64,000 nucleotides of DNA from Butyrivibrio sp. (lineage in GTDB: Bacteria > Bacillota > Clostridia > Lachnospirales > Lachnospiraceae). Below the pieces are notes generated by a model. It saw only the letters and a program-made list of their open reading frames with translations. It had not been told where the DNA came from and did no database searches. The stretch's first letter is position 1. Every line of letters starts with the position of its first letter. The translations under genes were made by a program, and so were the position numbers. Positions 1 to 64,000 of the stretch are shown here, one piece after another. The stretch covers positions 62,001-126,000 of the forward strand of contig NZ_JAFRGN010000043.1 of the NCBI RefSeq assembly GCF_017433805.1. The letters are read 5' to 3'.

Positions 1-149
1 AGGTCATCAAAAGTCATAGGCTTAAGTGTTCCTGGATTAAGAAGTGGTGCTGGCTTATTCTTCATGTCAGCTCTTACGTTGTACCACTGTCTTGGAATCT
101 CATCCTCGCTAAGGTATATCTTATAAGGTATTCTCTTTTCTTCTCCCAT
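1..149 (-). CDS. TrpB-like PLP enzyme (TrpB2 type), N-terminus only
   Basis: Only the first 49 codons lie in the window; the gene runs off the left edge. The residues include IYLSEDEIPRQWYN and PAPLLNPGTLKP, which match the N-terminal region of type-2 tryptophan synthase beta chains (TrpB2) and not of ordinary TrpB. The family joins indole and serine to make tryptophan with pyridoxal phosphate, often as a stand-alone enzyme without TrpA. The ATG at 147-149 is preceded by a GGGGGA ribosome site and, further up, a good promoter. Nothing can be said about the catalytic lysine because it is outside the window. The assignment rests on the N-terminal motif only. Confidence 0.72.
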   Translation of the reverse strand, partial: MGEEKRIPYKIYLSEDEIPRQWYNVRADMKNKPAPLLNPGTLKPMTFDD

Positions 150-185
150 TTCTATATCCCCCGATATTCTTCAACAATTTAAACC

Positions 186-215
186 ATTAAAGCATATTTT
201 AACCCGTCATGTCAA
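186..215 (-). promoter_or_regulatory. Sigma-A promoter for the TrpB2-like gene
   Basis: Read on the minus strand, TTGACA (210-215) and TTTAAT (186-191) are 18 bp apart, about 40 bp upstream of the ATG. It sits between the hflC stop and the TrpB2-like start. Confidence 0.6.
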
Positions 216-230
216 TGAGAAAAGCCCTAT

Positions 231-1115
231 TTAATTGAAGTTACCATACAGTATCTGAGCAAGTTCAGAGTCCTTATCAAGGATAATTGTCTTCTCTCCC
301 CTAAGTGATTCCTTGAGGGTATCAAGACCTCTGATATAGCTATAGAACTCAGCCTTTTCCTCTGTATCATAAGCCTTTGAAAGAGTCTCCATGTATGCAG
401 CTTCTCCCTCAGCCTCAAGAACTGCAGCGCTCTTCTGAGCCTGAGCCTTTACAATGGCTACCTGCTTGTCTGTCTCATTGTGAATCTTCTGAGCCTCAGC
501 TTCTCCCTGAGCAGTATATGATGCAGCAATATTGTTACGCTCTGAGATCATTCTCTCGTATACAGCCTGCTTGTTGTCATCAGGAAGGTCAAGAGCCTTG
601 ATCTGAGCCTGAATGATAGCAATACCATATCCAGCCATATCTGAGTTAGCCTCTTCTGTAATAAGCTTGGTAAGGGTCTCGCCTCTTGCCTCAATGACCT
701 CATCCTGTGTCATGGAAGAAATAGCATTTTTGGTTGCATTATATACAGAAGCTTCAATTCTCTCATCAGCTCTGGCACTAACTGCATTAAGAGTCTGGAT
801 ATACTTAAGAGGATCAGCTACTCTCCAAAGTACATATGTATCAGTGATCATAGACTTCTTATCCTTGGTGATAACATCTGAAGCTGGGATATCATAGATG
901 ATGATCTTGCCACTGATTGCCTGTGTATCCTCGATAAATGGTGTCTTGAAATGAAGACCTGGCTCAGAAGCAATAGATACGATCTTACCAAATCTTCTGA
1001 CTGCAACATACTCATTCTGATGAACTACATACATTGATGAGCCAACAAGAAAAGCTGCAGCAATTAACAATATGATAATTAATGTCTTTACAATACTAAA
1101 TCTCTTCTTTTCCAT
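231..1115 (-). CDS. hflC: HflC-like SPFH/band 7 membrane protein
   Basis: A 294-residue protein with one N-terminal transmembrane segment (about residues 9-30), then an SPFH/prohibitin domain starting QNEYVAVRRFGKIV, and a long Ala/Glu/Lys-rich coiled coil (about 190-250, containing EAEAQKIHNETDKQ). This is the layout of HflC. HflK and HflC form a ring-shaped membrane scaffold which, in Proteobacteria, encloses the FtsH protease and adjusts its activity. The start ATG at 1115 has GGAGG six bases upstream and follows the hflK stop by 12 bp, so the two are translationally linked. The role in Firmicutes is less well established than in E. coli. Confidence 0.9.
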   Translation of the reverse strand: MEKKRFSIVKTLIIILLIAAAFLVGSSMYVVHQNEYVAVRRFGKIVSIASEPGLHFKTPFIEDTQAISGKIIIYDIPASDVITKDKKSMITDTYVLWRVADPLKYIQTLNAVSARADERIEASVYNATKNAISSMTQDEVIEARGETLTKLITEEANSDMAGYGIAIIQAQIKALDLPDDNKQAVYERMISERNNIAASYTAQGEAEAQKIHNETDKQVAIVKAQAQKSAAVLEAEGEAAYMETLSKAYDTEEKAEFYSYIRGLDTLKESLRGEKTIILDKDSELAQILYGNFN

Positions 1116-1127
1116 ATCAGGCCTCCA

Positions 1128-2057
1128 TCAATTATTAAAACTGTCTAAAGGAAGCATCTGCTGTGTCTTACCATCAGTGATGATAACCTTCAGATCTGGA
1201 AGAACTTCTTCCATAGTCTCGTAGAATAGTCTCTTCTTGGTAATGTATGGCTGAAGCTTGTACTGCTCATACATCTCATTGAATCTGGCAACCTGACCTT
1301 CAGCCTCTGCGATTCTGGCCTGCTTATAAGCCTCTGCATCCTGAATGATCTTGTCTGCGTCAGCTTCTGCCTTAGGAAGCTCCTCACTCTGATACTTCTT
1401 GGCATTGTTAACAGCTGTGTCCTTGCCCTGCTTGGCTGTTTCTACAGACTTAAATGCCTGAACGATTTCCTGTGTTGGTGGCTCAGCATCCTGAACAGAA
1501 AGGTTAACAACCATCATTCCGATGTTGCTGTTAGTAAGCTCATTCTGAAGCTTCTCTTTAACCTCGGCCTGAATCTGTCCCTTAGCTGTTGTGATAACAT
1601 CATCAACTGTGTAATTAACTACAGTATTTCTGATACAGGCAAGTGCCATATTCTTCATGATAACCTCAGGATTAGAAGAATTGTAGTAGAACGCTACAGG
1701 ATCACTTACCTTGTACTCAAGATAGAAATCAATATCAACAAAGTTGAAATCAGAGGTGATCATAACACCCTCATCATCGACAGTAATGTTCTGTCCATCC
1801 TGCAAAACATAACCGATTCCAACACCATGAGTTGTCATATCGATTGTATGAACATCCTGAATAAATGGAATCTTGAAATAAAGTCCGGCAGTATCTACTC
1901 TGATTACCTTACCGAACATTGTCAGAACAGCCTGTTCCTGCTCTTTGACAGAATAAAAACTTTCCCCTACACACGTAAGTGCCACAATTGCTATGATAAC
2001 AGCAATTACAATCGTAGGATTGAACTTGGCTTTAGGTGCATTACTTTTTACTCGCAT
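1128..2057 (-). CDS. hflK: HflK-like SPFH/band 7 membrane protein
   Basis: A 309-residue partner of HflC: short basic N-terminus, one transmembrane segment (about residues 15-35), an SPFH domain (EQEQAVLTMFGKVIRVDTAG) and a coiled-coil stretch rich in Ala and Glu. The ATG at 2057 was chosen because AAGGGAGAAAAGG lies directly upstream. A longer reading to 2102 would start inside the terminator hairpin of the preceding gene and lacks a ribosome site. hflK is the first gene of the pair, so it is expected to set expression of both. Membrane topology fits a protein anchored with the SPFH domain outside the cytoplasm, as for E. coli HflK. Confidence 0.88.
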   Translation of the reverse strand: MRVKSNAPKAKFNPTIVIAVIIAIVALTCVGESFYSVKEQEQAVLTMFGKVIRVDTAGLYFKIPFIQDVHTIDMTTHGVGIGYVLQDGQNITVDDEGVMITSDFNFVDIDFYLEYKVSDPVAFYYNSSNPEVIMKNMALACIRNTVVNYTVDDVITTAKGQIQAEVKEKLQNELTNSNIGMMVVNLSVQDAEPPTQEIVQAFKSVETAKQGKDTAVNNAKKYQSEELPKAEADADKIIQDAEAYKQARIAEAEGQVARFNEMYEQYKLQPYITKKRLFYETMEEVLPDLKVIITDGKTQQMLPLDSFNN

Positions 2058-2086
2058 ACCTTTTCTCCCTTTTCTAAATAATAAAA

Positions 2087-2117
2087 AGCCGGCAGCTTCC
2101 AATTAAGCATACCGGCT
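2087..2117 (-). terminator. Terminator of the RyR-CPBP transcription unit
   Basis: Minus-strand hairpin with outer arms AGCCGG (2112-2117) and CCGGCT (2087-2092) and an inner GCTT/AAGC pairing, followed by TTTTTATT. It lies just after the CPBP stop codon. Confidence 0.75.
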
Positions 2118-2120
2118 AGT

Positions 2121-2131
2121 ATTATACCATA
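2121..2131 (-). promoter_or_regulatory. Extended -10 promoter of hflK-hflC
   Basis: Minus strand TATGGTATAAT gives a consensus -10 (TATAAT) with a TG extension. No good -35 was seen. Transcription would begin near 2114, inside the 5' arm of the terminator hairpin at 2087-2117, so transcripts from here should not form it. Confidence 0.5.
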
Positions 2132-2143
2132 AACCCTTATGAA

Positions 2144-2776
2144 CTATCTATTCATTATCCTTCCCACAGCATAAACTATGGAATAAATATTATCGTAGAA
2201 CTCAAACGCCACATGCGCCATGACTGAAATATAAATATTCCTTGTAATGACATATGCTATTGTCACAGGAATCGTCATGATCATCCACTCTGCGATTCCA
2301 AGCACTCCATGCGCTCTTGTAACTGCACATAAGATAAGGCTCACTATAGTAAGAACAAATACTCTTTTCTTGCTACCAAAAGAAATAATAGCTTTCCTGA
2401 AGAACAGTTCCTCTGCAACTGGCTTCATAACTATCATCATAAGTGCATAGAAAAAAGTAGGTAAAATATCATTTCTTGTGATAATGCTGACTGTACCATC
2501 CCTGACTGTAGCAAAATACGGCTGAAGAACTCTGTTCTTAATGTCATTAGCCAGCATCAGTCCAGCAAATGTCAGTATCACTGGAAGCCAGAATCTCTTT
2601 ATTCTGGTAAGGTTTCGTGCAAATTTACGGAATGAAAACTGCTTGTGAAAATAATAAAAATAGATCAGAAGTCCCAGGTAAAATACGAAGAACAAGTGAA
2701 ATGCCTGCATTGGCATAATTATTGTCGAGATGACAAAAAGCAGTTCCCACGCCAGTGGTATATATAAACGTCTCAA
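2144..2776 (-). CDS. CPBP-family intramembrane metalloprotease
   Basis: A multi-spanning membrane protein of 210 residues. It carries the CPBP/Abi core motif EELFFR (EExxxR, about residues 122-127), a histidine at about 156 (TRAHG) and a second at about 188 (VMAHVAFEF). These polar residues form the glutamate/histidine metal site of Rce1/CPBP proteases. In bacteria such proteins cleave or modify membrane peptides, and some act in bacteriocin self-immunity; the substrate here is unknown. I prefer the TTG at 2776, which has AAAGGAG six bases upstream; the ATG at 2809 has no ribosome site. It follows the RyR-domain gene by about 50 bp and is probably co-transcribed with it. Confidence 0.8.
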   Translation of the reverse strand: MRRLYIPLAWELLFVISTIIMPMQAFHLFFVFYLGLLIYFYYFHKQFSFRKFARNLTRIKRFWLPVILTFAGLMLANDIKNRVLQPYFATVRDGTVSIITRNDILPTFFYALMMIVMKPVAEELFFRKAIISFGSKKRVFVLTIVSLILCAVTRAHGVLGIAEWMIMTIPVTIAYVITRNIYISVMAHVAFEFYDNIYSIVYAVGRIMNR

Positions 2777-2829
2777 AGTAAACTCCTTTATTGTGAATCC
2801 ACATCTCATTTATTATATAAGTCAGACTC

Positions 2830-4638
2830 TTATTTTTCAAGGAGTCCTTTGATAACAAGCACATTGTTACGGTCTTTTTGCTTGTAATCGGCTTCATTTC
2901 CAGTAAGTGACTTCTCAAGCTCTGAGATTTCATCAAGCTCATCCCAGTTTACAAGGCATACATGGCTCTTATTCTCTACATCCTTGGAGATACGTTTTGC
3001 TTCTGACTCTGAGGCCTCAAGTGCCCTCTTTTTGAAGGTATCAAGGTCCATCTTTTTGTAGCCCGCAGCATAGTAAAAAGCATTCCATCTAAGATGCTCA
3101 GATTTAGCCAGATTCTCAAGCACATCAGAAGATAATTCCCTGCCATCACACAGATCAAGCCTCTTCAAAAGAGCTGCCTGATAATCTGCAGATGCTCTGG
3201 AACTCATCCTGTCAAAATAGCTGCAGTCAGCCCAGTTCTTCTTGGGAGAAGCGCTATTGTTCATGTAATAATGATTAAGCTTCTTGGCCAGATCATCCAT
3301 AGTTCCTGTATAAAGGATGTTCGCATCAAAGATACTGTGTCTTTCCACAAGACTGTTAAGCTCGTACTTGGTCACGCAGTCGCTACAGCACTGATAAACA
3401 GGAAGATTGACTCCTCTTCCTCTCATAAACTCCAGAATATTCATGGCAATCTCACGTCCTGTGCGGTCATCGCCAACTGCCACTGCAATATATCTGAGCT
3501 TATCAATATTTTCCTCAAGGAACAGCGCGAGCTCTCTACTGCGACCATCATGGTTTTCAAAAGAAATATCGTAGTTATCAAGAAGTGAACTAAACCTGGC
3601 CCTGAAAAAGCCGTCTATATTGCGTCCGCTCTTATCAAACACTTTGACCTTGAAGTTACTGCCCTCGAACTGACCATTTATAATTATCTTCTCTAAAAGC
3701 TCCTGTCCTTTTCTGCCAAAGCCAATAAGGAGCACATTGGCATCACAGGTAGCCTTGCCATTTTCATCAAAAGAAATAGCGTCGCAGATAGGATACTTCT
3801 GCATAAGGAGTCTTGCGAGGAGCTCAGCCTTTTCAAAGACTCGTACAGTTCCATAGCCGTACTTATCGCCTATAGCCTGGAGCATATATCCGTTATGCTC
3901 CTCATAGCCATAGAGGATCACTTCTGTCTGCTCAGGCCTTACCTTGGCTTTCTCAAGAGCTCTCATGATTTTAACTGCATAGTCCAGATTCTCATCGATA
4001 TTGCCGGAAAAAGCAATAAGCCTGAACTTGCCCCTACCACGCTTAACAGATAATCTATGAAGAAATTTCACATCAGGATCAAGAGCTTCGCTGTCAGAAA
4101 AAAGAAGTCCTCCCATCTGGCTTATCTGGCTATCTTTGCCATTGGAACTGGTTCCTACATAAACTATAGAAGTATGATCCTTATCAGAAAGTCTTCTGCC
4201 GTAGGCAAGAGAATTCTCAGTAACTCCATAAATAAGCTCAACATCATTTATACGTAAAAAGAATGTTCTGATCTTCTTGAGCATTCCCTTGGCAACAGTC
4301 ATGAGAATAGCACTGGCAAGTGAATAGTATGCCATAAAGTGCACTACCCAGAAGAAAATCATCCATTTTGAATCTGCCCCAACAAGCTTTTCAAAAACTG
4401 AAGCATTATTGACTCCGGCAAACATTCTGCCCACATCTACAACAGTCTCAAAAACTGCAGCCACAAGATTAGTCGCCTCATGAGCATGTGTTATTCCATA
4501 GATGCAAAGTCCTCCGATAGAGGCTATACCAAAGGTAAAGCCCAGCCATCTCTCCCTCTGATCCTGATTAAGTGCCAAATATAGTATAACTGCAGCAAAC
4601 ATAGCAGCTGAAAGCAGCACAACAACTAAGTATTCCAT
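2830..4638 (-). CDS. Membrane protein with two Rossmann/RCK-like domains and a C-terminal RyR domain
   Basis: A 602-residue protein. Hydrophobic segments lie at about residues 3-22, 33-50 and 92-115. They are followed by a Rossmann-like domain (about 132-270) and a second, clearer TrkA_N-like one beginning NVLLIGFGRKGQ (GxGxxG at about 306-311). The C-terminus (about 509-575) has SEHLRWNAFYYAAGY and HVCLVNWDELDEI, the hallmarks of the RyR repeat known from ryanodine receptors and from scattered bacterial proteins. The ATG at 4638 was chosen over an upstream TTG because GAGGGA lies seven bases before it. A role as a nucleotide- or NAD-sensing channel or transport regulator is inference from the domains. 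The CPBP protease gene follows. Confidence 0.7.
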   Translation of the reverse strand: MEYLVVVLLSAAMFAAVILYLALNQDQRERWLGFTFGIASIGGLCIYGITHAHEATNLVAAVFETVVDVGRMFAGVNNASVFEKLVGADSKWMIFFWVVHFMAYYSLASAILMTVAKGMLKKIRTFFLRINDVELIYGVTENSLAYGRRLSDKDHTSIVYVGTSSNGKDSQISQMGGLLFSDSEALDPDVKFLHRLSVKRGRGKFRLIAFSGNIDENLDYAVKIMRALEKAKVRPEQTEVILYGYEEHNGYMLQAIGDKYGYGTVRVFEKAELLARLLMQKYPICDAISFDENGKATCDANVLLIGFGRKGQELLEKIIINGQFEGSNFKVKVFDKSGRNIDGFFRARFSSLLDNYDISFENHDGRSRELALFLEENIDKLRYIAVAVGDDRTGREIAMNILEFMRGRGVNLPVYQCCSDCVTKYELNSLVERHSIFDANILYTGTMDDLAKKLNHYYMNNSASPKKNWADCSYFDRMSSRASADYQAALLKRLDLCDGRELSSDVLENLAKSEHLRWNAFYYAAGYKKMDLDTFKKRALEASESEAKRISKDVENKSHVCLVNWDELDEISELEKSLTGNEADYKQKDRNNVLVIKGLLEK

Positions 4639-4692
4639 ACACGTTTCCCTCAAATTCAGATTCTAACTAGAATAATAACATATTTTGTTTCT

Positions 4693-4721
4693 TTTACATA
4701 TTGCCATTTACATGCTAAAAT
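4693..4721 (+). promoter_or_regulatory. Sigma-A promoter of the ABC-F gene
   Basis: TTTACA (4693-4698) and TAAAAT (4716-4721) with a 17-bp spacer, 40 bp upstream of the ABC-F start codon. Confidence 0.65.
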
Positions 4722-4760
4722 GTGGTGTCAAAATAACAATTTTCAGGAGTCTTATTTACT

Positions 4761-6779
4761 ATGATTCTTTCAGTACATAACATAAATAAATCATTTGACG
4801 GTAAGGATATTCTCAAAGATGCCTCTTTTCATATAGAAAAAGACGAAAAGGCTGCCATTGTCGGAATAAACGGCGCAGGTAAAACCACCCTTATCAAGAT
4901 CATCATAGGCGAACTATCTGCTGACGACGGCGATGTTACTTTTTCCAAGGATATTACATGGGGATATCTTGCCCAGAATCAGAATATAGATTCAGATAAC
5001 ACCATCTATGAAGAACTCGTAGAGGTTAAAAGAGATGTTATAGACCTTGAGAACAACATCCGCCTTGCAGAAGAAAACATGAAGCATGTCCAGGGAGCAG
5101 AACTGGAAGCTCTTATGGACAGATATACCAGAATGCAGGATGAATTTCAGCGCAAGTCTGGATATGCCTGGAAAAGCGAAGTAACAGGTGTTGCCAAGGG
5201 TCTTGGCTTTCTCGATGAAGAACTTGATAAGAGGATCAGCACCCTTTCAGGAGGTCAGAAAACAAGAGTTGCTCTTGGTAAGCTTCTTTTACAGAAGCCT
5301 GATCTTATCATCCTGGACGAGCCCACTAACCACCTTGATATGAACTCTATCAGATGGCTTGAGAACTATCTTCTCAACTACAAAGGCGCTGTACTTATTG
5401 TCTCTCACGACAGATATTTCCTTGATAAGATATCAGGCAAGATAATCGAAGTTGAGAATACAAGAGTTACCTCTTTTACCGGAAACTACAGTACCTATGC
5501 TGTTAAAAAAGAGCAGATGCGAGCTATAGAATGGAATGCCTACATCAAGCAGCAGGCCGAGATCAAGCACCAGGAAGAAGTAATTGCCAAACTCAAATCC
5601 TTCAACAGGGAAAAATCCATCAAGAGGGCTGAGAGCCGTGAAAAGATGCTTGATAAGATAGAAGTTCTCGACAAGCCCATAACAATTGATGATCGTATGA
5701 AGATAAGCCTGACTCCTTCCTGCGAAAGTGGTAATGATGTTCTGACTGCAACAGGGCTTTCCAAGTCATTTGGTAATGAACACCTCTTCTCAAATCTTGA
5801 TTTTGAGATCAAAAAAGGCGAGCATGTTGCAATCATTGGTGATAACGGTTCAGGTAAAACAACTCTCCTTAAAATAATAAACGGAGTTGAGAGCCTTGAT
5901 GCCGGAGAAATTGATTTTGGTGTCAAAGTTCATATTGGTTACTACGATCAGGAACATCATGTTCTCCACGATGAAAAGACCTTGTTCGAAGAAATATCAG
6001 ATGCATATCCTACACTCAACAACACTGAGATAAGGAATACTCTGGCTGCTTTTCTGTTCACCGGTGATGATGTATTCAAGCGCATCGGTGATCTGTCAGG
6101 TGGTGAAAAGGGACGTGTGAGTCTTGCTAAGCTCATGCTCTCAGATGCCAATTTCCTCATTCTTGATGAGCCTACAAACCACTTGGATATCACTTCAAAA
6201 GAGATACTTGAAACAGCAATTTCAGGCTACACCGGAACTGTTCTCTACGTAAGCCACGACCGTTACTTTATCAACAGAACAGCTACCAGAATCCTCGACC
6301 TGACCCACGGCCAGTTCGTAAACTACATCGGCAACTACGATTACTACATTGAGCACGTGGACGAACAAATGCAGAGACTCTTCGGCACAGCAAGTAGCGT
6401 TGGAAATGCAACTCTTGCCGACGGCAGCTACAAATACGCACAGAGTGCTACAAGTGAGACTTCTGAAGCATCCAGTACTACAGCGGCTAGCAATGCTGCT
6501 TCTGCCCCATCCGGTGCCCAGGACTGGAAAGCCCAGAAGGCTATTCAGGCCCAGAAACGTAAATTGGAGACTTCCCTCAGCAAATGTGAGGAAGAGATCA
6601 GCAAGCTCGAGACTCGAGACGGCGAGATTACAGAGCAGCTCTCCGATCCATCAATTGGAACTGATCTGGCCAAACTCAGAAAACTTACCGATGAGCAGAC
6701 TGAAATTCAAGACAAGCTTGCAGCTCTCTATGATGAGTGGGAGAACCTTTCCTCTGAACTTAGTGAGTTGAATGTTTGA
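4761..6779 (+). CDS. ABC-F family ATPase (soluble, two nucleotide-binding domains)
   Basis: A 672-residue protein with two ABC ATPase domains in one chain and no membrane segments. The first has Walker A GINGAGKTT (residues 35-43), signature LSGGQKTR and Walker B LIILDEPTNHLD. The second has GDNGSGKTT, LSGGEKGR and FLILDEPTNHLD. A charged linker helix (RAESREKMLDKIEVLDKP) separates them, and the C-terminus is an Ala/Ser-rich stretch followed by a Lys/Glu coiled coil. This is the ABC-F layout, whose members bind the ribosomal E site and relieve stalled or antibiotic-blocked translation. The Uup/YdiF-like C-terminal coiled coil points to a housekeeping member; a resistance role cannot be read from the sequence. 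It has its own promoter. Confidence 0.88.
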   Translation: MILSVHNINKSFDGKDILKDASFHIEKDEKAAIVGINGAGKTTLIKIIIGELSADDGDVTFSKDITWGYLAQNQNIDSDNTIYEELVEVKRDVIDLENNIRLAEENMKHVQGAELEALMDRYTRMQDEFQRKSGYAWKSEVTGVAKGLGFLDEELDKRISTLSGGQKTRVALGKLLLQKPDLIILDEPTNHLDMNSIRWLENYLLNYKGAVLIVSHDRYFLDKISGKIIEVENTRVTSFTGNYSTYAVKKEQMRAIEWNAYIKQQAEIKHQEEVIAKLKSFNREKSIKRAESREKMLDKIEVLDKPITIDDRMKISLTPSCESGNDVLTATGLSKSFGNEHLFSNLDFEIKKGEHVAIIGDNGSGKTTLLKIINGVESLDAGEIDFGVKVHIGYYDQEHHVLHDEKTLFEEISDAYPTLNNTEIRNTLAAFLFTGDDVFKRIGDLSGGEKGRVSLAKLMLSDANFLILDEPTNHLDITSKEILETAISGYTGTVLYVSHDRYFINRTATRILDLTHGQFVNYIGNYDYYIEHVDEQMQRLFGTASSVGNATLADGSYKYAQSATSETSEASSTTAASNAASAPSGAQDWKAQKAIQAQKRKLETSLSKCEEEISKLETRDGEITEQLSDPSIGTDLAKLRKLTDEQTEIQDKLAALYDEWENLSSELSELNV

Positions 6780-6803
6780 TTCATAATTGCTTTCCCATGA
6801 ACA

Positions 6804-7004
6804 GTCAGCTAAAGTGGGGCAATGAATAGATTTGCGAATCATTCGCACGAGCAAGTAAATATATGAGCATATAAAAATATGACCTTCTTCCTGTTTATGG
6901 TTTACCCATTTTTAAACCATAGGAAGAAGGTCATATTATTTTTATGCCATATATTCTTGCGAGTCAGAAGTGAGCAAATCTATTTATGCCCCACTAGAGC
7001 TGAC
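6804..7004. repeat. 200-bp near-perfect palindromic element (MITE-like or giant bidirectional terminator)
   Basis: The whole stretch between the convergent ABC-F and icd genes folds back on itself. Outer arms 6804-6835 and 6974-7004 share AGTGGGGCA, AATAGATTTGC and GTCAGCT in inverted order with few mismatches. The inner arms around 6871-6905 and 6907-6945 share ATATGACCTTCTTCC and TATGGTTTA. The segment between them (GCAAG..AATATATG..GCATA) also matches. No coding potential was found. Confidence 0.75.
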
Positions 7005-7014
7005 GTCCAGTTAA

Positions 7015-8223
7015 TCATAATGATTCAGATAACTCAGTTGCAATAGCGTCGAGGAATTCCTCAGAACCGAGTTTAACTGGGTTAGGAAGATTGGTGATAA
7101 GTGCAAGGTCACCTGTCATACGTCCTGACTCAATTACAGAAAGTGTAGCCTTCTCAAGCTTGTCTGCATATTCCATAAGCTCTTTTATTCCATCAAGCTC
7201 ACCTCTCTTGCGAAGAGCACCACTCCATGCAAAGATTGTTGCAACTGGGTTAGTTGATGTTGGCTCTCCCTTGAGGTACTTGTAATAATGTCTCTGAACT
7301 GTTCCATGAGCAGCTTCGTACTCATAAACACCTGTTGGAGATACGAGTACTGAAGTCATCATGGCAAGTGAACCAAATGCTGATGACACCATATCACTCA
7401 TAACGTCGCCGTCATAGTTCTTACAGGCCCAGATAAATCCGCCCTTAGACTTCATAACACGGGCAACAGCGTCATCAATAAGTGTGTAGAAGTAAGTGAT
7501 TCCAGCTGCCTCGAAGTCTTTCTTGAACTCTTTTTCATAAATCTCATCGAAGATATCACGGAATCTTCTGTCGTAGGTCTTACTAATTGTATCCTTTGTT
7601 CCAAGCCACAGCTCCTTTTTCTCAGAAAGAGCATATTTAAAGCAGGCTCTTGCAAAGCTCTCAATAGAAGCATCCTTGTTATGCATGCCCTGGATGATTC
7701 CAGGCTCTTTAAACTCATGGATTGTCTCTCTTATCTCTGTTCCGTCATCGCCTGTAAATACAAGCTCTGCCTTACCAGGTCCTGGAACTCTGATCTCAAC
7801 ATTCTTGTAAACATCGCCATAAGCATGTCTTGCAAGAGTTATTGGGCTCTCCCATGTTCTTACGTTAGGCTCAATGCCCTTAACCATAATAGGAGTACGG
7901 AAAACTGTTCCATCAAGAATGGCCCTGATTGTACCATTTGGACTCTTGTACATCTTCTTAAGGCTATATTCCTTAACTCTCTCATCGTTAGGTGTGATAG
8001 TTGCACACTTGACAGCAACACCGTATTTGAGAGTAGCATTAGCACTGTCTACAGTAACCTGATCATCAGTCTCATCTCTGTGCTTAAGTCCCAGGTCATA
8101 GTACTCGCTCTTAAGATCAACATAAGGCAAAATCAGCTTATCCTTGATCAGCTGCCACAACACTCTTGTCATCTCATCCCCATCCATCTCAACAATGGGG
8201 GTTGTCATCTTGATTTTCTCCAT
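7015..8223 (-). CDS. icd: NADP-dependent isocitrate dehydrogenase
   Basis: A 402-residue isocitrate dehydrogenase of the eukaryote-like type II family, not the E. coli type. Landmarks are [16 protein letters not shown] at the N-terminus, the substrate loop [17 protein letters not shown], the metal-binding region [18 protein letters not shown] and NYDGDVMSD, and the cofactor loop [10 protein letters not shown], whose arginine and histidine favour NADP. It oxidises isocitrate to 2-oxoglutarate in the cytoplasm. It is third in a likely operon after the Re-citrate synthase and the GntR regulator (22-bp gap), supplying 2-oxoglutarate for glutamate in an organism with an incomplete TCA cycle. GGAGGACAGG precedes the ATG. 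Confidence 0.94.
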
Positions 8224-8245
8224 CCTGTCCTCCTACAAAACTTTA

Positions 8246-8926
8246 TTATTCGTACATTTCAAGTAGTCCCTTATCAACCATGTTCTCATAAGCATTGATC
8301 ATGTGCTGATTAGCAAGCTCTTCTGCCTTATCGGGATTATTCTCTTTAATTGCTTCCATAATAAACTTGTGCTCAACGTTGGATACAGCACCTCTGTTGC
8401 TGGAAAGAGTCTTCTGTCTGACTCTCCATACATAGCTGTGATAATCCTTGAGAAGGTGCTCAAGCATCTTGGAGTTACATGCCTCATACAAAATTGTATG
8501 GAATCTGTTATCAAGTTCAGCCATCTGCTCCATGTGGCCTCTTGCTGCATGAAACTCTGCAAGATAGATGATTTCTTCCATCTCTTCAAGCTGCTCTTTG
8601 GTAATATTCTCACATGCCCATCTGGCACATAAGCCTTCAAGCTTGGATCTGATCATGTAGATATCCTTGATATCCTTGACCTTGATACCAGTAACATAAG
8701 CACCCTTATTAGGGATAATCTGAATAAGACCTTCAAGCTCAAGCTGTCTGAAGGCTTCTCTTACAGGAGTTCTGCTGACGCCAAGCTCCTGGCCAATAGC
8801 TACTTCTTTTAATTCCTCATGATCCTTGTACTTGCCATTTAAAATGTCTTCTCTGATTCTATGAAAGACTCTTCCTCTAAGTGAGTATTTATCTGTTACT
8901 TCTTCTTTTAGATCGCTATTTCCCAT
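8246..8926 (-). CDS. GntR-family transcriptional regulator, FCD subfamily
   Basis: A 226-residue regulator. The N-terminal winged helix-turn-helix (about residues 13-80) contains LGVSRTPVREAFRQLELEGL, the GntR signature. The C-terminal all-helical FCD domain (about 90-215) has aspartate and histidines (LDNRFHTILYEACNS, VEHKFIMEAI) typical of metal- and carboxylate-binding FadR-like sensors. It lies between the Re-citrate synthase gene (1-bp gap) and icd, so it probably controls its own operon and senses a carboxylate such as citrate or 2-oxoglutarate; the ligand is inference. The likely operator is the palindrome at 10417-10428. Confidence 0.88.
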   Translation of the reverse strand: MGNSDLKEEVTDKYSLRGRVFHRIREDILNGKYKDHEELKEVAIGQELGVSRTPVREAFRQLELEGLIQIIPNKGAYVTGIKVKDIKDIYMIRSKLEGLCARWACENITKEQLEEMEEIIYLAEFHAARGHMEQMAELDNRFHTILYEACNSKMLEHLLKDYHSYVWRVRQKTLSSNRGAVSNVEHKFIMEAIKENNPDKAEELANQHMINAYENMVDKGLLEMYE

Positions 8927-8927
8927 A

Positions 8928-10373
8928 TTAGTCCTCTTTAGTCTCGTGACTTACTATCTCTCCCTCTTTAACAACTAGTCCTAGTTCGCTGCTTACTTTT
9001 TCTATTTCTCTTACAAGCTCATCATCATACATTACGGTTACTCTACCACCGGCGTATTCAGAATCCACCCACTCTTTTAACTTAAGAACAAGTGGCGATG
9101 TCTTGGACATTGCCTTGTCATCACGCAGCTTATAATGAACATTTATCCAATGTGCAATTCCTGCAAGTCCTGATGTATTAGAAACAGCGCTGACAGGTGG
9201 ACGGCGCAGGAACTTATCTGTATCAAAGATATTGTAGATCTCTTCATTCTTGAGAAGGCCGTCTGCATGGATACCTGCTCTTGTAACATTGAAGTTCTTA
9301 CCAACAAATGGAGTGTTGGCAGGAACAGTAAATCCTATCTCTTTCTCATAATACTCAGCAAGGTCTGTGATAACCTGAGTATTCATGCCATTAAGTGTAC
9401 CCTTAAGCTGAGCATATTCAAATACCATAGCTTCAAGAGGTGTATTACCAGTTCTCTCACCGATACCGAAAAGAGAAGTATTAACAGATGAACATCCATA
9501 CAGCCATGCTGTTGTAGAATTGGTAACCGCCTTATAGAAGTCGTTGTGTCCGTGCCACTCAATGAGCTCACTTGGAACACCAGCGTTGGTATTGATAGCA
9601 TATATGATACCCTGAACACTTCTGGGAATAACAGCACCAGAGAAATTAACACCATATCCCATTGTATCACAGGCTCTTACCTTAATAGGAATCTTATACT
9701 CATCTTTGAGCTTCATAAGCTCAAGGCAGAATGGAACAACAAATCCGAAAATATCAGCTCTTGTAATATCTTCAAGATGACATCTTGGGCTGATACCAGC
9801 TTCAAGACAAGATTTAACGACACTAAGGTAATGATCAAGCGCCTGTCTTCTTGTCATCTTAAGCTTCAGGAAAATATGATAATCTGAACATGAAACAAGG
9901 ATTCCCGTCTCCTTCATTCCCATGGATTTGACCAGTTTGAAGTCTTCCTCACTAGCTCTGATCCAGCTGGTTACCTCAGGGAACTCGTAACCTCTCTCCA
10001 TGCACTTATAGGCTGCATCACGGTCACTCTTACTATATAAAAAGAACTCGCTCTGGCGGATCATACCATTAGGGCCGCCAAGCTCATGGAACATATCGAA
10101 AATATGCACGATCTGATCCGTTGTATAAGGCGCCCTGGACTGCTGACCATCTCTAAAGGTTGTGTCAGTTATCCAAATCTCTTTGGGCATATTGTGAGGT
10201 ACGATTCTGTCGTTGAAAGGAATCTTAGGTACCTCTTCATAAGGAAACATGTTTCTGAATACGTTAGGCCTCTCAACATCATCAAGAATGTACATATGCT
10301 CTTCGATCTGAAGCAGATTATTCTTGTTGTTCATTGTGACAGGCCGGTTCTGGAATGTGTTATTCTCCTGCAT
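8928..10373 (-). CDS. Re-type citrate synthase (homocitrate/isopropylmalate synthase superfamily)
   Basis: A 481-residue HMGL-like TIM-barrel enzyme with TDTTFRDGQQSRAPY (residues 71-85), HLEDITRADIFGF and the metal-binding EWHGHND motif. Its extended N-terminus and lack of a C-terminal LeuA regulatory domain resemble the Re-face citrate synthase described in Clostridium kluyveri, whose homologues are often misnamed isopropylmalate or homocitrate synthase. The operon with isocitrate dehydrogenase strongly favours citrate synthase: acetyl-CoA plus oxaloacetate to citrate. Aconitase is not in the window. The ATG at 10373 follows a GGGGAC site; a reading to 10427 would place the start within the promoter. 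Homocitrate synthase is the main alternative. Confidence 0.82.
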   Translation of the reverse strand: MQENNTFQNRPVTMNNKNNLLQIEEHMYILDDVERPNVFRNMFPYEEVPKIPFNDRIVPHNMPKEIWITDTTFRDGQQSRAPYTTDQIVHIFDMFHELGGPNGMIRQSEFFLYSKSDRDAAYKCMERGYEFPEVTSWIRASEEDFKLVKSMGMKETGILVSCSDYHIFLKLKMTRRQALDHYLSVVKSCLEAGISPRCHLEDITRADIFGFVVPFCLELMKLKDEYKIPIKVRACDTMGYGVNFSGAVIPRSVQGIIYAINTNAGVPSELIEWHGHNDFYKAVTNSTTAWLYGCSSVNTSLFGIGERTGNTPLEAMVFEYAQLKGTLNGMNTQVITDLAEYYEKEIGFTVPANTPFVGKNFNVTRAGIHADGLLKNEEIYNIFDTDKFLRRPPVSAVSNTSGLAGIAHWINVHYKLRDDKAMSKTSPLVLKLKEWVDSEYAGGRVTVMYDDELVREIEKVSSELGLVVKEGEIVSHETKED

Positions 10374-10416
10374 AATAAAGTCCCCGTTATTTCGAAAAGA
10401 TTGTTCGTTGGGTATA

Positions 10417-10445
10417 ATTGTATACAATCATACTATTCATGTCAA
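10417..10445 (-). promoter_or_regulatory. Promoter with overlapping GntR-type operator for the citrate synthase operon
   Basis: Minus strand TTGACA (10440-10445), a 17-bp spacer and TACAAT (10417-10422). The -10 is embedded in the perfect 12-bp palindrome ATTGTATACAAT (10417-10428), of the type bound by FCD-subfamily GntR repressors. A bound dimer would cover the -10. Confidence 0.75.
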
Positions 10446-10467
10446 CGTAGTAAAGTTATGCAATATA

Positions 10468-10497
10468 AAAGAGATGGGATTAATTTCCCACCTCTTT
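10468..10497 (-). terminator. Terminator of the EAL gene
   Basis: Minus strand AAAGAGGTGGGA, loop AATTAA, TCCCATCTCTTT, then TTATATTG. It lies 25 bp after the EAL stop. Confidence 0.75.
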
Positions 10498-10521
10498 CCT
10501 GCAAAAATTAATATATTGTAC

Positions 10522-12468
10522 TTAGAATGCGCTTTTTCTTGTAAAATATTTTTTGACATTTTCTATTGGCTCTGGCTTAGCATAATGGAAGCCCTGAATA
10601 AAATCAAAGCCTCTTTCCATCGAATACTGACTCTGCGACTCATCTTCAACTCCCTCAACCAAAGTAACAAAACCATTTTTCTTGAACACCTCGATCATGT
10701 AGCTCATTATGTCATCCATTCGTTCATCATCAAGGGACTTATATAGAAGCGTCTTATCAAATTTGATGGTCTTAACAGGGCAGTTCATAACTCTTTCAAA
10801 GGATGAATAACCTGTTCCAAAATCATCAAGATAGAACTGGATTCCTGCTCTGTTAAGAGAATTCATATTCTCATTGGCCTGTTCGTAATTCTCAAACATT
10901 GCAGATTCTGTAATCTCAAACCTTATCTTGGAGACATCAAAATCATATTTGTCGATAATGTCCATCAGATCCGAATACGCATTTTTGTGCGAAATCTCGC
11001 GGGAAGATACATTAACCGAGATAGAATCAAAATCATAGAACTCATCAAGAGCCTCTATAGACCTGCATACCTTATCCAGCACAATGCAGGTGATAGCATG
11101 AATTGTTCCGCTTTCCTCCGCAATTGGTATAAATCTCTCAGGACTTATTATCTTATTTCCAAGCTTAAGTCTTGTAAGAGCCTCTGCAGCTCTGAAATTT
11201 CCAGTATCAACGCTGTAAATAGGCTGAGCATATACCATAACTCTCTCATCGTCCATATCCAGCCTGTTACGTATATCCTCAAGCGCTACAGCTATCTCAT
11301 ATTCCTCAAGGAAATCATCGTAATCTGTAGGATTAACAACATAGAAATGACTGCTATTCTGGCTCTTAAAGCGTCTTGAAATATACTCAAAGTACTGTCT
11401 GCATTTTGCAGCAGTCTCAAGCTCTGGAAGAACTTCGCCGGAAACCATAATATAGTTGATGGGCACCGTCATATCTGCTCTTGCTCCATCAAGAACGCCT
11501 CTTATATTATTTATTGCCGCCACAAAGGACTTGTAGTCATCTACTTCTACAACAGCAATATATCTATCTTCAGAAATCCTGTACAGCTTGACCTTAGGTC
11601 TTATTGCCTCCATTGCCCTGCACATAGATACTGCTTTCATATATATCTCATCAACATTATCGCCAAAGCTCTCTACATTAGGATACTTAAGCTCTATATA
11701 GCTGATGAACATTTTCTTTCTACCAAGGTTCTTTTCTACATATGATAAAAGGCCATAAACATTCTGGCTTCCAGTCATCTCATCATAAGGATTTGAATGG
11801 AACAATATGTATCCAAGCGCAAATACCGGCACATAACTCATAGCCATATATACTGAATGGAATTTATCTACTACTACCATTTGGCTTCCAAGGAGGAGTA
11901 TTTCCAATGGAACAATAGCAATAACAACATACCAGATAACTCTCGCTACATTTGTTTTATTGCTAAGTGTCGCATTAAAGCAGATGATAGCGCACACTAT
12001 TCCAGCTCCGCAGTAGTATCTTACAAAGTGAGTAATATCGATTCCATCCACTTCAAAGGAATAGAAATTTCTGGCTGCAATCTCAATAATGACTCCGGTA
12101 ATATAAGTAATAGACAAAAGAGTATACATCAAAAGAAACTCTTTACGCTGATTGCGCCTTACTATAGACATCATATTCACATAGGAATAAATGCAGAACA
12201 GTATTCCATTATATAAAAGAAGGAATACCAGAATCTGTCCCATAAAAAGATATCTGTTAAAATAAAGATCCGGATTATTAGCTACGTGAATAATAGAAAT
12301 CTGAGTCAGAATGGCTGCTATAGACAGCACGATACCTCTGTAGATGTATTTAAAAACATACGACTTTTTGGGCTTAGTATAAATCAGAAGCACCAAAATA
12401 AGACCTGCCATAATAAGGCCGGCTATCTCACCTATATAGTTATAAGAAATAAAATTATTCTCTACCAT
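10522..12468 (-). CDS. Membrane-bound EAL-domain c-di-GMP phosphodiesterase with degenerate GGDEF domain
   Basis: A 648-residue protein. About seven hydrophobic helices fill residues 10-220, followed by a GGDEF-like domain (about 235-385) with no GGDEF motif and then a full EAL domain (about 405-645). The EAL active site looks complete: EAL at 429-431, Asn in ISVNVSSRE, ITESA, DDFGTGYSS (547-555), the lysine in TIKFDKTLL, TLVEGVE and the QGFHYAKP end. It should hydrolyse c-di-GMP to pGpG at the membrane; the helices probably sense an unknown signal, and the dead cyclase domain may be regulatory. It is monocistronic by its own terminator. It opens the signalling island that runs to 22.5 kb. 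Confidence 0.87.
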   Translation of the reverse strand: MVENNFISYNYIGEIAGLIMAGLILVLLIYTKPKKSYVFKYIYRGIVLSIAAILTQISIIHVANNPDLYFNRYLFMGQILVFLLLYNGILFCIYSYVNMMSIVRRNQRKEFLLMYTLLSITYITGVIIEIAARNFYSFEVDGIDITHFVRYYCGAGIVCAIICFNATLSNKTNVARVIWYVVIAIVPLEILLLGSQMVVVDKFHSVYMAMSYVPVFALGYILFHSNPYDEMTGSQNVYGLLSYVEKNLGRKKMFISYIELKYPNVESFGDNVDEIYMKAVSMCRAMEAIRPKVKLYRISEDRYIAVVEVDDYKSFVAAINNIRGVLDGARADMTVPINYIMVSGEVLPELETAAKCRQYFEYISRRFKSQNSSHFYVVNPTDYDDFLEEYEIAVALEDIRNRLDMDDERVMVYAQPIYSVDTGNFRAAEALTRLKLGNKIISPERFIPIAEESGTIHAITCIVLDKVCRSIEALDEFYDFDSISVNVSSREISHKNAYSDLMDIIDKYDFDVSKIRFEITESAMFENYEQANENMNSLNRAGIQFYLDDFGTGYSSFERVMNCPVKTIKFDKTLLYKSLDDERMDDIMSYMIEVFKKNGFVTLVEGVEDESQSQYSMERGFDFIQGFHYAKPEPIENVKKYFTRKSAF

Positions 12469-12527
12469 ATTCCCATATTATCACAAAACCGATAATTATG
12501 TGTTAAATTAATATTAACAATAAATAA

Positions 12528-12553
12528 GAGGCTCTGCCAGACGGCAGAGCCTC
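12528..12553 (-). terminator. Terminator of the EF-G-like gene
   Basis: GAGGCTCTGCC and GGCAGAGCCTC form a perfect 11-bp stem with a short loop, followed on the minus strand by TTATTTATTG. Confidence 0.8.
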
Positions 12554-12566
12554 AATATATGCTATA

Positions 12567-14657
12567 TTATTCCTCTGAATTAGCAGCTGCAACCTTATCT
12601 GCTCTAGCCTCAACTTCCTTGGCCTGAACATCTGAAGGAGCCTGCTCATATCTGTTGAACTCATACTCGAAATCACCACTACCACCTGTCATAGAACGAA
12701 GCTGTGTGCAATATCCAAAAAGTTCCATCATAGGCACTTCTGCCTCGATAACCTGCTTGCCTGTAAGAGAAGGATTCATTCCAAGTACACGTCCTCTTCT
12801 CTTATTGAGATCTCCCATTACATCACCTGTGTAAGTATCAGGTACTGTAACCTTGAGAGAAACGATAGGCTCAAGAAGAACTGGAGTAGCATCCATGAAG
12901 CCCTTCTTGAAGGCGTTGGATGATGCTACCTTGAATGCCATTTCTGATGAGTCTACTGGGTGATAAGATCCATCATAAAGAGTAGCCTTAACACCAACTA
13001 CAGGATAAGCTGCAAGAGGTCCACGAAGGACTGACTCTGCAATACCTTTTTCTACAGCTGGGAAGAAGTTCTTAGGAACTGCTCCACCAACAACTTCCTG
13101 ATCAAACTCATAAGCCTTGGTCACATCTCCAAGAGGAGCAAAGCGCATCTTAACGTGTCCATACTGACCATGTCCACCTGTCTGCTTCTTGTACTTGTAC
13201 TCAACATCTGAGTTCTTACGAATAGTCTCTCTGAAAGCTACCTTAGGCTTAGTAAGATCGATGGCAACCTTGTAAACGTTCTGAAGCTTACTCTGGATAA
13301 CCTCAAGATGCATATCGCCCATACCATACAGAAGTGTCTGGCGGTTCTCAGCATCATTGACAACCTTAAGTGTCTGATCCTCAGCAGCAAGCTTAGCAAG
13401 AGACTGAGCAATCTTATCGATATCGCTCTTATTCTGTGCGTGATATCTCATGTATGTATATGGTGTAGAAATATCCATCTTAGCATACTGTACAGGTGTA
13501 GACTTGGTTGAAAGTGTATCACCTGTAGAAATATCAAGCTTCTGAAGTGCTCCGAGGTCACCTGCGTGAAGCTCAGGAACTTCTATAGCTTTGTTGCCCT
13601 GAAGAACATAGAGCTTACCAAGCTTAACCTCAGCATCCTTATTAGCGATGTACATAACATCATCAGGCTTGATGACACCTGAACGAACCTTGATAAGTGA
13701 ATACTTACCAATAAATGGATCGATCATTGTCTTGAATACAAAAGCGGTCTTTGGCTTAGAGAAGTCAAAGTCAGCTTCAAAGATTTCATTAGTATTAGTA
13801 TTGATACCAGCCATCTTACGGTTCTCTGGGCTAGGCATATACTTAACAATATCATCGAGAAGTGTATAAATACCCTGGCAAAGAGTACTTGATCCCATCT
13901 CGATAGGTACGATTGTTCCATCACAAACGTTGGAACGAACAGCAGCTCTGATTTCTGCCTCTGAGAAGGTATCACCGTTAAAGTATCTGTCCATGAACTC
14001 TTCAGATGTCTCTGCTACTGACTCGATAAGAGTATCTCTGCAGAGCTTAAGGTTAGCCTGGTTGTACTCTGGCACTGGGCACTCAACAACCTCTTTACCT
14101 TCCCATCTAAAGCCCTTCTCCTGAATTACATTAACGTAACCAACAAACTTCTCATTCTCACGGATAGGAAGATTGAAAGGAGCCATCTTCTTACCATATT
14201 TGTCTGTCATGTCCTGCACAACCTGTCTATAGGAAACATCATCTATATCCATGTCTGCAACAAATACCATACGTGGTAATTTGTATTTCTCACATAATTC
14301 CCATGCTCTCTCGGTACCAACTTCGATACCTGCCTTACCTGATACAACAATGATAGCTGCATCAGCAACACTCATAGCTTCCTCAACTTCACCGACAAAA
14401 TCAAAGAATCCAGGAGTATCAAGGAGATTAATCTTGTGTCCATCCCACTCAAGCGGAATAGTAGAAGTGCTGATTGAAATATGTCTCTTCTGCTCTTCTT
14501 TATCAAAGTCACTAAGAGTATTTCCATCCTCGACTTTTCCCATTCTGGATGTAATACCTGCTAAATAAGCCATTGCCTCAGAGAGACTTGTCTTACCTGC
14601 TCCGCCATGGCCCAGCAGCACTACGTTTCTAATTTTGTCAGTCGTATAAACGTTCAT
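12567..14657 (-). CDS. Elongation factor G-like translational GTPase (paralogue)
   Basis: A 696-residue EF-G-type protein. It has G1 GHGGAGKTS (residues 16-24), the switch region with a Thr-rich ISTSTIPLEW, G3 DTPGFFDF, and EF-G domains III-V including GHGQYGHVKMRFAPL. The G4 motif that reads guanine, normally NKMD, is replaced by ADMD (VFVADMDIDD). Such divergence is seen in the second, FusA2-like EF-G group of Clostridia rather than in the main factor, so this is probably not the sole EF-G. Exact function is unknown. The ATG at 14657 has GGAGGACATTGAT upstream; a longer reading to 14723 lacks support. It has its own promoter and terminator. Confidence 0.85.
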   Translation of the reverse strand: MNVYTTDKIRNVVLLGHGGAGKTSLSEAMAYLAGITSRMGKVEDGNTLSDFDKEEQKRHISISTSTIPLEWDGHKINLLDTPGFFDFVGEVEEAMSVADAAIIVVSGKAGIEVGTERAWELCEKYKLPRMVFVADMDIDDVSYRQVVQDMTDKYGKKMAPFNLPIRENEKFVGYVNVIQEKGFRWEGKEVVECPVPEYNQANLKLCRDTLIESVAETSEEFMDRYFNGDTFSEAEIRAAVRSNVCDGTIVPIEMGSSTLCQGIYTLLDDIVKYMPSPENRKMAGINTNTNEIFEADFDFSKPKTAFVFKTMIDPFIGKYSLIKVRSGVIKPDDVMYIANKDAEVKLGKLYVLQGNKAIEVPELHAGDLGALQKLDISTGDTLSTKSTPVQYAKMDISTPYTYMRYHAQNKSDIDKIAQSLAKLAAEDQTLKVVNDAENRQTLLYGMGDMHLEVIQSKLQNVYKVAIDLTKPKVAFRETIRKNSDVEYKYKKQTGGHGQYGHVKMRFAPLGDVTKAYEFDQEVVGGAVPKNFFPAVEKGIAESVLRGPLAAYPVVGVKATLYDGSYHPVDSSEMAFKVASSNAFKKGFMDATPVLLEPIVSLKVTVPDTYTGDVMGDLNKRRGRVLGMNPSLTGKQVIEAEVPMMELFGYCTQLRSMTGGSGDFEYEFNRYEQAPSDVQAKEVEARADKVAAANSEE

Positions 14658-14804
14658 ATCAATGTCCTCCAGTTGCAATAAATTGGGTATTTTTGAGAAA
14701 TACAAGGGACAATAGACGCACATTCAGCCGTAGCAGAACGCTACCGCCGCTCATATGCTATTTGAACAATATAGACACTCGCCCCAAACAATTCTCATAA
14801 GAAC
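14658..14804 (-). promoter_or_regulatory. Long 5' leader of the EF-G-like gene
   Basis: About 145 bases of non-coding leader lie between the promoter at 14805-14833 and the start codon. Its only clear structure is a hairpin near 14729-14752 (GCGGTAGC/GCTACGGC, one mismatch) without a T-run. No known riboswitch motif was recognised. Confidence 0.35.
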
Positions 14805-14833
14805 ATTTTACTAAATATAGTGTTTAAACACAA
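14805..14833 (-). promoter_or_regulatory. Promoter of the EF-G-like gene with a palindrome in the spacer
   Basis: Minus strand TTGTGT (14828-14833), 17-bp spacer, TAAAAT (14805-14810). The perfect palindrome GTGTTTAAACAC (14820-14831) overlaps the -35 and could be an operator. Confidence 0.5.
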
Positions 14834-14869
14834 GCATTTTCGGCCTTTTGCACAAACTATTCCCCAATG

Positions 14870-17800
14870 CTATTCAACCTCTTTTAATACCTCTGTCATT
14901 CCATCAAAATCAGACGCTTCAAAAAGTTCGTATAAGCGTTTAAATCTATCCTTATGTTCGCCAAGATCATAGTCTTCCATCTCCTTGAAAAGGTTACTCA
15001 AATAACCTACGTTTTTTTGATTAATACCCTCTTTAAGAGCTTCATACATACTCTTAATGAGGAATTCATTGTAGTTTACAGATGGAGCTTTATTTACTTC
15101 TTCTTTCTTGGCCTGCTCTTTTGCCTTTTCTTCGGCTTCTGCTGCAGCATATATCGCAGAAAGAGGCTCTTTATATCTGTTAAGCTCAGCTATAACCTCA
15201 TCATTGTGTTCCCTGATATAATCAATATTTCCTTCTTTGCCGGCCATTTCCAGAGCTTCAGCGCCCTTTGACAGCTCCATTGCGCCAATAAGACGTGCTG
15301 AGCTCTTTAGAGCGTGGACCTTGATCGTGTAGTTCTCATAGTCGCCAGATTCATAGAAGCCTGTAATTTCCTGGCTCTTACTATCTATGGAATCATAGAA
15401 TATCTTGAGGACACTCTTAAAAGACTCCTCAGAGCCGCTATTTTCAAGCGCCACCTTGGAATCAAGTCCCTCAATCTGGTCATACCACTTATCAGATGCA
15501 GTCTGGCCCGCTGCTTCAACAGTATTCTCAGTAATATTTTCTGTTACTGCCTCAGCATCTGTCTTTTTCTCTTCTTCATGCTTATCTGCAACCAGTATTT
15601 CTTCTTCAGGGAATACCAGAAGCTTCTGAAGATTATAAGGATGCTCTGACTTTTCCATATACATTATTCCAAAAGCGCCAGGACCACAGCTCACAGAAAG
15701 AGCTGCAGAAGCCTTCTGGAATATGACGTTCTTAAATGGAGCATTGGCAAGTATCCTCTTCTCAATTCTCTCAAGAACTTCCTCCGGAACATCAGAATGT
15801 GTCACCATCACAACATCAAGATCATGCCCTGCCCTTCTTGGAACAGCATAATCCACGTATCTGTCATAGCTTCTTGTCTTATTACCTATCTGTACCCGGT
15901 CTACCTTAAAGGTATCATTTTTAACAACAACAAATGGCTTTAAGCCAATTGACAGCATAAGCTCGCAAAGTCTTTTTCCTATAATTCCTCTCTTCATAAG
16001 AACCATAGGATCACTGGCAACAAAGCTGCACCTAACCTTACTCTTGATAGCAGTAAGCTCTTTGATGATATTTCCGGGGCTCATTCCCTGATTAGACAGG
16101 TTATAGGCCATAAGCGCGATCATACCCATAGAGCTTGAGTTAAAGCCTGAGTTAAAGACGAATACATTGCCATAGGCCTTGGCTGCCTGTCTCGCTCTTT
16201 CATACTCTTCACTGATACCTGGAGCCAAAGTGATATAAATGATCTGGTGGGCCTTCTTGAGTTCTTTTGCAAAGAACTGTTCGAATTCCTCAATAGTTGG
16301 AGGCTCAGAGGTAAATTCCTTGCCAGCCCTCATATATCTGATGATCTCATCTGTATCCGCCTCAAGGCCATCGTAATACTCTTTGCCATCCACATGAACC
16401 TTAAACGGAATAGTATCGATCTGCAGTTCCTTGAGGGTTCTAACTGGAAGATCGCACATACTGTTGGTTGTAATGATAAGTGGAATCTTCTTGTTATAGC
16501 CCTTAGCAGTATTGAGCTTGGATTTGCTAAAGTCTGCTGTCTTACTGATAGTAACCTTGGATTCAGGGAGGTGAGCCAGAAGCATTTCCTCAAACTGAGC
16601 TCCAGATACCGGTTTTAAAAGATATCCGTCAAAACCGCTGGAACTATACAGAGCCCTGTTCTCACTTCCAGCATTAGCAGTAAGAACAATAACAGGAACA
16701 TGGTTATTATAGCCACCATGCTGCTTTCTGATAGCCTGCAAACATTCGATACCGTTCATAACAGGCATTAGATGATCCATGAATATAATGTCATATCTTG
16801 TAGCGATGGTATGAGCAAGTGCATCAGCTCCGCTACTTACCGTATCTACAGTTATCTGAGTGCCTTCAACAAGTTTTTTCTCAACCTCAAGGTTCATCTC
16901 ATTGTCATCAACAATAAGGATTCTTGCCTCAGGAGCAGTAAAGCTCGCCTCATACTTCTGTTCATCTCTGACACTTCCATAATTAGTAATACTGATATTT
17001 CCAACTGCTGTAGGATTGCTGACCTTCTGCCACAGAGCCACTGTGAAGTTAGACCCCTGCGTGTATACACTGTTTACTGAGATGTCGCCATTCATCAGCT
17101 CCACGAGCTGCTTAACTATAGAAAGGCCAAGCCCTGTACCTTCGATCTTACTGTTTTTCTCTTCATCAATTCTCTGGAAGGCATCAAAAAGATAAGGAAT
17201 AGCATCTTCCTTAATACCCATTCCTGTATCAGAAACAGAGAAGATAATTCGTACCTTCTCATCCTTGATGTCCTCTTTTTCTATATGAAGAGTAACTGTA
17301 CCTTCGCTGGTATATTTGACCGCATTGTTCAAGAGATTTACTAGTATCTGCTTGATTCTGACTTCATCACCAAAGAGCTCCTGCGGAATCGTAGGATCGA
17401 TCTCAACATTAAACTTAAGACCTTTTTGCTCGGCTCTAAGCCAGATCATATTGACAATCTCAGAGATCATGGATGGGACATTGTAATTTACAGGAATAAT
17501 GTCCATCTTTCCCGCTTCAATCTTGGAAATATCAAGGATATCATTGACCAGAGCCAGCAGCATTTTACCTGCGCCCTGGATATTTCCTGCATCTTTTTTG
17601 ATCTCTTCAGAAGCATCCTCCTGCCTGAGAATAATCTCATTAAGTCCCAGAATAGAGTTAATAGGCGTTCTGATCTCATGGCTCATGCTGGAGAAGAACC
17701 TGTTCTGAGATTTGTTCAGTTCCTCATATTTCTGGGTTTCTTCTTTGGCTCTTTTGTTCTCCTCTATAAACATCCACTCAACGAACCATACCATGATGCA

Positions 17801-18322
17801 GCAGATGGTGCCTACCATGATGACTGAAACCAGTGAATCTATGAAAAAGAACTGTCTACTGTGCTCTGTTACCCTCTCAGGATGCATATATGCATCAAAG
17901 TACATGAGACCTGATTCTATAGTAAGAACTATCAGCATGAACGGTCTCCACATACCGTTAAGAACGAGACCTGTATAAAGATATGCAAAAATAAGCCAGA
18001 GATAACCACCACCAGAAAGACCACCACCAAAATAAAACAAAATAGGCAGAATGATACCTACAAGGCCAATAACTATAATTCGGACAGCTACCTGAACTTT
18101 ATTCTTTCTGACAGAAACACTCGTAATAATGGGCACAAGAATAATAGTGATGGTCAAAGTAATGATCTCCACTATATTCTCTCCCAGAATAAGGTTACTG
18201 ATAAGCGCAAAAAATACGCCAAAGTCCGTCAAAAGAGTAAGTGCAATAAATACTCTTTCTCTCAGTGTCCTTGACGGATCCTTTAACCTTTCAATTGTTC
18301 TGGTAAAAAGACCTTTCTTCAA
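14870..18322 (-). CDS. Hybrid sensor histidine kinase with receiver, DegV and HPt domains
   Basis: A 1150-residue multidomain kinase. Membrane helices fill about residues 25-185. HisKA follows with SMSHEIRTP (His215), then HATPase (GTGLGLSIVKQLVE) to about 445. A receiver domain at about 475-600 has VDDNEMN and the phospho-acceptor FMDHLMP. About 625-910 is a DegV domain: TTNSMCDLP, FTSEPPT and SCGPGAFGIMY match the fatty-acid-binding motifs of DegV. An HPt domain (about 955-1060) carries HALKSSARLIG. The C-terminus is helical. DegV proteins normally stand alone and bind fatty acids, so a lipid-sensing phosphorelay is inferred. The start is TTG with GGAGG upstream. The second hybrid kinase gene lies just upstream. 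Confidence 0.87.
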   Translation of the reverse strand: MKKGLFTRTIERLKDPSRTLRERVFIALTLLTDFGVFFALISNLILGENIVEIITLTITIILVPIITSVSVRKNKVQVAVRIIVIGLVGIILPILFYFGGGLSGGGYLWLIFAYLYTGLVLNGMWRPFMLIVLTIESGLMYFDAYMHPERVTEHSRQFFFIDSLVSVIMVGTICCIMVWFVEWMFIEENKRAKEETQKYEELNKSQNRFFSSMSHEIRTPINSILGLNEIILRQEDASEEIKKDAGNIQGAGKMLLALVNDILDISKIEAGKMDIIPVNYNVPSMISEIVNMIWLRAEQKGLKFNVEIDPTIPQELFGDEVRIKQILVNLLNNAVKYTSEGTVTLHIEKEDIKDEKVRIIFSVSDTGMGIKEDAIPYLFDAFQRIDEEKNSKIEGTGLGLSIVKQLVELMNGDISVNSVYTQGSNFTVALWQKVSNPTAVGNISITNYGSVRDEQKYEASFTAPEARILIVDDNEMNLEVEKKLVEGTQITVDTVSSGADALAHTIATRYDIIFMDHLMPVMNGIECLQAIRKQHGGYNNHVPVIVLTANAGSENRALYSSSGFDGYLLKPVSGAQFEEMLLAHLPESKVTISKTADFSKSKLNTAKGYNKKIPLIITTNSMCDLPVRTLKELQIDTIPFKVHVDGKEYYDGLEADTDEIIRYMRAGKEFTSEPPTIEEFEQFFAKELKKAHQIIYITLAPGISEEYERARQAAKAYGNVFVFNSGFNSSSMGMIALMAYNLSNQGMSPGNIIKELTAIKSKVRCSFVASDPMVLMKRGIIGKRLCELMLSIGLKPFVVVKNDTFKVDRVQIGNKTRSYDRYVDYAVPRRAGHDLDVVMVTHSDVPEEVLERIEKRILANAPFKNVIFQKASAALSVSCGPGAFGIMYMEKSEHPYNLQKLLVFPEEEILVADKHEEEKKTDAEAVTENITENTVEAAGQTASDKWYDQIEGLDSKVALENSGSEESFKSVLKIFYDSIDSKSQEITGFYESGDYENYTIKVHALKSSARLIGAMELSKGAEALEMAGKEGNIDYIREHNDEVIAELNRYKEPLSAIYAAAEAEEKAKEQAKKEEVNKAPSVNYNEFLIKSMYEALKEGINQKNVGYLSNLFKEMEDYDLGEHKDRFKRLYELFEASDFDGMTEVLKEVE

Positions 18323-18340
18323 TATGTACCTCCATCACGA

Positions 18341-20383
18341 TCAGCGTTTCTCTGCCATTACGCGATTCATAACTCTTTCAAATTCACCTATATTTATTGG
18401 CTTAGCTATAAAGCCATCGAAGCCTTCTCTAATAAACATCTCCTTGGCACCGCTGACAGCATTAGCAGTAAGCGCAATAATCCTGATCTTACTGTTATCA
18501 CGCTCAGCCATACCTCTTATGAACTTCATAGCTTCTACTCCATCCATCCCCGGCATCATGTGATCCATGAAAATAACGTCATAATCATTCTTACTATACT
18601 TATCAATTGCTTCTTTTCCGCTTTCTGCAGTATCAACGATCATCTTGTATTCACCAAACAGACCTCTTGCCACAACAAGGTTCATCTGTTCATCATCTAC
18701 TACAAGCGCCTTGACACCATCAAGTACTGGCTTCTTGAAGTCTTTAGTAAGGACATCTGTCGCCCTTTCAATATTTCCATCGAGTATCTGAACCACTGTA
18801 AGGCCGTGGAATGGCTTGTTTATACAAACAATATTTGAATTATCAACATGCTGGCTATCATCTGCACATATCATGGTTACAGTGATATTTCCATTTGCCA
18901 GATTTCTGATATAGGATTTATCTTTTTGGTATTCTTTGTGGCCCATAAACACATGGGTAATCTTGCCTTTAGCCACAAGCTTTTTGAGATCATCCAAAGA
19001 AGTTGCAAAATACAGGTTAACCCTCAGGCCTGCTGCCAGATTCTTGCCCATATTTCTGTACATCTCACCAAGAGCCGGATGTCTGTTCTTATCGCCCATA
19101 TCGTAAAAGACAACGTTAATAAACTTATCAGTACTGATTCCAAGGCAAGGTGACGGATCAATAACCTCCTGGAAGATACTGACTCTTACAGTTGTTCCCT
19201 TTCCCCTCTGGCTCTCAATCCTGACAAAGCCATTCATAGCTCTTACAACGCCGTATACTATAGAAAGACCAAGTCCAATACCGCCAGTACTCCTGGTTCT
19301 TGTCATATTGGCCTGGTATACACCCTTTTGGACACTCTCAATGTCCTTGGCTGTCATTCCAATACCTGTATCTGTAACTTCGATAATCAGGTTTACTCCA
19401 TAGTCTTTTTTTAGGGCCGAAATTCTGAGGTATGCACCACCCTCATTAGTGAATTTAAAGGCATTATCCAGAAGGTGAGATATGATCTTCTGTATTTTTC
19501 TGATATCACCCCTAAGGACTGCTGGAACTGTAGGATCTACATCCACGATAAATTCCAGATGAGTCTTAACGTGCATGGCGTTATAATTGGCCAGAATATC
19601 ATGGATAATGGAAGTTACCATGTATCTGCCATTTTCAAGCGTAAGGTTATTCTGCTGGATTTCACTGTAGTCCTGGATGTCTTCGATCTGGCCAGCCATT
19701 CTAAGACCAGCATTTCTGATCTGTATAATATCTTCTCTTGCTTCTTTTCTAAGAATCAGATCTGTAAGTCCATTTATAACGTTAAGAGGAGTTCTGAGCT
19801 CATGAGAAATATTAACCAGAAAGTCCTCCATATCACTGTCATGGCTCATTTTTTCTTTACTTAGCTTTTCTATCTGTGCTTCATCATCCTGCCTTTTTTC
19901 AAGAAGACAACTTAGTATCAAATAGATAAACAAAGCAGCTACAACATGTAAGAGCAGTCTTGAAACAACTAACGAAGTAAGCTGGTAATATGAATTTCTG
20001 ACTGAAAGAACTATCTGTATCCCTATGATCACAAAAAACTCAATGAGAACGAGCTTTAAAAAAATTCTTCTGTCAAGAAGCGCTGCTATTCCCATTAAGA
20101 GAGCACAAATGACTATTACATCAAAAAAGCTTGAGCTATGTATGCCATGGTAGAAAGTTATAACCATGGAAAAGATCAGATAGAAGTTCTCTCTAAAAGA
20201 ACTCCTGTTGTACTGAACAATATGCATCCACCACATGGCAAGAACACTCACGCCAATAAGAGGTGGCATCCAGAATTCCCACCCCATGGCAATGTTCTCA
20301 ACAATGGCGCCAGTGCAAAATATGGATATTATGAAAATCGCCATGCTATGAACTCTGTTTTTTTCCTGCCTGCTTTCTTCCAA
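18341..20383 (-). CDS. Hybrid sensor histidine kinase with C-terminal receiver
   Basis: A 680-residue kinase. About six membrane helices (residues 12-160) precede HisKA with VNISHELRTPL (His194) and an HATPase domain with GGIGLGLSIVYGVV. A middle region (about 415-540) looks like a degenerate receiver (VVFYDMG start, CINKPFHG end) with no clear phospho-aspartate. The C-terminal receiver (about 555-675) has VVDDEQMN, FMDHMMPGMDG and ALTANA, and looks functional. No HPt is present, so phosphate may pass to the HPt of the neighbouring 1150-residue kinase; that is inference from adjacency (18-bp gap). The start is TTG after AAAGGAG, two bases beyond the stop of the GGDEF gene. Confidence 0.86.
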   Translation of the reverse strand: MEESRQEKNRVHSMAIFIISIFCTGAIVENIAMGWEFWMPPLIGVSVLAMWWMHIVQYNRSSFRENFYLIFSMVITFYHGIHSSSFFDVIVICALLMGIAALLDRRIFLKLVLIEFFVIIGIQIVLSVRNSYYQLTSLVVSRLLLHVVAALFIYLILSCLLEKRQDDEAQIEKLSKEKMSHDSDMEDFLVNISHELRTPLNVINGLTDLILRKEAREDIIQIRNAGLRMAGQIEDIQDYSEIQQNNLTLENGRYMVTSIIHDILANYNAMHVKTHLEFIVDVDPTVPAVLRGDIRKIQKIISHLLDNAFKFTNEGGAYLRISALKKDYGVNLIIEVTDTGIGMTAKDIESVQKGVYQANMTRTRSTGGIGLGLSIVYGVVRAMNGFVRIESQRGKGTTVRVSIFQEVIDPSPCLGISTDKFINVVFYDMGDKNRHPALGEMYRNMGKNLAAGLRVNLYFATSLDDLKKLVAKGKITHVFMGHKEYQKDKSYIRNLANGNITVTMICADDSQHVDNSNIVCINKPFHGLTVVQILDGNIERATDVLTKDFKKPVLDGVKALVVDDEQMNLVVARGLFGEYKMIVDTAESGKEAIDKYSKNDYDVIFMDHMMPGMDGVEAMKFIRGMAERDNSKIRIIALTANAVSGAKEMFIREGFDGFIAKPINIGEFERVMNRVMAEKR

Positions 20384-20385
20384 AC

Positions 20386-22530
20386 TTATACTCCTTTATC
20401 CAACTCTGTTTTCTCGTTTTCCAAAAGCTCAAAGGTATACTTTATAACTACCTGAATATCAGTTGCACCATTAGAGCAAAAGACAGCTGCCACCGTTGCC
20501 TGACATTCTTTCTCACCAAGCAGTCGCTTAGCCCGTTGTACATCATTGTCAAAGTATGTCTCATCACTTTCAAAACCAAACGCCACAAAGGTTTCACCAG
20601 ATAGTCTGTATACATTCTCATCGCCAAAGGCTTCAATCAGGCTCTGAGCTGTATTTCTAACCATCTCATCTCCGATATCATGTCCCATTTTTGTATTTAT
20701 TTCCTTTAGATTTTCTATCTCGCAGAGGACATAACCAAAGGTCTGGGCCATATCAAGCTTTTCTTCCGTAAATTCTTTTAAAGCAATACGATTCTTGGCT
20801 CCCGAAAGAGAATCATGATAGCTGAAATAGATGATCCTATCCTGCTCTTTGCGCTGATTTATAAACTGAGCCATGAAATACGGCAGAATCCTCATAACCT
20901 CATATACGCTACTAATTGCATCCTTAGGAATATCGCTGATACCGACAAAACCAATAGAAGTATCACCTGATTTGATCGGACTGAAAACTGCATTGGATAG
21001 ATTACCCTTCTGCATCATGTCATACAAAAATGGTGACAATTCTTTAACCTCGTCAGCGTTGTTTATAACAAAACAGTTGCCAGCAGCTGACATAATCTTC
21101 TGATGAAGCTGCTCCATTTCTTTATCCGTTGGTAAAGTCTCAATCTCTTTTTCCATAGGAGTAAGTCCATCCTTGAACCACTCATAGGTTTGAGACATAC
21201 CACCATTTTCATTCATTTCAAAAATATAAGTTCTCTTAGCCTGTAGTTCTTTACCTAAATACTCCAAAAGAAGCTTGATACTCTCTATAGGATTTCTGGA
21301 ATTGGCAGCAAACTGAAGCGATCTGTTTATGAATCTGTCTCTGTTGATAGCAACCTGATCGTTGGTCCACCATTTTACAAATTGAAGGATCATGATAACT
21401 ATAAAGATTACTATTCCAACGCGCATGAAGGCGCCATAAGAATCCTGCATTTCCGTGTTATATCTCCACATGATGACGTCAAATATCATCATCACTAAAA
21501 GAATGCAGGTTGCCACCTTAAAGGTCTGAAGACCCGAAGGGATTTCAAGCTTCTTGCAATATATATTGTTTTCAATAAGAAGTATCGCCAGAATAGAAAC
21601 ATCGAGCACTACGCCACCAGCAGCAAACCAGCCATCTGACCTCATCATATCCAGATCTGCTACATAGCGCAGCACCACCATAGCTATCAGCGATAATATG
21701 GAGATAAAGCCAGATACCACGTTGTATCTACTCCTATTTAACTTAGTGAGGGAATTTACAAACACGACAAAAGGATAGCCCAACATAGGAATTGAGAGTG
21801 TTCCTACGATTCGCCAGAAATAATAATGCCCCGACAGGAGCTGAACAATATTGGAATTAATAAGGCACCAAATACCTACTACAAATGCGGCTGCACCTAG
21901 AGCCAGAACATTATATGGAGACCTGGATTTATCTGGAATTCCCATCCACAAAACAACCAGCAGCAATCCAAAGAATATGATCAGTGTTGAAGTCACAACA
22001 AGCGAAGCTCTGTCATAAATAAATCGCCTGATATAATCAGCTGGTTTTCCCAGATATGCTCTATATATCTGTCCTGATATATCTCTATCTACAAGTCTTT
22101 CAATCTGCATGGTTATAGTCTTTCCAGCATCCTCTCTGGAAAGTCCCACAGCATGAAAAGCTACTCCATAGCCTTTTCCTGTTATGTTCTCAACAGAATT
22201 AAAATCATATACTCTTCTCTTACCAACAGAAACCTTTATATTTACGTTTCTGGATTCAAAACAGATGCAATCTCCATCAAAAATGTAATACGGGAGTTTT
22301 TTTGTTAGAATAATACTGTTCTCAAAGTCTTTTACATTGAGATCGTCTATCTCATAAACGTTTCCATACTCATCAAGCCATTCAGAATTATAGTCAGTCA
22401 TTTCAGGCAAATAACTGCGACTGAACGCATCCGAATTGATAAGCGAAACCACAGAAACAATAAGAACAAAAGCCGCATATACACAGCCTACTATTTTGTT
22501 TATCCCAAAATGTTTTTTGTTTTCCTGCAT
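20386..22530 (-). CDS. Membrane protein with GAF and degenerate GGDEF domains
   Basis: A 714-residue protein: one N-terminal membrane segment (about 12-32), an extracytoplasmic stretch (about 35-165), a block of about seven helices (about 170-390) resembling 7TMR-DISM receptors, a GAF-like domain (about 400-550) and a C-terminal GGDEF-type domain starting YHDSLSGAKNR. The GGDEF signature reads SGETF, with the metal/catalytic Asp-Glu pair changed to Glu-Thr, so cyclase activity is doubtful and a GTP- or c-di-GMP-sensing role is more likely. It is the first gene of a three-gene unit with the two hybrid kinases. Confidence 0.82.
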   Translation of the reverse strand: MQENKKHFGINKIVGCVYAAFVLIVSVVSLINSDAFSRSYLPEMTDYNSEWLDEYGNVYEIDDLNVKDFENSIILTKKLPYYIFDGDCICFESRNVNIKVSVGKRRVYDFNSVENITGKGYGVAFHAVGLSREDAGKTITMQIERLVDRDISGQIYRAYLGKPADYIRRFIYDRASLVVTSTLIIFFGLLLVVLWMGIPDKSRSPYNVLALGAAAFVVGIWCLINSNIVQLLSGHYYFWRIVGTLSIPMLGYPFVVFVNSLTKLNRSRYNVVSGFISILSLIAMVVLRYVADLDMMRSDGWFAAGGVVLDVSILAILLIENNIYCKKLEIPSGLQTFKVATCILLVMMIFDVIMWRYNTEMQDSYGAFMRVGIVIFIVIMILQFVKWWTNDQVAINRDRFINRSLQFAANSRNPIESIKLLLEYLGKELQAKRTYIFEMNENGGMSQTYEWFKDGLTPMEKEIETLPTDKEMEQLHQKIMSAAGNCFVINNADEVKELSPFLYDMMQKGNLSNAVFSPIKSGDTSIGFVGISDIPKDAISSVYEVMRILPYFMAQFINQRKEQDRIIYFSYHDSLSGAKNRIALKEFTEEKLDMAQTFGYVLCEIENLKEINTKMGHDIGDEMVRNTAQSLIEAFGDENVYRLSGETFVAFGFESDETYFDNDVQRAKRLLGEKECQATVAAVFCSNGATDIQVVIKYTFELLENEKTELDKGV

Positions 22531-22639
22531 AATATACTCCTATGCATACTACCACTCATATATCATTTTAACATGCAATATTACGTTAAATTATTATTTT
22601 AATATTAAATATTCATTCACGAATTAACCTTTTTACGCG

Positions 22640-22668
22640 TTGACTTTAACACTTTGAAGTGTTATAGT
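22640..22668 (+). promoter_or_regulatory. Promoter of tyrA-aroA with embedded operator-like palindrome
   Basis: TTGACT (22640-22645), 17-bp spacer, TATAGT (22663-22668). The spacer is almost filled by the perfect inverted repeat AACACTT-TG-AAGTGTT (22648-22663), a position suited to a repressor. Confidence 0.7.
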
Positions 22669-22711
22669 TGATGTTGCACAAATATGCTTTGTTAAGGGGA
22701 TTTTTACCTTT

Positions 22712-23815
22712 ATGGATACTAGAATATACGGTTTTGTTGGCTTGGGACTTATCGGCGGTTCTATGGCCAGAGCAATAAAGAATGCCGAGCCTGATTGTAA
22801 GATTATTGCTTACACGCCTCACAGATCAACTGTTGATGCTGCCAAGGAAGAAGGAACTATTGATGTAGCGCTTGACAGGATCGGACCAGAATTTACAGAT
22901 TGCGATTACATTTTCCTGTGCGCTCCTGTTGAGATCAACAATGATAATTTAGAGCTTCTGATGCCCTATCTTAGTCTTAAAACTACTGTTACAGATATCG
23001 GAAGTGTCAAGAACAGCATTCATGAAAAAGTTAGAGAACTTGGAATCGAGAAGCAGTTTATAGGTGGTCATCCAATGACTGGAACAGAGCGAATCGGTTA
23101 TCAGAACTCCAAGGCATCTCTTTTGGAAAATGCCTATTATATCCTGACCAAAACTGATTCATGTCAGAAAGAGCGTCTTGAGGATTACTACCTGCTTGTT
23201 AAAAAAATGGGAGCTATTCCTCTTGTTGTTCCATATCTTCAGCACGACTATGCTACAGCCGCCATCAGCCATGTTCCTCACGTACTGTCAGCAGCGCTTG
23301 TTAATCTTGTCAAAAACAGCGACAACGAGGACCATCTGATGAAGACAATTGCAGCTGGAGGCTTTAAGGATATCACCAGGATTTCCTCCTCCTCTCCTGT
23401 CATGTGGCAGCAGATCTGTAATACCAACTCAGAGAATATTTCAGGGCTCTTAGAGCACCTTATTGATTCACTTATAGAGATCAAACTGGCTGTAGAGGAT
23501 CATGATCCGGACAAGCTCCTGGATTTCTTTACATCCGCCAGAACCTACAGAGAATCCTTCTCAGACTTTACAAGTGGTCCTATTCAGAAGACTTATGTGC
23601 TCCACGTAGAAATCGACGATCAGCCTGGACGTCTGGCTGCCGTTGCAGTTCTTTTATCTGACCACAATGTGAATATCAAAAACATCGGAATTGTACATAA
23701 CAGGGAATATGAGCGAGGAACTCTACGAATTGAGTTCCATAGCGGAAAAGACCTGGAACAGGCCACTAAGCTACTGACAAGCAATGAATACACTGTTGTT
23801 CTGACACAGGGATGA
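22712..23815 (+). CDS. tyrA: Prephenate dehydrogenase with C-terminal ACT domain
   Basis: A 367-residue enzyme that oxidises prephenate to 4-hydroxyphenylpyruvate for tyrosine, with NAD. The N-terminal Rossmann motif GLGLIGGS is at residues 10-17, followed by DIGSVKNSI and GGHPMTGTE with the catalytic histidine (ISHVPHVLS is the second conserved block). From about residue 290 an ACT domain begins (HVEIDDQPGRLAAVAVLLSD), the usual tyrosine feedback site. It is followed after 16 bp by aroA, forming an aromatic amino-acid operon. An AAGGGGA ribosome site precedes the ATG at a rather long 12-base spacing. Confidence 0.93.
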   Translation: MDTRIYGFVGLGLIGGSMARAIKNAEPDCKIIAYTPHRSTVDAAKEEGTIDVALDRIGPEFTDCDYIFLCAPVEINNDNLELLMPYLSLKTTVTDIGSVKNSIHEKVRELGIEKQFIGGHPMTGTERIGYQNSKASLLENAYYILTKTDSCQKERLEDYYLLVKKMGAIPLVVPYLQHDYATAAISHVPHVLSAALVNLVKNSDNEDHLMKTIAAGGFKDITRISSSSPVMWQQICNTNSENISGLLEHLIDSLIEIKLAVEDHDPDKLLDFFTSARTYRESFSDFTSGPIQKTYVLHVEIDDQPGRLAAVAVLLSDHNVNIKNIGIVHNREYERGTLRIEFHSGKDLEQATKLLTSNEYTVVLTQG

Positions 23816-23831
23816 CAATTGGAGAACACAA

Positions 23832-25160
23832 ATGATATCACTAGAAAAAGCTAAACATCCATTAAAAGGCGACGTTTTCGTTCCTGGAGATAAATCCATT
23901 TCTCACAGGAGCATCATGTTTGGTGCCCTTGCAGAAGGCACCACCGAGATAACAGGTTTCCTTGAAAGTGCAGACTGCCTCTCAACAATAGAGTGCTTCA
24001 AAAAGCTTGGAATCATCATCGATCACACTATGAGACCAACTCACGGTGTTCCAACTATCACTGTTCACGGAAGAGGTCTCCACGGCCTTACAGCCGCTGA
24101 TTCCACTCTGTACACAGGAAATAGCGGAACCACCACAAGGCTTATGTCAGGTATTCTGGCTGCTCAGCCTTTTGATTCTAACATTACAGGCGACAGCTCC
24201 ATAGAGAAAAGACCTATGAGCCGTATCATCAAGCCTCTTTCTCAGATGGGCGCTGATATTTCCTCTGTACTTGGTAATGACTGTGCTCCGCTTCACATAG
24301 GTGGAGGCCGTAAGCTTCGTGGAATCAACTATCGTAACCCTATAGCTTCAGCTCAGGTTAAATCAGCTATTCTCCTTGCCGGCCTTTATGCAGATGGAGA
24401 AACCGTAGTTTATGAGCCAGCTCTTTCCAGAAACCACTCAGAGATAATGCTCTCTGCCTTTGGTGCAGATGTACATAATGAAATAGCCAGAGATGGTAGC
24501 GCTGCTGCTATACTTAATCCTGGAATGCCACTTCATGGCATCAAGATAAATGTCCCTGGAGACATTTCATCCGCCGCATATTTCATTGCTGCAGCCCTTA
24601 TAGTTCCTGGTTCTGAGCTTCTTATCAGAAATGTTGGCATTAACAATACAAGATGCGGTATTCTGACTATTCTCAAGCAGATGGGTGCTGATATCACTCT
24701 TATGAACATCAATGAAGACGGTGAGCCTCGTGCTGATATTCTTGTTAAGCACAGTGAGCTCCACGGCAATCAGAACAATAAATTTGAGATCGGTGGTAAA
24801 GACATCCCTACAATGATAGATGAGCTTCCAATGGTTGCAGTTCTTGCTGCTACAGCTGGCTGTGATACTATCATCAAGGACGCAGCAGAGCTCAAGGTAA
24901 AAGAATCAGACAGAATCGCTACTGTTGTTGAGAACCTTAAGGCTATGGGTGCTGACCTTGAGGCAACAGATGACGGTATGATAATTCATGGTGGTAAGCC
25001 TCTTCACGGGGCCGATATCAACACTCATAACGATCACCGCCTTGCCATGTGCTTTGCAATCGCTGCTCTGGCTGCAGAAGGCACCACAAGAATTCTGGAT
25101 GACGCCTGCGTTGGTATCTCATATCCTACCTTCTTCTCAGATCTTCAGAGATTACTGTAA
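23832..25160 (+). CDS. aroA: 3-phosphoshikimate 1-carboxyvinyltransferase (EPSP synthase)
   Basis: A 442-residue EPSP synthase, sixth step of the shikimate pathway: shikimate-3-phosphate plus phosphoenolpyruvate. Signature stretches are PGDKSISHRSIMFGALAEG (residues about 18-36), LYTGNSGTTTRLMSGIL, RPMSRIIKPL, DIPTMIDELPMVAVLAA, ELKVKESDRI and NDHRLAMCFAIA. The active-site lysine, arginines and glutamate are all visible. The Gly-Asn-Ser-Gly-Thr loop departs from the class I GNAGTAxR loop, as in many Firmicute class II enzymes. GGAGAACACAA precedes the ATG. A bidirectional terminator follows. Confidence 0.95.
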   Translation: MISLEKAKHPLKGDVFVPGDKSISHRSIMFGALAEGTTEITGFLESADCLSTIECFKKLGIIIDHTMRPTHGVPTITVHGRGLHGLTAADSTLYTGNSGTTTRLMSGILAAQPFDSNITGDSSIEKRPMSRIIKPLSQMGADISSVLGNDCAPLHIGGGRKLRGINYRNPIASAQVKSAILLAGLYADGETVVYEPALSRNHSEIMLSAFGADVHNEIARDGSAAAILNPGMPLHGIKINVPGDISSAAYFIAAALIVPGSELLIRNVGINNTRCGILTILKQMGADITLMNINEDGEPRADILVKHSELHGNQNNKFEIGGKDIPTMIDELPMVAVLAATAGCDTIIKDAAELKVKESDRIATVVENLKAMGADLEATDDGMIIHGGKPLHGADINTHNDHRLAMCFAIAALAAEGTTRILDDACVGISYPTFFSDLQRLL

Positions 25161-25170
25161 TGAATTATAA

Positions 25171-25201
25171 AAGGCTTTAGGAAGAAATTTCCTAAAGCCT
25201 T
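25171..25201. terminator. Bidirectional terminator between aroA and the PilZ gene
   Basis: AAGGCTTTAGGAA and TTTCCTAAAGCCTT form a near-perfect stem around GAAA, with T-rich sequence on both exits. It serves the convergent aroA (+) and PilZ (-) genes. Confidence 0.85.
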
Positions 25202-25213
25202 ATATTTATTAGC

Positions 25214-25564
25214 TTAATGTCCCTGATGCTCAAGCTCATCAGTAACTGTCTCATATACCTGAATTCTCATCTGGTCTGCATCTGGCATTCCAATAAAGAT
25301 ACCGCCATATCTGAAGATATCACCCTCTTTATCAGCTCTTACGATCTGAATGAACACATGTATCTTATCCTTGTTCCAGAGTGTTAAGTTAGCCTCATAG
25401 TTGCTGCCAATGGTAAGAGCCTTATCAGTTGAAAAGCCAATTCCATCCCTCGAGCAGTCATGGATTTCGATATCGGCCACTTCACCGTTATCCGGTCCGC
25501 CCAGTTCCTTCAAAAGAAGTTCTCCGGAAAGTTCCAGTCTTTTATGTTTTCTCTTATCTTCCAT
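25214..25564 (-). CDS. PilZ-domain protein (c-di-GMP receptor)
   Basis: A 116-residue single PilZ domain. The c-di-GMP-binding signature is complete: RKHKR near the N-terminus (RxxxR) and DCSRDGIGF (D/NxSxxG). PilZ proteins bind c-di-GMP and change the activity of a partner such as a flagellar motor or glycosyltransferase. Its partner is not evident. It sits downstream of the serine-dehydratase-like gene but over 90 bp away, so it may be separately transcribed. With the EAL and GGDEF-type proteins at 10-22 kb it shows that c-di-GMP signalling is active in this organism. Confidence 0.88.
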   Translation of the reverse strand: MEDKRKHKRLELSGELLLKELGGPDNGEVADIEIHDCSRDGIGFSTDKALTIGSNYEANLTLWNKDKIHVFIQIVRADKEGDIFRYGGIFIGMPDADQMRIQVYETVTDELEHQGH

Positions 25565-25658
25565 AATTACCCCCGCTGATATGATAGATAATCAACTATA
25601 TTTCGTTATCTATATTCATAATAACGCAATATATGCACATCAGCAAGTACTATGAAGA

Positions 25659-27281
25659 TTATACAGCTTCAAATTTAAGATTATCTGCCATGAGGTCGCT
25701 CAGGAACTGCTTGCACTTCTGAGCTGCAGGTGTTGTGCAGGTTCCGCAGTCAGAACCACACAGGCGCTCTGGAGGTGTCAATCTGTAGTGTCTCTCCATT
25801 GCCTGAAGGCATTCATGGTATGGAATCAGTGGATCAATACCGATAATTGCCATCTCAGCATACATTGGAGCTGTCACTGCTGCCCTAAGAGTCCTTGTGA
25901 TACATGGGAATTCAAGGCCGCCTGGAATTGGATCGCAGACAAGTCCCATGTTCGCCTGAAGAGCCATGGATGCTGCACGCTCTACTGCTATGCCAACGTC
26001 TACTAGTGGATCATCCGGCGTGATCAGATAGGCAATTGCTCCAGCTGCCATGGCATTACATACTCCTGATTCTCCAATACAGCCTCTGTCACCGGAAGCA
26101 TTAGTATGAGTGTAGGCCAATGCTCCCAGGGCCGCAGCGATCACAAGTGCTTCCAGCTCTCTTTCCCTGCTAAAGCCCCTGTCCTCTCTTACTGCATCAA
26201 GCGCTGAATACAAATATCCGCCGCCAGTTCCCATTGGGCCCGGAACAATCTTAAAGCCGGGGACCTTGGCATTGGTGGCATAAGCATGAGTTAAAATGTG
26301 TCTTGTAAGAGAGTCAGATATTACCTTACCTCCATCAAGATATTTCTTCCACAGCTTGCCATAAATAGGAAGTGTAGGTGTATCCTCCGCATCGTAGTCA
26401 AGCTCCTCAAGGCTGTGAATCTGCTTATCAAATATATCCCTTATCTTAATAAAGAACGCCCAGATCTCTTCTTCACTCCATCCAGAGGCATCCTTTTCAT
26501 ACTCAATTGCAGCCTGAAGAAAAGATATTCCCCTGTCACTGGCAACCTGCCTCCACTCCTCAACAGTTGTAAAGAGCTGTTTCTTCTTGGCCTTAGTAGT
26601 AACTACTGGAAGGACAGCTGGAAGATGCACTGTCTGTCCAGCGCCTCCTGCCAGAATATCGTCGACATCAGAAATATCAATATCAGTCTCTATGAAAAGA
26701 GCTTCTCTATCATCAGCATTTGTGACTATGCGATGTTCTACAACATGATCACCAAATTTCTCAATATACTTGGAGACCAGGTTATCCAAATCTGTATCAG
26801 TACCTATAACCAATGTTCCGAATGTATCAGCCTGCCAGTTAAGCTTATAACCATAGGCTTCATATATCCTGATCATTCCTCCGCCTACAGATGCCCCAAT
26901 CAGCTCGCCCTGACTGCTTTCTCCATAGACATTTATCTTAACTGCCCTAAAGTAACCAAAATTCCCATCATCAAGTCTGAATTCATAGGATAGTTTTTTC
27001 TCCTGGGCAAGTCTGTGAGCATCAAAAAGTCTCTTATCATCTGTGGCAAAGCCCTGTACACCACCAAGATACCCTCTGTCTGTCATAAAATTCCCCAGTG
27101 ACTTAAATCGGCCTATATCCTCCTGTTGAAGCGAGAATACAACCTTTTTAGGCTCTTCCTTGATAAGATGTCTTGCCACATTACCTATTCTTGCCGGGCC
27201 TGCAAAGCCTCCTGATGATCCCGGCTGCATTATAGGTCCAAATACGTCATTAAAAAAATCCGGATAAAAAATTTTAGCCAT
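25659..27281 (-). CDS. Fe-S L-serine dehydratase-like protein (fused beta-alpha, atypical)
   Basis: A 540-residue fusion of a serine-dehydratase beta-like domain (about 1-200) and alpha-like domain (about 240-530). The alpha part keeps the [4Fe-4S] cysteines: GCIGESG, LVCDPIPGG and FPCITRT. The beta part has QPGSSGGFAGPARIG where true serine dehydratases have the SSSHTAG motif, so the histidine of that motif is missing. The C-terminal tail is cysteine-rich (CGSDCGTC, AQKC). It may act on serine, cysteine or a derivative, releasing ammonia and a keto acid; the substrate is uncertain. It is the last gene of the nitrogenase-like/sulfur cluster, 20 bp after the trans-sulfuration enzyme gene. Confidence 0.75.
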   Translation of the reverse strand: MAKIFYPDFFNDVFGPIMQPGSSGGFAGPARIGNVARHLIKEEPKKVVFSLQQEDIGRFKSLGNFMTDRGYLGGVQGFATDDKRLFDAHRLAQEKKLSYEFRLDDGNFGYFRAVKINVYGESSQGELIGASVGGGMIRIYEAYGYKLNWQADTFGTLVIGTDTDLDNLVSKYIEKFGDHVVEHRIVTNADDREALFIETDIDISDVDDILAGGAGQTVHLPAVLPVVTTKAKKKQLFTTVEEWRQVASDRGISFLQAAIEYEKDASGWSEEEIWAFFIKIRDIFDKQIHSLEELDYDAEDTPTLPIYGKLWKKYLDGGKVISDSLTRHILTHAYATNAKVPGFKIVPGPMGTGGGYLYSALDAVREDRGFSRERELEALVIAAALGALAYTHTNASGDRGCIGESGVCNAMAAGAIAYLITPDDPLVDVGIAVERAASMALQANMGLVCDPIPGGLEFPCITRTLRAAVTAPMYAEMAIIGIDPLIPYHECLQAMERHYRLTPPERLCGSDCGTCTTPAAQKCKQFLSDLMADNLKFEAV

Positions 27282-27301
27282 ATGCCTCTCCCCTAGTTGT
27301 A

Positions 27302-28462
27302 TTATGCCAGTGCCTGTCTCAAATCCTCTTTCAGATCCTCCACGTCCTCAATTCCTACAGATAATCTGAATACTCCATCGGTTACCCCGGTTCTCTTTCT
27401 CTGTTCTTCAGGAATCGGGCGCTGAAGAGAAGCATTTGGAAGATTAATCAGCGACTGAACTCCTCCAAGACTTCCAGCCTGATATATGAGTTTGAATTTT
27501 CCAAAATATGAAGGCGCCTTAGAAGCATCTTTTATCTCAAAAGAGATCATACTGCCAAAGCCAGCCTGCTGCCTCTTTGCAAGTTCATGGTCAGGGTGCT
27601 CCTCATCCCCTGGATAGATAACTCTTTTCACATTTGGAAGGCTCTTAAGATATTCTGCTAAAACCTTAGCGTTTTGCTGCTGCCTTTCAAGCCTTACAGA
27701 AAGAGTCTCCATGCCTCTGAGAGTCAGCCAACAATCATCTGGAGATAATGGATTACCTGTAGCAAATACATAAAAATATAATTTCTCTCTAAGTTCTTTG
27801 GTTGCTGTTACGATTACTCCCGCCAGCACATCGTGGTGCCCTGCCAGGAACTTGGTAGCACTGTGGATCACAATATCTGCACCAAGCTCTATAGGCTTTT
27901 GTAAAAGAGGTGACAGGAATGTATTATCTACTATCAAAAGAGCATTCTTGTCATGAGCTATTTGAGAAATAGCCTTGATATCACTTATCCTTAGCATCGG
28001 ATTGGAAGGTGTTTCTATGATAAAGCCCTTTACATCATCTGTAGCTGCAGCTCGTACTGCCTCTATATCCCAGGTATCTACAAATGAAAACAGATAGCCG
28101 TACTTACTGTACACCTGATCAAATAGTCTGTAGCTTCCGCCATAGAGATCGCTGGACACAATTATCCTATCTCCTGGTTCAAAGAGTCTGAGTACCGCAT
28201 CAAGTGCTGCAAGACCGCTTGTTACTGCAAGGGCATCTGCTCCGTGTTCGAGTAATGCCACCTGCTTTTCAAGAGCTCTCCTTGTAGGTGTATTGCATCT
28301 GGCATAGGAAAAATCCTCTGGATCATGTTCCAAAGAACTATGTACGTAAGTTGCACTTCTATAAACAGGAACGCTTATGCTACCAGTCTCATCAAAAATT
28401 CCACTTCCTCTTGCTATCAAAGTATTCTCTCTACAGTTACAGTCAACATTTAGCTCCGACAT
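27302..28462 (-). CDS. Trans-sulfuration PLP enzyme (cystathionine gamma-synthase/lyase family)
   Basis: A 386-residue Cys/Met-metabolism PLP enzyme. It shows SVPVYRSATYVH, the substrate loop YARCNTPTRRALE, SDLYGGSYRLF, IVDNTFLSPLLQKPIELGAD, the PLP lysine in HSATKFLAGHHD, and LGGVQSLINLP near the C-terminus. The family makes or cleaves C-S bonds: cystathionine gamma-synthase, beta- or gamma-lyase, or O-acylhomoserine sulfhydrylase. Which one cannot be told from motifs alone. It lies between a MORN-like gene and the serine-dehydratase-like gene in the nitrogenase-like cluster, which supports a role in organosulfur turnover. Confidence 0.88.
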   Translation of the reverse strand: MSELNVDCNCRENTLIARGSGIFDETGSISVPVYRSATYVHSSLEHDPEDFSYARCNTPTRRALEKQVALLEHGADALAVTSGLAALDAVLRLFEPGDRIIVSSDLYGGSYRLFDQVYSKYGYLFSFVDTWDIEAVRAAATDDVKGFIIETPSNPMLRISDIKAISQIAHDKNALLIVDNTFLSPLLQKPIELGADIVIHSATKFLAGHHDVLAGVIVTATKELREKLYFYVFATGNPLSPDDCWLTLRGMETLSVRLERQQQNAKVLAEYLKSLPNVKRVIYPGDEEHPDHELAKRQQAGFGSMISFEIKDASKAPSYFGKFKLIYQAGSLGGVQSLINLPNASLQRPIPEEQRKRTGVTDGVFRLSVGIEDVEDLKEDLRQALA

Positions 28463-28469
28463 ATTATTG

Positions 28470-29084
28470 TTACCTCTTTTCTATTCCAATATAAGAAATG
28501 ATTTTCCCCTCTTTATCGAAAACAAGCGAATTATTATCAGCATGCATATGATTGGCAAAGAAGTTAAATGGCGCTATCTTTTTCCCCTCCACCATGATGG
28601 TCGTACCAAACACAGGCTCAAGAGATCTGATCTTACCATCTTCGTAAAAAGAGACTCCTACATTTGTTGTTATCTGTCCGTATCTGGTATCCACCAAAAG
28701 CTTCTCGTGATCATATATTGTAAAGCTCAATAATTCACCACTCTCATAGAAATGAATGCATTGTGGTTTAACCAGAAAGGATGCGTCTCCAATCTGTAGT
28801 CGCATCCTCTCGGTAATAGAAGCTTCGTCCTTGGAACTCCAATATGCACTTATTGCCCCATATCTTGGGAATACTCTCCGGATAGCTCCGCTCTCATAAA
28901 AGGTTATCAGCTCGCAAGGGATGACTCCGCATGGTGTCTCAATGTCAGTCTGCTCATTCAGGTAAATACTCTTTAGTCTTCCGCTCTTGTAGTAGCTGAC
29001 TCTCTCCCTTTCCTTACGTCTGAAATCCATGGGCGGAACAGCCGTAGTTTCGTAATTTTCAAAAAGTTTGGTGTAGTCCTTCAT
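28470..29084 (-). CDS. MORN-like repeat protein of unknown function
   Basis: A 204-residue protein with no signal peptide. It repeats a short beta-hairpin-like unit: YYKSGRLKSIYL, FYESGAIRRVFP, FYESGELLSFTI and FYEDGKIRSLEP, spaced 30-50 residues apart. This resembles MORN-variant/YwqK-type repeats. Four cysteines or so are scattered without a clear motif. I recognise no function. It sits between the ABC transporter and the trans-sulfuration enzyme genes, with gaps of under 40 bp on each side, so it is very likely co-expressed with the cluster. Confidence 0.65.
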   Translation of the reverse strand: MKDYTKLFENYETTAVPPMDFRRKERERVSYYKSGRLKSIYLNEQTDIETPCGVIPCELITFYESGAIRRVFPRYGAISAYWSSKDEASITERMRLQIGDASFLVKPQCIHFYESGELLSFTIYDHEKLLVDTRYGQITTNVGVSFYEDGKIRSLEPVFGTTIMVEGKKIAPFNFFANHMHADNNSLVFDKEGKIISYIGIEKR

Positions 29085-29114
29085 ACGAACACTTCCTTAA
29101 TTATCTAAATCTGC

Positions 29115-30041
29115 TCATCCTTCTGTAAGAGTAGAATTCAGATCAAATGGGTTGAATCCATAGAACTCTGTTGCGATTTTCTCAAGAGTTCCATCTTCCT
29201 TAAGCTGGCCAAGTACCTCTGAAATATCCTGCGTAAGCTGTGTCTCACCTTTAGCAATGATTGGGAAAGTACTGATAGAGATAACTGGTGTGTATGAGAG
29301 CTTGTCATAATACTCATGAAGTGCTCCATCTTCAGGCTCGATAACTGTAGTCCATCTAGATACAGGTGTAAGATGGCATCCATATCTTCCTTCAGCAACA
29401 GCTACAATCGCATTTGAAAATGCATTCTCATCACTTGTATATGAGAGTTCAAGCTGATTGTCAGGGTGCTCTTCGTTATACTTCTGATACTGATATGTGT
29501 TACCATCACCTGCCAGGTATGGAGCCGGCTTAAGGCCTGCTGTAGCTGCTGCCTCAAGTGATGTGATATCAGCATTTTCCTTGCTTACGATAAGTCCGGC
29601 CGGTGATGCTCCGATAGGATTTTCTGGAATCTCGTAGTTCTCAGCTCTCTTAGTTGTATAGTAAGCGTTTGTAAGAGCTATATCATACTTACCTGTAGAA
29701 AGACCTGTGTAAATAGCCTCCTGCTCTCCGTCATAGTACTCAAACTCATACTGTGGAAGTGCTTCATCGACAAGCTTAATCACTTCAATCTCATATCCTG
29801 TCTTGTTACCATTTTCATCGTAGTAAGAAAATGGAACAGCGCTTGATGATGATGCAATTCTTATCTTGCGAACCTCGCCGCTTCCAGCTGCATCTTCTGT
29901 CTTATTCTCTGCCTGCGCAGTTTCTTCCTTTACTGGTTCTGCTGCCTTTTCTGTAGCAGAAGCGCTTGATGCCTGTCCGCATCCTGCAAGTACCACTGTC
30001 ATAGCTGCTGTTAAAACAAATCCTAAAACTCTTTTTTTCAT
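29115..30041 (-). CDS. ABC transporter substrate-binding lipoprotein, polar amino-acid type
   Basis: A 308-residue family 3 solute-binding protein. The lipoprotein signal peptide ends in the lipobox LAGC. The mature part starts IRIASSSSAVPFSYYDENG and includes TGYEIEVIKLVDEALP, and LTNAYYTTKRAENY with the conserved arginine that holds an amino-acid carboxylate. The ligand is probably an amino acid or derivative; cystine or an S-alkyl cysteine would fit the surrounding sulfur genes, but that is inference. The ATG at 30041 has GAGGAGGAAGAAAAG directly upstream; a longer reading to 30176 would overlap the ATPase gene. It works with the ATPase and two permeases upstream. Confidence 0.9.
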   Translation of the reverse strand: MKKRVLGFVLTAAMTVVLAGCGQASSASATEKAAEPVKEETAQAENKTEDAAGSGEVRKIRIASSSSAVPFSYYDENGNKTGYEIEVIKLVDEALPQYEFEYYDGEQEAIYTGLSTGKYDIALTNAYYTTKRAENYEIPENPIGASPAGLIVSKENADITSLEAAATAGLKPAPYLAGDGNTYQYQKYNEEHPDNQLELSYTSDENAFSNAIVAVAEGRYGCHLTPVSRWTTVIEPEDGALHEYYDKLSYTPVISISTFPIIAKGETQLTQDISEVLGQLKEDGTLEKIATEFYGFNPFDLNSTLTEG

Positions 30042-30072
30042 CTTTTCTTCCTCCTCTTGATGTGATGATTTT

Positions 30073-30825
30073 TTATATAACATAGTCATATCCTTCAAGA
30101 AATCTTGATAGGAACTGCCTAGTTCTCTCTTCTTTTGGGTGTGTGAACAGCTCTTTGGCTTCTCCCTGTTCAACAATCACTCCCTTGTCCATATAAATAG
30201 CTTTGGTAGCTACGTCTCTTGCAAAGGCCATCTCATGGGTTACGATTACCATCGTTACACCCTTTTTAGCCAGCTTACTGATGGTCTCAAGAACTTCTCC
30301 TACAAGCTCCGGGTCGAGAGCTGATGTAGGTTCGTCAAAAAATATCACCTCAGGTTCTACGGCCAGCGCCCTTGCTATGGCGACTCTTTGCTGCTGTCCT
30401 CCTGATAATTCACTTGGATAATAATCAAATCTGTCTGCCAGACCAACTTCTTCAAGTGAACGCCTTGCTATTTCTTTGGCTCTAACCTTACTTACTCCGT
30501 GGCCTTTAGTAAGACCAAGCTCTACATTTTCAATTGCATTCTTGTTATTAAAAAGGTTGTAGTTCTGAAATACAAAGGATGTCTTTTGCCTTAACTCATG
30601 TATCTTCTGCCTTGATGCCGTGTGCAGATCCGCCTGTGTTTCACCTATTTTGATTGTTCCCTGGTCTGCTTTTTCAAAGAATTCAAGACACCTTAGAAGT
30701 GTTGTCTTACCTGATCCCGACGATCCCAGAATCGCAACCACATCTCCTTTTTCAACGCTAAAGCTAACGCCCTTTAATACTTCATTATCCCCAAACGCCT
30801 TATGTACATTCGATACACTTAACAT
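30073..30825 (-). CDS. ABC transporter ATP-binding protein, polar amino-acid type
   Basis: A 250-residue ATPase with Walker A GSSGSGKTTLLRCLEFFE, the Q-loop FVFQNYNLF, signature LSGGQQQRVAIARAL, Walker B VIFFDEPTSALDP and the H-loop VTHEMAFARDVA. The sequence is of the GlnQ/TcyC/TcyN group, which energises uptake of glutamine, arginine or cystine. It overlaps the upstream permease gene by 7 bp and precedes the binding-protein gene by 31 bp. GGAGAAGACA precedes the ATG. Confidence 0.93.
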   Translation of the reverse strand: MLSVSNVHKAFGDNEVLKGVSFSVEKGDVVAILGSSGSGKTTLLRCLEFFEKADQGTIKIGETQADLHTASRQKIHELRQKTSFVFQNYNLFNNKNAIENVELGLTKGHGVSKVRAKEIARRSLEEVGLADRFDYYPSELSGGQQQRVAIARALAVEPEVIFFDEPTSALDPELVGEVLETISKLAKKGVTMVIVTHEMAFARDVATKAIYMDKGVIVEQGEAKELFTHPKEERTRQFLSRFLEGYDYVI

Positions 30826-31526
30826 TGTCTTCTCCTATATACCAATTTGGTCTCTTCCAGTTTTTTCATTATCAGCTCAGTAATTTTAATGACCACTATA
30901 TAGATGAAAAATACGCATATATATGATTCAAAGTACCTGAGCACTCCTCCTCCGAGAATTCTGGCATAACCCGTTATCTCCACTACAGAGAGCATAAATG
31001 CCAGGGAAGATGACTTAATAAGTCCTACCAGAATATTTCCCAGAACCGGCCAGGCTGTTGTAAATGCCTGAGGGAAAACGACGTTAAACAGCACCTGTCC
31101 CTCTGTCATGCCAACCGATAATCCCGATTCAAACTGTCCCTTATCTATGCTCTCAAGTCCTGCTCTTACCGCTTCAGCTATTGATACGGTTGTTGAAAGA
31201 GATAGTGCAAGAAACGCATAATATATTGGCTTTATTGAATAGACATCCGCCTGGATATTTAGTTTTTGAAACATTTCAGTCAGAAGATATGGTCCAAAGT
31301 GAAAGATAACAAATATCTGAAGTACAATCGGTGTTCCTCTTATAAGTGACATGTACGTCCTGATGATCTGTGATGCCACCTTAACCTTCTTGAAATTGAT
31401 GTAAGCAAATATGGTCCCTATTATCAGTGAAATGGTCATAGCCACAACTGTTAATTCTATGGTCACCGGCAAATATGCCAGAACCTGTGGGAAAGCTTCA
31501 ATAACAAATTTCCAATCTACATTCAT
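30819..31526 (-). CDS. Amino-acid ABC transporter permease
   Basis: A 235-residue inner-membrane permease of the HisM/GlnP type: helices at about 15-37, 55-75, 90-110 and 185-210, with the coupling motif EAVRAGLESIDKGQFESGLSVGMT. Its ATG overlaps the stop of the other permease gene (ATGA, 4 bp), so the two are translated together. They probably form a heterodimer. Confidence 0.9.
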   Translation of the reverse strand: MNVDWKFVIEAFPQVLAYLPVTIELTVVAMTISLIIGTIFAYINFKKVKVASQIIRTYMSLIRGTPIVLQIFVIFHFGPYLLTEMFQKLNIQADVYSIKPIYYAFLALSLSTTVSIAEAVRAGLESIDKGQFESGLSVGMTEGQVLFNVVFPQAFTTAWPVLGNILVGLIKSSSLAFMLSVVEITGYARILGGGVLRYFESYICVFFIYIVVIKITELIMKKLEETKLVYRRRQC

Positions 31527-32236
31527 GTTTTCTGCTCCAAGACTACGACGTGCTTATATTCAAGTTTTTTCTCCAGAACGGAAAAGAGCTTCTCAAGGCC
31601 AGCTGTAATCGGCCAGTAAATGAGTGTTAGTGCAACACACATATCAAGAGCATATGCATTCATATCAAGAGCTGACAGGAAATATGCCTGCCCCAGCACA
31701 TCACGAAGACCTATTACATAAGCCAGAGCTCCTTCCTTTATCAGGAAGATGATTGTGTTACCGATGTTAGGAATAGAGTTCCTGAACATCTGCGGAAGTA
31801 AAACGTGGTTAAAAGCCTGAAGCTGAGTCATTCCAACTGATAAAGCTGCTTCCAGCTGTCCCTTACTGACTGAGTTGTAAGCACTTCTGATAATCTCAGA
31901 TGAAGATGCCCCAATGTTGATAGTAAAGGTAATAATGACGAATACCACCGTAGGAAGGCTGTTTAAAAATATGTTAAACGCGCCTGTAGTAACTGCTGAC
32001 AGTCCATAAAACACCAGAAACAGCAAAATGATCGAAGGTGTGGATCTGACCAATGTTACATAACCCTGCGCCAGTGCCGATATCGCCTTGTTCCTGCTCA
32101 TTCTTCCTTTTGCTATCAGTCCTCCAAGAGCAAAGCCCAGAATCAATGAGAAGAAAACATAAGTTAATGTAACCCGTAGATTAGGCAGTGATTTTAAAAA
32201 ATATTCCAGTATTCTTGATAGGTTTATTGTTCTCAT
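31523..32236 (-). CDS. Amino-acid ABC transporter permease (second subunit)
   Basis: A 237-residue permease of the same family, with helices at about 20-40, 55-80, 90-112 and 190-215 and the coupling motif EIIRSAYNSVSKGQLEAALSVGMT. It starts immediately after the stop of the small NifX-like gene, which ties the importer physically to the nitrogenase-like genes. TcyL/TcyM-like pairs in Bacillus import cystine and sulfur-containing analogues with two different permeases, a similar arrangement; the substrate here is not known. Confidence 0.9.
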   Translation of the reverse strand: MRTINLSRILEYFLKSLPNLRVTLTYVFFSLILGFALGGLIAKGRMSRNKAISALAQGYVTLVRSTPSIILLFLVFYGLSAVTTGAFNIFLNSLPTVVFVIITFTINIGASSSEIIRSAYNSVSKGQLEAALSVGMTQLQAFNHVLLPQMFRNSIPNIGNTIIFLIKEGALAYVIGLRDVLGQAYFLSALDMNAYALDMCVALTLIYWPITAGLEKLFSVLEKKLEYKHVVVLEQKT

Positions 32237-32602
32237 TTAACGTCTCGCCTTTAAGTATTGTTGGATTTTGATCAGGAGGCTTTCTATATCACCTTCCTGT
32301 TCAAGAGTCTGTATTCCTCTCCTTAAGAGGACTCTTGATGGATATGCACCGACCTCTTTTAGCAAAAGATACTCACAATCATGAAGGACGTCGGCTATAG
32401 CGTTTACGTATTCATCATTCCTTCCTGCACATCCGCCTCCATCCGGTACCGGATAAGCTGCGACATCAGGAAGTGTTCTGTTATCTATCTGCTGTATGTT
32501 GTCATCGCTTAATTCATAGATGGCAGCATTCTTTATTTCTCTAAAAGAAACTTTTGTATTTGGGTCATTGTCATATCCTACTGCAACTAATGTATTCTCC
32601 AC
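32237..32602 (-). CDS. NifX/NafY-like small protein in the nitrogenase-like cluster
   Basis: A 121-residue protein with a GTG start. The second half, IADVLHDCEYLLLKEVGAYPSRVLLRRGI, follows the pattern of the NifX/NafY/NifB C-terminal fold (a DC-x-vL-x-iG-x-x-x-L-x-x-GI block). The N-terminal half begins VAVGYDNDP like the same fold, and GGGCAGRNDEY adds a cysteine. Such proteins carry iron-sulfur cofactors between NifB and component 1. It lies directly after the NifK-like gene (20-bp gap), so a cofactor carrier or chaperone for this enzyme is likely. The assignment is by fold pattern, not strong identity. Confidence 0.62.
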   Translation of the reverse strand: MENTLVAVGYDNDPNTKVSFREIKNAAIYELSDDNIQQIDNRTLPDVAAYPVPDGGGCAGRNDEYVNAIADVLHDCEYLLLKEVGAYPSRVLLRRGIQTLEQEGDIESLLIKIQQYLKARR

Positions 32603-32622
32603 ATTTACACACTTCCTAAGCT

Positions 32623-33984
32623 TTATTTCTCAACTGTTGTATGTGCTATGAAGCCTTTATTCAATACTCCGGAATATAGGTCCTCTATGAGCTGTAAGCC
32701 TCCGTTATATCCAACATAAGATTTGCTGACGATTACTTTTTCAAGAATCGGTACACTCAGATAGATCAGAACGCTCTTGGTGTTATAAGCAAGTTCTCTG
32801 TCCCAGCTGGATCCAAAGATTACAGATTTTGTTTTTCTCTCATCAATGTTCCTTTTGATATCCTCTTTGATAAGAGCATTATCTCCTTCGAATACAACTC
32901 TCTCTCCAAGACCTTCCTTGATGCTCTCAAGCTTTTCCTTGATCCGATCCTTGGATGCATTGTTAGGTTCTGAGCTGTCATAGAACTTAACTACCTCTAT
33001 TCCAAGTTCATTTTCAAGGAAATCTGATATTCCAACACCGTAAATATCATCAGCGGATACATACGCATCAAATGGAATATAAGAAGAATAGTCAGCCAGG
33101 AAATCGCCGATTGAAACGAAGTACTTCTTGTATCTCTTTTCCTCATACTTAATGAAACTTTCTACCTTATCAGTATCAAGCTCAAGAGCCTCTCCTACTC
33201 TTCTAAGGAATGCGCTTGTAGCCTTAAGTCCAACAGGAAGCACCGGCTCATGAAGAAATGGTGTTCCATATTTTCTCTGACAGAGCTTGGCTGCTGATAA
33301 ACCAACCCATGGAGAAAGAACTATATTAAGCTGCGCATTTGGAATATTCTTCCACTCTGAAACGCCTTCTGAACCATATCCAAAGAGAATATTAACCTTA
33401 AGTCCTATTCCAGTGAGGATTCTCTTTATTTCTTCCAGGTCGCCTCTCCAATAAACATCCTGATAAGGTACTACTGAAAAGACATTTACAAGTCCTTTTT
33501 CCGGCTCTATTTCTTCGTCTACGTCGCCTACAAACTGCTCTATGAGTGCCTCAAGAACAAGATTATGGCCCTTGTAGTTATTGCCTCTAAAGCCGGCTGT
33601 ATCTACTCCAATTACCTTTTTTTCTTTGGTAGAATGATCCTCAGCTACCTGCTTTACATCGTCTCCGACAATTCCTGCAGTGCATCCTGACATTACGACA
33701 TACAGATCGCCATCCATGACATCCAAAGTTGCATCAATCAGCTTGCCAAGCTTTTTTTCTCCTCCAAATACAACTTCATTCTGAGTTGAATTAGTACATG
33801 GAATCTGTGCTCCACCTGCGTAGCCTTCTCCCTGATATCCAGCTCCTGCACTCAGATATGAGAACTGTCTGGCACTACAGCCAGGACCTGCATGTATGAT
33901 TGGTATGGCACGTGGTATTGCAAGCACGGACTGCTGCGAACCAAGCGCGCATGAATATTTAGCTTCTTGTATAATTCCGCCCAT
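32623..33984 (-). CDS. Nitrogenase-like component 1, NifK/beta-type subunit
   Basis: A 453-residue subunit of the oxidoreductase/nitrogenase component 1 family. The three P-cluster cysteine positions are recognisable: KYSCALGSQQ (Cys12, cf. NifK AKACQPLGA), HAGPGCSAR (Cys36) and SGCTAGIVGDD (Cys101). An extra cysteine, Cys63 (IPCTNS), lies between them. It lacks the roughly 60-residue N-terminal extension of classical NifK. It pairs with the NifD-like protein encoded 19 bp upstream. GGAGATAACGCG precedes the ATG. Full P-cluster ligation sets it apart from chlorophyll and F430 enzymes, which have reduced sets. Confidence 0.85.
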   Translation of the reverse strand: MGGIIQEAKYSCALGSQQSVLAIPRAIPIIHAGPGCSARQFSYLSAGAGYQGEGYAGGAQIPCTNSTQNEVVFGGEKKLGKLIDATLDVMDGDLYVVMSGCTAGIVGDDVKQVAEDHSTKEKKVIGVDTAGFRGNNYKGHNLVLEALIEQFVGDVDEEIEPEKGLVNVFSVVPYQDVYWRGDLEEIKRILTGIGLKVNILFGYGSEGVSEWKNIPNAQLNIVLSPWVGLSAAKLCQRKYGTPFLHEPVLPVGLKATSAFLRRVGEALELDTDKVESFIKYEEKRYKKYFVSIGDFLADYSSYIPFDAYVSADDIYGVGISDFLENELGIEVVKFYDSSEPNNASKDRIKEKLESIKEGLGERVVFEGDNALIKEDIKRNIDERKTKSVIFGSSWDRELAYNTKSVLIYLSVPILEKVIVSKSYVGYNGGLQLIEDLYSGVLNKGFIAHTTVEK

Positions 33985-34003
33985 CGCGTTATCTCCTCAC
34001 CAG

Positions 34004-35452
34004 TTAAATAAATAGTCTTTCATCCTCAAGCCACTGCTTGGTATATGGGAATTCATTGTATTCTTCAAGTGTAGTCAGAACTCTCTTAAACTTTCTGATG
34101 TTCTTAAGTCTCTCACCAAGAGTTATGATTCCGTCATATCCAGCAGATACATTTACTTCTCCTTCCAGAATTGATGGAATTCCAAGCTTAGCTGACAGCG
34201 CCGGCAAATGCATATGTCTGATGATTACAACATCCGGCTTAACTTGTTTAAGTATCTTGATAACTTCATAAGGCTGTTTCTCACATACTGAAAAATGCTC
34301 TATGTCTCCGGCTACATTTATCATCTCCTGAAGAGAACTGTGCTCTACAGGCTCTCCATCTGTCTTCATATCATGGTGAAGAGTTGTGATACCTGCTATC
34401 TCTATTCCAAGATCAGAAGCTATGCTGGCCATGTTGTGAGCGTAGGAATCACCAGCGTAGATATATATCCTAAGTCCCTTAAGCTCTTTTCTAAGTTCTT
34501 CAAGCTTAGGAGCTATTCTCTCGTGTTCCTTGGCAATAACTTCTTCAACTATGTCTGACTTACCTGTAAGCCTTGCCACTTCTCTATACCAGGCATCAGT
34601 CCACTTTATTCCATAAGGAGCTGTAGCATGTACATGAGGCACACCGTACTGTTTCTCAAGGACATCTGTAATATATGTTCCAAGTGTTTCGCAGATACTT
34701 GTAGAACATGCTGCTTCTGTCATTCTGGCTATGGTATCAATATCTGCCAAAGGAACCAGGTAATTAGGCCTGAGTCCTATTTTCCCAAGAATTTCTGAAA
34801 AGGTATCTGATCCCATGAAGTTAAAGATATTAACAAGATCTGGCTGTTTCTTTTCAGGTTCTTTGACTATTCTCTTTAAAAGAGCGTGGTAGCCAGCATC
34901 AAAACCTGATGACCATACCTTTGATTTAAAGCCTTCGCAGTAGACAGGAACTACTGGAATTCCATATTCAGCCTGTTTCTCATCTGCAACACTCTCGATG
35001 TCGTCACCGACGATACCAGCTGCACAGGAAGACTGAACAAATATAGCTGACGGATGGAATCTCTTATAGGCTTCATCAATTGCTTCTCTTAATTTCTTGA
35101 GGCCTCCGTAGATTGTCTCTTTTTCTGAAATGTTGCTACATACAACATTTGTCTTAAAGGGCTTTTGACCTCTTCCAAGAGATCCGCTTTTATTTATCTC
35201 ATCGTTTGCCGGATTATTGGCAAAGCATCCCATTGGTGAATGAACAACTACTGCTGCATCTCTAATGTGGCTACAGATAGTTCCAGCTCTCATCTGCGCA
35301 CAGTCACTACACTGTGAAAAGCATCTTGGCTGCTCGACCTTTTTCTGAGAAACTGCGCCAGCCTGAAGTTCACTGGCTTTTCCAGCAAAAGATATTATTG
35401 ATTTAAGTCTTCTTTCTCTTACTTCTACTTCTGTTGTAAGGCTATTACTCAT
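34004..35452 (-). CDS. Nitrogenase-like component 1, NifD/alpha-type subunit
   Basis: A 482-residue alpha-type subunit. P-cluster cysteines: AGTICSH or nearby (Cys60; Cys51 is also close), HSPMGC (Cys76) and SSCAAGIVGDD (Cys143). The cofactor cysteine of NifD (Cys275) aligns with Cys254 because CETLGTYITDVLEKQYG matches the NifD spacing to EKYG exactly. The region of the cofactor histidine (NifD His442), here 424-440 before GYDGI, holds no histidine. Cysteines at 44 and 48 make an N-terminal CxxxCxxC. The enzyme likely reduces a substrate on a NifB-derived cofactor, but its substrate is unknown. It sits between the nifH and NifK-like genes. Confidence 0.85.
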   Translation of the reverse strand: MSNSLTTEVEVRERRLKSIISFAGKASELQAGAVSQKKVEQPRCFSQCSDCAQMRAGTICSHIRDAAVVVHSPMGCFANNPANDEINKSGSLGRGQKPFKTNVVCSNISEKETIYGGLKKLREAIDEAYKRFHPSAIFVQSSCAAGIVGDDIESVADEKQAEYGIPVVPVYCEGFKSKVWSSGFDAGYHALLKRIVKEPEKKQPDLVNIFNFMGSDTFSEILGKIGLRPNYLVPLADIDTIARMTEAACSTSICETLGTYITDVLEKQYGVPHVHATAPYGIKWTDAWYREVARLTGKSDIVEEVIAKEHERIAPKLEELRKELKGLRIYIYAGDSYAHNMASIASDLGIEIAGITTLHHDMKTDGEPVEHSSLQEMINVAGDIEHFSVCEKQPYEVIKILKQVKPDVVIIRHMHLPALSAKLGIPSILEGEVNVSAGYDGIITLGERLKNIRKFKRVLTTLEEYNEFPYTKQWLEDERLFI

Positions 35453-35473
35453 CTTTGCTCCTCCATACCCCCA

Positions 35474-36343
<870 letters not shown>

Positions 36344-36354
36344 TTAACAAAAAA

Positions 36355-36390
36355 GAGACTAGTCCTTAAGTAGTACTAAGAACTAATCTC
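36355..36390 (-). promoter_or_regulatory. Terminator/attenuator-like hairpin in the nifH leader
   Basis: Minus strand GAGATTAGTTCTTA, 8-base loop, TAAGGACTAGTCTC: a fully paired 14-bp stem counting two G-U pairs, then CTTTTTTG. It is 38 bases before the nifH start, with no promoter-like sequence between. Confidence 0.7.
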
Positions 36391-36478
36391 CAGTTGTCCG
36401 GTCGATTATGTTTAACGAATTAAAGTATTAAATTAAAAAGATATTAGCATAAGTGCTTAGTTTGTAGAATCAGCCTTT

Positions 36479-36498
36479 ACTTATAGCCAGGTATAAGT
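36479..36498. promoter_or_regulatory. Operator-like inverted repeat between nifX and nifH
   Basis: ACTTATA-GCCAGG-TATAAGT: perfect 7-bp arms around 6 bp, just downstream of the nifX-like stop and about 160 bp before nifH. It could be a regulator site or a weak hairpin. Confidence 0.4.
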
Positions 36499-36518
36499 AT
36501 TTCTTGTAGCTCTTTTCC

Positions 36519-36884
36519 TCAAAAGCTCTGCATCTCTGCAAGAAGATTAAGATATCCATCAAGCTTTTTTAGTGCATCTCCTACTGTTCCCGGCATCTCA
36601 AAGGCTGCTATGCCGTGCTGTGACAGCTCATCTACAGCCCCTGGGCCTATCCTCGCTGCCAGAACAAAGTTACAATCAAGAAGCGCTTCAACGCCTCTTT
36701 TCATCTTATCTGAGTTGTGAGATCCGCCATTGCATATAGGAACAACAAATCTCTGCTCAATTTCTTCATATGAACCACTATCGTCAACATCAACTATCAA
36801 AAAGCTCTCAGCTCGTCCGAAGTGCTGATCTACGTTTCTGTTATCAGTTGATGCAAGTGCTACTCTGTATGCTCCATTTCCCAT
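36519..36884 (-). CDS. NifX-family cofactor carrier protein
   Basis: A 121-residue NifX/NafY-fold protein with the family motif NVDQHFGRAESFLIVDVDD, CNGGSHNSDKM, and the block LLDCNFVLAARIGPGAVDELSQHGI. NifX binds and stores NifB-derived cofactor on its way to component 1. The ATG at 36884 has CGGAGGAAAGAAC upstream and starts 13 bp after nifB ends; a longer reading to 36905 would overlap nifB without a ribosome site. With no NifE/NifN scaffold in the cluster, this protein and its relative at 32237-32602 may deliver NifB-co directly. Confidence 0.85.
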   Translation of the reverse strand: MGNGAYRVALASTDNRNVDQHFGRAESFLIVDVDDSGSYEEIEQRFVVPICNGGSHNSDKMKRGVEALLDCNFVLAARIGPGAVDELSQHGIAAFEMPGTVGDALKKLDGYLNLLAEMQSF

Positions 36885-36897
36885 GTTCTTTCCTCCG

Positions 36898-37770
36898 TCA
36901 GCCATGTGAAAAAGTATTCTTCACATTTAACCTATTCTGATATACAAGCTGGCTGTATTCAGAAAGACCTGGAACACCAACAGCATCTGCACGGCAGTGC
37001 GCACAATGTCTAAAGACCTTGATGTACTTTTCAGCATCCTCTCTTGCTTTCTCAATCTGTTCACAGGTAGGCTTAGGAACATCTGACAGTTTGTGCTGTG
37101 GAATCAACGGTATTATGTTGTAGATAAGTGCACCTGCTTCCTTGACTGTCCTTGCGATCTCACTTATGTGATGGTCATTTATTCCTGGAACAAGCACTGT
37201 ATTTATCTTAATAGTAACTCCTGCTTCAGCTACTTTTCTGATACCTTTAAGCTGATTTTCAATGAGTATTGCAGCACCCTCAGTACCTTCTATCTTCTTG
37301 CCATGATATATAATGAAGTCGTTAAGCTGTGCTTCTATCTGCGGATCAACAGCATTAACTGTCACCGTAAGAGTATCTACACCAGTCTCTATCAGTTCAT
37401 CTGCTCTTTCATATAGTAGGAGTCCGTTAGTACTCATACACTTAAGGAGTTCTGGATGCTCTCCACCTATTTTCCTGAAAGTCTCAAAGGCGTAATCTGT
37501 TGCCAGTGTATCTCCAGGTCCTGCAATTCCTGCAACCTTTATGCTAGGCACCAGTTCAAGTGCTCTTCCTATAAATGTATTAGCCTCATCTGGTGAAATT
37601 ACCTTGGAGGTTACACCTGGTCTTTGTTCCACATCATTTATTGATCTGTCACAGAATCTGCAGGCTATATTACAGCCCGGGCTCACGGGTAAATGAATTC
37701 GCCCTGCATTAAATTTGCATCCACCAAAGCATGGATGGTTTCTCTCAAGTTCCTGAATACTTCTAGCCAT
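36898..37770 (-). CDS. nifB: NifB, radical SAM cofactor-maturation enzyme (short form)
   Basis: A 290-residue radical SAM enzyme that builds NifB-co, the carbide-centred 8Fe precursor of nitrogenase cofactors. It has HPCF (Cys14), GRIHLPVSPGCNIACRFC with the SAM cluster CxxxCxxC (Cys33, 37, 40), NDVEQRPGVTS, GIAGPGD and the C-terminal HCAHCRADAVG (Cys256, 259), which holds the accessory K-clusters. The C-terminal NifX domain of long NifBs is absent and is encoded separately next door. The presence of NifB is the strongest evidence that the nitrogenase-like enzyme uses a complex Fe-S cofactor rather than tetrapyrroles. Confidence 0.92.
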   Translation of the reverse strand: MARSIQELERNHPCFGGCKFNAGRIHLPVSPGCNIACRFCDRSINDVEQRPGVTSKVISPDEANTFIGRALELVPSIKVAGIAGPGDTLATDYAFETFRKIGGEHPELLKCMSTNGLLLYERADELIETGVDTLTVTVNAVDPQIEAQLNDFIIYHGKKIEGTEGAAILIENQLKGIRKVAEAGVTIKINTVLVPGINDHHISEIARTVKEAGALIYNIIPLIPQHKLSDVPKPTCEQIEKAREDAEKYIKVFRHCAHCRADAVGVPGLSEYSQLVYQNRLNVKNTFSHG

Positions 37771-37814
37771 CTTCCTGTCCCCTTACCTGAATGTTTCATA
37801 CCATAGAAGGCAAT

Positions 37815-37967
37815 TTAGAATCTGATCTTGGTACTGGTCTCAACCTGTGTGATCTTGCCATCATGTACTGTGATGATCACATTTCCATATTTAAGATTAC
37901 TTACCTGGCTCTTTATAACTTCCCAGATCTTGTCGCTATCCTTCTGTTTATTAACTTCCCCTGCCAT
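37815..37967 (-). CDS. yezD: YezD-family small protein
   Basis: A 50-residue protein, MAGEVNKQKDSDKIWEVIKS at the start and then a core VSNLKYGNVIITVHDGKITQ followed by VETSTKIRF and a stop. The pattern lkYGnviItVhDGkitQvE..tKiRF matches the YezD family (DUF2292), small proteins repeatedly found with sulfate and cysteine assimilation genes in Firmicutes and other bacteria; their biochemical role is unknown. AAGGGCAGGAG lies upstream of the ATG at 37967. The gene sits between the C-S lyase and nifB genes, all on the same strand, which links the nitrogenase-like enzyme to sulfur metabolism. Confidence 0.8.
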   Translation of the reverse strand: MAGEVNKQKDSDKIWEVIKSQVSNLKYGNVIITVHDGKITQVETSTKIRF

Positions 37968-38040
37968 CTTGCTATCTCCTGCCCTTCTTTGTTTTCTAGA
38001 ATGTTACAGCATGGCTAAAGCCAGCACAATTAAGCAAATC

Positions 38041-39231
38041 TTATAGCCGTCTACCACTTTTTTCTAATGCTTCATAGAGCTGAACAAGCGCCTGTTCAAG
38101 CGTTTTTCTGGGGCATGCAATGTTGATTCTCTCAAAAAGAGCTGTTTCCCGGCCAAATATAATGCCAGGATCAAGCCATAACCTGGCTTCATCGACTATA
38201 AGTTTTTCAAGTTCCTTATGATTATCACTGATCTCTGAAAAATCCAGCCATATAAGATAAGTGCCTTCTGGCTCAATAAGATGCACTTTAGGAAGCTTTT
38301 CTTTCAAGTAATCTCTTACAAAAGAAAGGTTCTCTTCAAGGTATTCTTTTAGCTCCTCAAGCCACTCTTCACCATAGGTGTATGCGGCCTTTGTTGCTGT
38401 TAGTCCAAGAGTATTGGGCTGGCTATATCCAGAAGCATCGTTTTCTCTTCTGAACTTCTTCCTAAGCTCGTCATTAGGAATAATGATATTGGCAATCTGA
38501 AGGCCTGCAAGATTAAAGGTCTTACTGGGGGATGTGCCAAGTATGAGGCTCTGAGCATATCTTTCGCCAAGAGTTATAAGGGATGTATGTTTGTATTTAC
38601 TGTAGACAAAATCAGCATGTATCTCGTCTGCAAATATAAGCACATTATGTTTTAGACATATATCTGCCACTTTCTGTAGTTCTACACTTGTCCATACTCT
38701 TCCTACAGGATTGTGAGGACTGCATAAGAGAAATAGCTTAACCTTCTCTTCAATAATCTTTTTCTCAAAATCATCGTAATCTATCTCGTAGTGGCCGTCC
38801 TTATAGACAAGCTGGTTATTTACAACCTTCCTGTTATTAAGCTTAATTGTCTCCATAAAAGGGTAATAAACAGGCTGCTGAATGATGACTCCATCCCCCG
38901 GTTCTGTAAAAGCCTTAATGGCAAGTGCAATGGAATAAACCATTCCAGGCTCCACAGTGTTCCATTCGTCATATATCTCAAAGCCGTGGCGCCTATACAG
39001 CCATGACTTAAGAGCTTCTTTATAAGAGGAATCCGGATCAGTATATCCAAATATGCCGTGTTCAGCTCTTTTAACTATTCTTTCGATTATCTCATCAGGT
39101 AACCTGAAGTCCATATCTGCTACCCAAAGAGGAAGAAGATCATCTCGTCCTTTTCGCTGAATTCCAAAGTCATATTTAAGGCTTGCTGTATTTTTTCTGT
39201 CTATCAATTCATCAAAGTTATATCTGCCCAT
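38041..39231 (-). CDS. MalY/PatB-family C-S beta-lyase (PLP aminotransferase fold)
   Basis: A 396-residue fold-type I PLP enzyme. It shows LLPLWVADMDFRLP (family start), FGYTDPDSSY, CSPHNPVGRVWT, IFADEIHADFVY, and GTSPSKTFNLAGLQIAN with the PLP lysine. MalY/PatB members are cystathionine beta-lyases and release thiol, pyruvate and ammonia from S-substituted cysteines. In this cluster it could open an S-alkyl cysteine or cystathionine. The ATG at 39231 has AAAGGG upstream; a GTG at 39240 lies inside that ribosome site. A hairpin at 39254-39285 lies in its leader. Confidence 0.88.
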   Translation of the reverse strand: MGRYNFDELIDRKNTASLKYDFGIQRKGRDDLLPLWVADMDFRLPDEIIERIVKRAEHGIFGYTDPDSSYKEALKSWLYRRHGFEIYDEWNTVEPGMVYSIALAIKAFTEPGDGVIIQQPVYYPFMETIKLNNRKVVNNQLVYKDGHYEIDYDDFEKKIIEEKVKLFLLCSPHNPVGRVWTSVELQKVADICLKHNVLIFADEIHADFVYSKYKHTSLITLGERYAQSLILGTSPSKTFNLAGLQIANIIIPNDELRKKFRRENDASGYSQPNTLGLTATKAAYTYGEEWLEELKEYLEENLSFVRDYLKEKLPKVHLIEPEGTYLIWLDFSEISDNHKELEKLIVDEARLWLDPGIIFGRETALFERINIACPRKTLEQALVQLYEALEKSGRRL

Positions 39232-39253
39232 ATTAGTCACCCTTTTATAAATT

Positions 39254-39285
39254 GATGCCCCGAAGCAAATGAGCTACGGAGCATC
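39254..39285 (-). promoter_or_regulatory. Stable hairpin in the C-S lyase leader
   Basis: Minus strand GATGCTCCGTAGC, loop TCATTT, GCTTCGGGGCATC: 13-bp stem with wobble and mismatch positions, ending about 22 bases before the start codon. It is not followed by a strong T-run, so a leader structure is more likely than a terminator. Confidence 0.45.
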
Positions 39286-39340
39286 CTACTATCCCCAGTC
39301 CAAGCTGTTTTGGCACTGGTTTCTTATTCAATATGTTCAA

Positions 39341-39362
39341 AGAATTTCAAATGAGAAATTCT
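39341..39362. promoter_or_regulatory. Inverted repeat downstream of cysK
   Basis: AGAATTTC-AAATGA-GAAATTCT, perfect 8-bp arms, about 20 bp after the cysK stop. It may be a weak terminator or an operator for the following genes. Confidence 0.4.
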
Positions 39363-39382
39363 CTTTTGCCGAGTACTGTATA

Positions 39383-40318
39383 TTAGTTAGCGAAAAGAGG
39401 TGTAGAAAGATATCTGTCACCTGAATCAGGAAGCAGAACTACAATATTCTTGCCCTTATTCTCTGGCCTTTCTGCAACGATAGCAGCTGCTTTAAGTGCT
39501 GCACCTGATGAAATACCAACGAGAATTCCTTCAGAAACTGCAAACTTCTTGCCCTCTGCGAAAGCATCGTCATTCTCAATAGCGATTACTTCATCATAAA
39601 CCTTGGTGTTAAGAGTATCTGGCACAAAGCCTGCACCGATTCCCTGAATCTTATGAGCGCCTGCTGTTCCCTGTGAAAGAACTGGGCTGCTTGCTGGCTC
39701 AACTGCAATAACCTTAACGTCAGGATTTACTTCCTTGAGGAACTCACCTACACCAGTTATTGTTCCGCCTGTACCAACACCAGCGATGAAGATATCAACC
39801 TGTCCATCTGTCTGCTTCCAGATCTCTGGACCTGTGGTCTTTCTGTGGATCTCTGGGTTAGCTGGGTTAACGAACTGTCCAAGAATTACAGCTCCCTCTA
39901 TTTCTTTTTCAAGCTCTTCAGCCTTGGCGATTGCTCCCTTCATGCCCTTGGCACCTTCTGTGAGAACAATCTCAGCGCCGTAAGCCTTAAGAAGATTTCT
40001 TCTCTCAACACTCATTGTATCTGGAAGTGTGAGGATTGCTTTGTAGCCCTTAGCTGCTGCAACTGCTGCAAGACCAATTCCTGTATTGCCACTTGTTGGC
40101 TCTATGATTGTTGCTCCTGGTTTGATTCTACCGCTCTTTTCTGCATCCTCTATCATACTAAGTGCAACTCTGTCTTTTACTGAACCAGCTGGATTAAGAT
40201 ACTTGAGCTTGGCAAGGATGTTAGCATTTGTAACTCCTGCTGCCTTGCTGTATCCGTTAAGTTTAAGAAGTGGTGTTCCCCCGATAAGTTCAAGTGCGCT
40301 CTGCTTGATGTCTGCCAT
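39383..40318 (-). CDS. cysK: Cysteine synthase (O-acetylserine sulfhydrylase)
   Basis: A 311-residue PLP enzyme making cysteine from O-acetylserine and sulfide. Signatures are GGTPLLKLN, NPAGSVKDRVALSMIEDAE with the PLP lysine (about residue 49), EPTSGNTGIGLA, GTGGTITGVGEFLK, GAGFVPDTLNTKVYDEV and VGISSGAAL. The C-terminus is of CysK/CysM ordinary length with no CBS domains. It is the first gene of the nitrogenase-like/sulfur cluster, and GGAGGAAAATATC precedes the ATG. It would capture sulfide released by the downstream enzymes. Its upstream region (40319-40470) has AT-rich promoter-like sequence but no clear riboswitch or T-box. Confidence 0.95.
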   Translation of the reverse strand: MADIKQSALELIGGTPLLKLNGYSKAAGVTNANILAKLKYLNPAGSVKDRVALSMIEDAEKSGRIKPGATIIEPTSGNTGIGLAAVAAAKGYKAILTLPDTMSVERRNLLKAYGAEIVLTEGAKGMKGAIAKAEELEKEIEGAVILGQFVNPANPEIHRKTTGPEIWKQTDGQVDIFIAGVGTGGTITGVGEFLKEVNPDVKVIAVEPASSPVLSQGTAGAHKIQGIGAGFVPDTLNTKVYDEVIAIENDDAFAEGKKFAVSEGILVGISSGAALKAAAIVAERPENKGKNIVVLLPDSGDRYLSTPLFAN

Positions 40319-40474
40319 GATATTTTCCTCCGTTTGACTTTGTATTTTTAGTTGTTATCTGTTTGTTGTTTGTTTTGATGTTTAAACTATAGCATAGCTT
40401 TTTTTATAGCGAAATTAAACAAACCTTATCGCAAGGTATAAGCGGAGCTTAATCCGTTATAAATACCTGACAAA

Positions 40475-40506
40475 AAGAAAGCCCACCGCGGTCTTGCGCA
40501 GTGAGC
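40475..40506 (-). terminator. Terminator of the chemoreceptor gene
   Basis: Minus strand GCTCACTGCG, loop CAAGAC, CGCGGTGGGC forms a 10-bp stem with G-U pairs, then TTTCTTTTTG. Confidence 0.8.
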
Positions 40507-40550
40507 CCTCTTTTATAAGTTATATAGATATAACTGTTATTAGTAAATTA

Positions 40551-42599
40551 TTACTGGATTGTAAATCTCTCCAGGTTGTCGTTGATTGTATCAACAGCCT
40601 CAGATACTGAGGAAGCTGCTGTTGCAACAAGTTCAGATGAGGAAGCAACGCCCTTGGCTGCCTCTGTAACTCTTTCAACGTTGTCTGCAATCTCCTGAGT
40701 AGATGCGGACTGCTCTTCAGATACAGATGCCATGTTAGTTGCAACGTCATTAACCTTACTCATCTGCTCAGCCATAGTTGCAAGAGTCTCATTAGCCTCT
40801 GACAACTGCTGTGTGATCTCCTTGAAGGTTGTAGCTGCTGTATTTACAGACTCTGCACTGTCATTGATAAGCTGAGTATTAGACTCTGACTTCTGTGACA
40901 GCTGCTGTACTCTTGCAGACATCTCTTTGATGATTTCTGCAATCTGCTGTGTAGCATCTGCTGAGTTCTGTGCCAGCTGACCAATTTCCTGAGCAACAAC
41001 TGCAAAGCCCTTACCAGCCTCACCAGCTCTTGCAGCCTCGATGCTGGCATTAAGTGAAAGGAGGTTGGTCTGTGAAGAAATGGAGTTAATAAGATCAACG
41101 ATCTGATTGATCTTGTCTGCAGCTTCATCAACACTTGCTACGGCATCAGCCATATCCTTCATGGAATCAACGATATCATCCATTCCGTTAGCTACGTTAG
41201 CCATATCATGCTGTCCTGAATCAGCCTTAGAAACAAGCTCATTCATTGTCTTTTCAATATCCTGCTCCTGCTCAGTAACATTAGCTACTGTCTGGGCAAG
41301 AACTGTTGCATTCTCAGCAACCTCATTAACAGCTTTGGCCATGTTATCAATATTCTCACGAATCTGAGTCATACTTGCAGACTGGTCATTTGCTGCACTC
41401 TCAAGATCTTCAGCTGTAGTCTTGGAGGTCTGTGCATCTCCAAGAAGTCTGCCAGATACTGTCTTGATCTCACTAAGAGATGATCTCATTCCACTTACGA
41501 AATCTCCCATTGCATTGTTCATGTATGCAATTTCATCGTTACCCTTTGAAGAAATATCAACAGTGAAGTCACCACCGGAAATCTTTTCGATATTATCGGT
41601 AAGACTTGTAACAGGTACTTTGATCATCTTCTTAAGGACTACATTCATGACAACGATAGTAGCTATTACTGCTATCAGAACTACAAATATGAGAATAACA
41701 ACGATCTTCTGCATTGTAGCAAGAACTTCACCCTGCTTAGCGTATACGATAACGCTCCAGTCAGTTCCACTTACCCCAGAAGATACAAAGTAATACTTTG
41801 TTCCAGCAACAACTACAGGTGTAACATTATGCTCTTCAGCAACTGCTTCTGCTGCAGCAAATTCACCCATCTTGGCAAGGAAGGCATCATCTGGGTAATC
41901 AGCAACGTTTGTTCCACAAATAGATGGATCATCTCTGTATGTAAGGATCTGTCCCTTAGCAGTAACCATCATAGCTCCACCAGTCTCATACAGCTGAATC
42001 TTATCAAGCTTCTCCTGAGCCTTTGTAAGCATAAGGTCAGCAGCAAAGCATCCTGTTCTTCCATCCTTGAGAGTAACCTTACGCATAACAGATGAACAAA
42101 GGCCTCCAGTGATTGTATCGAAGTAAGGCTCATCATAGAAATAGAACCAGCTGTTAGTATAGGTATCAGCTTCCTTATACATAACATTGTTGGTTACATT
42201 CTCCATTACGTAGTCAGGCTGACTAGGATACAGGAAAGTCTCATCACTGAGCATCATGTACGCACCAGTAGGGATCATCGAATATCTACCTACTGTACCC
42301 ATCAAATAATCCATGATCTCCTGATTGTTGTCATATTCATTCTGCTCAATAGCATCCGCTACACCATTCAAATAATAGAATGTAGCAGTAAGCTCTTTGT
42401 TTACATCACTGGCATCTGCTGAAACCTCATTTAACAGTGATGTGTAGATAAGATCCTTCATCATGCCAAAAGCAAGAGTGAAGGTAAGCACCTCAGCAAC
42501 AAGTATGCTCACAAGAAGCATACCCACGAACAAAATTGACAATTTTGCACTAATAGCCTTTGGAGCTCCGCCGCTCTTCTTATCTGTTTTTGCGCCCAT
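40551..42599 (-). CDS. Methyl-accepting chemotaxis protein with extracellular dCACHE domain
   Basis: A 682-residue chemoreceptor. Transmembrane helices lie at about 22-50 and 300-322. Between them is a double CACHE ligand-binding domain ([59 protein letters not shown]). A HAMP domain follows ([18 protein letters not shown]), then the MCP signalling coiled coil with the conserved hairpin tip [41 protein letters not shown]. The ligand is unknown; CACHE domains often bind amino or organic acids. No CheR-tether pentapeptide is present at the C-terminus. It is a single-gene unit with its own terminator. Confidence 0.93.
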
Positions 42600-42782
42600 A
42601 AAACCCTCCTTGAATATTGTTTAATCACAATTCAATGTATTTATCATTTATAGACATATTGCCATGAAATCAGTATACAAAAGAAATATAAATATACAGT
42701 AAACATTCTATTTTAAATAAATAAAATAATTGTTTAATCGTTAATTCTTTTAATATCAAAAAGATGACTATGCACAAAAAAA

Positions 42783-42817
42783 GCGGATAGATCAGCATAA
42801 CAAGCCAATCTATCCGC
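42783..42817 (-). terminator. Terminator of the amylase gene
   Basis: Minus strand GCGGATAGAT, 15-base loop, ATCTATCCGC, followed by TTTTTTTGTG. Confidence 0.82.
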
Positions 42818-42836
42818 CTCATCTAATCAGATTGTA

Positions 42837-45800
42837 TTACTTAATTAACTTACCATTCTCGTCGAAGGTATATTTTTTACCATATCTTGTAATAGTTTCA
42901 GAAACAGCAAGTGTTCCATCCTTCTTGGCGTAGTATGTATCACCATCGATAGTGAACATTGCATCCTTGGCAACTCTTCCGTTGTCCTTGCAATAATACT
43001 TCTGTCCCTCATATGTTGTAATGCCCTTGATAGCCTTGCAATCATCACCAAGGATATACTCTGAGAAGTATTTTTCCATCTTGATACTTCTGGCAAGCTT
43101 ACCATCTGAAAGAGAGATATAGATATCATCTCCTATAGTAAGAAGTCCAGACTTGGAGATTTTGCCGTCAGCCTTGGCATAATACTTATTACCGTCGTAA
43201 TCGAAAACTGATGCTGTTACAAGCGCTTCATCAGTTCCAAAGTAATAGTCTGCGCCATAGATTGTTACCATCTCATCCTTGGCAATTCTACCATCACCTA
43301 AAGCTCTGAGTCTGTCATCGCCTCTTGTAACCCACTTATTGATTGCCATTACGCCATTTTCGTCAAAGAATCTGAGAATGCCCTCTACCTTATGGAAGCC
43401 CTTGAGCTTATCGCCATTCTCATCTATGAGATAATATCTGCCATATTTCTTGGTAAGTGTACCTTCTTCAGGCTCTTGCGGCTCATCAGTAGAGATTCCA
43501 AGGAAGGCATAAACCTCATCCTTACTTGCAAAACTGTCTCTGCTGCTATATGTAAAGAAGTTCTTATCGCTAGTGATATTCTTGTTATCGTCAAGCTGAG
43601 TGCCGTTGCCGTTGTTAAAGATGTATGTAAGTGTGCCTGTCTCAAGAGCCTTAGTTGGAACCTCTGCTGTTACCCAGTTAGTTCCTTCCTCTTTCTCCAT
43701 GAGCTTACCAGGCCATGTGCCTACAAGGTTATTGTACTCACCATTGTTGCCACCAAATACATAGAGATATACATTCTTCCAGTTAGCATCATCAGCCATC
43801 TCATTGTAGTAGCTAACTGTTGTGTATGTAACTTCCTCTGCTCCGGCAATAGCTGCCATAGCTTCTTTTTTGGAACCATACTTCTGATATGCGATTCCGT
43901 TGTTGAGAATAAAGCGGTACTTCATATCAGAAATCTTCATGTCATTAGTCTGTTTGCCATTGTTGCCGTTATTAAAGATGATATTAAGGTCTTCGCTTGG
44001 GCCTGCAGGAAGAACTACGCTATACCAGCCATCTTCATCCTGAGTAAGCTCTTTTCCTGGCCACTCGCCCATTGCTGTTCCGCCCCATGTATATACGCAA
44101 ACCTTATCCCAGCCTTCTGTATTGTAGAAGTATGCTGTTGTAAAGGAGCCTGAAACGCCAAGTGCTTTTTCTGCAGTTTCCTTACTTGTAAATCTCTTAA
44201 CTACAAGCTGACCATTTGAGCTTTCTGCATCTACAGTGCAGTAGATATCTTCTGTTGCAGGTGTAAAGCCTTCGATATTAACTGTCTGAGTTCCTGCGCC
44301 ATTGTTAAAGATGATGTTAAATACCGGAAGCTTAGCATATGTCTTAACGTCTGCTCTCCACCAGCCTGAACCTTCGTTAACTGCAGGTGTTCCTGGCCAT
44401 CCACCAAAGATCTGCTCTCCGCCATCAAGCCATCCATACGCATAAACTGTATCCCAGTTCTCTGTATTAAAGAAATATACGCTGTAGGTATTGATTCCAA
44501 GACTTTCCTCGGCAGCTGCCTTAGAATAGAAAAGTTCATTGCTGTCAGGAGTTACGAAAGTTCCGCTTCCTGCTGTGATAGCATACTCTGGTGAAACCTG
44601 GCTGCCGTCAGCACTTTCAAATCTAATAGTGAACTCGTCGTCAAGTACAGTTACCTGGAACCATCCATCATTCTCATTTATTGTACTAAGTGTAGCTTCT
44701 GCATTATCTACTCTTGCAACAACGCTGTTCCAGTTCTGGTGGTTGTAGAAAGATACAACTGTTCCAGTTCCATCAATTCTCTCAGAAAGAACTGCAACAC
44801 CTTCTCCAGCTACAGTACCGCTGATCACACCGTCCTTTACAAGGAATACTGCATCACTTCCCTCAACCTGATCAGGATAGATACCATCTGAAAGGTGAGT
44901 TTCTGCGTTAATTGTTGTTCTTGTCTGGGCTGCATTTACGATTACAGCACCTTCTACGCTGTCGTCATATCTCTCTATCATGAGAGTCTGAACGCCGTTT
45001 GGATTAGACAGATATTCATTTGCCTCACCCATCTTTTCACGGAAAAGATTTACTGCCTTAACTTCAGGAGCCTTGTAAATAGGGCTTCCTGCTTCTCCGA
45101 TAAGGTTGTCACCATATGGATTTTCTGATGAGCTGTTATTTGGTCTGCTAAAGAAAAGTGGTGTTCCAGCATCTCTTGCTGCGATGATAGACCAGCCCAT
45201 GATGATCATGTCATCGTCAATTGACTTCCAGCAGCTCTCTGAATCATTCATGTAGTTATCGTGTGACTCAACCCATGTAACAAGCTTTTCTGTGTCAGCT
45301 GTGTAAGTTGTTCCAAAAGCAGTGTCATCATAGATCTGATAGTCGAGAAGTCTGTCTACAGAGAGATTTCCGCTTGAAAGAGCTGAACGAAGGCTTGAGC
45401 CGTAGTTACTTGCTGTTGTTCCGCCAATATACTGCTGATAAGCAGCAAGTCTGTCGTTTGTTCCCTGTAATACTTCACCATATACAAAGAGTTCGTCATA
45501 GCTCTTTGTTCCAACTTCTGCAGAGTACTCATTGAGAGCCTGTCTCATATTGGGATAGAAGGTGTTTCTGCCCGCATCTGAATAATCTGATGGAACAGGA
45601 TCATCTGGAAGTGAGATATGCTTGGCAGTATCAATTCTGAAGCCGTCTGCACCCAGATATACGCAGTCCTTGAGGAACTCATAGAAGTACTGCTGGAATC
45701 CAGTGTTCTCTGTATCAACGTCTGGAAGTCCTCCCATTGAGTAGTAAGTAAGTTCAAGTCTGTCTGTATATCCGCCGCCGATCTTACCTGTAGCATGATA

Positions 45801-46589
45801 AAGAGCATCACTTCCGCCAGCAGCTTCTTTAAGAGCAGCTGCTATCTGATTTGATGATGGTGTTGTGTGGTTAGGAAGGATATCTACGATGATAGCGATT
45901 CCATACTCATCAGCAACATCACACATATGCTTAAACTCATCACGGCTTCCAAGCTGGTAGTTACCAATTACCCAGTCAGTTGGCTGGTAGTGGTAATACC
46001 ACATTCCATCAGGGCCATGGAGATTCATTCCCGGATTAGTAGCAAGACATTCATTTATAGGAGATGTCTGAACTGCAGTGTATCCAGCATCTGCAATATC
46101 AGCCATATTCTCTGCAATTGTATTAAAGCTCCAGCAGAATGCATGAAGGATAGCTCCATCATGAACATTTTCTCTTGTTACAAGGCTGTTATCTGCAGCC
46201 TTCTGCTCTCTTGGAGCAAGATTAGCATTAGGTGCATCAGCTAATGTAACTGTGTATTCTTCTGTCTCCAGCTCAGCTGTTACATTTGTTTCATCTGTCT
46301 CATCTGTAGTAGCTATAGTTGCTGCTTCTGCTACTTCTTCATCAATGATTACCGTGCTCTCTTCTGCAGCACTATCATCTAAGCTGCTGTCAGTTGCAGC
46401 TTCTGTAACTGAATCCTCAGAAGATGCCTCAGCTGATGCGTCTTCTGATGCCTTAATTTCCTCTACAAGTACAGTAGAGTTGCTTTCCATAGCCTGAACT
46501 CCGGTAACGTTTCCAAAGGAGCCCAAAAAAATAGACAAGCTAAGGCTTGTCGCAGATAATAATCTGCCCCACAATTTTCCCTTTCTCAT
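42837..46589 (-). CDS. Secreted GH13 alpha-amylase with starch-binding modules and wall-binding repeats
   Basis: A 1250-residue modular exoenzyme. A signal peptide ends near VQA (residue 33), followed by an acidic Ser/Thr/Glu-rich linker. The GH13 catalytic domain (about 130-560) has VDILPNHTT, DGFRIDTAKHI (nucleophile Asp), LFVYGEVLQG (acid/base Glu) and WVESHDNYMN. Four CBM26-like repeats follow (FYNHQNWNSV, FFNTENWDTVYAYGW, FYNTEGWDKVCVYTW, YYNEMADDANWKNVYLYVFG), three of them with WPG and FNNG motifs. The C-terminal ~220 residues are choline-/glucan-binding-like repeats (KYYAKADGKISKSG type) that should attach it to the cell wall. LacI-type sites precede it. Confidence 0.9.
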   Translation of the reverse strand: MRKGKLWGRLLSATSLSLSIFLGSFGNVTGVQAMESNSTVLVEEIKASEDASAEASSEDSVTEAATDSSLDDSAAEESTVIIDEEVAEAATIATTDETDETNVTAELETEEYTVTLADAPNANLAPREQKAADNSLVTRENVHDGAILHAFCWSFNTIAENMADIADAGYTAVQTSPINECLATNPGMNLHGPDGMWYYHYQPTDWVIGNYQLGSRDEFKHMCDVADEYGIAIIVDILPNHTTPSSNQIAAALKEAAGGSDALYHATGKIGGGYTDRLELTYYSMGGLPDVDTENTGFQQYFYEFLKDCVYLGADGFRIDTAKHISLPDDPVPSDYSDAGRNTFYPNMRQALNEYSAEVGTKSYDELFVYGEVLQGTNDRLAAYQQYIGGTTASNYGSSLRSALSSGNLSVDRLLDYQIYDDTAFGTTYTADTEKLVTWVESHDNYMNDSESCWKSIDDDMIIMGWSIIAARDAGTPLFFSRPNNSSSENPYGDNLIGEAGSPIYKAPEVKAVNLFREKMGEANEYLSNPNGVQTLMIERYDDSVEGAVIVNAAQTRTTINAETHLSDGIYPDQVEGSDAVFLVKDGVISGTVAGEGVAVLSERIDGTGTVVSFYNHQNWNSVVARVDNAEATLSTINENDGWFQVTVLDDEFTIRFESADGSQVSPEYAITAGSGTFVTPDSNELFYSKAAAEESLGINTYSVYFFNTENWDTVYAYGWLDGGEQIFGGWPGTPAVNEGSGWWRADVKTYAKLPVFNIIFNNGAGTQTVNIEGFTPATEDIYCTVDAESSNGQLVVKRFTSKETAEKALGVSGSFTTAYFYNTEGWDKVCVYTWGGTAMGEWPGKELTQDEDGWYSVVLPAGPSEDLNIIFNNGNNGKQTNDMKISDMKYRFILNNGIAYQKYGSKKEAMAAIAGAEEVTYTTVSYYNEMADDANWKNVYLYVFGGNNGEYNNLVGTWPGKLMEKEEGTNWVTAEVPTKALETGTLTYIFNNGNGTQLDDNKNITSDKNFFTYSSRDSFASKDEVYAFLGISTDEPQEPEEGTLTKKYGRYYLIDENGDKLKGFHKVEGILRFFDENGVMAINKWVTRGDDRLRALGDGRIAKDEMVTIYGADYYFGTDEALVTASVFDYDGNKYYAKADGKISKSGLLTIGDDIYISLSDGKLARSIKMEKYFSEYILGDDCKAIKGITTYEGQKYYCKDNGRVAKDAMFTIDGDTYYAKKDGTLAVSETITRYGKKYTFDENGKLIK

Positions 46590-46842
46590 ACAACCTCCAA
46601 ACCTAGAACGGTACTGAATTTGGCAGCTGATCAGCCGCCTGACAATAGTAACAATTTGTGCTAATAATCAAATTAGCGTTAACCGATTAACTGTGATAAT
46701 TTGATTATAGAATTCCCAGATTATACCGTCAATTGTTCAAAATTTGATATTTTTCGGAAACGTTTTTGTAAGATTTGTATAGTAAACCTATAACCACTGG
46801 CATTAGTTAAAACATGTCCAAAGCTATATAGCAAAAAATAAA
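46590..46842 (-). promoter_or_regulatory. Amylase upstream region with two LacI/CcpA-type operator candidates
   Basis: No gene is visible in this stretch. Two sites with a central CG are of the LacI/GalR family type: GTTAACCGATTAAC (46678-46691) and CGGAAACGTTTTTG (46755-46768). They suggest maltose- or catabolite-type control of the amylase. No clear -35/-10 pair was settled on. Confidence 0.5.
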
Positions 46843-46877
46843 GCAGTTACAATCTGCATTCAGCAAACTGTAACTGC
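46843..46877 (-). terminator. Terminator of queA
   Basis: Minus strand GCAGTTACAGTTTG ... GATTGTAACTGC pairs over about 12 bp and is followed by TTTATTTTTTG. Confidence 0.8.
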
Positions 46878-46889
46878 CTGTATATCTTA

Positions 46890-47939
46890 TTAAATGAAAA
46901 GGCACGCATCTCCGAATGAGAAGAATCTGTATCTCTCCTTAATAGCCTCTTCGTAAGCTCCAAGTACATGCTCTCTTCCAGCAAAAGCTGAAACAAGCAT
47001 AACAAGTGTAGACTCTGGAAGATGGAAATTAGTAATAAGACCGTCCATGAGCTTGAACTTATAGCCTGGGTAAATAAAGATTGATGTATCTCCGCTGCTG
47101 GCAGATAGCTTGCCATCCTCACTAGCAGCACTTTCAATAGTTCTGCAGCTTGTAGTTCCAACACAGATGACTCTGTGGCCTGCTTCCTTTGCCTTGTTGA
47201 TCTTATCTGCTGCTTCCTGTGTTACCTGATACCACTCAGTATGCATGTGATGCTCTTTGACATTATCGACCTTAACTGGTCTGAAGGTTCCAAGTCCGAC
47301 ATGAAGGGTAACAAAAGCCATATCTACGCCTTTTTCCCTGATCTTCTCAAGAAGCTCATCTGTAAAATGAAGTCCTGCTGTAGGAGCTGCTGCTGAGCCC
47401 TCAAACTTGGCATAAACTGTCTGGTACATGTTCTTGTCCTGAAGCTTATGTGTAATATATGGAGGAAGTGGCATCTCTCCGAGTCTGTCCAGAACCTCTT
47501 CCCAGATTCCATCATAGTAGAACTTAACAAGACGATTTCCCTCATCTACTATATCAAGGATCTTTGCCTTAAGTATTCCATCTCCAAAAGAAACTCTTGC
47601 TCCTGGTCTAAGCTTTTTACCAGGCTTAACAAGTGTCTCCCATACATCTGCTTCTTTTCTCTTAAGAAGAAGGATCTCAACTGCTGCCCCTGTCTCTTCC
47701 TTAACTCCAAGAAGTCTTGCTGGAATAACCTTGGTGTTGTTAAGTACAAGGCAGTCGCCAGGCTCAAGGTAGTTGATCACTTCATTAAACACGTGGTGCT
47801 CAACCTTACCTGTCTCTTTATCCATATATAAAAGTCTGCACTCATCTCTCTTGGCCATTGGATCCTGAGCTATCAGTTCCTCTGGAAGATCAAAGTAATA
47901 ATCTGCAGTTGAAAGACCTATTTCTCTATTTTCGCTCAT
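46890..47939 (-). CDS. queA: S-adenosylmethionine:tRNA ribosyltransferase-isomerase
   Basis: A 349-residue QueA, which adds the ribose of SAM to preQ1 in tRNA to make epoxyqueuosine. Family blocks: [12 protein letters not shown] near the N-terminus, [61 protein letters not shown], and [11 protein letters not shown]-like [21 protein letters not shown] is followed by [13 protein letters not shown]. Length is normal for the family. It is preceded by the terminator of the small protein gene and followed by its own, so it is probably transcribed alone. The rest of the queuosine pathway is not in the window. Confidence 0.95.
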
Positions 47940-47967
47940 TTCTATACTTCCTATAAATAAACATAAA

Positions 47968-48008
47968 AACTGTTACACTCTTTTTACAAGAAAAAGAGTA
48001 TAACAGTT
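47968..48008 (-). terminator. Strong terminator between the 58-residue protein gene and queA
   Basis: Minus strand AACTGTTATACTCTTTTT and AAAAAGAGTGTAACAGTT form an 18-bp stem with one wobble and a short loop, followed by TTTATG. Confidence 0.8.
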
Positions 48009-48041
48009 CTAATTCATAAAGGCAAGTTTACCTTATTCAGG

Positions 48042-48218
48042 TCACTTTCTATCAGCAATGATTGCAAGCGTATGTGAGATATCATTAAGAGTCTGGGTCA
48101 TATTCTGAACCATAAGCTGCATTTTCATCTCATCAGATAATTCCTCTTTTTTAAATCTATCCTGCATCTCTTTGATTCTCTGCTGCTGAAGGTTAGTTAC
48201 CTCTGAAACTCTGCTCAT
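48042..48218 (-). CDS. Small helical protein of unknown function, 58 residues
   Basis: The reading frame begins MSRVSEVTNLQQQRIKEMQD and ends LAIIADRK. It is predicted fully helical and charged, with heptad-like spacing (coiled-coil tendency). GAAAGGGGTGTATAT gives a good ribosome site, and a strong terminator follows the stop, so the gene looks genuine despite its size. I do not recognise a family. It stands alone between the Rpn-type nuclease gene and queA. Confidence 0.65.
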   Translation of the reverse strand: MSRVSEVTNLQQQRIKEMQDRFKKEELSDEMKMQLMVQNMTQTLNDISHTLAIIADRK

Positions 48219-48356
48219 ATATACACCCCTTTCTAACTTGATCGTTATTTCTAAAACACAATTAATCCCATAAAGTAATTCTACATTTAATAACGAATTA
48301 ATGTGCTAAAATAACGATAAACTTTAAGTTAAAAAAGGATGACGGAACATAGCAGA

Positions 48357-49430
48357 TCAATCAGTTGATGAATCCACCATTTTAGATCTTACAATCTCAT
48401 CATATATTGCATCGATATCATAATCTGGTTCAAACCCACGTGCCACTCTAACTATATTTTCAATTTCGGAAGCATCATCTGCCTCAAGTTCGTCTACCAT
48501 AACAGCAATATCTTTTCCTTTGGCAAGTTTCCTGCAAACCTGCTTTATAAGCTTGATCAGTTCGCCATTTTTTCTTTCCTCTATGACATTGATACCTCTA
48601 AAGCCTTCAAACAGATCACTCATATGACGCTCCTTTATCTGACTCACAAAGTCTTGAATCTCATTCTCTGGAACAAACTGCTTTCTAAGCAGAACTGCTA
48701 CCACCTTGGCTAGTACATCAAGTACATCCTCCGGAGAATTGGCAGATAGATTATCAAGATAATCCTTTGGCAGATCAATAGAATTAAGCGAGGCAGCTTC
48801 TTTAATCTTATTAATTATCATGACAAAAGACAATCCATCATTTTTCTTAATAAGCTCATCATTGCCATAATCTGCAATATTAACCAAATGATAGCAAAAA
48901 TCCGGAATATATGGTGCAAACACTTCGCTCATAGCAATTCTGCTAACAAATGATTTATCTGCTGTCCAATTATCCTTGCCAGTGTAGTATACTATGGGAA
49001 AAATCACAGGATACTTGAACCCTGCAAGCTTGCTCACGCCAGGAATCTTCTTCTCCTGCCTCTTCTCATAGTCTTCCCAAATATAGACCATGTAACGCAG
49101 TATCTGCATGCATACATTATAGTCCACCTGCGATTTGTGTTCAATTAGTGTTACAAAAACTTCATCATTTTCGCCTACCCTTACCTGCTTGACTACATCC
49201 GCATTTCTCTCTTCTGTGAACATAGGAATATAGCGCTCTGTTACATCTGTAATATCCTCTGCCTGAACATTCCTAAGAAGATCAATGTTCGAATAATCCC
49301 TTAGTAGCTGCGCGCATAGCGTTGGATTTTCAAATATCAGCTTGGCTCCATTATCCTCCACCTTACTGTTAGTAATCTGCTGACTATCTGCTGTGCTTAC
49401 TTCATCTTTGTCTTGTGCATTCTCTTGCAT
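48357..49430 (-). CDS. Rpn/YhgA-type PD-(D/E)XK nuclease-transposase family protein
   Basis: A 357-residue protein. Its N-terminal half follows the Rpn family: NPTLCAQLLRDYSNIDLLRNV, then VFVTLIEHKSQVDYNVCMQILRYMVYIWEDY, where the E-x-K of LIEHKS is part of the PD-(D/E)XK active site, then FPIVYYTGKDNW. Rpn nucleases promote RecA-independent recombination in E. coli and are abundant and often multicopy in Clostridia. TAGGAGGCATAGAT precedes the ATG. No terminal repeats flank it, so it is not an intact mobile element. Confidence 0.82.
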   Translation of the reverse strand: MQENAQDKDEVSTADSQQITNSKVEDNGAKLIFENPTLCAQLLRDYSNIDLLRNVQAEDITDVTERYIPMFTEERNADVVKQVRVGENDEVFVTLIEHKSQVDYNVCMQILRYMVYIWEDYEKRQEKKIPGVSKLAGFKYPVIFPIVYYTGKDNWTADKSFVSRIAMSEVFAPYIPDFCYHLVNIADYGNDELIKKNDGLSFVMIINKIKEAASLNSIDLPKDYLDNLSANSPEDVLDVLAKVVAVLLRKQFVPENEIQDFVSQIKERHMSDLFEGFRGINVIEERKNGELIKLIKQVCRKLAKGKDIAVMVDELEADDASEIENIVRVARGFEPDYDIDAIYDEIVRSKMVDSSTD

Positions 49431-49518
49431 ATATCTATGCCTCCTACAAAATAATTATTTCTTCCATCGTTGAAATCGGCATCAGCAAGAACTGCTCAGC
49501 CTTTCCAGATTGGAAAAA

Positions 49519-49544
49519 GAGCTATGACAGATAAATCACAGCTC
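49519..49544 (-). terminator. Terminator of the pectinesterase gene
   Basis: Minus strand GAGCTGTGA, loop, TCATAGCTC with TTTTTCC after it. It lies 160 bp past the pectinesterase stop; no other structure was seen in the 273-bp gap 49431-49703. Confidence 0.6.
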
Positions 49545-49703
49545 GGTTAGGATAGCATATGCATTTTCAAAACACAATAAATATTCTCAACATTAATAAA
49601 ATCTTAAAGAATTAACGAAATTACAAACCTCTTCTTTTCTCAACTATTTGCTTTTGGAACAACTATTTATATTAACTTTCTCACAAACCACACCCTGTGA
49701 AAG

Positions 49704-50705
49704 TCAAACTTTCAATTGTTTCAATCTCTTGTATTCTTCCTCAGTAATATCCCTTACAAAAGAGTTCTTCTTACTCAGATCTATAGCTTCGCCGCTCTCA
49801 AGACTCACACTGCCATATTCGCCGTAATATGTATCTGGCTGATCCTTACCGATAGCTCCCCAGCCTGAAAAGCGCTCTGGCGCAATGGACTTATCTGTCT
49901 TGCAGTCAAGGAATACTGTTCTGGCTTCATCTCTCCAGGGGCGACCAAGGAACACAGAGCCTTCTGCGCAGCCCTCTTCTCCCTTGATCGTGCAGTTTCT
50001 GAACACAAAGCCAAGGTCGTCCTTAGTTCCGCAGGCGGCAGTAATATAGCCGTTGATAAATCTGCTGTCAGCCTTGTCACCATCGTTAGAATCCTTTGAA
50101 GCCTCATTTTTCTGTCTGTTATTACATACAATAAGGCAATCCTCAAACACAGCATCTGCTCCACCAAAGATAAAGTCCACATCGCCGTAAATCTCACAGT
50201 TTCTGTACAGCTGCCTGGTCTTCTTTCTCGGATTAAGTACTCTTGGGCCCATGAAGCCATTCTTTTGCCTCTCTGTAAGAGGAAGTGGTGCACAGAAAAG
50301 AGTATCCTGATGGCCTGTCAGCTTAACATTTTCAAAAAGGCACACGTCTGCATCAGCATAAACTGCAAGAGCCTGTCCATGAACTGAGCCATCTCCTACT
50401 GTATTAGCTATAGTCATGTTCTTTACTACAGCTCTTTTACCACCAAAAAAGGCTGTGTAGGAGCGGAAAGTACCTCTCTTTGAGCCATCCTCCATTAGAT
50501 CAAAAGCGCCGTCGTTATATTCGATAATGGTCTTATCTATGCCAGCTCCGATAAAGGTGATATCACTCTTTTCGCAAAAGAGCTTCTCGTGATAAATTCC
50601 TTCTCCGATATGAATAACAGCCTGTTCCTCATATGGAACGGCCTGAATTGCCTCAGTAATTGCGGAGTAATCTCCGTTTTCTTTTGATACATGTACTTCA
50701 AACAT
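49704..50705 (-). CDS. Cytoplasmic CE8 pectinesterase
   Basis: A 333-residue right-handed beta-helix esterase that removes methyl groups from pectin. CE8 motifs: GHQDTLFC, GDVDFIFGGADAVFEDC with both active-site aspartates, YITAACG and VFLGRPWRD with the substrate arginine. There is no signal peptide, so it probably acts on imported methylated oligogalacturonides. It is oriented away from the xylanase gene, and the 209-bp region between them has several palindromes. Regulation with the xylan genes is possible but not shown. Confidence 0.9.
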   Translation of the reverse strand: MFEVHVSKENGDYSAITEAIQAVPYEEQAVIHIGEGIYHEKLFCEKSDITFIGAGIDKTIIEYNDGAFDLMEDGSKRGTFRSYTAFFGGKRAVVKNMTIANTVGDGSVHGQALAVYADADVCLFENVKLTGHQDTLFCAPLPLTERQKNGFMGPRVLNPRKKTRQLYRNCEIYGDVDFIFGGADAVFEDCLIVCNNRQKNEASKDSNDGDKADSRFINGYITAACGTKDDLGFVFRNCTIKGEEGCAEGSVFLGRPWRDEARTVFLDCKTDKSIAPERFSGWGAIGKDQPDTYYGEYGSVSLESGEAIDLSKKNSFVRDITEEEYKRLKQLKV

Positions 50706-50914
50706 CTGCTATTTCTCCATATTTCCGACTTGCGAAAAAGTCTATCTTTTTACCCAGTTTATTTACTGGGTATCATATTAAAAAGCCAATTTTCAATAGA
50801 AACTGCGCAACTATTGAGTATTTTAATAATCTCACATCATATATGATGAAATATGTCAAAACTTCCTTTTGACATCTACAACTAATAATAAAACAAAAAA
50901 GCCTTGGAGGCACT
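50706..50914. promoter_or_regulatory. Divergent control region with three perfect inverted repeats
   Basis: Between the pectinesterase (-) and xylanase (+) genes lie TACCCAGT-TTATTT-ACTGGGTA (50751-50772), CATCATATATGATG (50835-50848) and TGTCAAAA-CTTCC-TTTTGACA (50854-50874). Such spacing suggests one or more dimeric regulators. I could not place a confident promoter. Confidence 0.5.
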
Positions 50915-52984
50915 ATGAATCTTAAAACAGCTTATGAACCATATTTTAAAATAGGCGCAGCAATTTCCAGATGGAATCTGCACACACCAGCTAATATGAA
51001 GCTTCTTACAGCGCAGTTTAGCAGCTTCACCTGCGAAAATGACATGAAGCCTATGTACTATCTGGACAAGGAGGCTAACAAAAAAGATCCCGAGAAATAC
51101 AATCTTTCTCCTGCTCTTACTTTTGAAAATGCCGCTCCTTATCTTGAATTTGCCAAGGAAAATGGCATTGCCATGAGAGGTCACACTCTCGTTTGGCACA
51201 ACCAGACTCCTAAGTGGTTTTTCTGCGAAAGATATAATGAGAACTTCCCTATGGCGGATAGAGAGACTATCCTCGCAAGACTTGAGAGCTATATTCACGG
51301 GGTTCTTGATTTCGTGCAAACAAACTATCCAGGAGTCATCTACGCCTGGGATGTTGTGAATGAAATTGTTGACGAGGGTGCCTTCAGAAAATCAATTTGG
51401 ACTGAGACGGTTGGCGAGGATTTCTTTATCAAGGCCTTCGAATTTGCCAGAAAATATGCTGCTCCAGAGGTATCTCTTTTCTACAACGACTATGAGACAG
51501 CTCTTCCATGGAAAAGAGATTACATAATCGCCAATGTCCTTAAGCCTCTTATGGATAAGGGTCTTGTTGACGGTATGGGAATGCAGTCACATCTTCTCAT
51601 GGATCATCCTGACCTAGGAGACTATCGCACAGCTCTTGAGATGTACGGTGCAACAGGACTTCAGGTTCACATCACAGAGCTTGATATGCACAACGCTGAT
51701 CCTGGCGAAGAATCAATGCATGCCCTGGCTCAGAGATATCAGGAATTCTTCAAGATATACCTTGATGCCAAGAAATCTGGCAAAGCTAATATCACAAGTG
51801 TGACCTTCTGGAACCTTCTTGATGAGAACAGCTGGCTCTCAGGCTTTAGAAGAGAAACCAGCTATCCGCTTGTATTTAAGGGTAAATGCGAAGCAAAAGA
51901 AGCCTACTACGCAGTTCTTGAAGCCGCTGTACCAGCTGATTCCATCGATAAGTGGGAGCCTGATTACAGTGAGGAAGATTACAAGCTTCAGGGAATGCCT
52001 GCTCCAACCATAAAGCGCTTCAAAGAAAACATCTGGGAAGAAGGCGAATACAACTACGCTGCTTCCTATGGCTTTACACCTAATGTTTTTGCTTATCTTC
52101 ATAACGATGACGTTAAGCGCGACTGTATGCTTGTTATCCCTGGCGGCGGCTATTGCATGTGCTGTTCTCACGAGGGCGAGCTTGCAGCTATGGAATTCTA
52201 CAACCGCGGAATGAACACCTTTGTACTCAGCTATACCACAGATATTACCATGTCTGTTCCACTTAAGAAGCAGCCTCTTGAAGATATTTCAAGAGCAGTA
52301 AGATTCATCAGAAAGAATGCTGAAAAGTACAATGTTGATGGCAAAAAGCTTGTGATCATGGGATTCTCTGCTGGTTCTCACGTATGTGGAAGCCTTGCCG
52401 TTCATTTCGATGATGTTAAGGATAATAATCCTGAATATGCTGATATTTCCAACAGACCAGACGGTGTCATTCTCTCATATCCTGTTATTACAACAGGCGA
52501 GTACACACACGCAGATTCTGTCAGAGCGCTGCTTGGTAATGATCCTACTGCAGAAGAGCTTGAGTACTTTTCTTTAGAGAAGCAGGTAAAAGACAATACT
52601 CCATCCTGCTTTATCTGGCAGACAGAGGAAGACGCCGTAGTTCCTGTAGAGAACAGCTACCTCTTTGCCAAGGCACTTAGAGATAAAAAGATTTCTTTTG
52701 CGCACTACGTATTCCCAAGAGGCTTCCACGGACTTACCGTTGCCAATGACGAATTCTTTTCAGGCTGGTCTGGCGGCGAATATTCCATGGAACAGACTAT
52801 GCGAGCTGCATTCTCTGTAAAAGAGGGAAAAGGCGTGAATGTTTCTGAAAAGCGTAAAGAAGAACTTATCGAGCAGTTCTTTAGCGGCAAACAGCAGCCT
52901 GCCATGGGCATTGACTTAAGTCTCAAGGAAGATGTAGGTCTTTGGACTGATCTTGCCTGGGCTTGGATTCAGAAATTACAGTAA
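50915..52984 (+). CDS. GH10 xylanase fused to an alpha/beta-hydrolase esterase
   Basis: A 689-residue two-domain enzyme without signal peptide. Residues 1-335 are a GH10 barrel: GHTLVWHNQTPKWF, WDVVNEIVDEG with acid/base Glu150, and VHITELDMHN with nucleophile Glu255, then TFWNLLDENSW. After a linker, residues about 375-640 are an alpha/beta-hydrolase with LVIPGGGYCM (oxyanion hole), IMGFSAGSHV (Ser nucleophile), EEDAVVPVE (Asp) and FPRGFHGLTV (His), as in acetyl-xylan esterases. It should trim acetylated xylo-oligosaccharides in the cytoplasm, alongside the GH115 encoded nearby. TTGGAGGCACT precedes the ATG. Confidence 0.9.
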   Translation: MNLKTAYEPYFKIGAAISRWNLHTPANMKLLTAQFSSFTCENDMKPMYYLDKEANKKDPEKYNLSPALTFENAAPYLEFAKENGIAMRGHTLVWHNQTPKWFFCERYNENFPMADRETILARLESYIHGVLDFVQTNYPGVIYAWDVVNEIVDEGAFRKSIWTETVGEDFFIKAFEFARKYAAPEVSLFYNDYETALPWKRDYIIANVLKPLMDKGLVDGMGMQSHLLMDHPDLGDYRTALEMYGATGLQVHITELDMHNADPGEESMHALAQRYQEFFKIYLDAKKSGKANITSVTFWNLLDENSWLSGFRRETSYPLVFKGKCEAKEAYYAVLEAAVPADSIDKWEPDYSEEDYKLQGMPAPTIKRFKENIWEEGEYNYAASYGFTPNVFAYLHNDDVKRDCMLVIPGGGYCMCCSHEGELAAMEFYNRGMNTFVLSYTTDITMSVPLKKQPLEDISRAVRFIRKNAEKYNVDGKKLVIMGFSAGSHVCGSLAVHFDDVKDNNPEYADISNRPDGVILSYPVITTGEYTHADSVRALLGNDPTAEELEYFSLEKQVKDNTPSCFIWQTEEDAVVPVENSYLFAKALRDKKISFAHYVFPRGFHGLTVANDEFFSGWSGGEYSMEQTMRAAFSVKEGKGVNVSEKRKEELIEQFFSGKQQPAMGIDLSLKEDVGLWTDLAWAWIQKLQ

Positions 52985-53000
52985 ATACAATAATCATAAA

Positions 53001-53036
53001 AAAGAGCTGTAGCATTAGATGATGCCACAGCTCTTT
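53001..53036. terminator. Bidirectional terminator between the xylanase and lipoprotein genes
   Basis: AAAGAGCTGT-A-GCAT and ATGC-C-ACAGCTCTTT form a long stem with A- and T-runs on its two sides, between convergent genes. Confidence 0.85.
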
Positions 53037-53060
53037 ATTTATATTTGCTCTATTATCAAA

Positions 53061-53999
53061 TTAGCAGAATGTGATGGAATCGATGATCATTGCAAGGTTA
53101 TCACTTACCTGCATATCAAGCTCATCATCATCTGTGTTGTGTCCTGTTGTTTCAAAAACAAGGCATCCGTTCTTGTAATCCCTTGCAATAATTGTCTCAT
53201 ACAGTCCTGAACCCTCATCTCCTGAAGGAAGTATAGCCCAGTAGCCAGTTACATTATCTGTTCCAGGGAATGTACTCTCTGTCTGAATGGTATTCTCACC
53301 ACCCCAGCTCTTAGCTGTAGCGTCAACTACATCCTTGGCACCAAATACTGGCTCATAATAAGCTTCGATAACGTTTGTTCCAGCGCCATCACCTGAGTAA
53401 ACAAAGAATACCTCGTCGTCCTGCTGCATTACGTTGATATAAGCTGCGTTATAGGTTACTGACCATCCATTAGGATCATCGTACTGCTGATAGTCTACTC
53501 TGCCGTGCTGGTCAACAAATGCTACTGCATCAAAATTCTCATGATCTGCATCAAATACAGGCTCGAAGTAAAGTGTTATTCCATCATCGAAGTGGCCCTT
53601 CATAACACCATATTCAACAGACTCAACTGTGAATACCTGAGGCTCTTCACCCTCTCCGCCAAATGTAAATACTACTTTTCCAGCTTCCTGCTCGCAACAG
53701 AATGGAACTCCCATTCCATTGTTGCCATCCTCTGTGTATCCAGCGATCTCATTGTAGAATACATAGAAGTAATCTCTTGTTACAGCGCCTTCAGCGTAGT
53801 TAACATATACACCCTTTGTAAAGAAAGACTCTGTTGGAATTGTATCTGCCTTAGCCACATCCTCATCAATGATCACTGTATCAGTAATCTCTGCTGCATG
53901 AACTTCGTCTGCTACTTTACCACAGCCTGCAAGTGCTCCCATCGTGAGTACTGCTGCTGCGAATACTGAAATTGTCTTTGCCATTAAATTCTTCTTCAT
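53061..53999 (-). CDS. Lipoprotein of unknown function
   Basis: A 312-residue acidic protein. The N-terminus is a lipoprotein signal (MKKNLMAKTISVFAAAVLTM) with lipobox LAGC and lipidated Cys26. The rest is rich in Tyr, Asp, Glu and Gly and looks beta-stranded, with two loosely similar stretches around YFEPVFDADHENFDAV and YYEPVFGAKDVVDAT. Three cysteines occur in the mature part. I do not recognise a family. ACGAGGAGAATTTATT precedes the ATG. It follows the GH115 gene on the same strand after 122 bp and may be linked to xylan use, but nothing in the sequence proves this. Confidence 0.75.
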   Translation of the reverse strand: MKKNLMAKTISVFAAAVLTMGALAGCGKVADEVHAAEITDTVIIDEDVAKADTIPTESFFTKGVYVNYAEGAVTRDYFYVFYNEIAGYTEDGNNGMGVPFCCEQEAGKVVFTFGGEGEEPQVFTVESVEYGVMKGHFDDGITLYFEPVFDADHENFDAVAFVDQHGRVDYQQYDDPNGWSVTYNAAYINVMQQDDEVFFVYSGDGAGTNVIEAYYEPVFGAKDVVDATAKSWGGENTIQTESTFPGTDNVTGYWAILPSGDEGSGLYETIIARDYKNGCLVFETTGHNTDDDELDMQVSDNLAMIIDSITFC

Positions 54000-54121
54000 A
54001 ATAAATTCTCCTCGTATATTTTAAAGATTTTGTGTTTTTGTTTGTGACACTTACTTATACGAATCAAATTATTACTGTGGCAAAAAAATTATTTGATATT
54101 TTTGAAAATATTGATTCCGGC

Positions 54122-56998
54122 TTATTTAACAGGGCCAAGATATGTTGTTGGAAGCTCGTAGTTCTTGCGTTTTATTACAAGCTTTTCAATTATCACGCCT
54201 GGCTCTCCGGCATAAACTTTTATAGTATTATTCCCCGCCTCGAGGTTAACACTGCCTGCAACCTGTCTGCCTGCAGTAAGCACGCCCTGCGCCCAGTCAG
54301 CATCCTGCCATTCAGTATAGTAATGGTCTGATACTGAATAAACAGTCTGTGGCTTATCGTCGCCTACTGATACGTAGAATTTCATTCTGCCGCCTTTAAC
54401 AGAAGGGTTTCTGGTCATCAGGTAAAAGAGAACGTCATATTCTCCAGCTTCATCTACACCAAATTCATAAGTTACATATGGGATATCAGCTTTATTGCCT
54501 GCATTGTCGCCAGATTCATAACTCTTCATTGGTGGGAATGCCTTGATCGCAGAGCCTTCTCTTCCAAGGAACTCAACAACTTCAAAGCCGTTACCATTAG
54601 CCTTATGATTATCTGTGAAATCTGCAGCATTGATGCAGTAATATGGTCTGTTTCTTTCACCCAATTTGAATAACAGATCCACATAGGTCTTCTGTCCATT
54701 GTCAAAAGAAATATCTACGCGGCCTTTAACCTCTGATACGCCATTGTTCCTGCCCAGGCTAAATACAACTGTATCTCTGCAAGCCTCTAAACCAACTCTT
54801 CCGCTTTCCTTATCACAGGTAATAGCGTCAGATTCCAGCGTGATCTTGTATTCAAAGCCAATCTCTCCTCTTGTATCTATATCAAGGAGTGTTTTGCGAG
54901 AAGATACTGTTCCAGCAACATCATTACCTGCAACAGCCAGATCCTCGCAGATAATAGGTGCCATATCCTGCCAATATGCTCCCAGATGGTATCTGTCCTG
55001 ACCTCTGAAGCTCACCATAGCCTTGGCTACAGAAAGTGGAGCCACCTTGTTTACAACTGGATATGACCACTCTCTGTCATCCCAGCTTCTAAAGCCTGTA
55101 TGTGCAGAGCTAAGGCAGTGATTCCACTTGCCGTCAGCGATGTGATGGAACTCATCAACGAGTCTCTTATCTTCAGCTACTCTCTTTTCAATCTCATCTA
55201 TGTAAGTGTTAGCATAAAGGCTTCCTTTTCTTGCAAGCTCATGGTTCATTCCTGTCAGTATCCATGCAATCACAAGATTAAGAGAAGCTGCAGCTGCATA
55301 ATAAACAACACTCTCATAAGTTAAAAGAGCTTCTCCTGAAAGCTCCTCTTTGAGCTTATCTGCAGTAGCCAGAATGTCCCTTGCCTCAGCAAGTATTCTC
55401 TCTCCCTCTCCAAGATGAACAGGATGATAAATCCTCTCGTTCATCGTTTCAGGTGTTCTCATGGCATTGAGTCTTGTGTAACCCTCAAGTACCTTGAAAA
55501 GATCAGCCTTCTGCTCTGCGCTAAGGCGTTTTCCAAACTGCTGATCTATCCATTTGTATGCGAACTCTTTTACCTTATTAAGACCATTTAAGCCCCAGGT
55601 ATCATAGTCGTAGGCAAGCTCCATGAAAAAGCTAAGAGGATACTCCATCTCCTTGAGGTCACCGACGTTTACAATCCACATCTTGGTAACACCAGCCTCA
55701 TAAGCAGTTGTCATCTGCTCCCAGGTCTTGGTCAGACGATTGCAGTTAGTCCACTCATAGCTGATTGGCGCTCCGTGATAGTCAAAGTGATAATACATAC
55801 CATATCCGCCTGGGTGATTTCTCTCAGCCTCTGTAGGAAGGTTGCGAAGGTTTCCATGATTATCATCACTTAAAAGAAAAATCGCATCCTCAAGCTCAGC
55901 CCAATCCTTGAGTCCTTCACAGGTCTCGTCTCCGTAGTAATAATCCTCAACCTCTTTGTAGATGGCGAGCATTCTCGGAACAGCCTTAAAATCTTCTGAA
56001 ATATGCTCCTTAAGAATCTTATCCTGAGCGAGGATAGCTTTTTTAACAACCTCGATATTATCCTTCATGGTAGCATCTTCTGGAAGAAGCTTAGAATCTG
56101 CTTCTCCACGCATACCTATAGTGATAACACTCTCAAAATCCTTATTTCTAAGAACACCATTTTCCCAGAACTTAGTGATAGCCTTCTCGTTAGAAAGAAA
56201 ACTCCAGGAATTGTCATCTCCATATTCCTTGTACTGCTGCTGCCACTCATTACCAGCTCTGAACAGTGGCTCATGATGCGATGTTCCCATGATAACCCCC
56301 AGTTCATCAGCAAGCCTTGCATTCTCAATGCCAGGTCCATCCTCTGGGAAATTGGAATTCCACATGGCAGGCCACATATAATTGCCCTTAAATCTAAGGA
56401 GAAGCTCAAATACCTTGCGATAGCACTTGGCATTAACGCCGCCAAACTTCTCATAAGCCCAATTACCAAAAGCTGGCCACTCATCATTTATAAAGAAGCC
56501 TCTGTAATAAACGGAAGGCTCTTTAGAAACAAAGGCACCCTTATCATTCTCTTTTATCTCAAGTTCTACAACCTGCTTTTTCTCAGGATAAGCATCGCCA
56601 AAGTATACAAGAGGTGATACTCCGCACAACTCAGATAAATGGAGCATTCCATAGATTGTGCCCCTCTTGTCGCTACCTGCGATTACAAGCACGCTCTTTC
56701 CCTGATATTCTAAAGTCTTCATTATGAATACTTCTCTTTTACCAGCTACCTGACTCAAATCAACGAGTCCTGCACCCTCAAGCTCTGTCAGCAGAGCGCT
56801 CTTACCAACTGTCGCAGCAACAACTGTAGCCTCGGTCTCAGCATCAGCCAAACTACTAACAATCCTTGGTGTCTTGTCAGTTACAAGACATATATCTTCT
56901 GCGACAGTCTTACCAATCTCCTTAACTCCCGCAAACGCAGACTCTTCAATAATGATGTCCGCTACTCTTTTCCCATCACATAAAACAAACTTAGCCAT
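54122..56998 (-). CDS. GH115 family xylan alpha-glucuronidase
   Basis: A 958-residue enzyme of family GH115, which removes 4-O-methyl-glucuronic acid side chains from xylan. Recognisable blocks are IAGSDKRGTIYGMLHLSE, YYRGFFINDEWPAFGNWA, LRFKGNYMWPAMWN, GIENARLADELGVIMGTSHHEP, YHFDYHGAPISYEWTNCN and WIVNVGDLKEMEYPLSFFMELAYD. A C-terminal beta-sandwich domain (about 790-950) follows, also typical of the family. No signal peptide is present, so the substrate is imported oligosaccharide, in keeping with the cytoplasmic GH10-esterase fusion nearby. Family assignment is firm; activity is family knowledge. Confidence 0.93.
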   Translation of the reverse strand: MAKFVLCDGKRVADIIIEESAFAGVKEIGKTVAEDICLVTDKTPRIVSSLADAETEATVVAATVGKSALLTELEGAGLVDLSQVAGKREVFIMKTLEYQGKSVLVIAGSDKRGTIYGMLHLSELCGVSPLVYFGDAYPEKKQVVELEIKENDKGAFVSKEPSVYYRGFFINDEWPAFGNWAYEKFGGVNAKCYRKVFELLLRFKGNYMWPAMWNSNFPEDGPGIENARLADELGVIMGTSHHEPLFRAGNEWQQQYKEYGDDNSWSFLSNEKAITKFWENGVLRNKDFESVITIGMRGEADSKLLPEDATMKDNIEVVKKAILAQDKILKEHISEDFKAVPRMLAIYKEVEDYYYGDETCEGLKDWAELEDAIFLLSDDNHGNLRNLPTEAERNHPGGYGMYYHFDYHGAPISYEWTNCNRLTKTWEQMTTAYEAGVTKMWIVNVGDLKEMEYPLSFFMELAYDYDTWGLNGLNKVKEFAYKWIDQQFGKRLSAEQKADLFKVLEGYTRLNAMRTPETMNERIYHPVHLGEGERILAEARDILATADKLKEELSGEALLTYESVVYYAAAASLNLVIAWILTGMNHELARKGSLYANTYIDEIEKRVAEDKRLVDEFHHIADGKWNHCLSSAHTGFRSWDDREWSYPVVNKVAPLSVAKAMVSFRGQDRYHLGAYWQDMAPIICEDLAVAGNDVAGTVSSRKTLLDIDTRGEIGFEYKITLESDAITCDKESGRVGLEACRDTVVFSLGRNNGVSEVKGRVDISFDNGQKTYVDLLFKLGERNRPYYCINAADFTDNHKANGNGFEVVEFLGREGSAIKAFPPMKSYESGDNAGNKADIPYVTYEFGVDEAGEYDVLFYLMTRNPSVKGGRMKFYVSVGDDKPQTVYSVSDHYYTEWQDADWAQGVLTAGRQVAGSVNLEAGNNTIKVYAGEPGVIIEKLVIKRKNYELPTTYLGPVK

Positions 56999-57127
56999 AA
57001 CATTCCCCTTATGTCAGTTTTTTCCAATAAAATAGGCTGTATACTCAGCCTATTCATAAGGATAACGCTACTCACCAACTTTCCTCTACCTACCTAATGC
57101 GCACCACTTCTCAATTAGCATAAAAAA

Positions 57128-57153
57128 AGAGGTAGGCCAACAGGTCTACCTCT
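57128..57153 (-). terminator. Terminator of the M18 aminopeptidase gene
   Basis: Minus strand AGAGGTAGACC, loop TGTT, GGCCTACCTCT, then TTTTTTATG. Confidence 0.85.
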
Positions 57154-57168
57154 TTCACAGGTGTTCAA

Positions 57169-58668
57169 TTATTCATTTCTGAAATCAACGTTCTGAAGGA
57201 ATGATACATAGCCTCTCTTTGCTTCGAAGAGGTCAGCCTTATCGATTACTTCCCATGGTGCGTGCATGTTGAGAACTGCTACGCCGGAATCGATAACATT
57301 CATTCCATAAAGTGCAAGGATGTAAGCGATTGTTCCGCCGCCACCTACATCTACCTTACCAAGCTCAGCTGTCTGGAAAATGATTCCATCCTTCTCGAAG
57401 GCACGTCTGATCTCTGCAATGTACTCTGCGTTAGCATCGTTAGAACCAGACTTACCTCTTGAACCTGTGAACTTGTTGAATACAAGTCCTTCGCCGAGGA
57501 ATGCTGCGTTCTTCTTCTCAAATGCTGATGCATATGTAGGATCGAAGCCGGCACTTACGTCTGAAGAAAGCATGCAGGAATTTGCAAGACATCTTCTAAG
57601 TGCAAGATCGTTGTAGCCTTCCTTTGTAAGATTCATAAGCTCTGCAACAGCGTTCTCAAAGAACTTAGACTGCATACCAGTAGCACCAACGCTACCAATC
57701 TCTTCCTTGTCTACAAGGATGCAGCAACCAGTTCTCTTAAGGTTCTTGGCTTCAAGAAGAGCTCTCATTGAAGGATATGCGCATACTCTGTCATCGTGGC
57801 CATAGCCAAGGATCATTGATCTGTCAAAGCCAGCATCTCTTGACTTACCAGCTGGTACAATCTCAAGCTCAGCTGAGATGAAATCCTCTTCCTCTACGCC
57901 ATAAAGGTCATTTAAAAGAGCAAGGATTCCGCGGCGAACAGCGCCTGAAACCTTTCCGCTCTCTGCCTTTTCAGCCTTCTCAGCTGCAAGGGCATATTTC
58001 TCGCCTGCTGAAAGCTTAGGATCAGCCTTCTCAGCCTTTTCTTTTTCCTTAGACTCAACAACAAATGGTCTGTGACCAATGATAAGATCAAGAGCCTCAC
58101 CCTCGATAACCTTGGCAGCTGTCTTGCTCATCTGATCAGCAGCAAGGTGGATCAGAAGATCTGAAATGAAGAATACTGGATCATCCTCATCCTCACCTAC
58201 ATTAAGCTGTACTGTTGTGCCATCCTTTTTAACAAATACGCCGTGGATAGCAAGAGGCATAGCAACGAACTGGTACTTCTTGATACCGCCATAGTAGTGA
58301 GTATCAAGGTAAGCAAAACCGCCATCCTCATAAAGTGGGTTCTGCTTAACATCAATTCTAGGAGAATCAATGTGAGCTCCGAGGATATTAAGTCCCTGCT
58401 CAAGTGGCTCAGAACCAAGCTGGAACATAACGATGGACTTGTTCATCCATACACTGTAAACCTTGTCGCCTTTTTTAAGCTTAGTCTTACCACCAATAAG
58501 TGTATTGAGTTCTCTGTAGCCTGCTGCCTCAATCTCATTGACGATAGTATCAATCGCTTCTCTCTCAGTCTTGGAATTATCAAGGAAGTTCTTGTAGTCC
58601 TCACCGAATTTGTCTACAGCCTTAAGCTGTGTTGCGCTATAAGTAGTCCAAACATTTTTTCTGTTCAT
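57169..58668 (-). CDS. M18 family metallo-aminopeptidase
   Basis: A 499-residue cytoplasmic zinc aminopeptidase of family M18 (aspartyl aminopeptidase type, tetrahedral assemblies). Metal and catalytic motifs: LNILGAHIDSPRIDVKQ, LVDKEEIGSVGATGMQSKF, SSDVSAGFDPTY and NMHAPWEVIDKADLFEA. An Ala/Lys/Glu-rich insertion lies at about 205-240, a likely surface helix of this family. The gene has its own promoter just after pheT and a palindrome at 58704-58724, so it appears separately regulated. The preferred substrate residue cannot be told from sequence. Confidence 0.92.
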   Translation of the reverse strand: MNRKNVWTTYSATQLKAVDKFGEDYKNFLDNSKTEREAIDTIVNEIEAAGYRELNTLIGGKTKLKKGDKVYSVWMNKSIVMFQLGSEPLEQGLNILGAHIDSPRIDVKQNPLYEDGGFAYLDTHYYGGIKKYQFVAMPLAIHGVFVKKDGTTVQLNVGEDEDDPVFFISDLLIHLAADQMSKTAAKVIEGEALDLIIGHRPFVVESKEKEKAEKADPKLSAGEKYALAAEKAEKAESGKVSGAVRRGILALLNDLYGVEEEDFISAELEIVPAGKSRDAGFDRSMILGYGHDDRVCAYPSMRALLEAKNLKRTGCCILVDKEEIGSVGATGMQSKFFENAVAELMNLTKEGYNDLALRRCLANSCMLSSDVSAGFDPTYASAFEKKNAAFLGEGLVFNKFTGSRGKSGSNDANAEYIAEIRRAFEKDGIIFQTAELGKVDVGGGGTIAYILALYGMNVIDSGVAVLNMHAPWEVIDKADLFEAKRGYVSFLQNVDFRNE

Positions 58669-58703
58669 AAATACTTACCTTCTTTCTTAATAATAAGCAT
58701 CTA

Positions 58704-58724
58704 CTGACATATTTAATGTCAGTT
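58704..58724. promoter_or_regulatory. Operator-like inverted repeat upstream of the M18 gene
   Basis: ACTGACAT-ATTTA-ATGTCAGT, perfect 8-bp arms, between the promoter at 58766-58794 and the start codon at 58668; it lies in the transcribed leader, so it may also act as an RNA hairpin. Confidence 0.45.
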
Positions 58725-58736
58725 AGGTGCAATAAA

Positions 58737-58767
58737 ATAGCCATTACTTTTTGTTAGCAATGGCTAT
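58737..58767 (-). terminator. Terminator of pheS-pheT
   Basis: Minus strand ATAGCCATT, 13-base loop, AATGGCTAT, then TTTATTG. Its 5' arm directly follows the -10 of the M18 promoter. Confidence 0.72.
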
Positions 58768-58794
58768 TATATCATTTGTTTTGAATACAATCAA
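58766..58794 (-). promoter_or_regulatory. Sigma-A promoter of the M18 aminopeptidase gene
   Basis: Minus strand TTGATT (58789-58794), 17-bp spacer, consensus TATAAT (58766-58771), starting only 3 bp beyond the pheT stop codon. Confidence 0.75.
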
Positions 58795-58796
58795 AC

Positions 58797-61217
58797 TTAG
58801 CTACGAATCTCTATTCCCATAGTGAATGAAAGCTTTCTGAGCATCTTATCTACATATCCGCTAACAGCGTCATATGTAAGCTCCTCATCCTTAGGAGTGA
58901 ATGTAATTGTAAATGCCATACTCTTCTTACTTGGAGGAATTGGAAGTCCTTCATAAACATCGAAGAGCTTAACATCTGTTACATATTTGCATGAACCATA
59001 GATTGCATCCTCAACTTCGCCACATGTAACTGTCTTATCCATGATAAGAGCAAGGTCACGCTTAACTGGAGCGAACTTGGGAAGTGGCTCGAATGAAGGA
59101 GTCTTGCCATACCACTTCTCAAGAACAGAAAGATCGATTTCGCAGATATAAGCAGGAATTCTCATATCTGTATCATCCTGAATCTCGTATGTGATCTGTC
59201 CAAGATATCCAACCTCTTCACCCTCGCATGTGATCTTGGCTGCTCTGTATGGGTGAAGGAATGTCTTAGTTGTAGGCTCATACTTGAAACTGATATGAAG
59301 TGCCTTAGCAACATTCTCAGCAAGTCCCTTCAATGTGAAGATATCCTCATCCTCACCGAAGATACCGATACAAATAGTAGCCTTCTCTTCTGGATACTCA
59401 GTAAGTGGAAGTGACTTAGGAACAAATCTGTTACCAAGCTCGAAAATTCTTCCTTCAAGAGTTCCCTTCTTCTGGTTTCTTGCAATTGCATGGATCATCT
59501 GAGCTGCAAGTGTTGTTCTCATAAGAGAAAGATCTTCATTGATAGGGTTGAGGATTCTGATAGCATTTCTCTCAGTTGCATCCTCAGGGAATCTCAGAAG
59601 ATCCAGGTCACTTGGTGAGAAGAATGAATAGTGCATTCCCTCGTAAGCGCCCTGAGCACAAAGAGCTCTCTTAATCTTAAGCTCAGTCTTCTGTCTAAGG
59701 TTTCTGCCACCCATTGTTACGTTAGCGTTAGCAAGGAATGTAGGCTTAACGTGGTCATAGCCATACATACGGATAAGCTCTTCTGCAATATCAGGATAAT
59801 CTTCCATATCCTCACGATAAGCAGGAACCTTGATTGTAAGCTCATCGCCATTTATAACTGGCTCGAAATTAAGGTTTGTGAGGATTCTCATGATCTCATT
59901 CTCAGGAACCTCAATACCAAGAACGCCGTTTACTCTCTTGATAGAAGCCTTCATTTCCTTCTTCTCAATGCTGTTGCCTGTATTAACATCAACATGAGTC
60001 TTGGAAACCTTACCTGCACCGAGCTGCTCGATAAGGTGAAGTGCTCTCTTCATAGCGATAACTGTTGTGTACTCGTAAACACCCTTAGCAAAAGCTGCTG
60101 ATGAATCAGATGACTGACCAAGTGCTCTTGAGCTCTTACGGATGTTGTCACGCATGAACTTAGCAGCCTCGAAAGTAACTGTAGTTGTTGTATCACGAAT
60201 CTCTGAATTGAGACCACCCATGATACCAGCAAGAGCTACAGGCTTCTGTCCATCACAGATAACAAGGTTTTCTGATGTAAGTTCGAACTCATTCTCATCA
60301 AGAGTAACGATCTTCTCACCATCTTTTGCTCGTCTTACTACGATCTTATTTCCCTCAAGGAAATTGCCGTCGAAAGCATGCATTGGCTGACCAAGCTCTC
60401 TCATAATGTAGTTAGTGATATCTACGATGTTGTTGATTGAGTTGTTACCAACAAGAGCAAGTCTTCTCTTCATCCAAAGAGGACTCTCGCCGAGCTTAAC
60501 ATCGTAAACATAATGTCCAATATATCTAGGGCAAAGCTCTGGAGCTTCTACTGTTACGCTGAAGCCTTCGTTCTCCACCTCTGTCTCTGTGTAGCTAAGA
60601 TCAATCTCTTTTAATGGCTTATCAAGAGCAGCTGCTACTTCTCTTGCAAGGCCATAGATGCTCTGACAGTCAGGTCTGTTAGCTGTGATAGAAACATCGA
60701 AGATCCACTCATCAAGACCAAGGAGAGGCTTAACATCAATACCAACCTCTGTATCCTCAGGGAATACAAGAAGTCCGTTATAACCAGCACCTGGATACAT
60801 ATCCTCAGTTACACCAAGCTCAACACCTGAGCAAAGCATACCCTCTGAATCATATCCTCGAAGCTTACCCTTCTTGATAGTAGCAACACCGATAACTGTT
60901 ACATGGTCTTTCTCAGTTTCGATAACTGTTGCGCCAACAAGAGCAAGAGGATATTTGCCTCCGGCCTGAACATTGTCTGCACCACAGCATACCTGGAATG
61001 TTCCATGCTCACCAGCATTAACTGTACAAACATGAAGATGTGTATCAGGAATAGCCTCACATGTGAGAACCTCACCAACTACAACCTTAGATACATCCTT
61101 ACCAACTTCCCAGCACTCTTCAACTTCGAATCCGCAGTCAAAGAGCTTTTTCTCTAATTCTTTTGGTTCAATATCTATATCTACAAAATCTTTAAGCCAA
61201 CTTAAAGGTACTAACAT
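58797..61217 (-). CDS. pheT: Phenylalanine--tRNA ligase beta subunit
   Basis: An 806-residue beta subunit. The N-terminal tRNA-binding OB domain (about 40-155, KVVVGEVLTCEAIPDTHLHVC), the B3/B4 editing domain, the B5 domain (NRVNGVLGIEVPENEIMRIL and PAYREDMEDYPDIAEELIRMYGYD) and the C-terminal FDX-ACB anticodon-binding domain (PLPKFAPVKRDLALIMDKTV) are all present, the full bacterial layout. It charges tRNA-Phe together with the alpha subunit encoded 35 bp upstream. Both are controlled by the T-box leader at 62423-62740. A terminator follows. Confidence 0.96.
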   Translation of the reverse strand: MLVPLSWLKDFVDIDIEPKELEKKLFDCGFEVEECWEVGKDVSKVVVGEVLTCEAIPDTHLHVCTVNAGEHGTFQVCCGADNVQAGGKYPLALVGATVIETEKDHVTVIGVATIKKGKLRGYDSEGMLCSGVELGVTEDMYPGAGYNGLLVFPEDTEVGIDVKPLLGLDEWIFDVSITANRPDCQSIYGLAREVAAALDKPLKEIDLSYTETEVENEGFSVTVEAPELCPRYIGHYVYDVKLGESPLWMKRRLALVGNNSINNIVDITNYIMRELGQPMHAFDGNFLEGNKIVVRRAKDGEKIVTLDENEFELTSENLVICDGQKPVALAGIMGGLNSEIRDTTTTVTFEAAKFMRDNIRKSSRALGQSSDSSAAFAKGVYEYTTVIAMKRALHLIEQLGAGKVSKTHVDVNTGNSIEKKEMKASIKRVNGVLGIEVPENEIMRILTNLNFEPVINGDELTIKVPAYREDMEDYPDIAEELIRMYGYDHVKPTFLANANVTMGGRNLRQKTELKIKRALCAQGAYEGMHYSFFSPSDLDLLRFPEDATERNAIRILNPINEDLSLMRTTLAAQMIHAIARNQKKGTLEGRIFELGNRFVPKSLPLTEYPEEKATICIGIFGEDEDIFTLKGLAENVAKALHISFKYEPTTKTFLHPYRAAKITCEGEEVGYLGQITYEIQDDTDMRIPAYICEIDLSVLEKWYGKTPSFEPLPKFAPVKRDLALIMDKTVTCGEVEDAIYGSCKYVTDVKLFDVYEGLPIPPSKKSMAFTITFTPKDEELTYDAVSGYVDKMLRKLSFTMGIEIRS

Positions 61218-61252
61218 TTCATTTTCCTCCTATAGTTTTAGAAAACCCTGAA

Positions 61253-62299
61253 TTACTCGTAGTGATCGATCTGCTTGAGAACATCAAGGTCTGACTCAAA
61301 CAAGTGCTTGATGTTATTGATGCCGTACTTGAGCATAGCTGTACGCTCAATACCGATACCAAATGCAAATCCACTATATTCGTTAGAATCTATTCCGCAG
61401 TTCTCTAAAACCTTCTTGTTAACTACACCAGCACCGAGAACCTCGATCCAGCCAGTACCCTTACAAAGGTTACATCCCTTACCACCGCATGCAAAGCAGC
61501 TGCAGTCAACTTCTACAGAAGGCTCTGTGAATGGGAAGTATGATGGACGAAGTCTTGTTGTTGTACCTTCTCCGTAAATCTTCTGTACAAAGAGTTCAAG
61601 CGCACCCTTAAGGTCACAGAGTGTGATGTTCTTGTCTACTACAAGACCTTCCATCTGTGAGAACATAGGTGAATGTGTAGCATCATCATCTGAACGGAAA
61701 ACCTTACCAGGTGAAAGAATCTTGATAGGAGGCTTAGAATTCTCCATAACATGAATCTGACCTGATGAAGTCTGAGTTCTAAGAAGATACTCAGCGCTCA
61801 GATAGAATGTATCCTGCATATCTCTTGCAGGGTGATCCTTAGGTGTATTGAGGGCGGTGAAATTGTAGTAATCATTCTCAATCTCAGTGCCTTCATAAAT
61901 TTCAAATCCCATTCCTGCGAAGATGTCGATAAGTGTCTCTCTCATCTGTGTTACAGGATGAAGATTACCTGTGTAACGAATCTTAGCAGGCATTGTTACA
62001 TCCTGCTTCTCGCTCTCATAACGAAGCTGAAGCTCTTTTTCCTTCATCTTCTTGTCGAGTTCTTCGAAGTGCTCAAGAGCCCACTGTTTTAATTCATTGA
62101 CATTCTTGCCGTACTCGGCACGATCCTCAGCTGCAATGTTCTTCATTTCCTTCATGAGAGCACTGATCTTACCGTTCTTGTTGTCCATGAAGGTCTTTCT
62201 CATCTCGTAAACGAGCTTGGAGCTATCAAGCTTTTCAGAATTAGCTTTGATCTCTTCACGGATTGCTTCAATTTTCTGACGTAATGCGCTGTTTTCCAA
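61253..62299 (-). CDS. pheS: Phenylalanine--tRNA ligase alpha subunit
   Basis: A 348-residue class II synthetase alpha subunit. The N-terminal coiled coil (about 1-90) is followed by [19 protein letters not shown], the motif 2 region [32 protein letters not shown]-like [14 protein letters not shown], a CACGGKGC-type cysteine patch, and the motif 3 region [15 protein letters not shown] take the TTG at 62299 as start because AAGGAGGAAGG lies just upstream and the length is then normal. A longer reading to 62437 would run through the T-box terminator. It is the first gene of the pheS-pheT operon. Confidence 0.95.
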
Positions 62300-62422
62300 A
62301 ATTCCTTCCTCCTTCGATTCTGCTATGGAAATAATAAAACAGAATGTCGCTAGCGACATTCCTGCGCCGAGTGCGGATGCTTTAGCATCATCTTCATTTC
62401 GCACGAGTGCGCATAATAGAAA
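62300..62422 (-). other. pheS leader between the T-box terminator and the start codon
   Basis: It contains a perfect 20-bp palindrome, GAATGTCGCT-AGCGACATTC (62342-62361), followed on the minus strand by TGTTTTATTATTT, and a smaller hairpin CGCAC-GA-GTGCG near 62400-62411. No gene is seen. The palindrome could be a second terminator, a processing site or a small intergenic repeat. Confidence 0.5.
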
Positions 62423-62740
62423 GTCCCATAGCATCATTTAAAATGCTATGGGACGAATAATCTTCCGCGGTACCACCCATGTTCATGTTTCATATTCGTA
62501 AAAAGAAACATGCACTTAGTTTCTGCAGCTATAAGCTGCTCCACTTGATCCATAACGGGGACCTCCGTTCCAAGCTACCAGTCATAATAAGCCTTCACTT
62601 GGACTGCTCCGGTGCGAAATTTCCGTATATATCATTGCCATAAGAGGCTCTCAGCCAGTGACCTCTCTCTCTGGAATGGATGCTATCACATCTTCAGGCA
62701 AATGCCTGACACCATCGACGCATTTCTTTTGTTTAATTAC
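62423..62740 (-). ncRNA. T-box riboswitch, phenylalanine-specific
   Basis: Minus-strand leader of pheS-pheT. The T-box core GGGTGGTACCGCGG is at 62463-62478; its UGGU matches the ACCA end of tRNA-Phe. Upstream, Stem I shows AGAGAGAGGTCACTGGCTG in the apical part, and the specifier lies in GAAATTTCGCACCGGAGC, with codon TTC at 62616-62618. The intrinsic terminator GTCCCATAGCAT/ATGCTATGGGAC (62423-62454) is followed by TTTCT. Uncharged tRNA-Phe should stabilise the antiterminator and switch the operon on. Confidence 0.93.
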
Positions 62741-62746
62741 TTACAT

Positions 62747-62775
62747 ATTCTATGTGTCATATTAATAAAAGTCAA
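62747..62775 (-). promoter_or_regulatory. Sigma-A promoter of the pheS-pheT T-box transcript
   Basis: Minus strand TTGACT (62770-62775), 17-bp spacer, TAGAAT (62747-62752), placing the start near 62740. Confidence 0.72.
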
Positions 62776-62791
62776 CACTTTTTCGATTCTA

Positions 62792-63688
62792 TTACGCATT
62801 CTCGCTGAGCTTATCTACAAAGGCCTGAGCCATTTCACTAAGGTGAGCGCCCTTTCTGATGATGTAGCCAAATGTAAGATTCTCTTCCTCTTTGAGCTTG
62901 ATTGCCTTGATCTCATTTGAGTTTAGACTATCTCCCAGCATAGCTGCTCCGACAGCATATCCGTTAAGTCCCAGCATGAGCTCTATGGAAGTAGCTCTTT
63001 CGTTGGTGCTGATTATTTTCTTGTAATCGTAGGTAGCAAGTGCTTCCTCTCTATAGTAAAAAGAGGTGTTGTCGCCCTGATCAAATACCATACAAGGGTA
63101 ATCCTCCAGCTCATCAAGAGATATTACTTCCTTGTCTGCAAGAGGATGATGTGAGCTAAGATAAAGATATGTATTTCTGGTAAAGAGTTCATGGAATTCC
63201 AAAGAAGCATCGGCAAATATCTTCTTGAAGGTATTCTTGTTAAAATCACTAAGAGCAATAACGCCAACCTCACTCTTAAGAGTCTTAACATCCTCTATTA
63301 CTTCGCTTGTCTGAGTTTCTCTTATGTAGTACTGGTACTCTTCAAGATCAAACTCTTTAACTGTCTCTATAAATGCATTAACCGCAATTGTGTAATGCTG
63401 CATGGATACAGAAAACGTAGGCTTGTGTCCACTAGCATTGAGATATTTCTCCTCAACCTTCTCAAACTGCTCAACAGCGCTTCTTGCGTATGCAATAAAA
63501 GAAGCTCCTGCGGGAGTTGTGACAACACCGTTATGAACTCTTTCAAATATCTGAATCCCAAGTTCATTCTCAAGATCTCTTACTGCACTTGAAAGTCCAG
63601 GCTGAGATACATAAAGTCTGTCAGCAGCTCTTCTCATGGAGCATTCTTCATCAATAGCTATAATGTATTTTAGCTGTAATATGGTCAT
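62792..63688 (-). CDS. LysR-family transcriptional regulator
   Basis: A 298-residue LysR-type regulator. The N-terminal winged helix-turn-helix (residues about 1-62) reads MTILQLKYIIAIDEECSMRR and then AADRLYVSQPGLSSAVRDLE. The ligand-binding domain (about 90-295) includes LYLSSHHPLADKEVISLDELEDYP, the usual LysR core. The target is not evident: the upstream region (63689-63780) is short and leads to the small peptide gene on the same strand, and downstream is the pheS T-box. Its own promoter was not settled. Confidence 0.9.
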   Translation of the reverse strand: MTILQLKYIIAIDEECSMRRAADRLYVSQPGLSSAVRDLENELGIQIFERVHNGVVTTPAGASFIAYARSAVEQFEKVEEKYLNASGHKPTFSVSMQHYTIAVNAFIETVKEFDLEEYQYYIRETQTSEVIEDVKTLKSEVGVIALSDFNKNTFKKIFADASLEFHELFTRNTYLYLSSHHPLADKEVISLDELEDYPCMVFDQGDNTSFYYREEALATYDYKKIISTNERATSIELMLGLNGYAVGAAMLGDSLNSNEIKAIKLKEEENLTFGYIIRKGAHLSEMAQAFVDKLSENA

Positions 63689-63780
63689 ATCTTTACCTCT
63701 CTAAAGCGATAAATTTCTAGTACATAATAGCATACTACAGCTAATTATTCACACACTTATTTTATTATTTCTAAAAAATA

Positions 63781-64000
63781 TCAGCACATAGTTCCTGGTC
63801 CAGGGAAATCGCCAAGGATAAGCTTGCCATCAATAGATGTCTTTTCTTCTCTATCCACAAGATCGCCAGCTTGCTTTTTGGCGCCAGTCTGAAGCGTATT
63901 AGCTGCCTTTTTCTTGGAACTGTCTTTCATAACAAGGCTGCTAGCCTTCTTACTAATATTTTTTCCACCTGTGACCATTTCCATGTCGTCATCAGTAAGC
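63781..64000 (-). CDS. C-terminal part of a small protein with a double-glycine leader-like motif
   Basis: The frame is open to the right edge of the window. It reads LTDDDMEMVTGG, then a Lys/Ser/Ala-rich basic stretch (NISKKASSLVMKDSSKKKAA), and ends GPGTMC before the stop. The first part matches the ELSDDELE-x-V-x-GG leader ending of class II bacteriocin, lanthipeptide and Nif11-type precursors, where a peptidase cuts after GG. The 60-residue product would be basic with one terminal cysteine. The start lies outside the window, so total length and any modification genes cannot be judged. Confidence 0.5.
   Translation of the reverse strand, partial: LTDDDMEMVTGGKNISKKASSLVMKDSSKKKAANTLQTGAKKQAGDLVDREEKTSIDGKLILGDFPGPGTMC

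Follow-up and report, generated by a model that had tools for sequence, protein, structure and literature searches.

A minus-strand operon of a Butyrivibrio sp. encodes a nitrogenase relative that probably breaks carbon-sulfur bonds instead of fixing nitrogen. On sequence comparison, we give somewhat better than even chances to an ATP-driven reductive C-S cleavage like that of methylthio-alkane reductase (Mar), which would act on another substrate than Mar's and hand reduced sulfur to the cysteine synthase CysK. An earlier sequence-only reading of the window (the whole analysed stretch of 64,000 nucleotides) had proposed a system related to but distinct from Mar, with a sulfur importer and a link to cysteine; these parts held, while substrate, reaction and product remain predicted.

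The nitrogenase-like operon

All genes named in that reading were found on the minus strand where it had placed them, and we judge the operon to be real. In order of transcription they are:

39383..40318, minus strand: cysK, cysteine synthase A (TIGR01139, 446 bits, cut-off 351)
38041..39240, minus strand: patB, PatB/MalY-family C-S lyase (TIGR04350, 470.7 bits, cut-off 340)
37815..37967, minus strand: yezD, small protein (50-aa ORF, DUF2292)
36898..37770, minus strand: nifB, radical SAM protein of 290 aa (264.5 bits to TIGR01290, cut-off 343.7)
36519..36905, minus strand: nifX-like gene (PF02579)
35474..36325, minus strand: nifH (nflH), NifH-type Fe protein (TIGR01287, 466 bits, above cut-off)
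34004..35452, minus strand: nflD, catalytic subunit (Mar-type ligands Cys51, Cys76, Cys143, Cys254, Arg412-His413)
32623..33984, minus strand: nflK, partner subunit (P-cluster Cys12, Cys36, Cys101)
32237..32602, minus strand: second nifX-like gene (PF02579, 31 bits, cut-off 26.3)
31523..32236, minus strand: ABC permease 1, amino-acid-type
30819..31526, minus strand: ABC permease 2, amino-acid-type (PF00528)
30073..30825, minus strand: ABC ATPase (best NCBIfam model TcyN, L-cystine, 327.5 bits, below the cut-off of 406)
29115..30041, minus strand: binding lipoprotein (SBP_bac_3)
28470..29084, minus strand: MORN_2-like protein (24.9 bits, below the Pfam cut-off of 29.6)
27302..28462, minus strand: Cys/Met-metabolism PLP enzyme, cystathionine-lyase-like (nearest model cystathionine gamma-lyase/homocysteine desulfhydrase, 416.9 bits, below the cut-off of 594)
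25659..27281, minus strand: Fe-S serine-dehydratase-like enzyme (beta and alpha parts fused)

The identities of the gene calls stood, and two details were corrected: nifB is short and lacks the C-terminal NifX domain, and the lipoprotein start was moved, most likely to 30041 and not the first TTG of the ORF. Radical-SAM and NifB motifs are present in nifB, including CxxxCxxC. The ORF coordinates also bear out the many junctions below 25 bp or overlapping. Gaps measure 21 bp (nflH-nflD), 19 bp (nflD-nflK), 20 bp (nflK-second nifX), 0 bp (second nifX-permease), 7 bp (MORN-PLP) and 20 bp (PLP-dehydratase-like), and overlaps 8 bp (nifB/nifX), 4 bp (permease/permease) and 7 bp (permease/ATPase); cysK and patB are 142 bp apart, and nifX and nflH 193 bp. 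Control by a riboswitch or T-box was dropped, since an Rfam scan of positions 20000-45000 of the window gave no match at E ≤ 1.

One other genome (G407) holds the identical gene set and order at 91-100% protein identity, with yezD uncalled, and another (G402) has the same genes and order plus one extra PLP gene at 33-97% identity. Because the gene order recurs in both, the operon is not a product of chance. In Butyrivibrio sp. AC2005, whose NflD is 51% identical, patB, yezD, the importer and the MORN, PLP and dehydratase-like genes are kept in a different order; there, cysK lies on a different contig from the nfl operon (L087/L111), and the tail enzymes accompany the nfl operon.

Cofactor ligands and substrate pocket

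The D/K proteins are not nitrogenases; as the sequence-only reading had supposed, they adjoin Mar. NflD and NflK fall outside the Rhodospirillum rubrum MarDK clade in both subunit trees and belong to a neighboring clade of their own (W). In one D tree, clade W is distinct from the clade containing MarD and forms its sister group (99/97). Another D tree did not settle the order of W, M and G but kept W and M separate, a third analysis of D again separated W and M, and the K tree recovered both the W and Mar clades (99 and 100). For monophyly of the 14 Lachnospiraceae-type clade-W sequences, taken without the five Treponema-type ones and L113, p-AU was 0.078.

The solved structures nearest to NflD and NflK are 9fmg/9d9u (430 and 405 bits; next best 152 and 80.5), and each of the 12 residues named for R. 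rubrum MarD (PMC12552129) is present in chain D of 9fmg at the number given there. MarD C66, C91, C158, C270, R428 and H429 are invariant in 99/99 sequences (clades W, M1, M2, G and C), as are W195, F199 and H375. Like MarBHDK (PMC12552129), the operon has the BHDK genes, all six P-cluster cysteines (6/6 in NflD and NflK), both [Fe8S9C]-cluster ligands (the Cys and the Arg-His pair of Loop I) and equivalents of Trp195, Phe199 and His375. Unlike MarBHDK, it has a changed pocket: MarD His194, Cys73 and Gln74 are retained in 31/31, 30/31 and 31/31 sequences of M1 and M2, but in 0/19, 0/19 and 2/19 of clade W, and the window NflD has Val179, Thr58 and Ile59 at these positions. NflH contains a P-loop as well as Cys100 and Cys135, the putative [4Fe-4S] ligands.

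The absence of nifE and nifN held genome-wide, as PF00148 matches nothing in the draft (98% complete) besides the NflD/NflK pair, and nifV was likewise missing, with no match in the genome reaching the NifV cut-off.

We propose that the operon product is a two-component nitrogenase-like enzyme that would not fix nitrogen. NifB would build the [Fe8S9C] cluster, which the NifX-like proteins probably carry, and NflH would pass electrons with ATP through the NflDK P-cluster to this cluster, held in NflD presumably by Cys254 and His413. Because the Mar cluster ligands are all conserved in NflD, we infer that the C-S bond of an organosulfur compound would be cut reductively there, and because the pocket differs, the substrate would be unlike Mar's. 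The substrate or a precursor would enter through the importer, PatB, the PLP enzyme and the Fe-S dehydratase-like enzyme would process the sulfur amino acid or pieces of it, and the reduced sulfur, most likely sulfide, would be captured by the operon's CysK to yield cysteine.

Importer and sulfur enzymes

The importer is a cystine/glutathione-type (sulfur-amino-acid) ABC importer. A seven-row profile of the binding protein gave 4c0r, 4eq9, 4gvo, 2o1m and 2yln as its top five solved matches, whose ligands are sulfur compounds, although the structure listing labels some of the top matches only as amino-acid binding. Of these, 4gvo is Lmo2349, the TcyK protein of Listeria, and 2o1m is YtmK. TcyK is described as binding cystine/cysteine (PMC9239247).

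Permeases of this importer occur in 13/19 clade-W loci, 0/14 of M1, 0/16 of M2, 0/37 of G and 2/12 of C, and the importer type is found in 0/67 Mar- or G-clade loci. The operon's own importer, which the sequence-only reading had pointed out, is of the sulfur-amino-acid type and goes with D/K clade W rather than M or G. The tie is looser than had been supposed: the five Treponema-type clade-W sequences use a different importer (the single one that was classified is NMT1-type), so the enzyme does not always come with the same importer.

CysK is the sole cysKM-type match over cut-off in the draft genome, and it stands without a visible sulfide supply from sulfate or sulfite: neither sulfite reductase (PF01077, NIR_SIR) nor PAPS reductase (PF01507) gave a match in this genome. 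NflD-type genes occur in 41/79 Butyrivibrio genomes and CysK lies within 15 kb of NflD in 26 of these 41; like the permease counts, these figures are taken over related sequences and include some short contigs. With CysK the only such enzyme over cut-off and so often near NflD, we grade the tie of the operon to cysteine synthesis as strong. Orthologues of the Fe-S dehydratase-like enzyme are confined to such operons (4/79 genomes), and the PLP enzyme forms its own branch with four other sequences in a tree.

The idea that cysK is nfl-specific was tempered, as cysK is found in 77/79 genomes (E ≤ 1e-100), and in those lacking nfl it stands by itself or beside patB-PLP. At 12 inspected loci of NFL-free Butyrivibrio, six have cysK-patB-PLP without nfl and the other six cysK without patB. 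Three of the 12 (G403, G417, G408) have permease genes of the same importer type as the window's close to cysK, and a fourth locus (G427) has an ATPase 57% like the window's. Because cysK-patB-PLP and importer genes occur without nfl, part of the gene block may serve ordinary cysteine metabolism, and the importer near cysK slightly lowered our confidence in the main reading.

Alternative readings

An ordinary methylthio-alkane reductase would release methanethiol from volatile methyl sulfides for conversion to methionine by MetY elsewhere, leaving the importer as a bystander of the cysK block. Mar is the nearest characterised relative, every metal ligand is conserved, and such importer genes occur near cysK without nfl (3/12 loci). 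Two MetY-length enzymes are encoded elsewhere in the genome, and one of them, L190, exceeds the MetY cut-off; the cell could therefore make use of methanethiol as well. We nevertheless consider this reading unlikely and do not accept plain Mar: both subunits form a separate clade and His194, Cys73 and Gln74 are not kept. Moreover, MetY is nearby in 0/19 W loci versus 19/37 clade G loci, and some W loci (L106, L107, L110 and L118 among them) have the importer next to D/K in a gene run that lacks cysK. The operon also differs from MarBHDK in its importer, CysK and C-S lyases with no MetY near, its two NifX-like genes and its terminal PLP and Fe-S dehydratase-like enzymes. Clade G NFL operons (e.g. 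L036, L145, L159) share the cluster ligands and NifBHDK; they differ in having either a MetY-like enzyme and NMT1-type importer or a CysK-like and cystathionine-lyase-like pair with a MetNIQ/NlpA-type importer.

Alternatively, the lyases could free methanethiol or another small thiol from imported S-methyl amino acids, with NflHDK reducing it to methane and sulfide and CysK forming cysteine. This would explain an ATP-costly reductase in one operon with C-S lyases, the genome's sole CysK and an importer for amino acids. The literature examined does not describe thiol reduction by this family; we regard this reading as distinctly improbable. If true, it would mean a bacterial, non-archaeal methane source in the gut and a path from methylated sulfur amino acids to cysteine without oxygen or sulfate reduction.

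The precedent named in the sequence-only reading, Mar, stands; the set was incomplete, as isethionate reductase IsrBHDK of Rhodobacter capsulatus is a second known sulfur-releasing nitrogenase-like enzyme (PMC11423573). As described there, it shares the BHDK genes, a nearby sulfur-compound importer and O2-independent sulfur assimilation, and occurs in intestinal bacteria. A sulfonate reductase of this kind, releasing sulfite, is highly improbable here and largely refuted by the cysteine pattern and the lack of a NIR_SIR match in the genome for using sulfite. In the same text, IsrD retains one of three P-cluster cysteines and lacks the cofactor ligands Cys275/His442, whereas NflD has all three plus Cys254 and His413; IsrB is nearest to BciD, and the Isr importer is SsuCAB, whereas the binding protein here is SBP_bac_3, not Ssu/NMT1 type.

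Nitrogen fixation in the absence of NifEN is claimed for NfaDK of Endomicrobium, in group IV-A, which also includes Heliophilum NflDK1 (PMC9147875); like the operon, these belong to group IV and have NifB but not NifEN. The presence of NifB and NifH speaks for such a reduced nitrogenase here, but we give it hardly any credence and reject a true nitrogenase on gene content (no NifEN, no NifV over cut-off, sulfur and transport genes as neighbors) and residues (NifD Gln191/His195 replaced by Trp180/Phe184).

Implications for sulfur acquisition in Butyrivibrio

The preferred reading, Mar-like cleavage of a different substrate, points to an undescribed way for a gut bacterium to live on organic sulfur. 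Apart from the enzymes of tetrapyrrole synthesis, few nitrogenase-like enzymes have been assigned a reaction. The two relevant here, Mar (PMC12552129) and Isr (PMC11423573), both free sulfur compounds. No description of clade W or Butyrivibrio NFL operons was found in the open-access literature searched. Clade W keeps Mar's predicted cofactor with a changed pocket, importer and sulfur sink, and therefore offers a natural test of substrate choice on the [Fe8S9C] cluster. A PF01077 (sulfite-reductase-family) match occurs in 10/79 genomes. Because NflD is present in 41/79 and only four of these (G406, G419, G467, G473) have such a match, NflD-type enzymes may decide how Butyrivibrio gut anaerobes obtain sulfur, and possibly also whether they emit hydrocarbons.

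Organization of the operon and its host genome

The sequence-only reading had listed the genes of a nitrogenase-like operon, and ORF calls with family matches recovered all of them:

40318 down to 25659, minus strand, 16-gene block

In order of transcription these are cysK, patB, yezD, nifB, a nifX-like gene, nflH (NifH-type Fe protein), nflD and nflK (the nitrogenase-like D/K pair, NflDK), a second nifX-like gene, two permeases, an ATPase, a binding lipoprotein, a MORN_2-like gene, a PLP enzyme and an Fe-S dehydratase-like enzyme. Intergenic gaps are at most 31 bp from nflH onward, taking 30041 as the start of the binding protein. The reported absence of nifE, nifN and nifV holds across the 98% complete draft Butyrivibrio genome (3.45 Mb, 74 contigs), in which a PF00148 search returned the NflD/NflK pair and nothing further and no protein reached the NifV cut-off. 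A gene at 42837-46589, two genes upstream of cysK and likewise on the minus strand, is apparently unrelated to the operon; it encodes a 1250-aa candidate secreted alpha-amylase with, by its appearance, C-terminal repeat modules.

NflDK neighbors methylthio-alkane reductase

The best PDB chains for NflD and NflK by sequence match were 9fmg/9d9u (430 and 405 bits), far ahead of every nitrogenase (next matches 152 and 80.5 bits). Both entries appear in the match table as "Nitrogenase" only; we read them as Rhodospirillum rubrum methylthio-alkane reductase (Mar), because PMC12552129 names 12 residues in D and three cysteines in K, all of which sit at the stated numbers in these chains. In a midpoint-rooted tree of 74 D proteins, the window fell in a 14-row clade that was sister to MarD and two others (support 99/97). 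A 130-row D tree, built from 150 D-type proteins without 23 near-duplicates and one odd row, gave a 19-row clade W (support 99) from Butyrivibrio, Eubacterium xylanophilum, other Lachnospiraceae, Treponema-type Spirochaetota and Clostridium sp. LS, and did not settle the branching order among W, the Mar-containing clade M (M1, M2) and a further nitrogenase-like clade, G. A careful 39-row tree separated W (20 rows, 100/98) from M (13 rows, 100/100), and both were clades in the K tree (19 and 27 rows, support 99 and 100), where M and W as one group were not rejected (p-AU 0.82). As the D and K trees keep W and M apart, NflDK is, judged by its sequence, a neighbor group of Mar (sister in one tree) outside Mar proper, as the earlier description "related but distinct" had it. 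Nitrogenase-like clusters also occur in two family-level relatives (L066, L067), and their proteins group with Rhizobium NifD and NifE or close to them.

The window keeps all six MarD/MarK P-cluster cysteines, the MarD cluster ligands Cys270 and His429, and Arg428, Trp195, Phe199 and His375; the conserved MarD-type D residues are invariant across all 99 rows of W, M1, M2, G and a further clade, C. Its NifB retains the radical SAM motif, along with others that we take to be NifB motifs. Arg428-His429, a possible Mar hallmark according to PMC12552129, thus marks a wider set, common to W, M1, M2, G and C. The pocket is changed. MarD His194, placed near the S2B site by PMC12552129, is His in 31/31 M1 and M2 rows vs. 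0/19 W rows, which have Ile, Val, Met, Thr or Ala; 30/31 vs. 0/19 rows retain Cys73, and 31/31 vs. 2/19 retain Gln74. The loss of His194 is not peculiar to W, since clades G and C lack it too; Cys73 is kept in G (37/37) and lost in C. The long-branched L141, which lies inside M in the 130-row tree and was counted in neither M1 nor M2 for residues, has His194, Thr and Asn in place of Cys73 and Gln74, and Trp instead of Phe199. We infer that NflDK would use the same cofactor as Mar on a different substrate. In three family-level relatives (L068, L069, L070), D lacks two P-cluster cysteines and the cofactor cysteine (Asp, Pro, Asn), a pattern much like that reported for isethionate reductase (Isr), with Asp where the paper has Arg.

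An importer is associated with clade W

Window-type permeases lie within 9 kb of NflD at 13/19 W loci and at 0/14 M1, 0/16 M2, 0/37 G and 2/12 C loci (Fisher test for 13/19 vs. 0/67, 3e-11, a guide only as the rows are related). The binding protein is near NflD at 14/19 W loci by clustering and 13/19 by score, at none in M1, M2 or G and at two in C. Lacking the permease are L113, four Treponema-type loci and L090, a short contig on which the binding protein is present. Treponema saccharophilum (L102, a further row outside the 19) has an NMT1-type importer, which argues against one fixed substrate across the clade. On its 382-kb plasmid pTS2 this importer lies between two different nitrogenase component 1 pairs; nifB and nifH were not seen in the stretch read. 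An importer-reductase link is supported by L106, L107, L110 and L118, where the importer genes are adjacent to D/K in a gene run without cysK. Conversely, window-type permeases occur near cysK at 3/12 Butyrivibrio loci free of nitrogenase-like (NFL) genes (L213, L215 and L216, in G403, G417 and G408), so importer and cysK can be linked where the reductase is missing; another of the 12 (G427) has an ATPase 57% like the window's. The importer proposed as the operon's own thus does not pair one to one with the reductase.

For the window ATPase, TcyN was the best NCBIfam model, below cut-off. The top solved matches to the binding protein profile were 4c0r, 4eq9, 4gvo, 2o1m and 2yln, presumably glutathione and cystine binders. 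PMC9239247 reports binding of both cystine and cysteine by Listeria TcyK.

CysK as a possible sulfur sink

Among the cysteine-synthase matches in the genome, only the operon cysK exceeds the cut-off. Neither NIR_SIR (PF01077, present in 10/79 genomes of the genus) nor PAPS-reductase (PF01507) had a match there, so sulfite from an Isr-type enzyme would lead nowhere visible. The top CysK lies within 15 kb of an NflD in 26 of 41 NFL-bearing Butyrivibrio (42 with one weak match included); in the other 15 the two are on different contigs (13) or >230 kb apart (two). These data favor routing of sulfur to cysteine, as had been suggested, but many genomes have cysK without nfl genes, cysK and the nfl genes stand apart in NFL-bearing G411 and G461, and MetY is present elsewhere in the window's genome. 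The 12 NFL-free cysK loci were drawn from 18 NFL-free genomes whose CysK is 85% or more like that of the window; patB and a PLP gene are present at six of them, and the other six lack patB.

A CysK that is 80% or more like that of the window lies nearby at 6/19 W, 7/12 C, 1/37 G, 0/14 M1 and 1/16 M2 loci, a threshold that favors Lachnospiraceae, with short contigs hiding neighbors. MetY-group enzymes, defined by tree (of three members scanned, one exceeded the MetY cut-off and two had MetY as best model below it), are near 19/37 G vs. 0/19 W loci.

Seven clade C loci (L049, L050, L051, L052, L055, L056, L096) encode a second, diverged CysK-like protein between nifH and nflD, 46-50% identical to the window's CysK, as if a sulfhydrylase were the reductase's partner. 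Clade G loci (L036, L043, L092, L145, L147, L154, L159, L180) show one of two arrangements: a MetY-like enzyme is coupled to an importer of the NMT1 type, or a CysK-like/cystathionine-lyase-like pair to one of the MetNIQ/NlpA type. This suggests several further undescribed organosulfur reductases.

The tail enzymes

The window PLP enzyme and four rows from G407, G402 and Butyrivibrio sp. AC2005 (G411, present twice) make up a branch of their own. Orthologs of the Fe-S dehydratase-like enzyme (at least 75%) occur in only 4/79 genomes (G000, G407, G402, G411), each inside this operon; 52/79 have some match, the non-orthologs at about 40% or less. It retains the cysteines found in the alpha part of serine dehydratases. 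With SSGGFAG where the canonical L092 protein has SSSHTAG, and a C-terminal CGSDCGTC motif (CGGNCGTC in G402), it is probably not a serine dehydratase; it may be a lyase that releases ammonia or sulfur from the imported amino acid or from what remains of it.

A proposed reductive route

Mar and Isr have been described (PMC12552129 and PMC11423573), and PMC9147875, PMC10418091 and PMC13067680 note sulfur genes next to group IV genes, in PMC13067680 including a cysteine synthase. Nitrogenase-like enzymes in sulfur metabolism are therefore not new as a general idea. For clade W, its importer and the tail enzymes we found no description in the open-access literature searched.

In the proposed mechanism, cofactor-loaded NflDK would cut a C-S bond reductively, driven by ATP, with sulfide as the product. 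Placing an ATP-costly reductase next to PLP lyases would make sense if the bond attacked is beyond the reach of PLP enzymes, for example that of a released thiol, the lyase then presumably acting before the reductase.

L071 is 90% (CysK), 74% (PatB) and 88% (NifH) identical to the window, yet only 33% in K and 27% in D, and in both L071 and L096 the cysK-patB-nifB-nifH core is paired with quite different D/K. Because this core recurs beside different D/K pairs, we read these operons as a common sulfur core that may be fitted with exchangeable reductase-importer cassettes.
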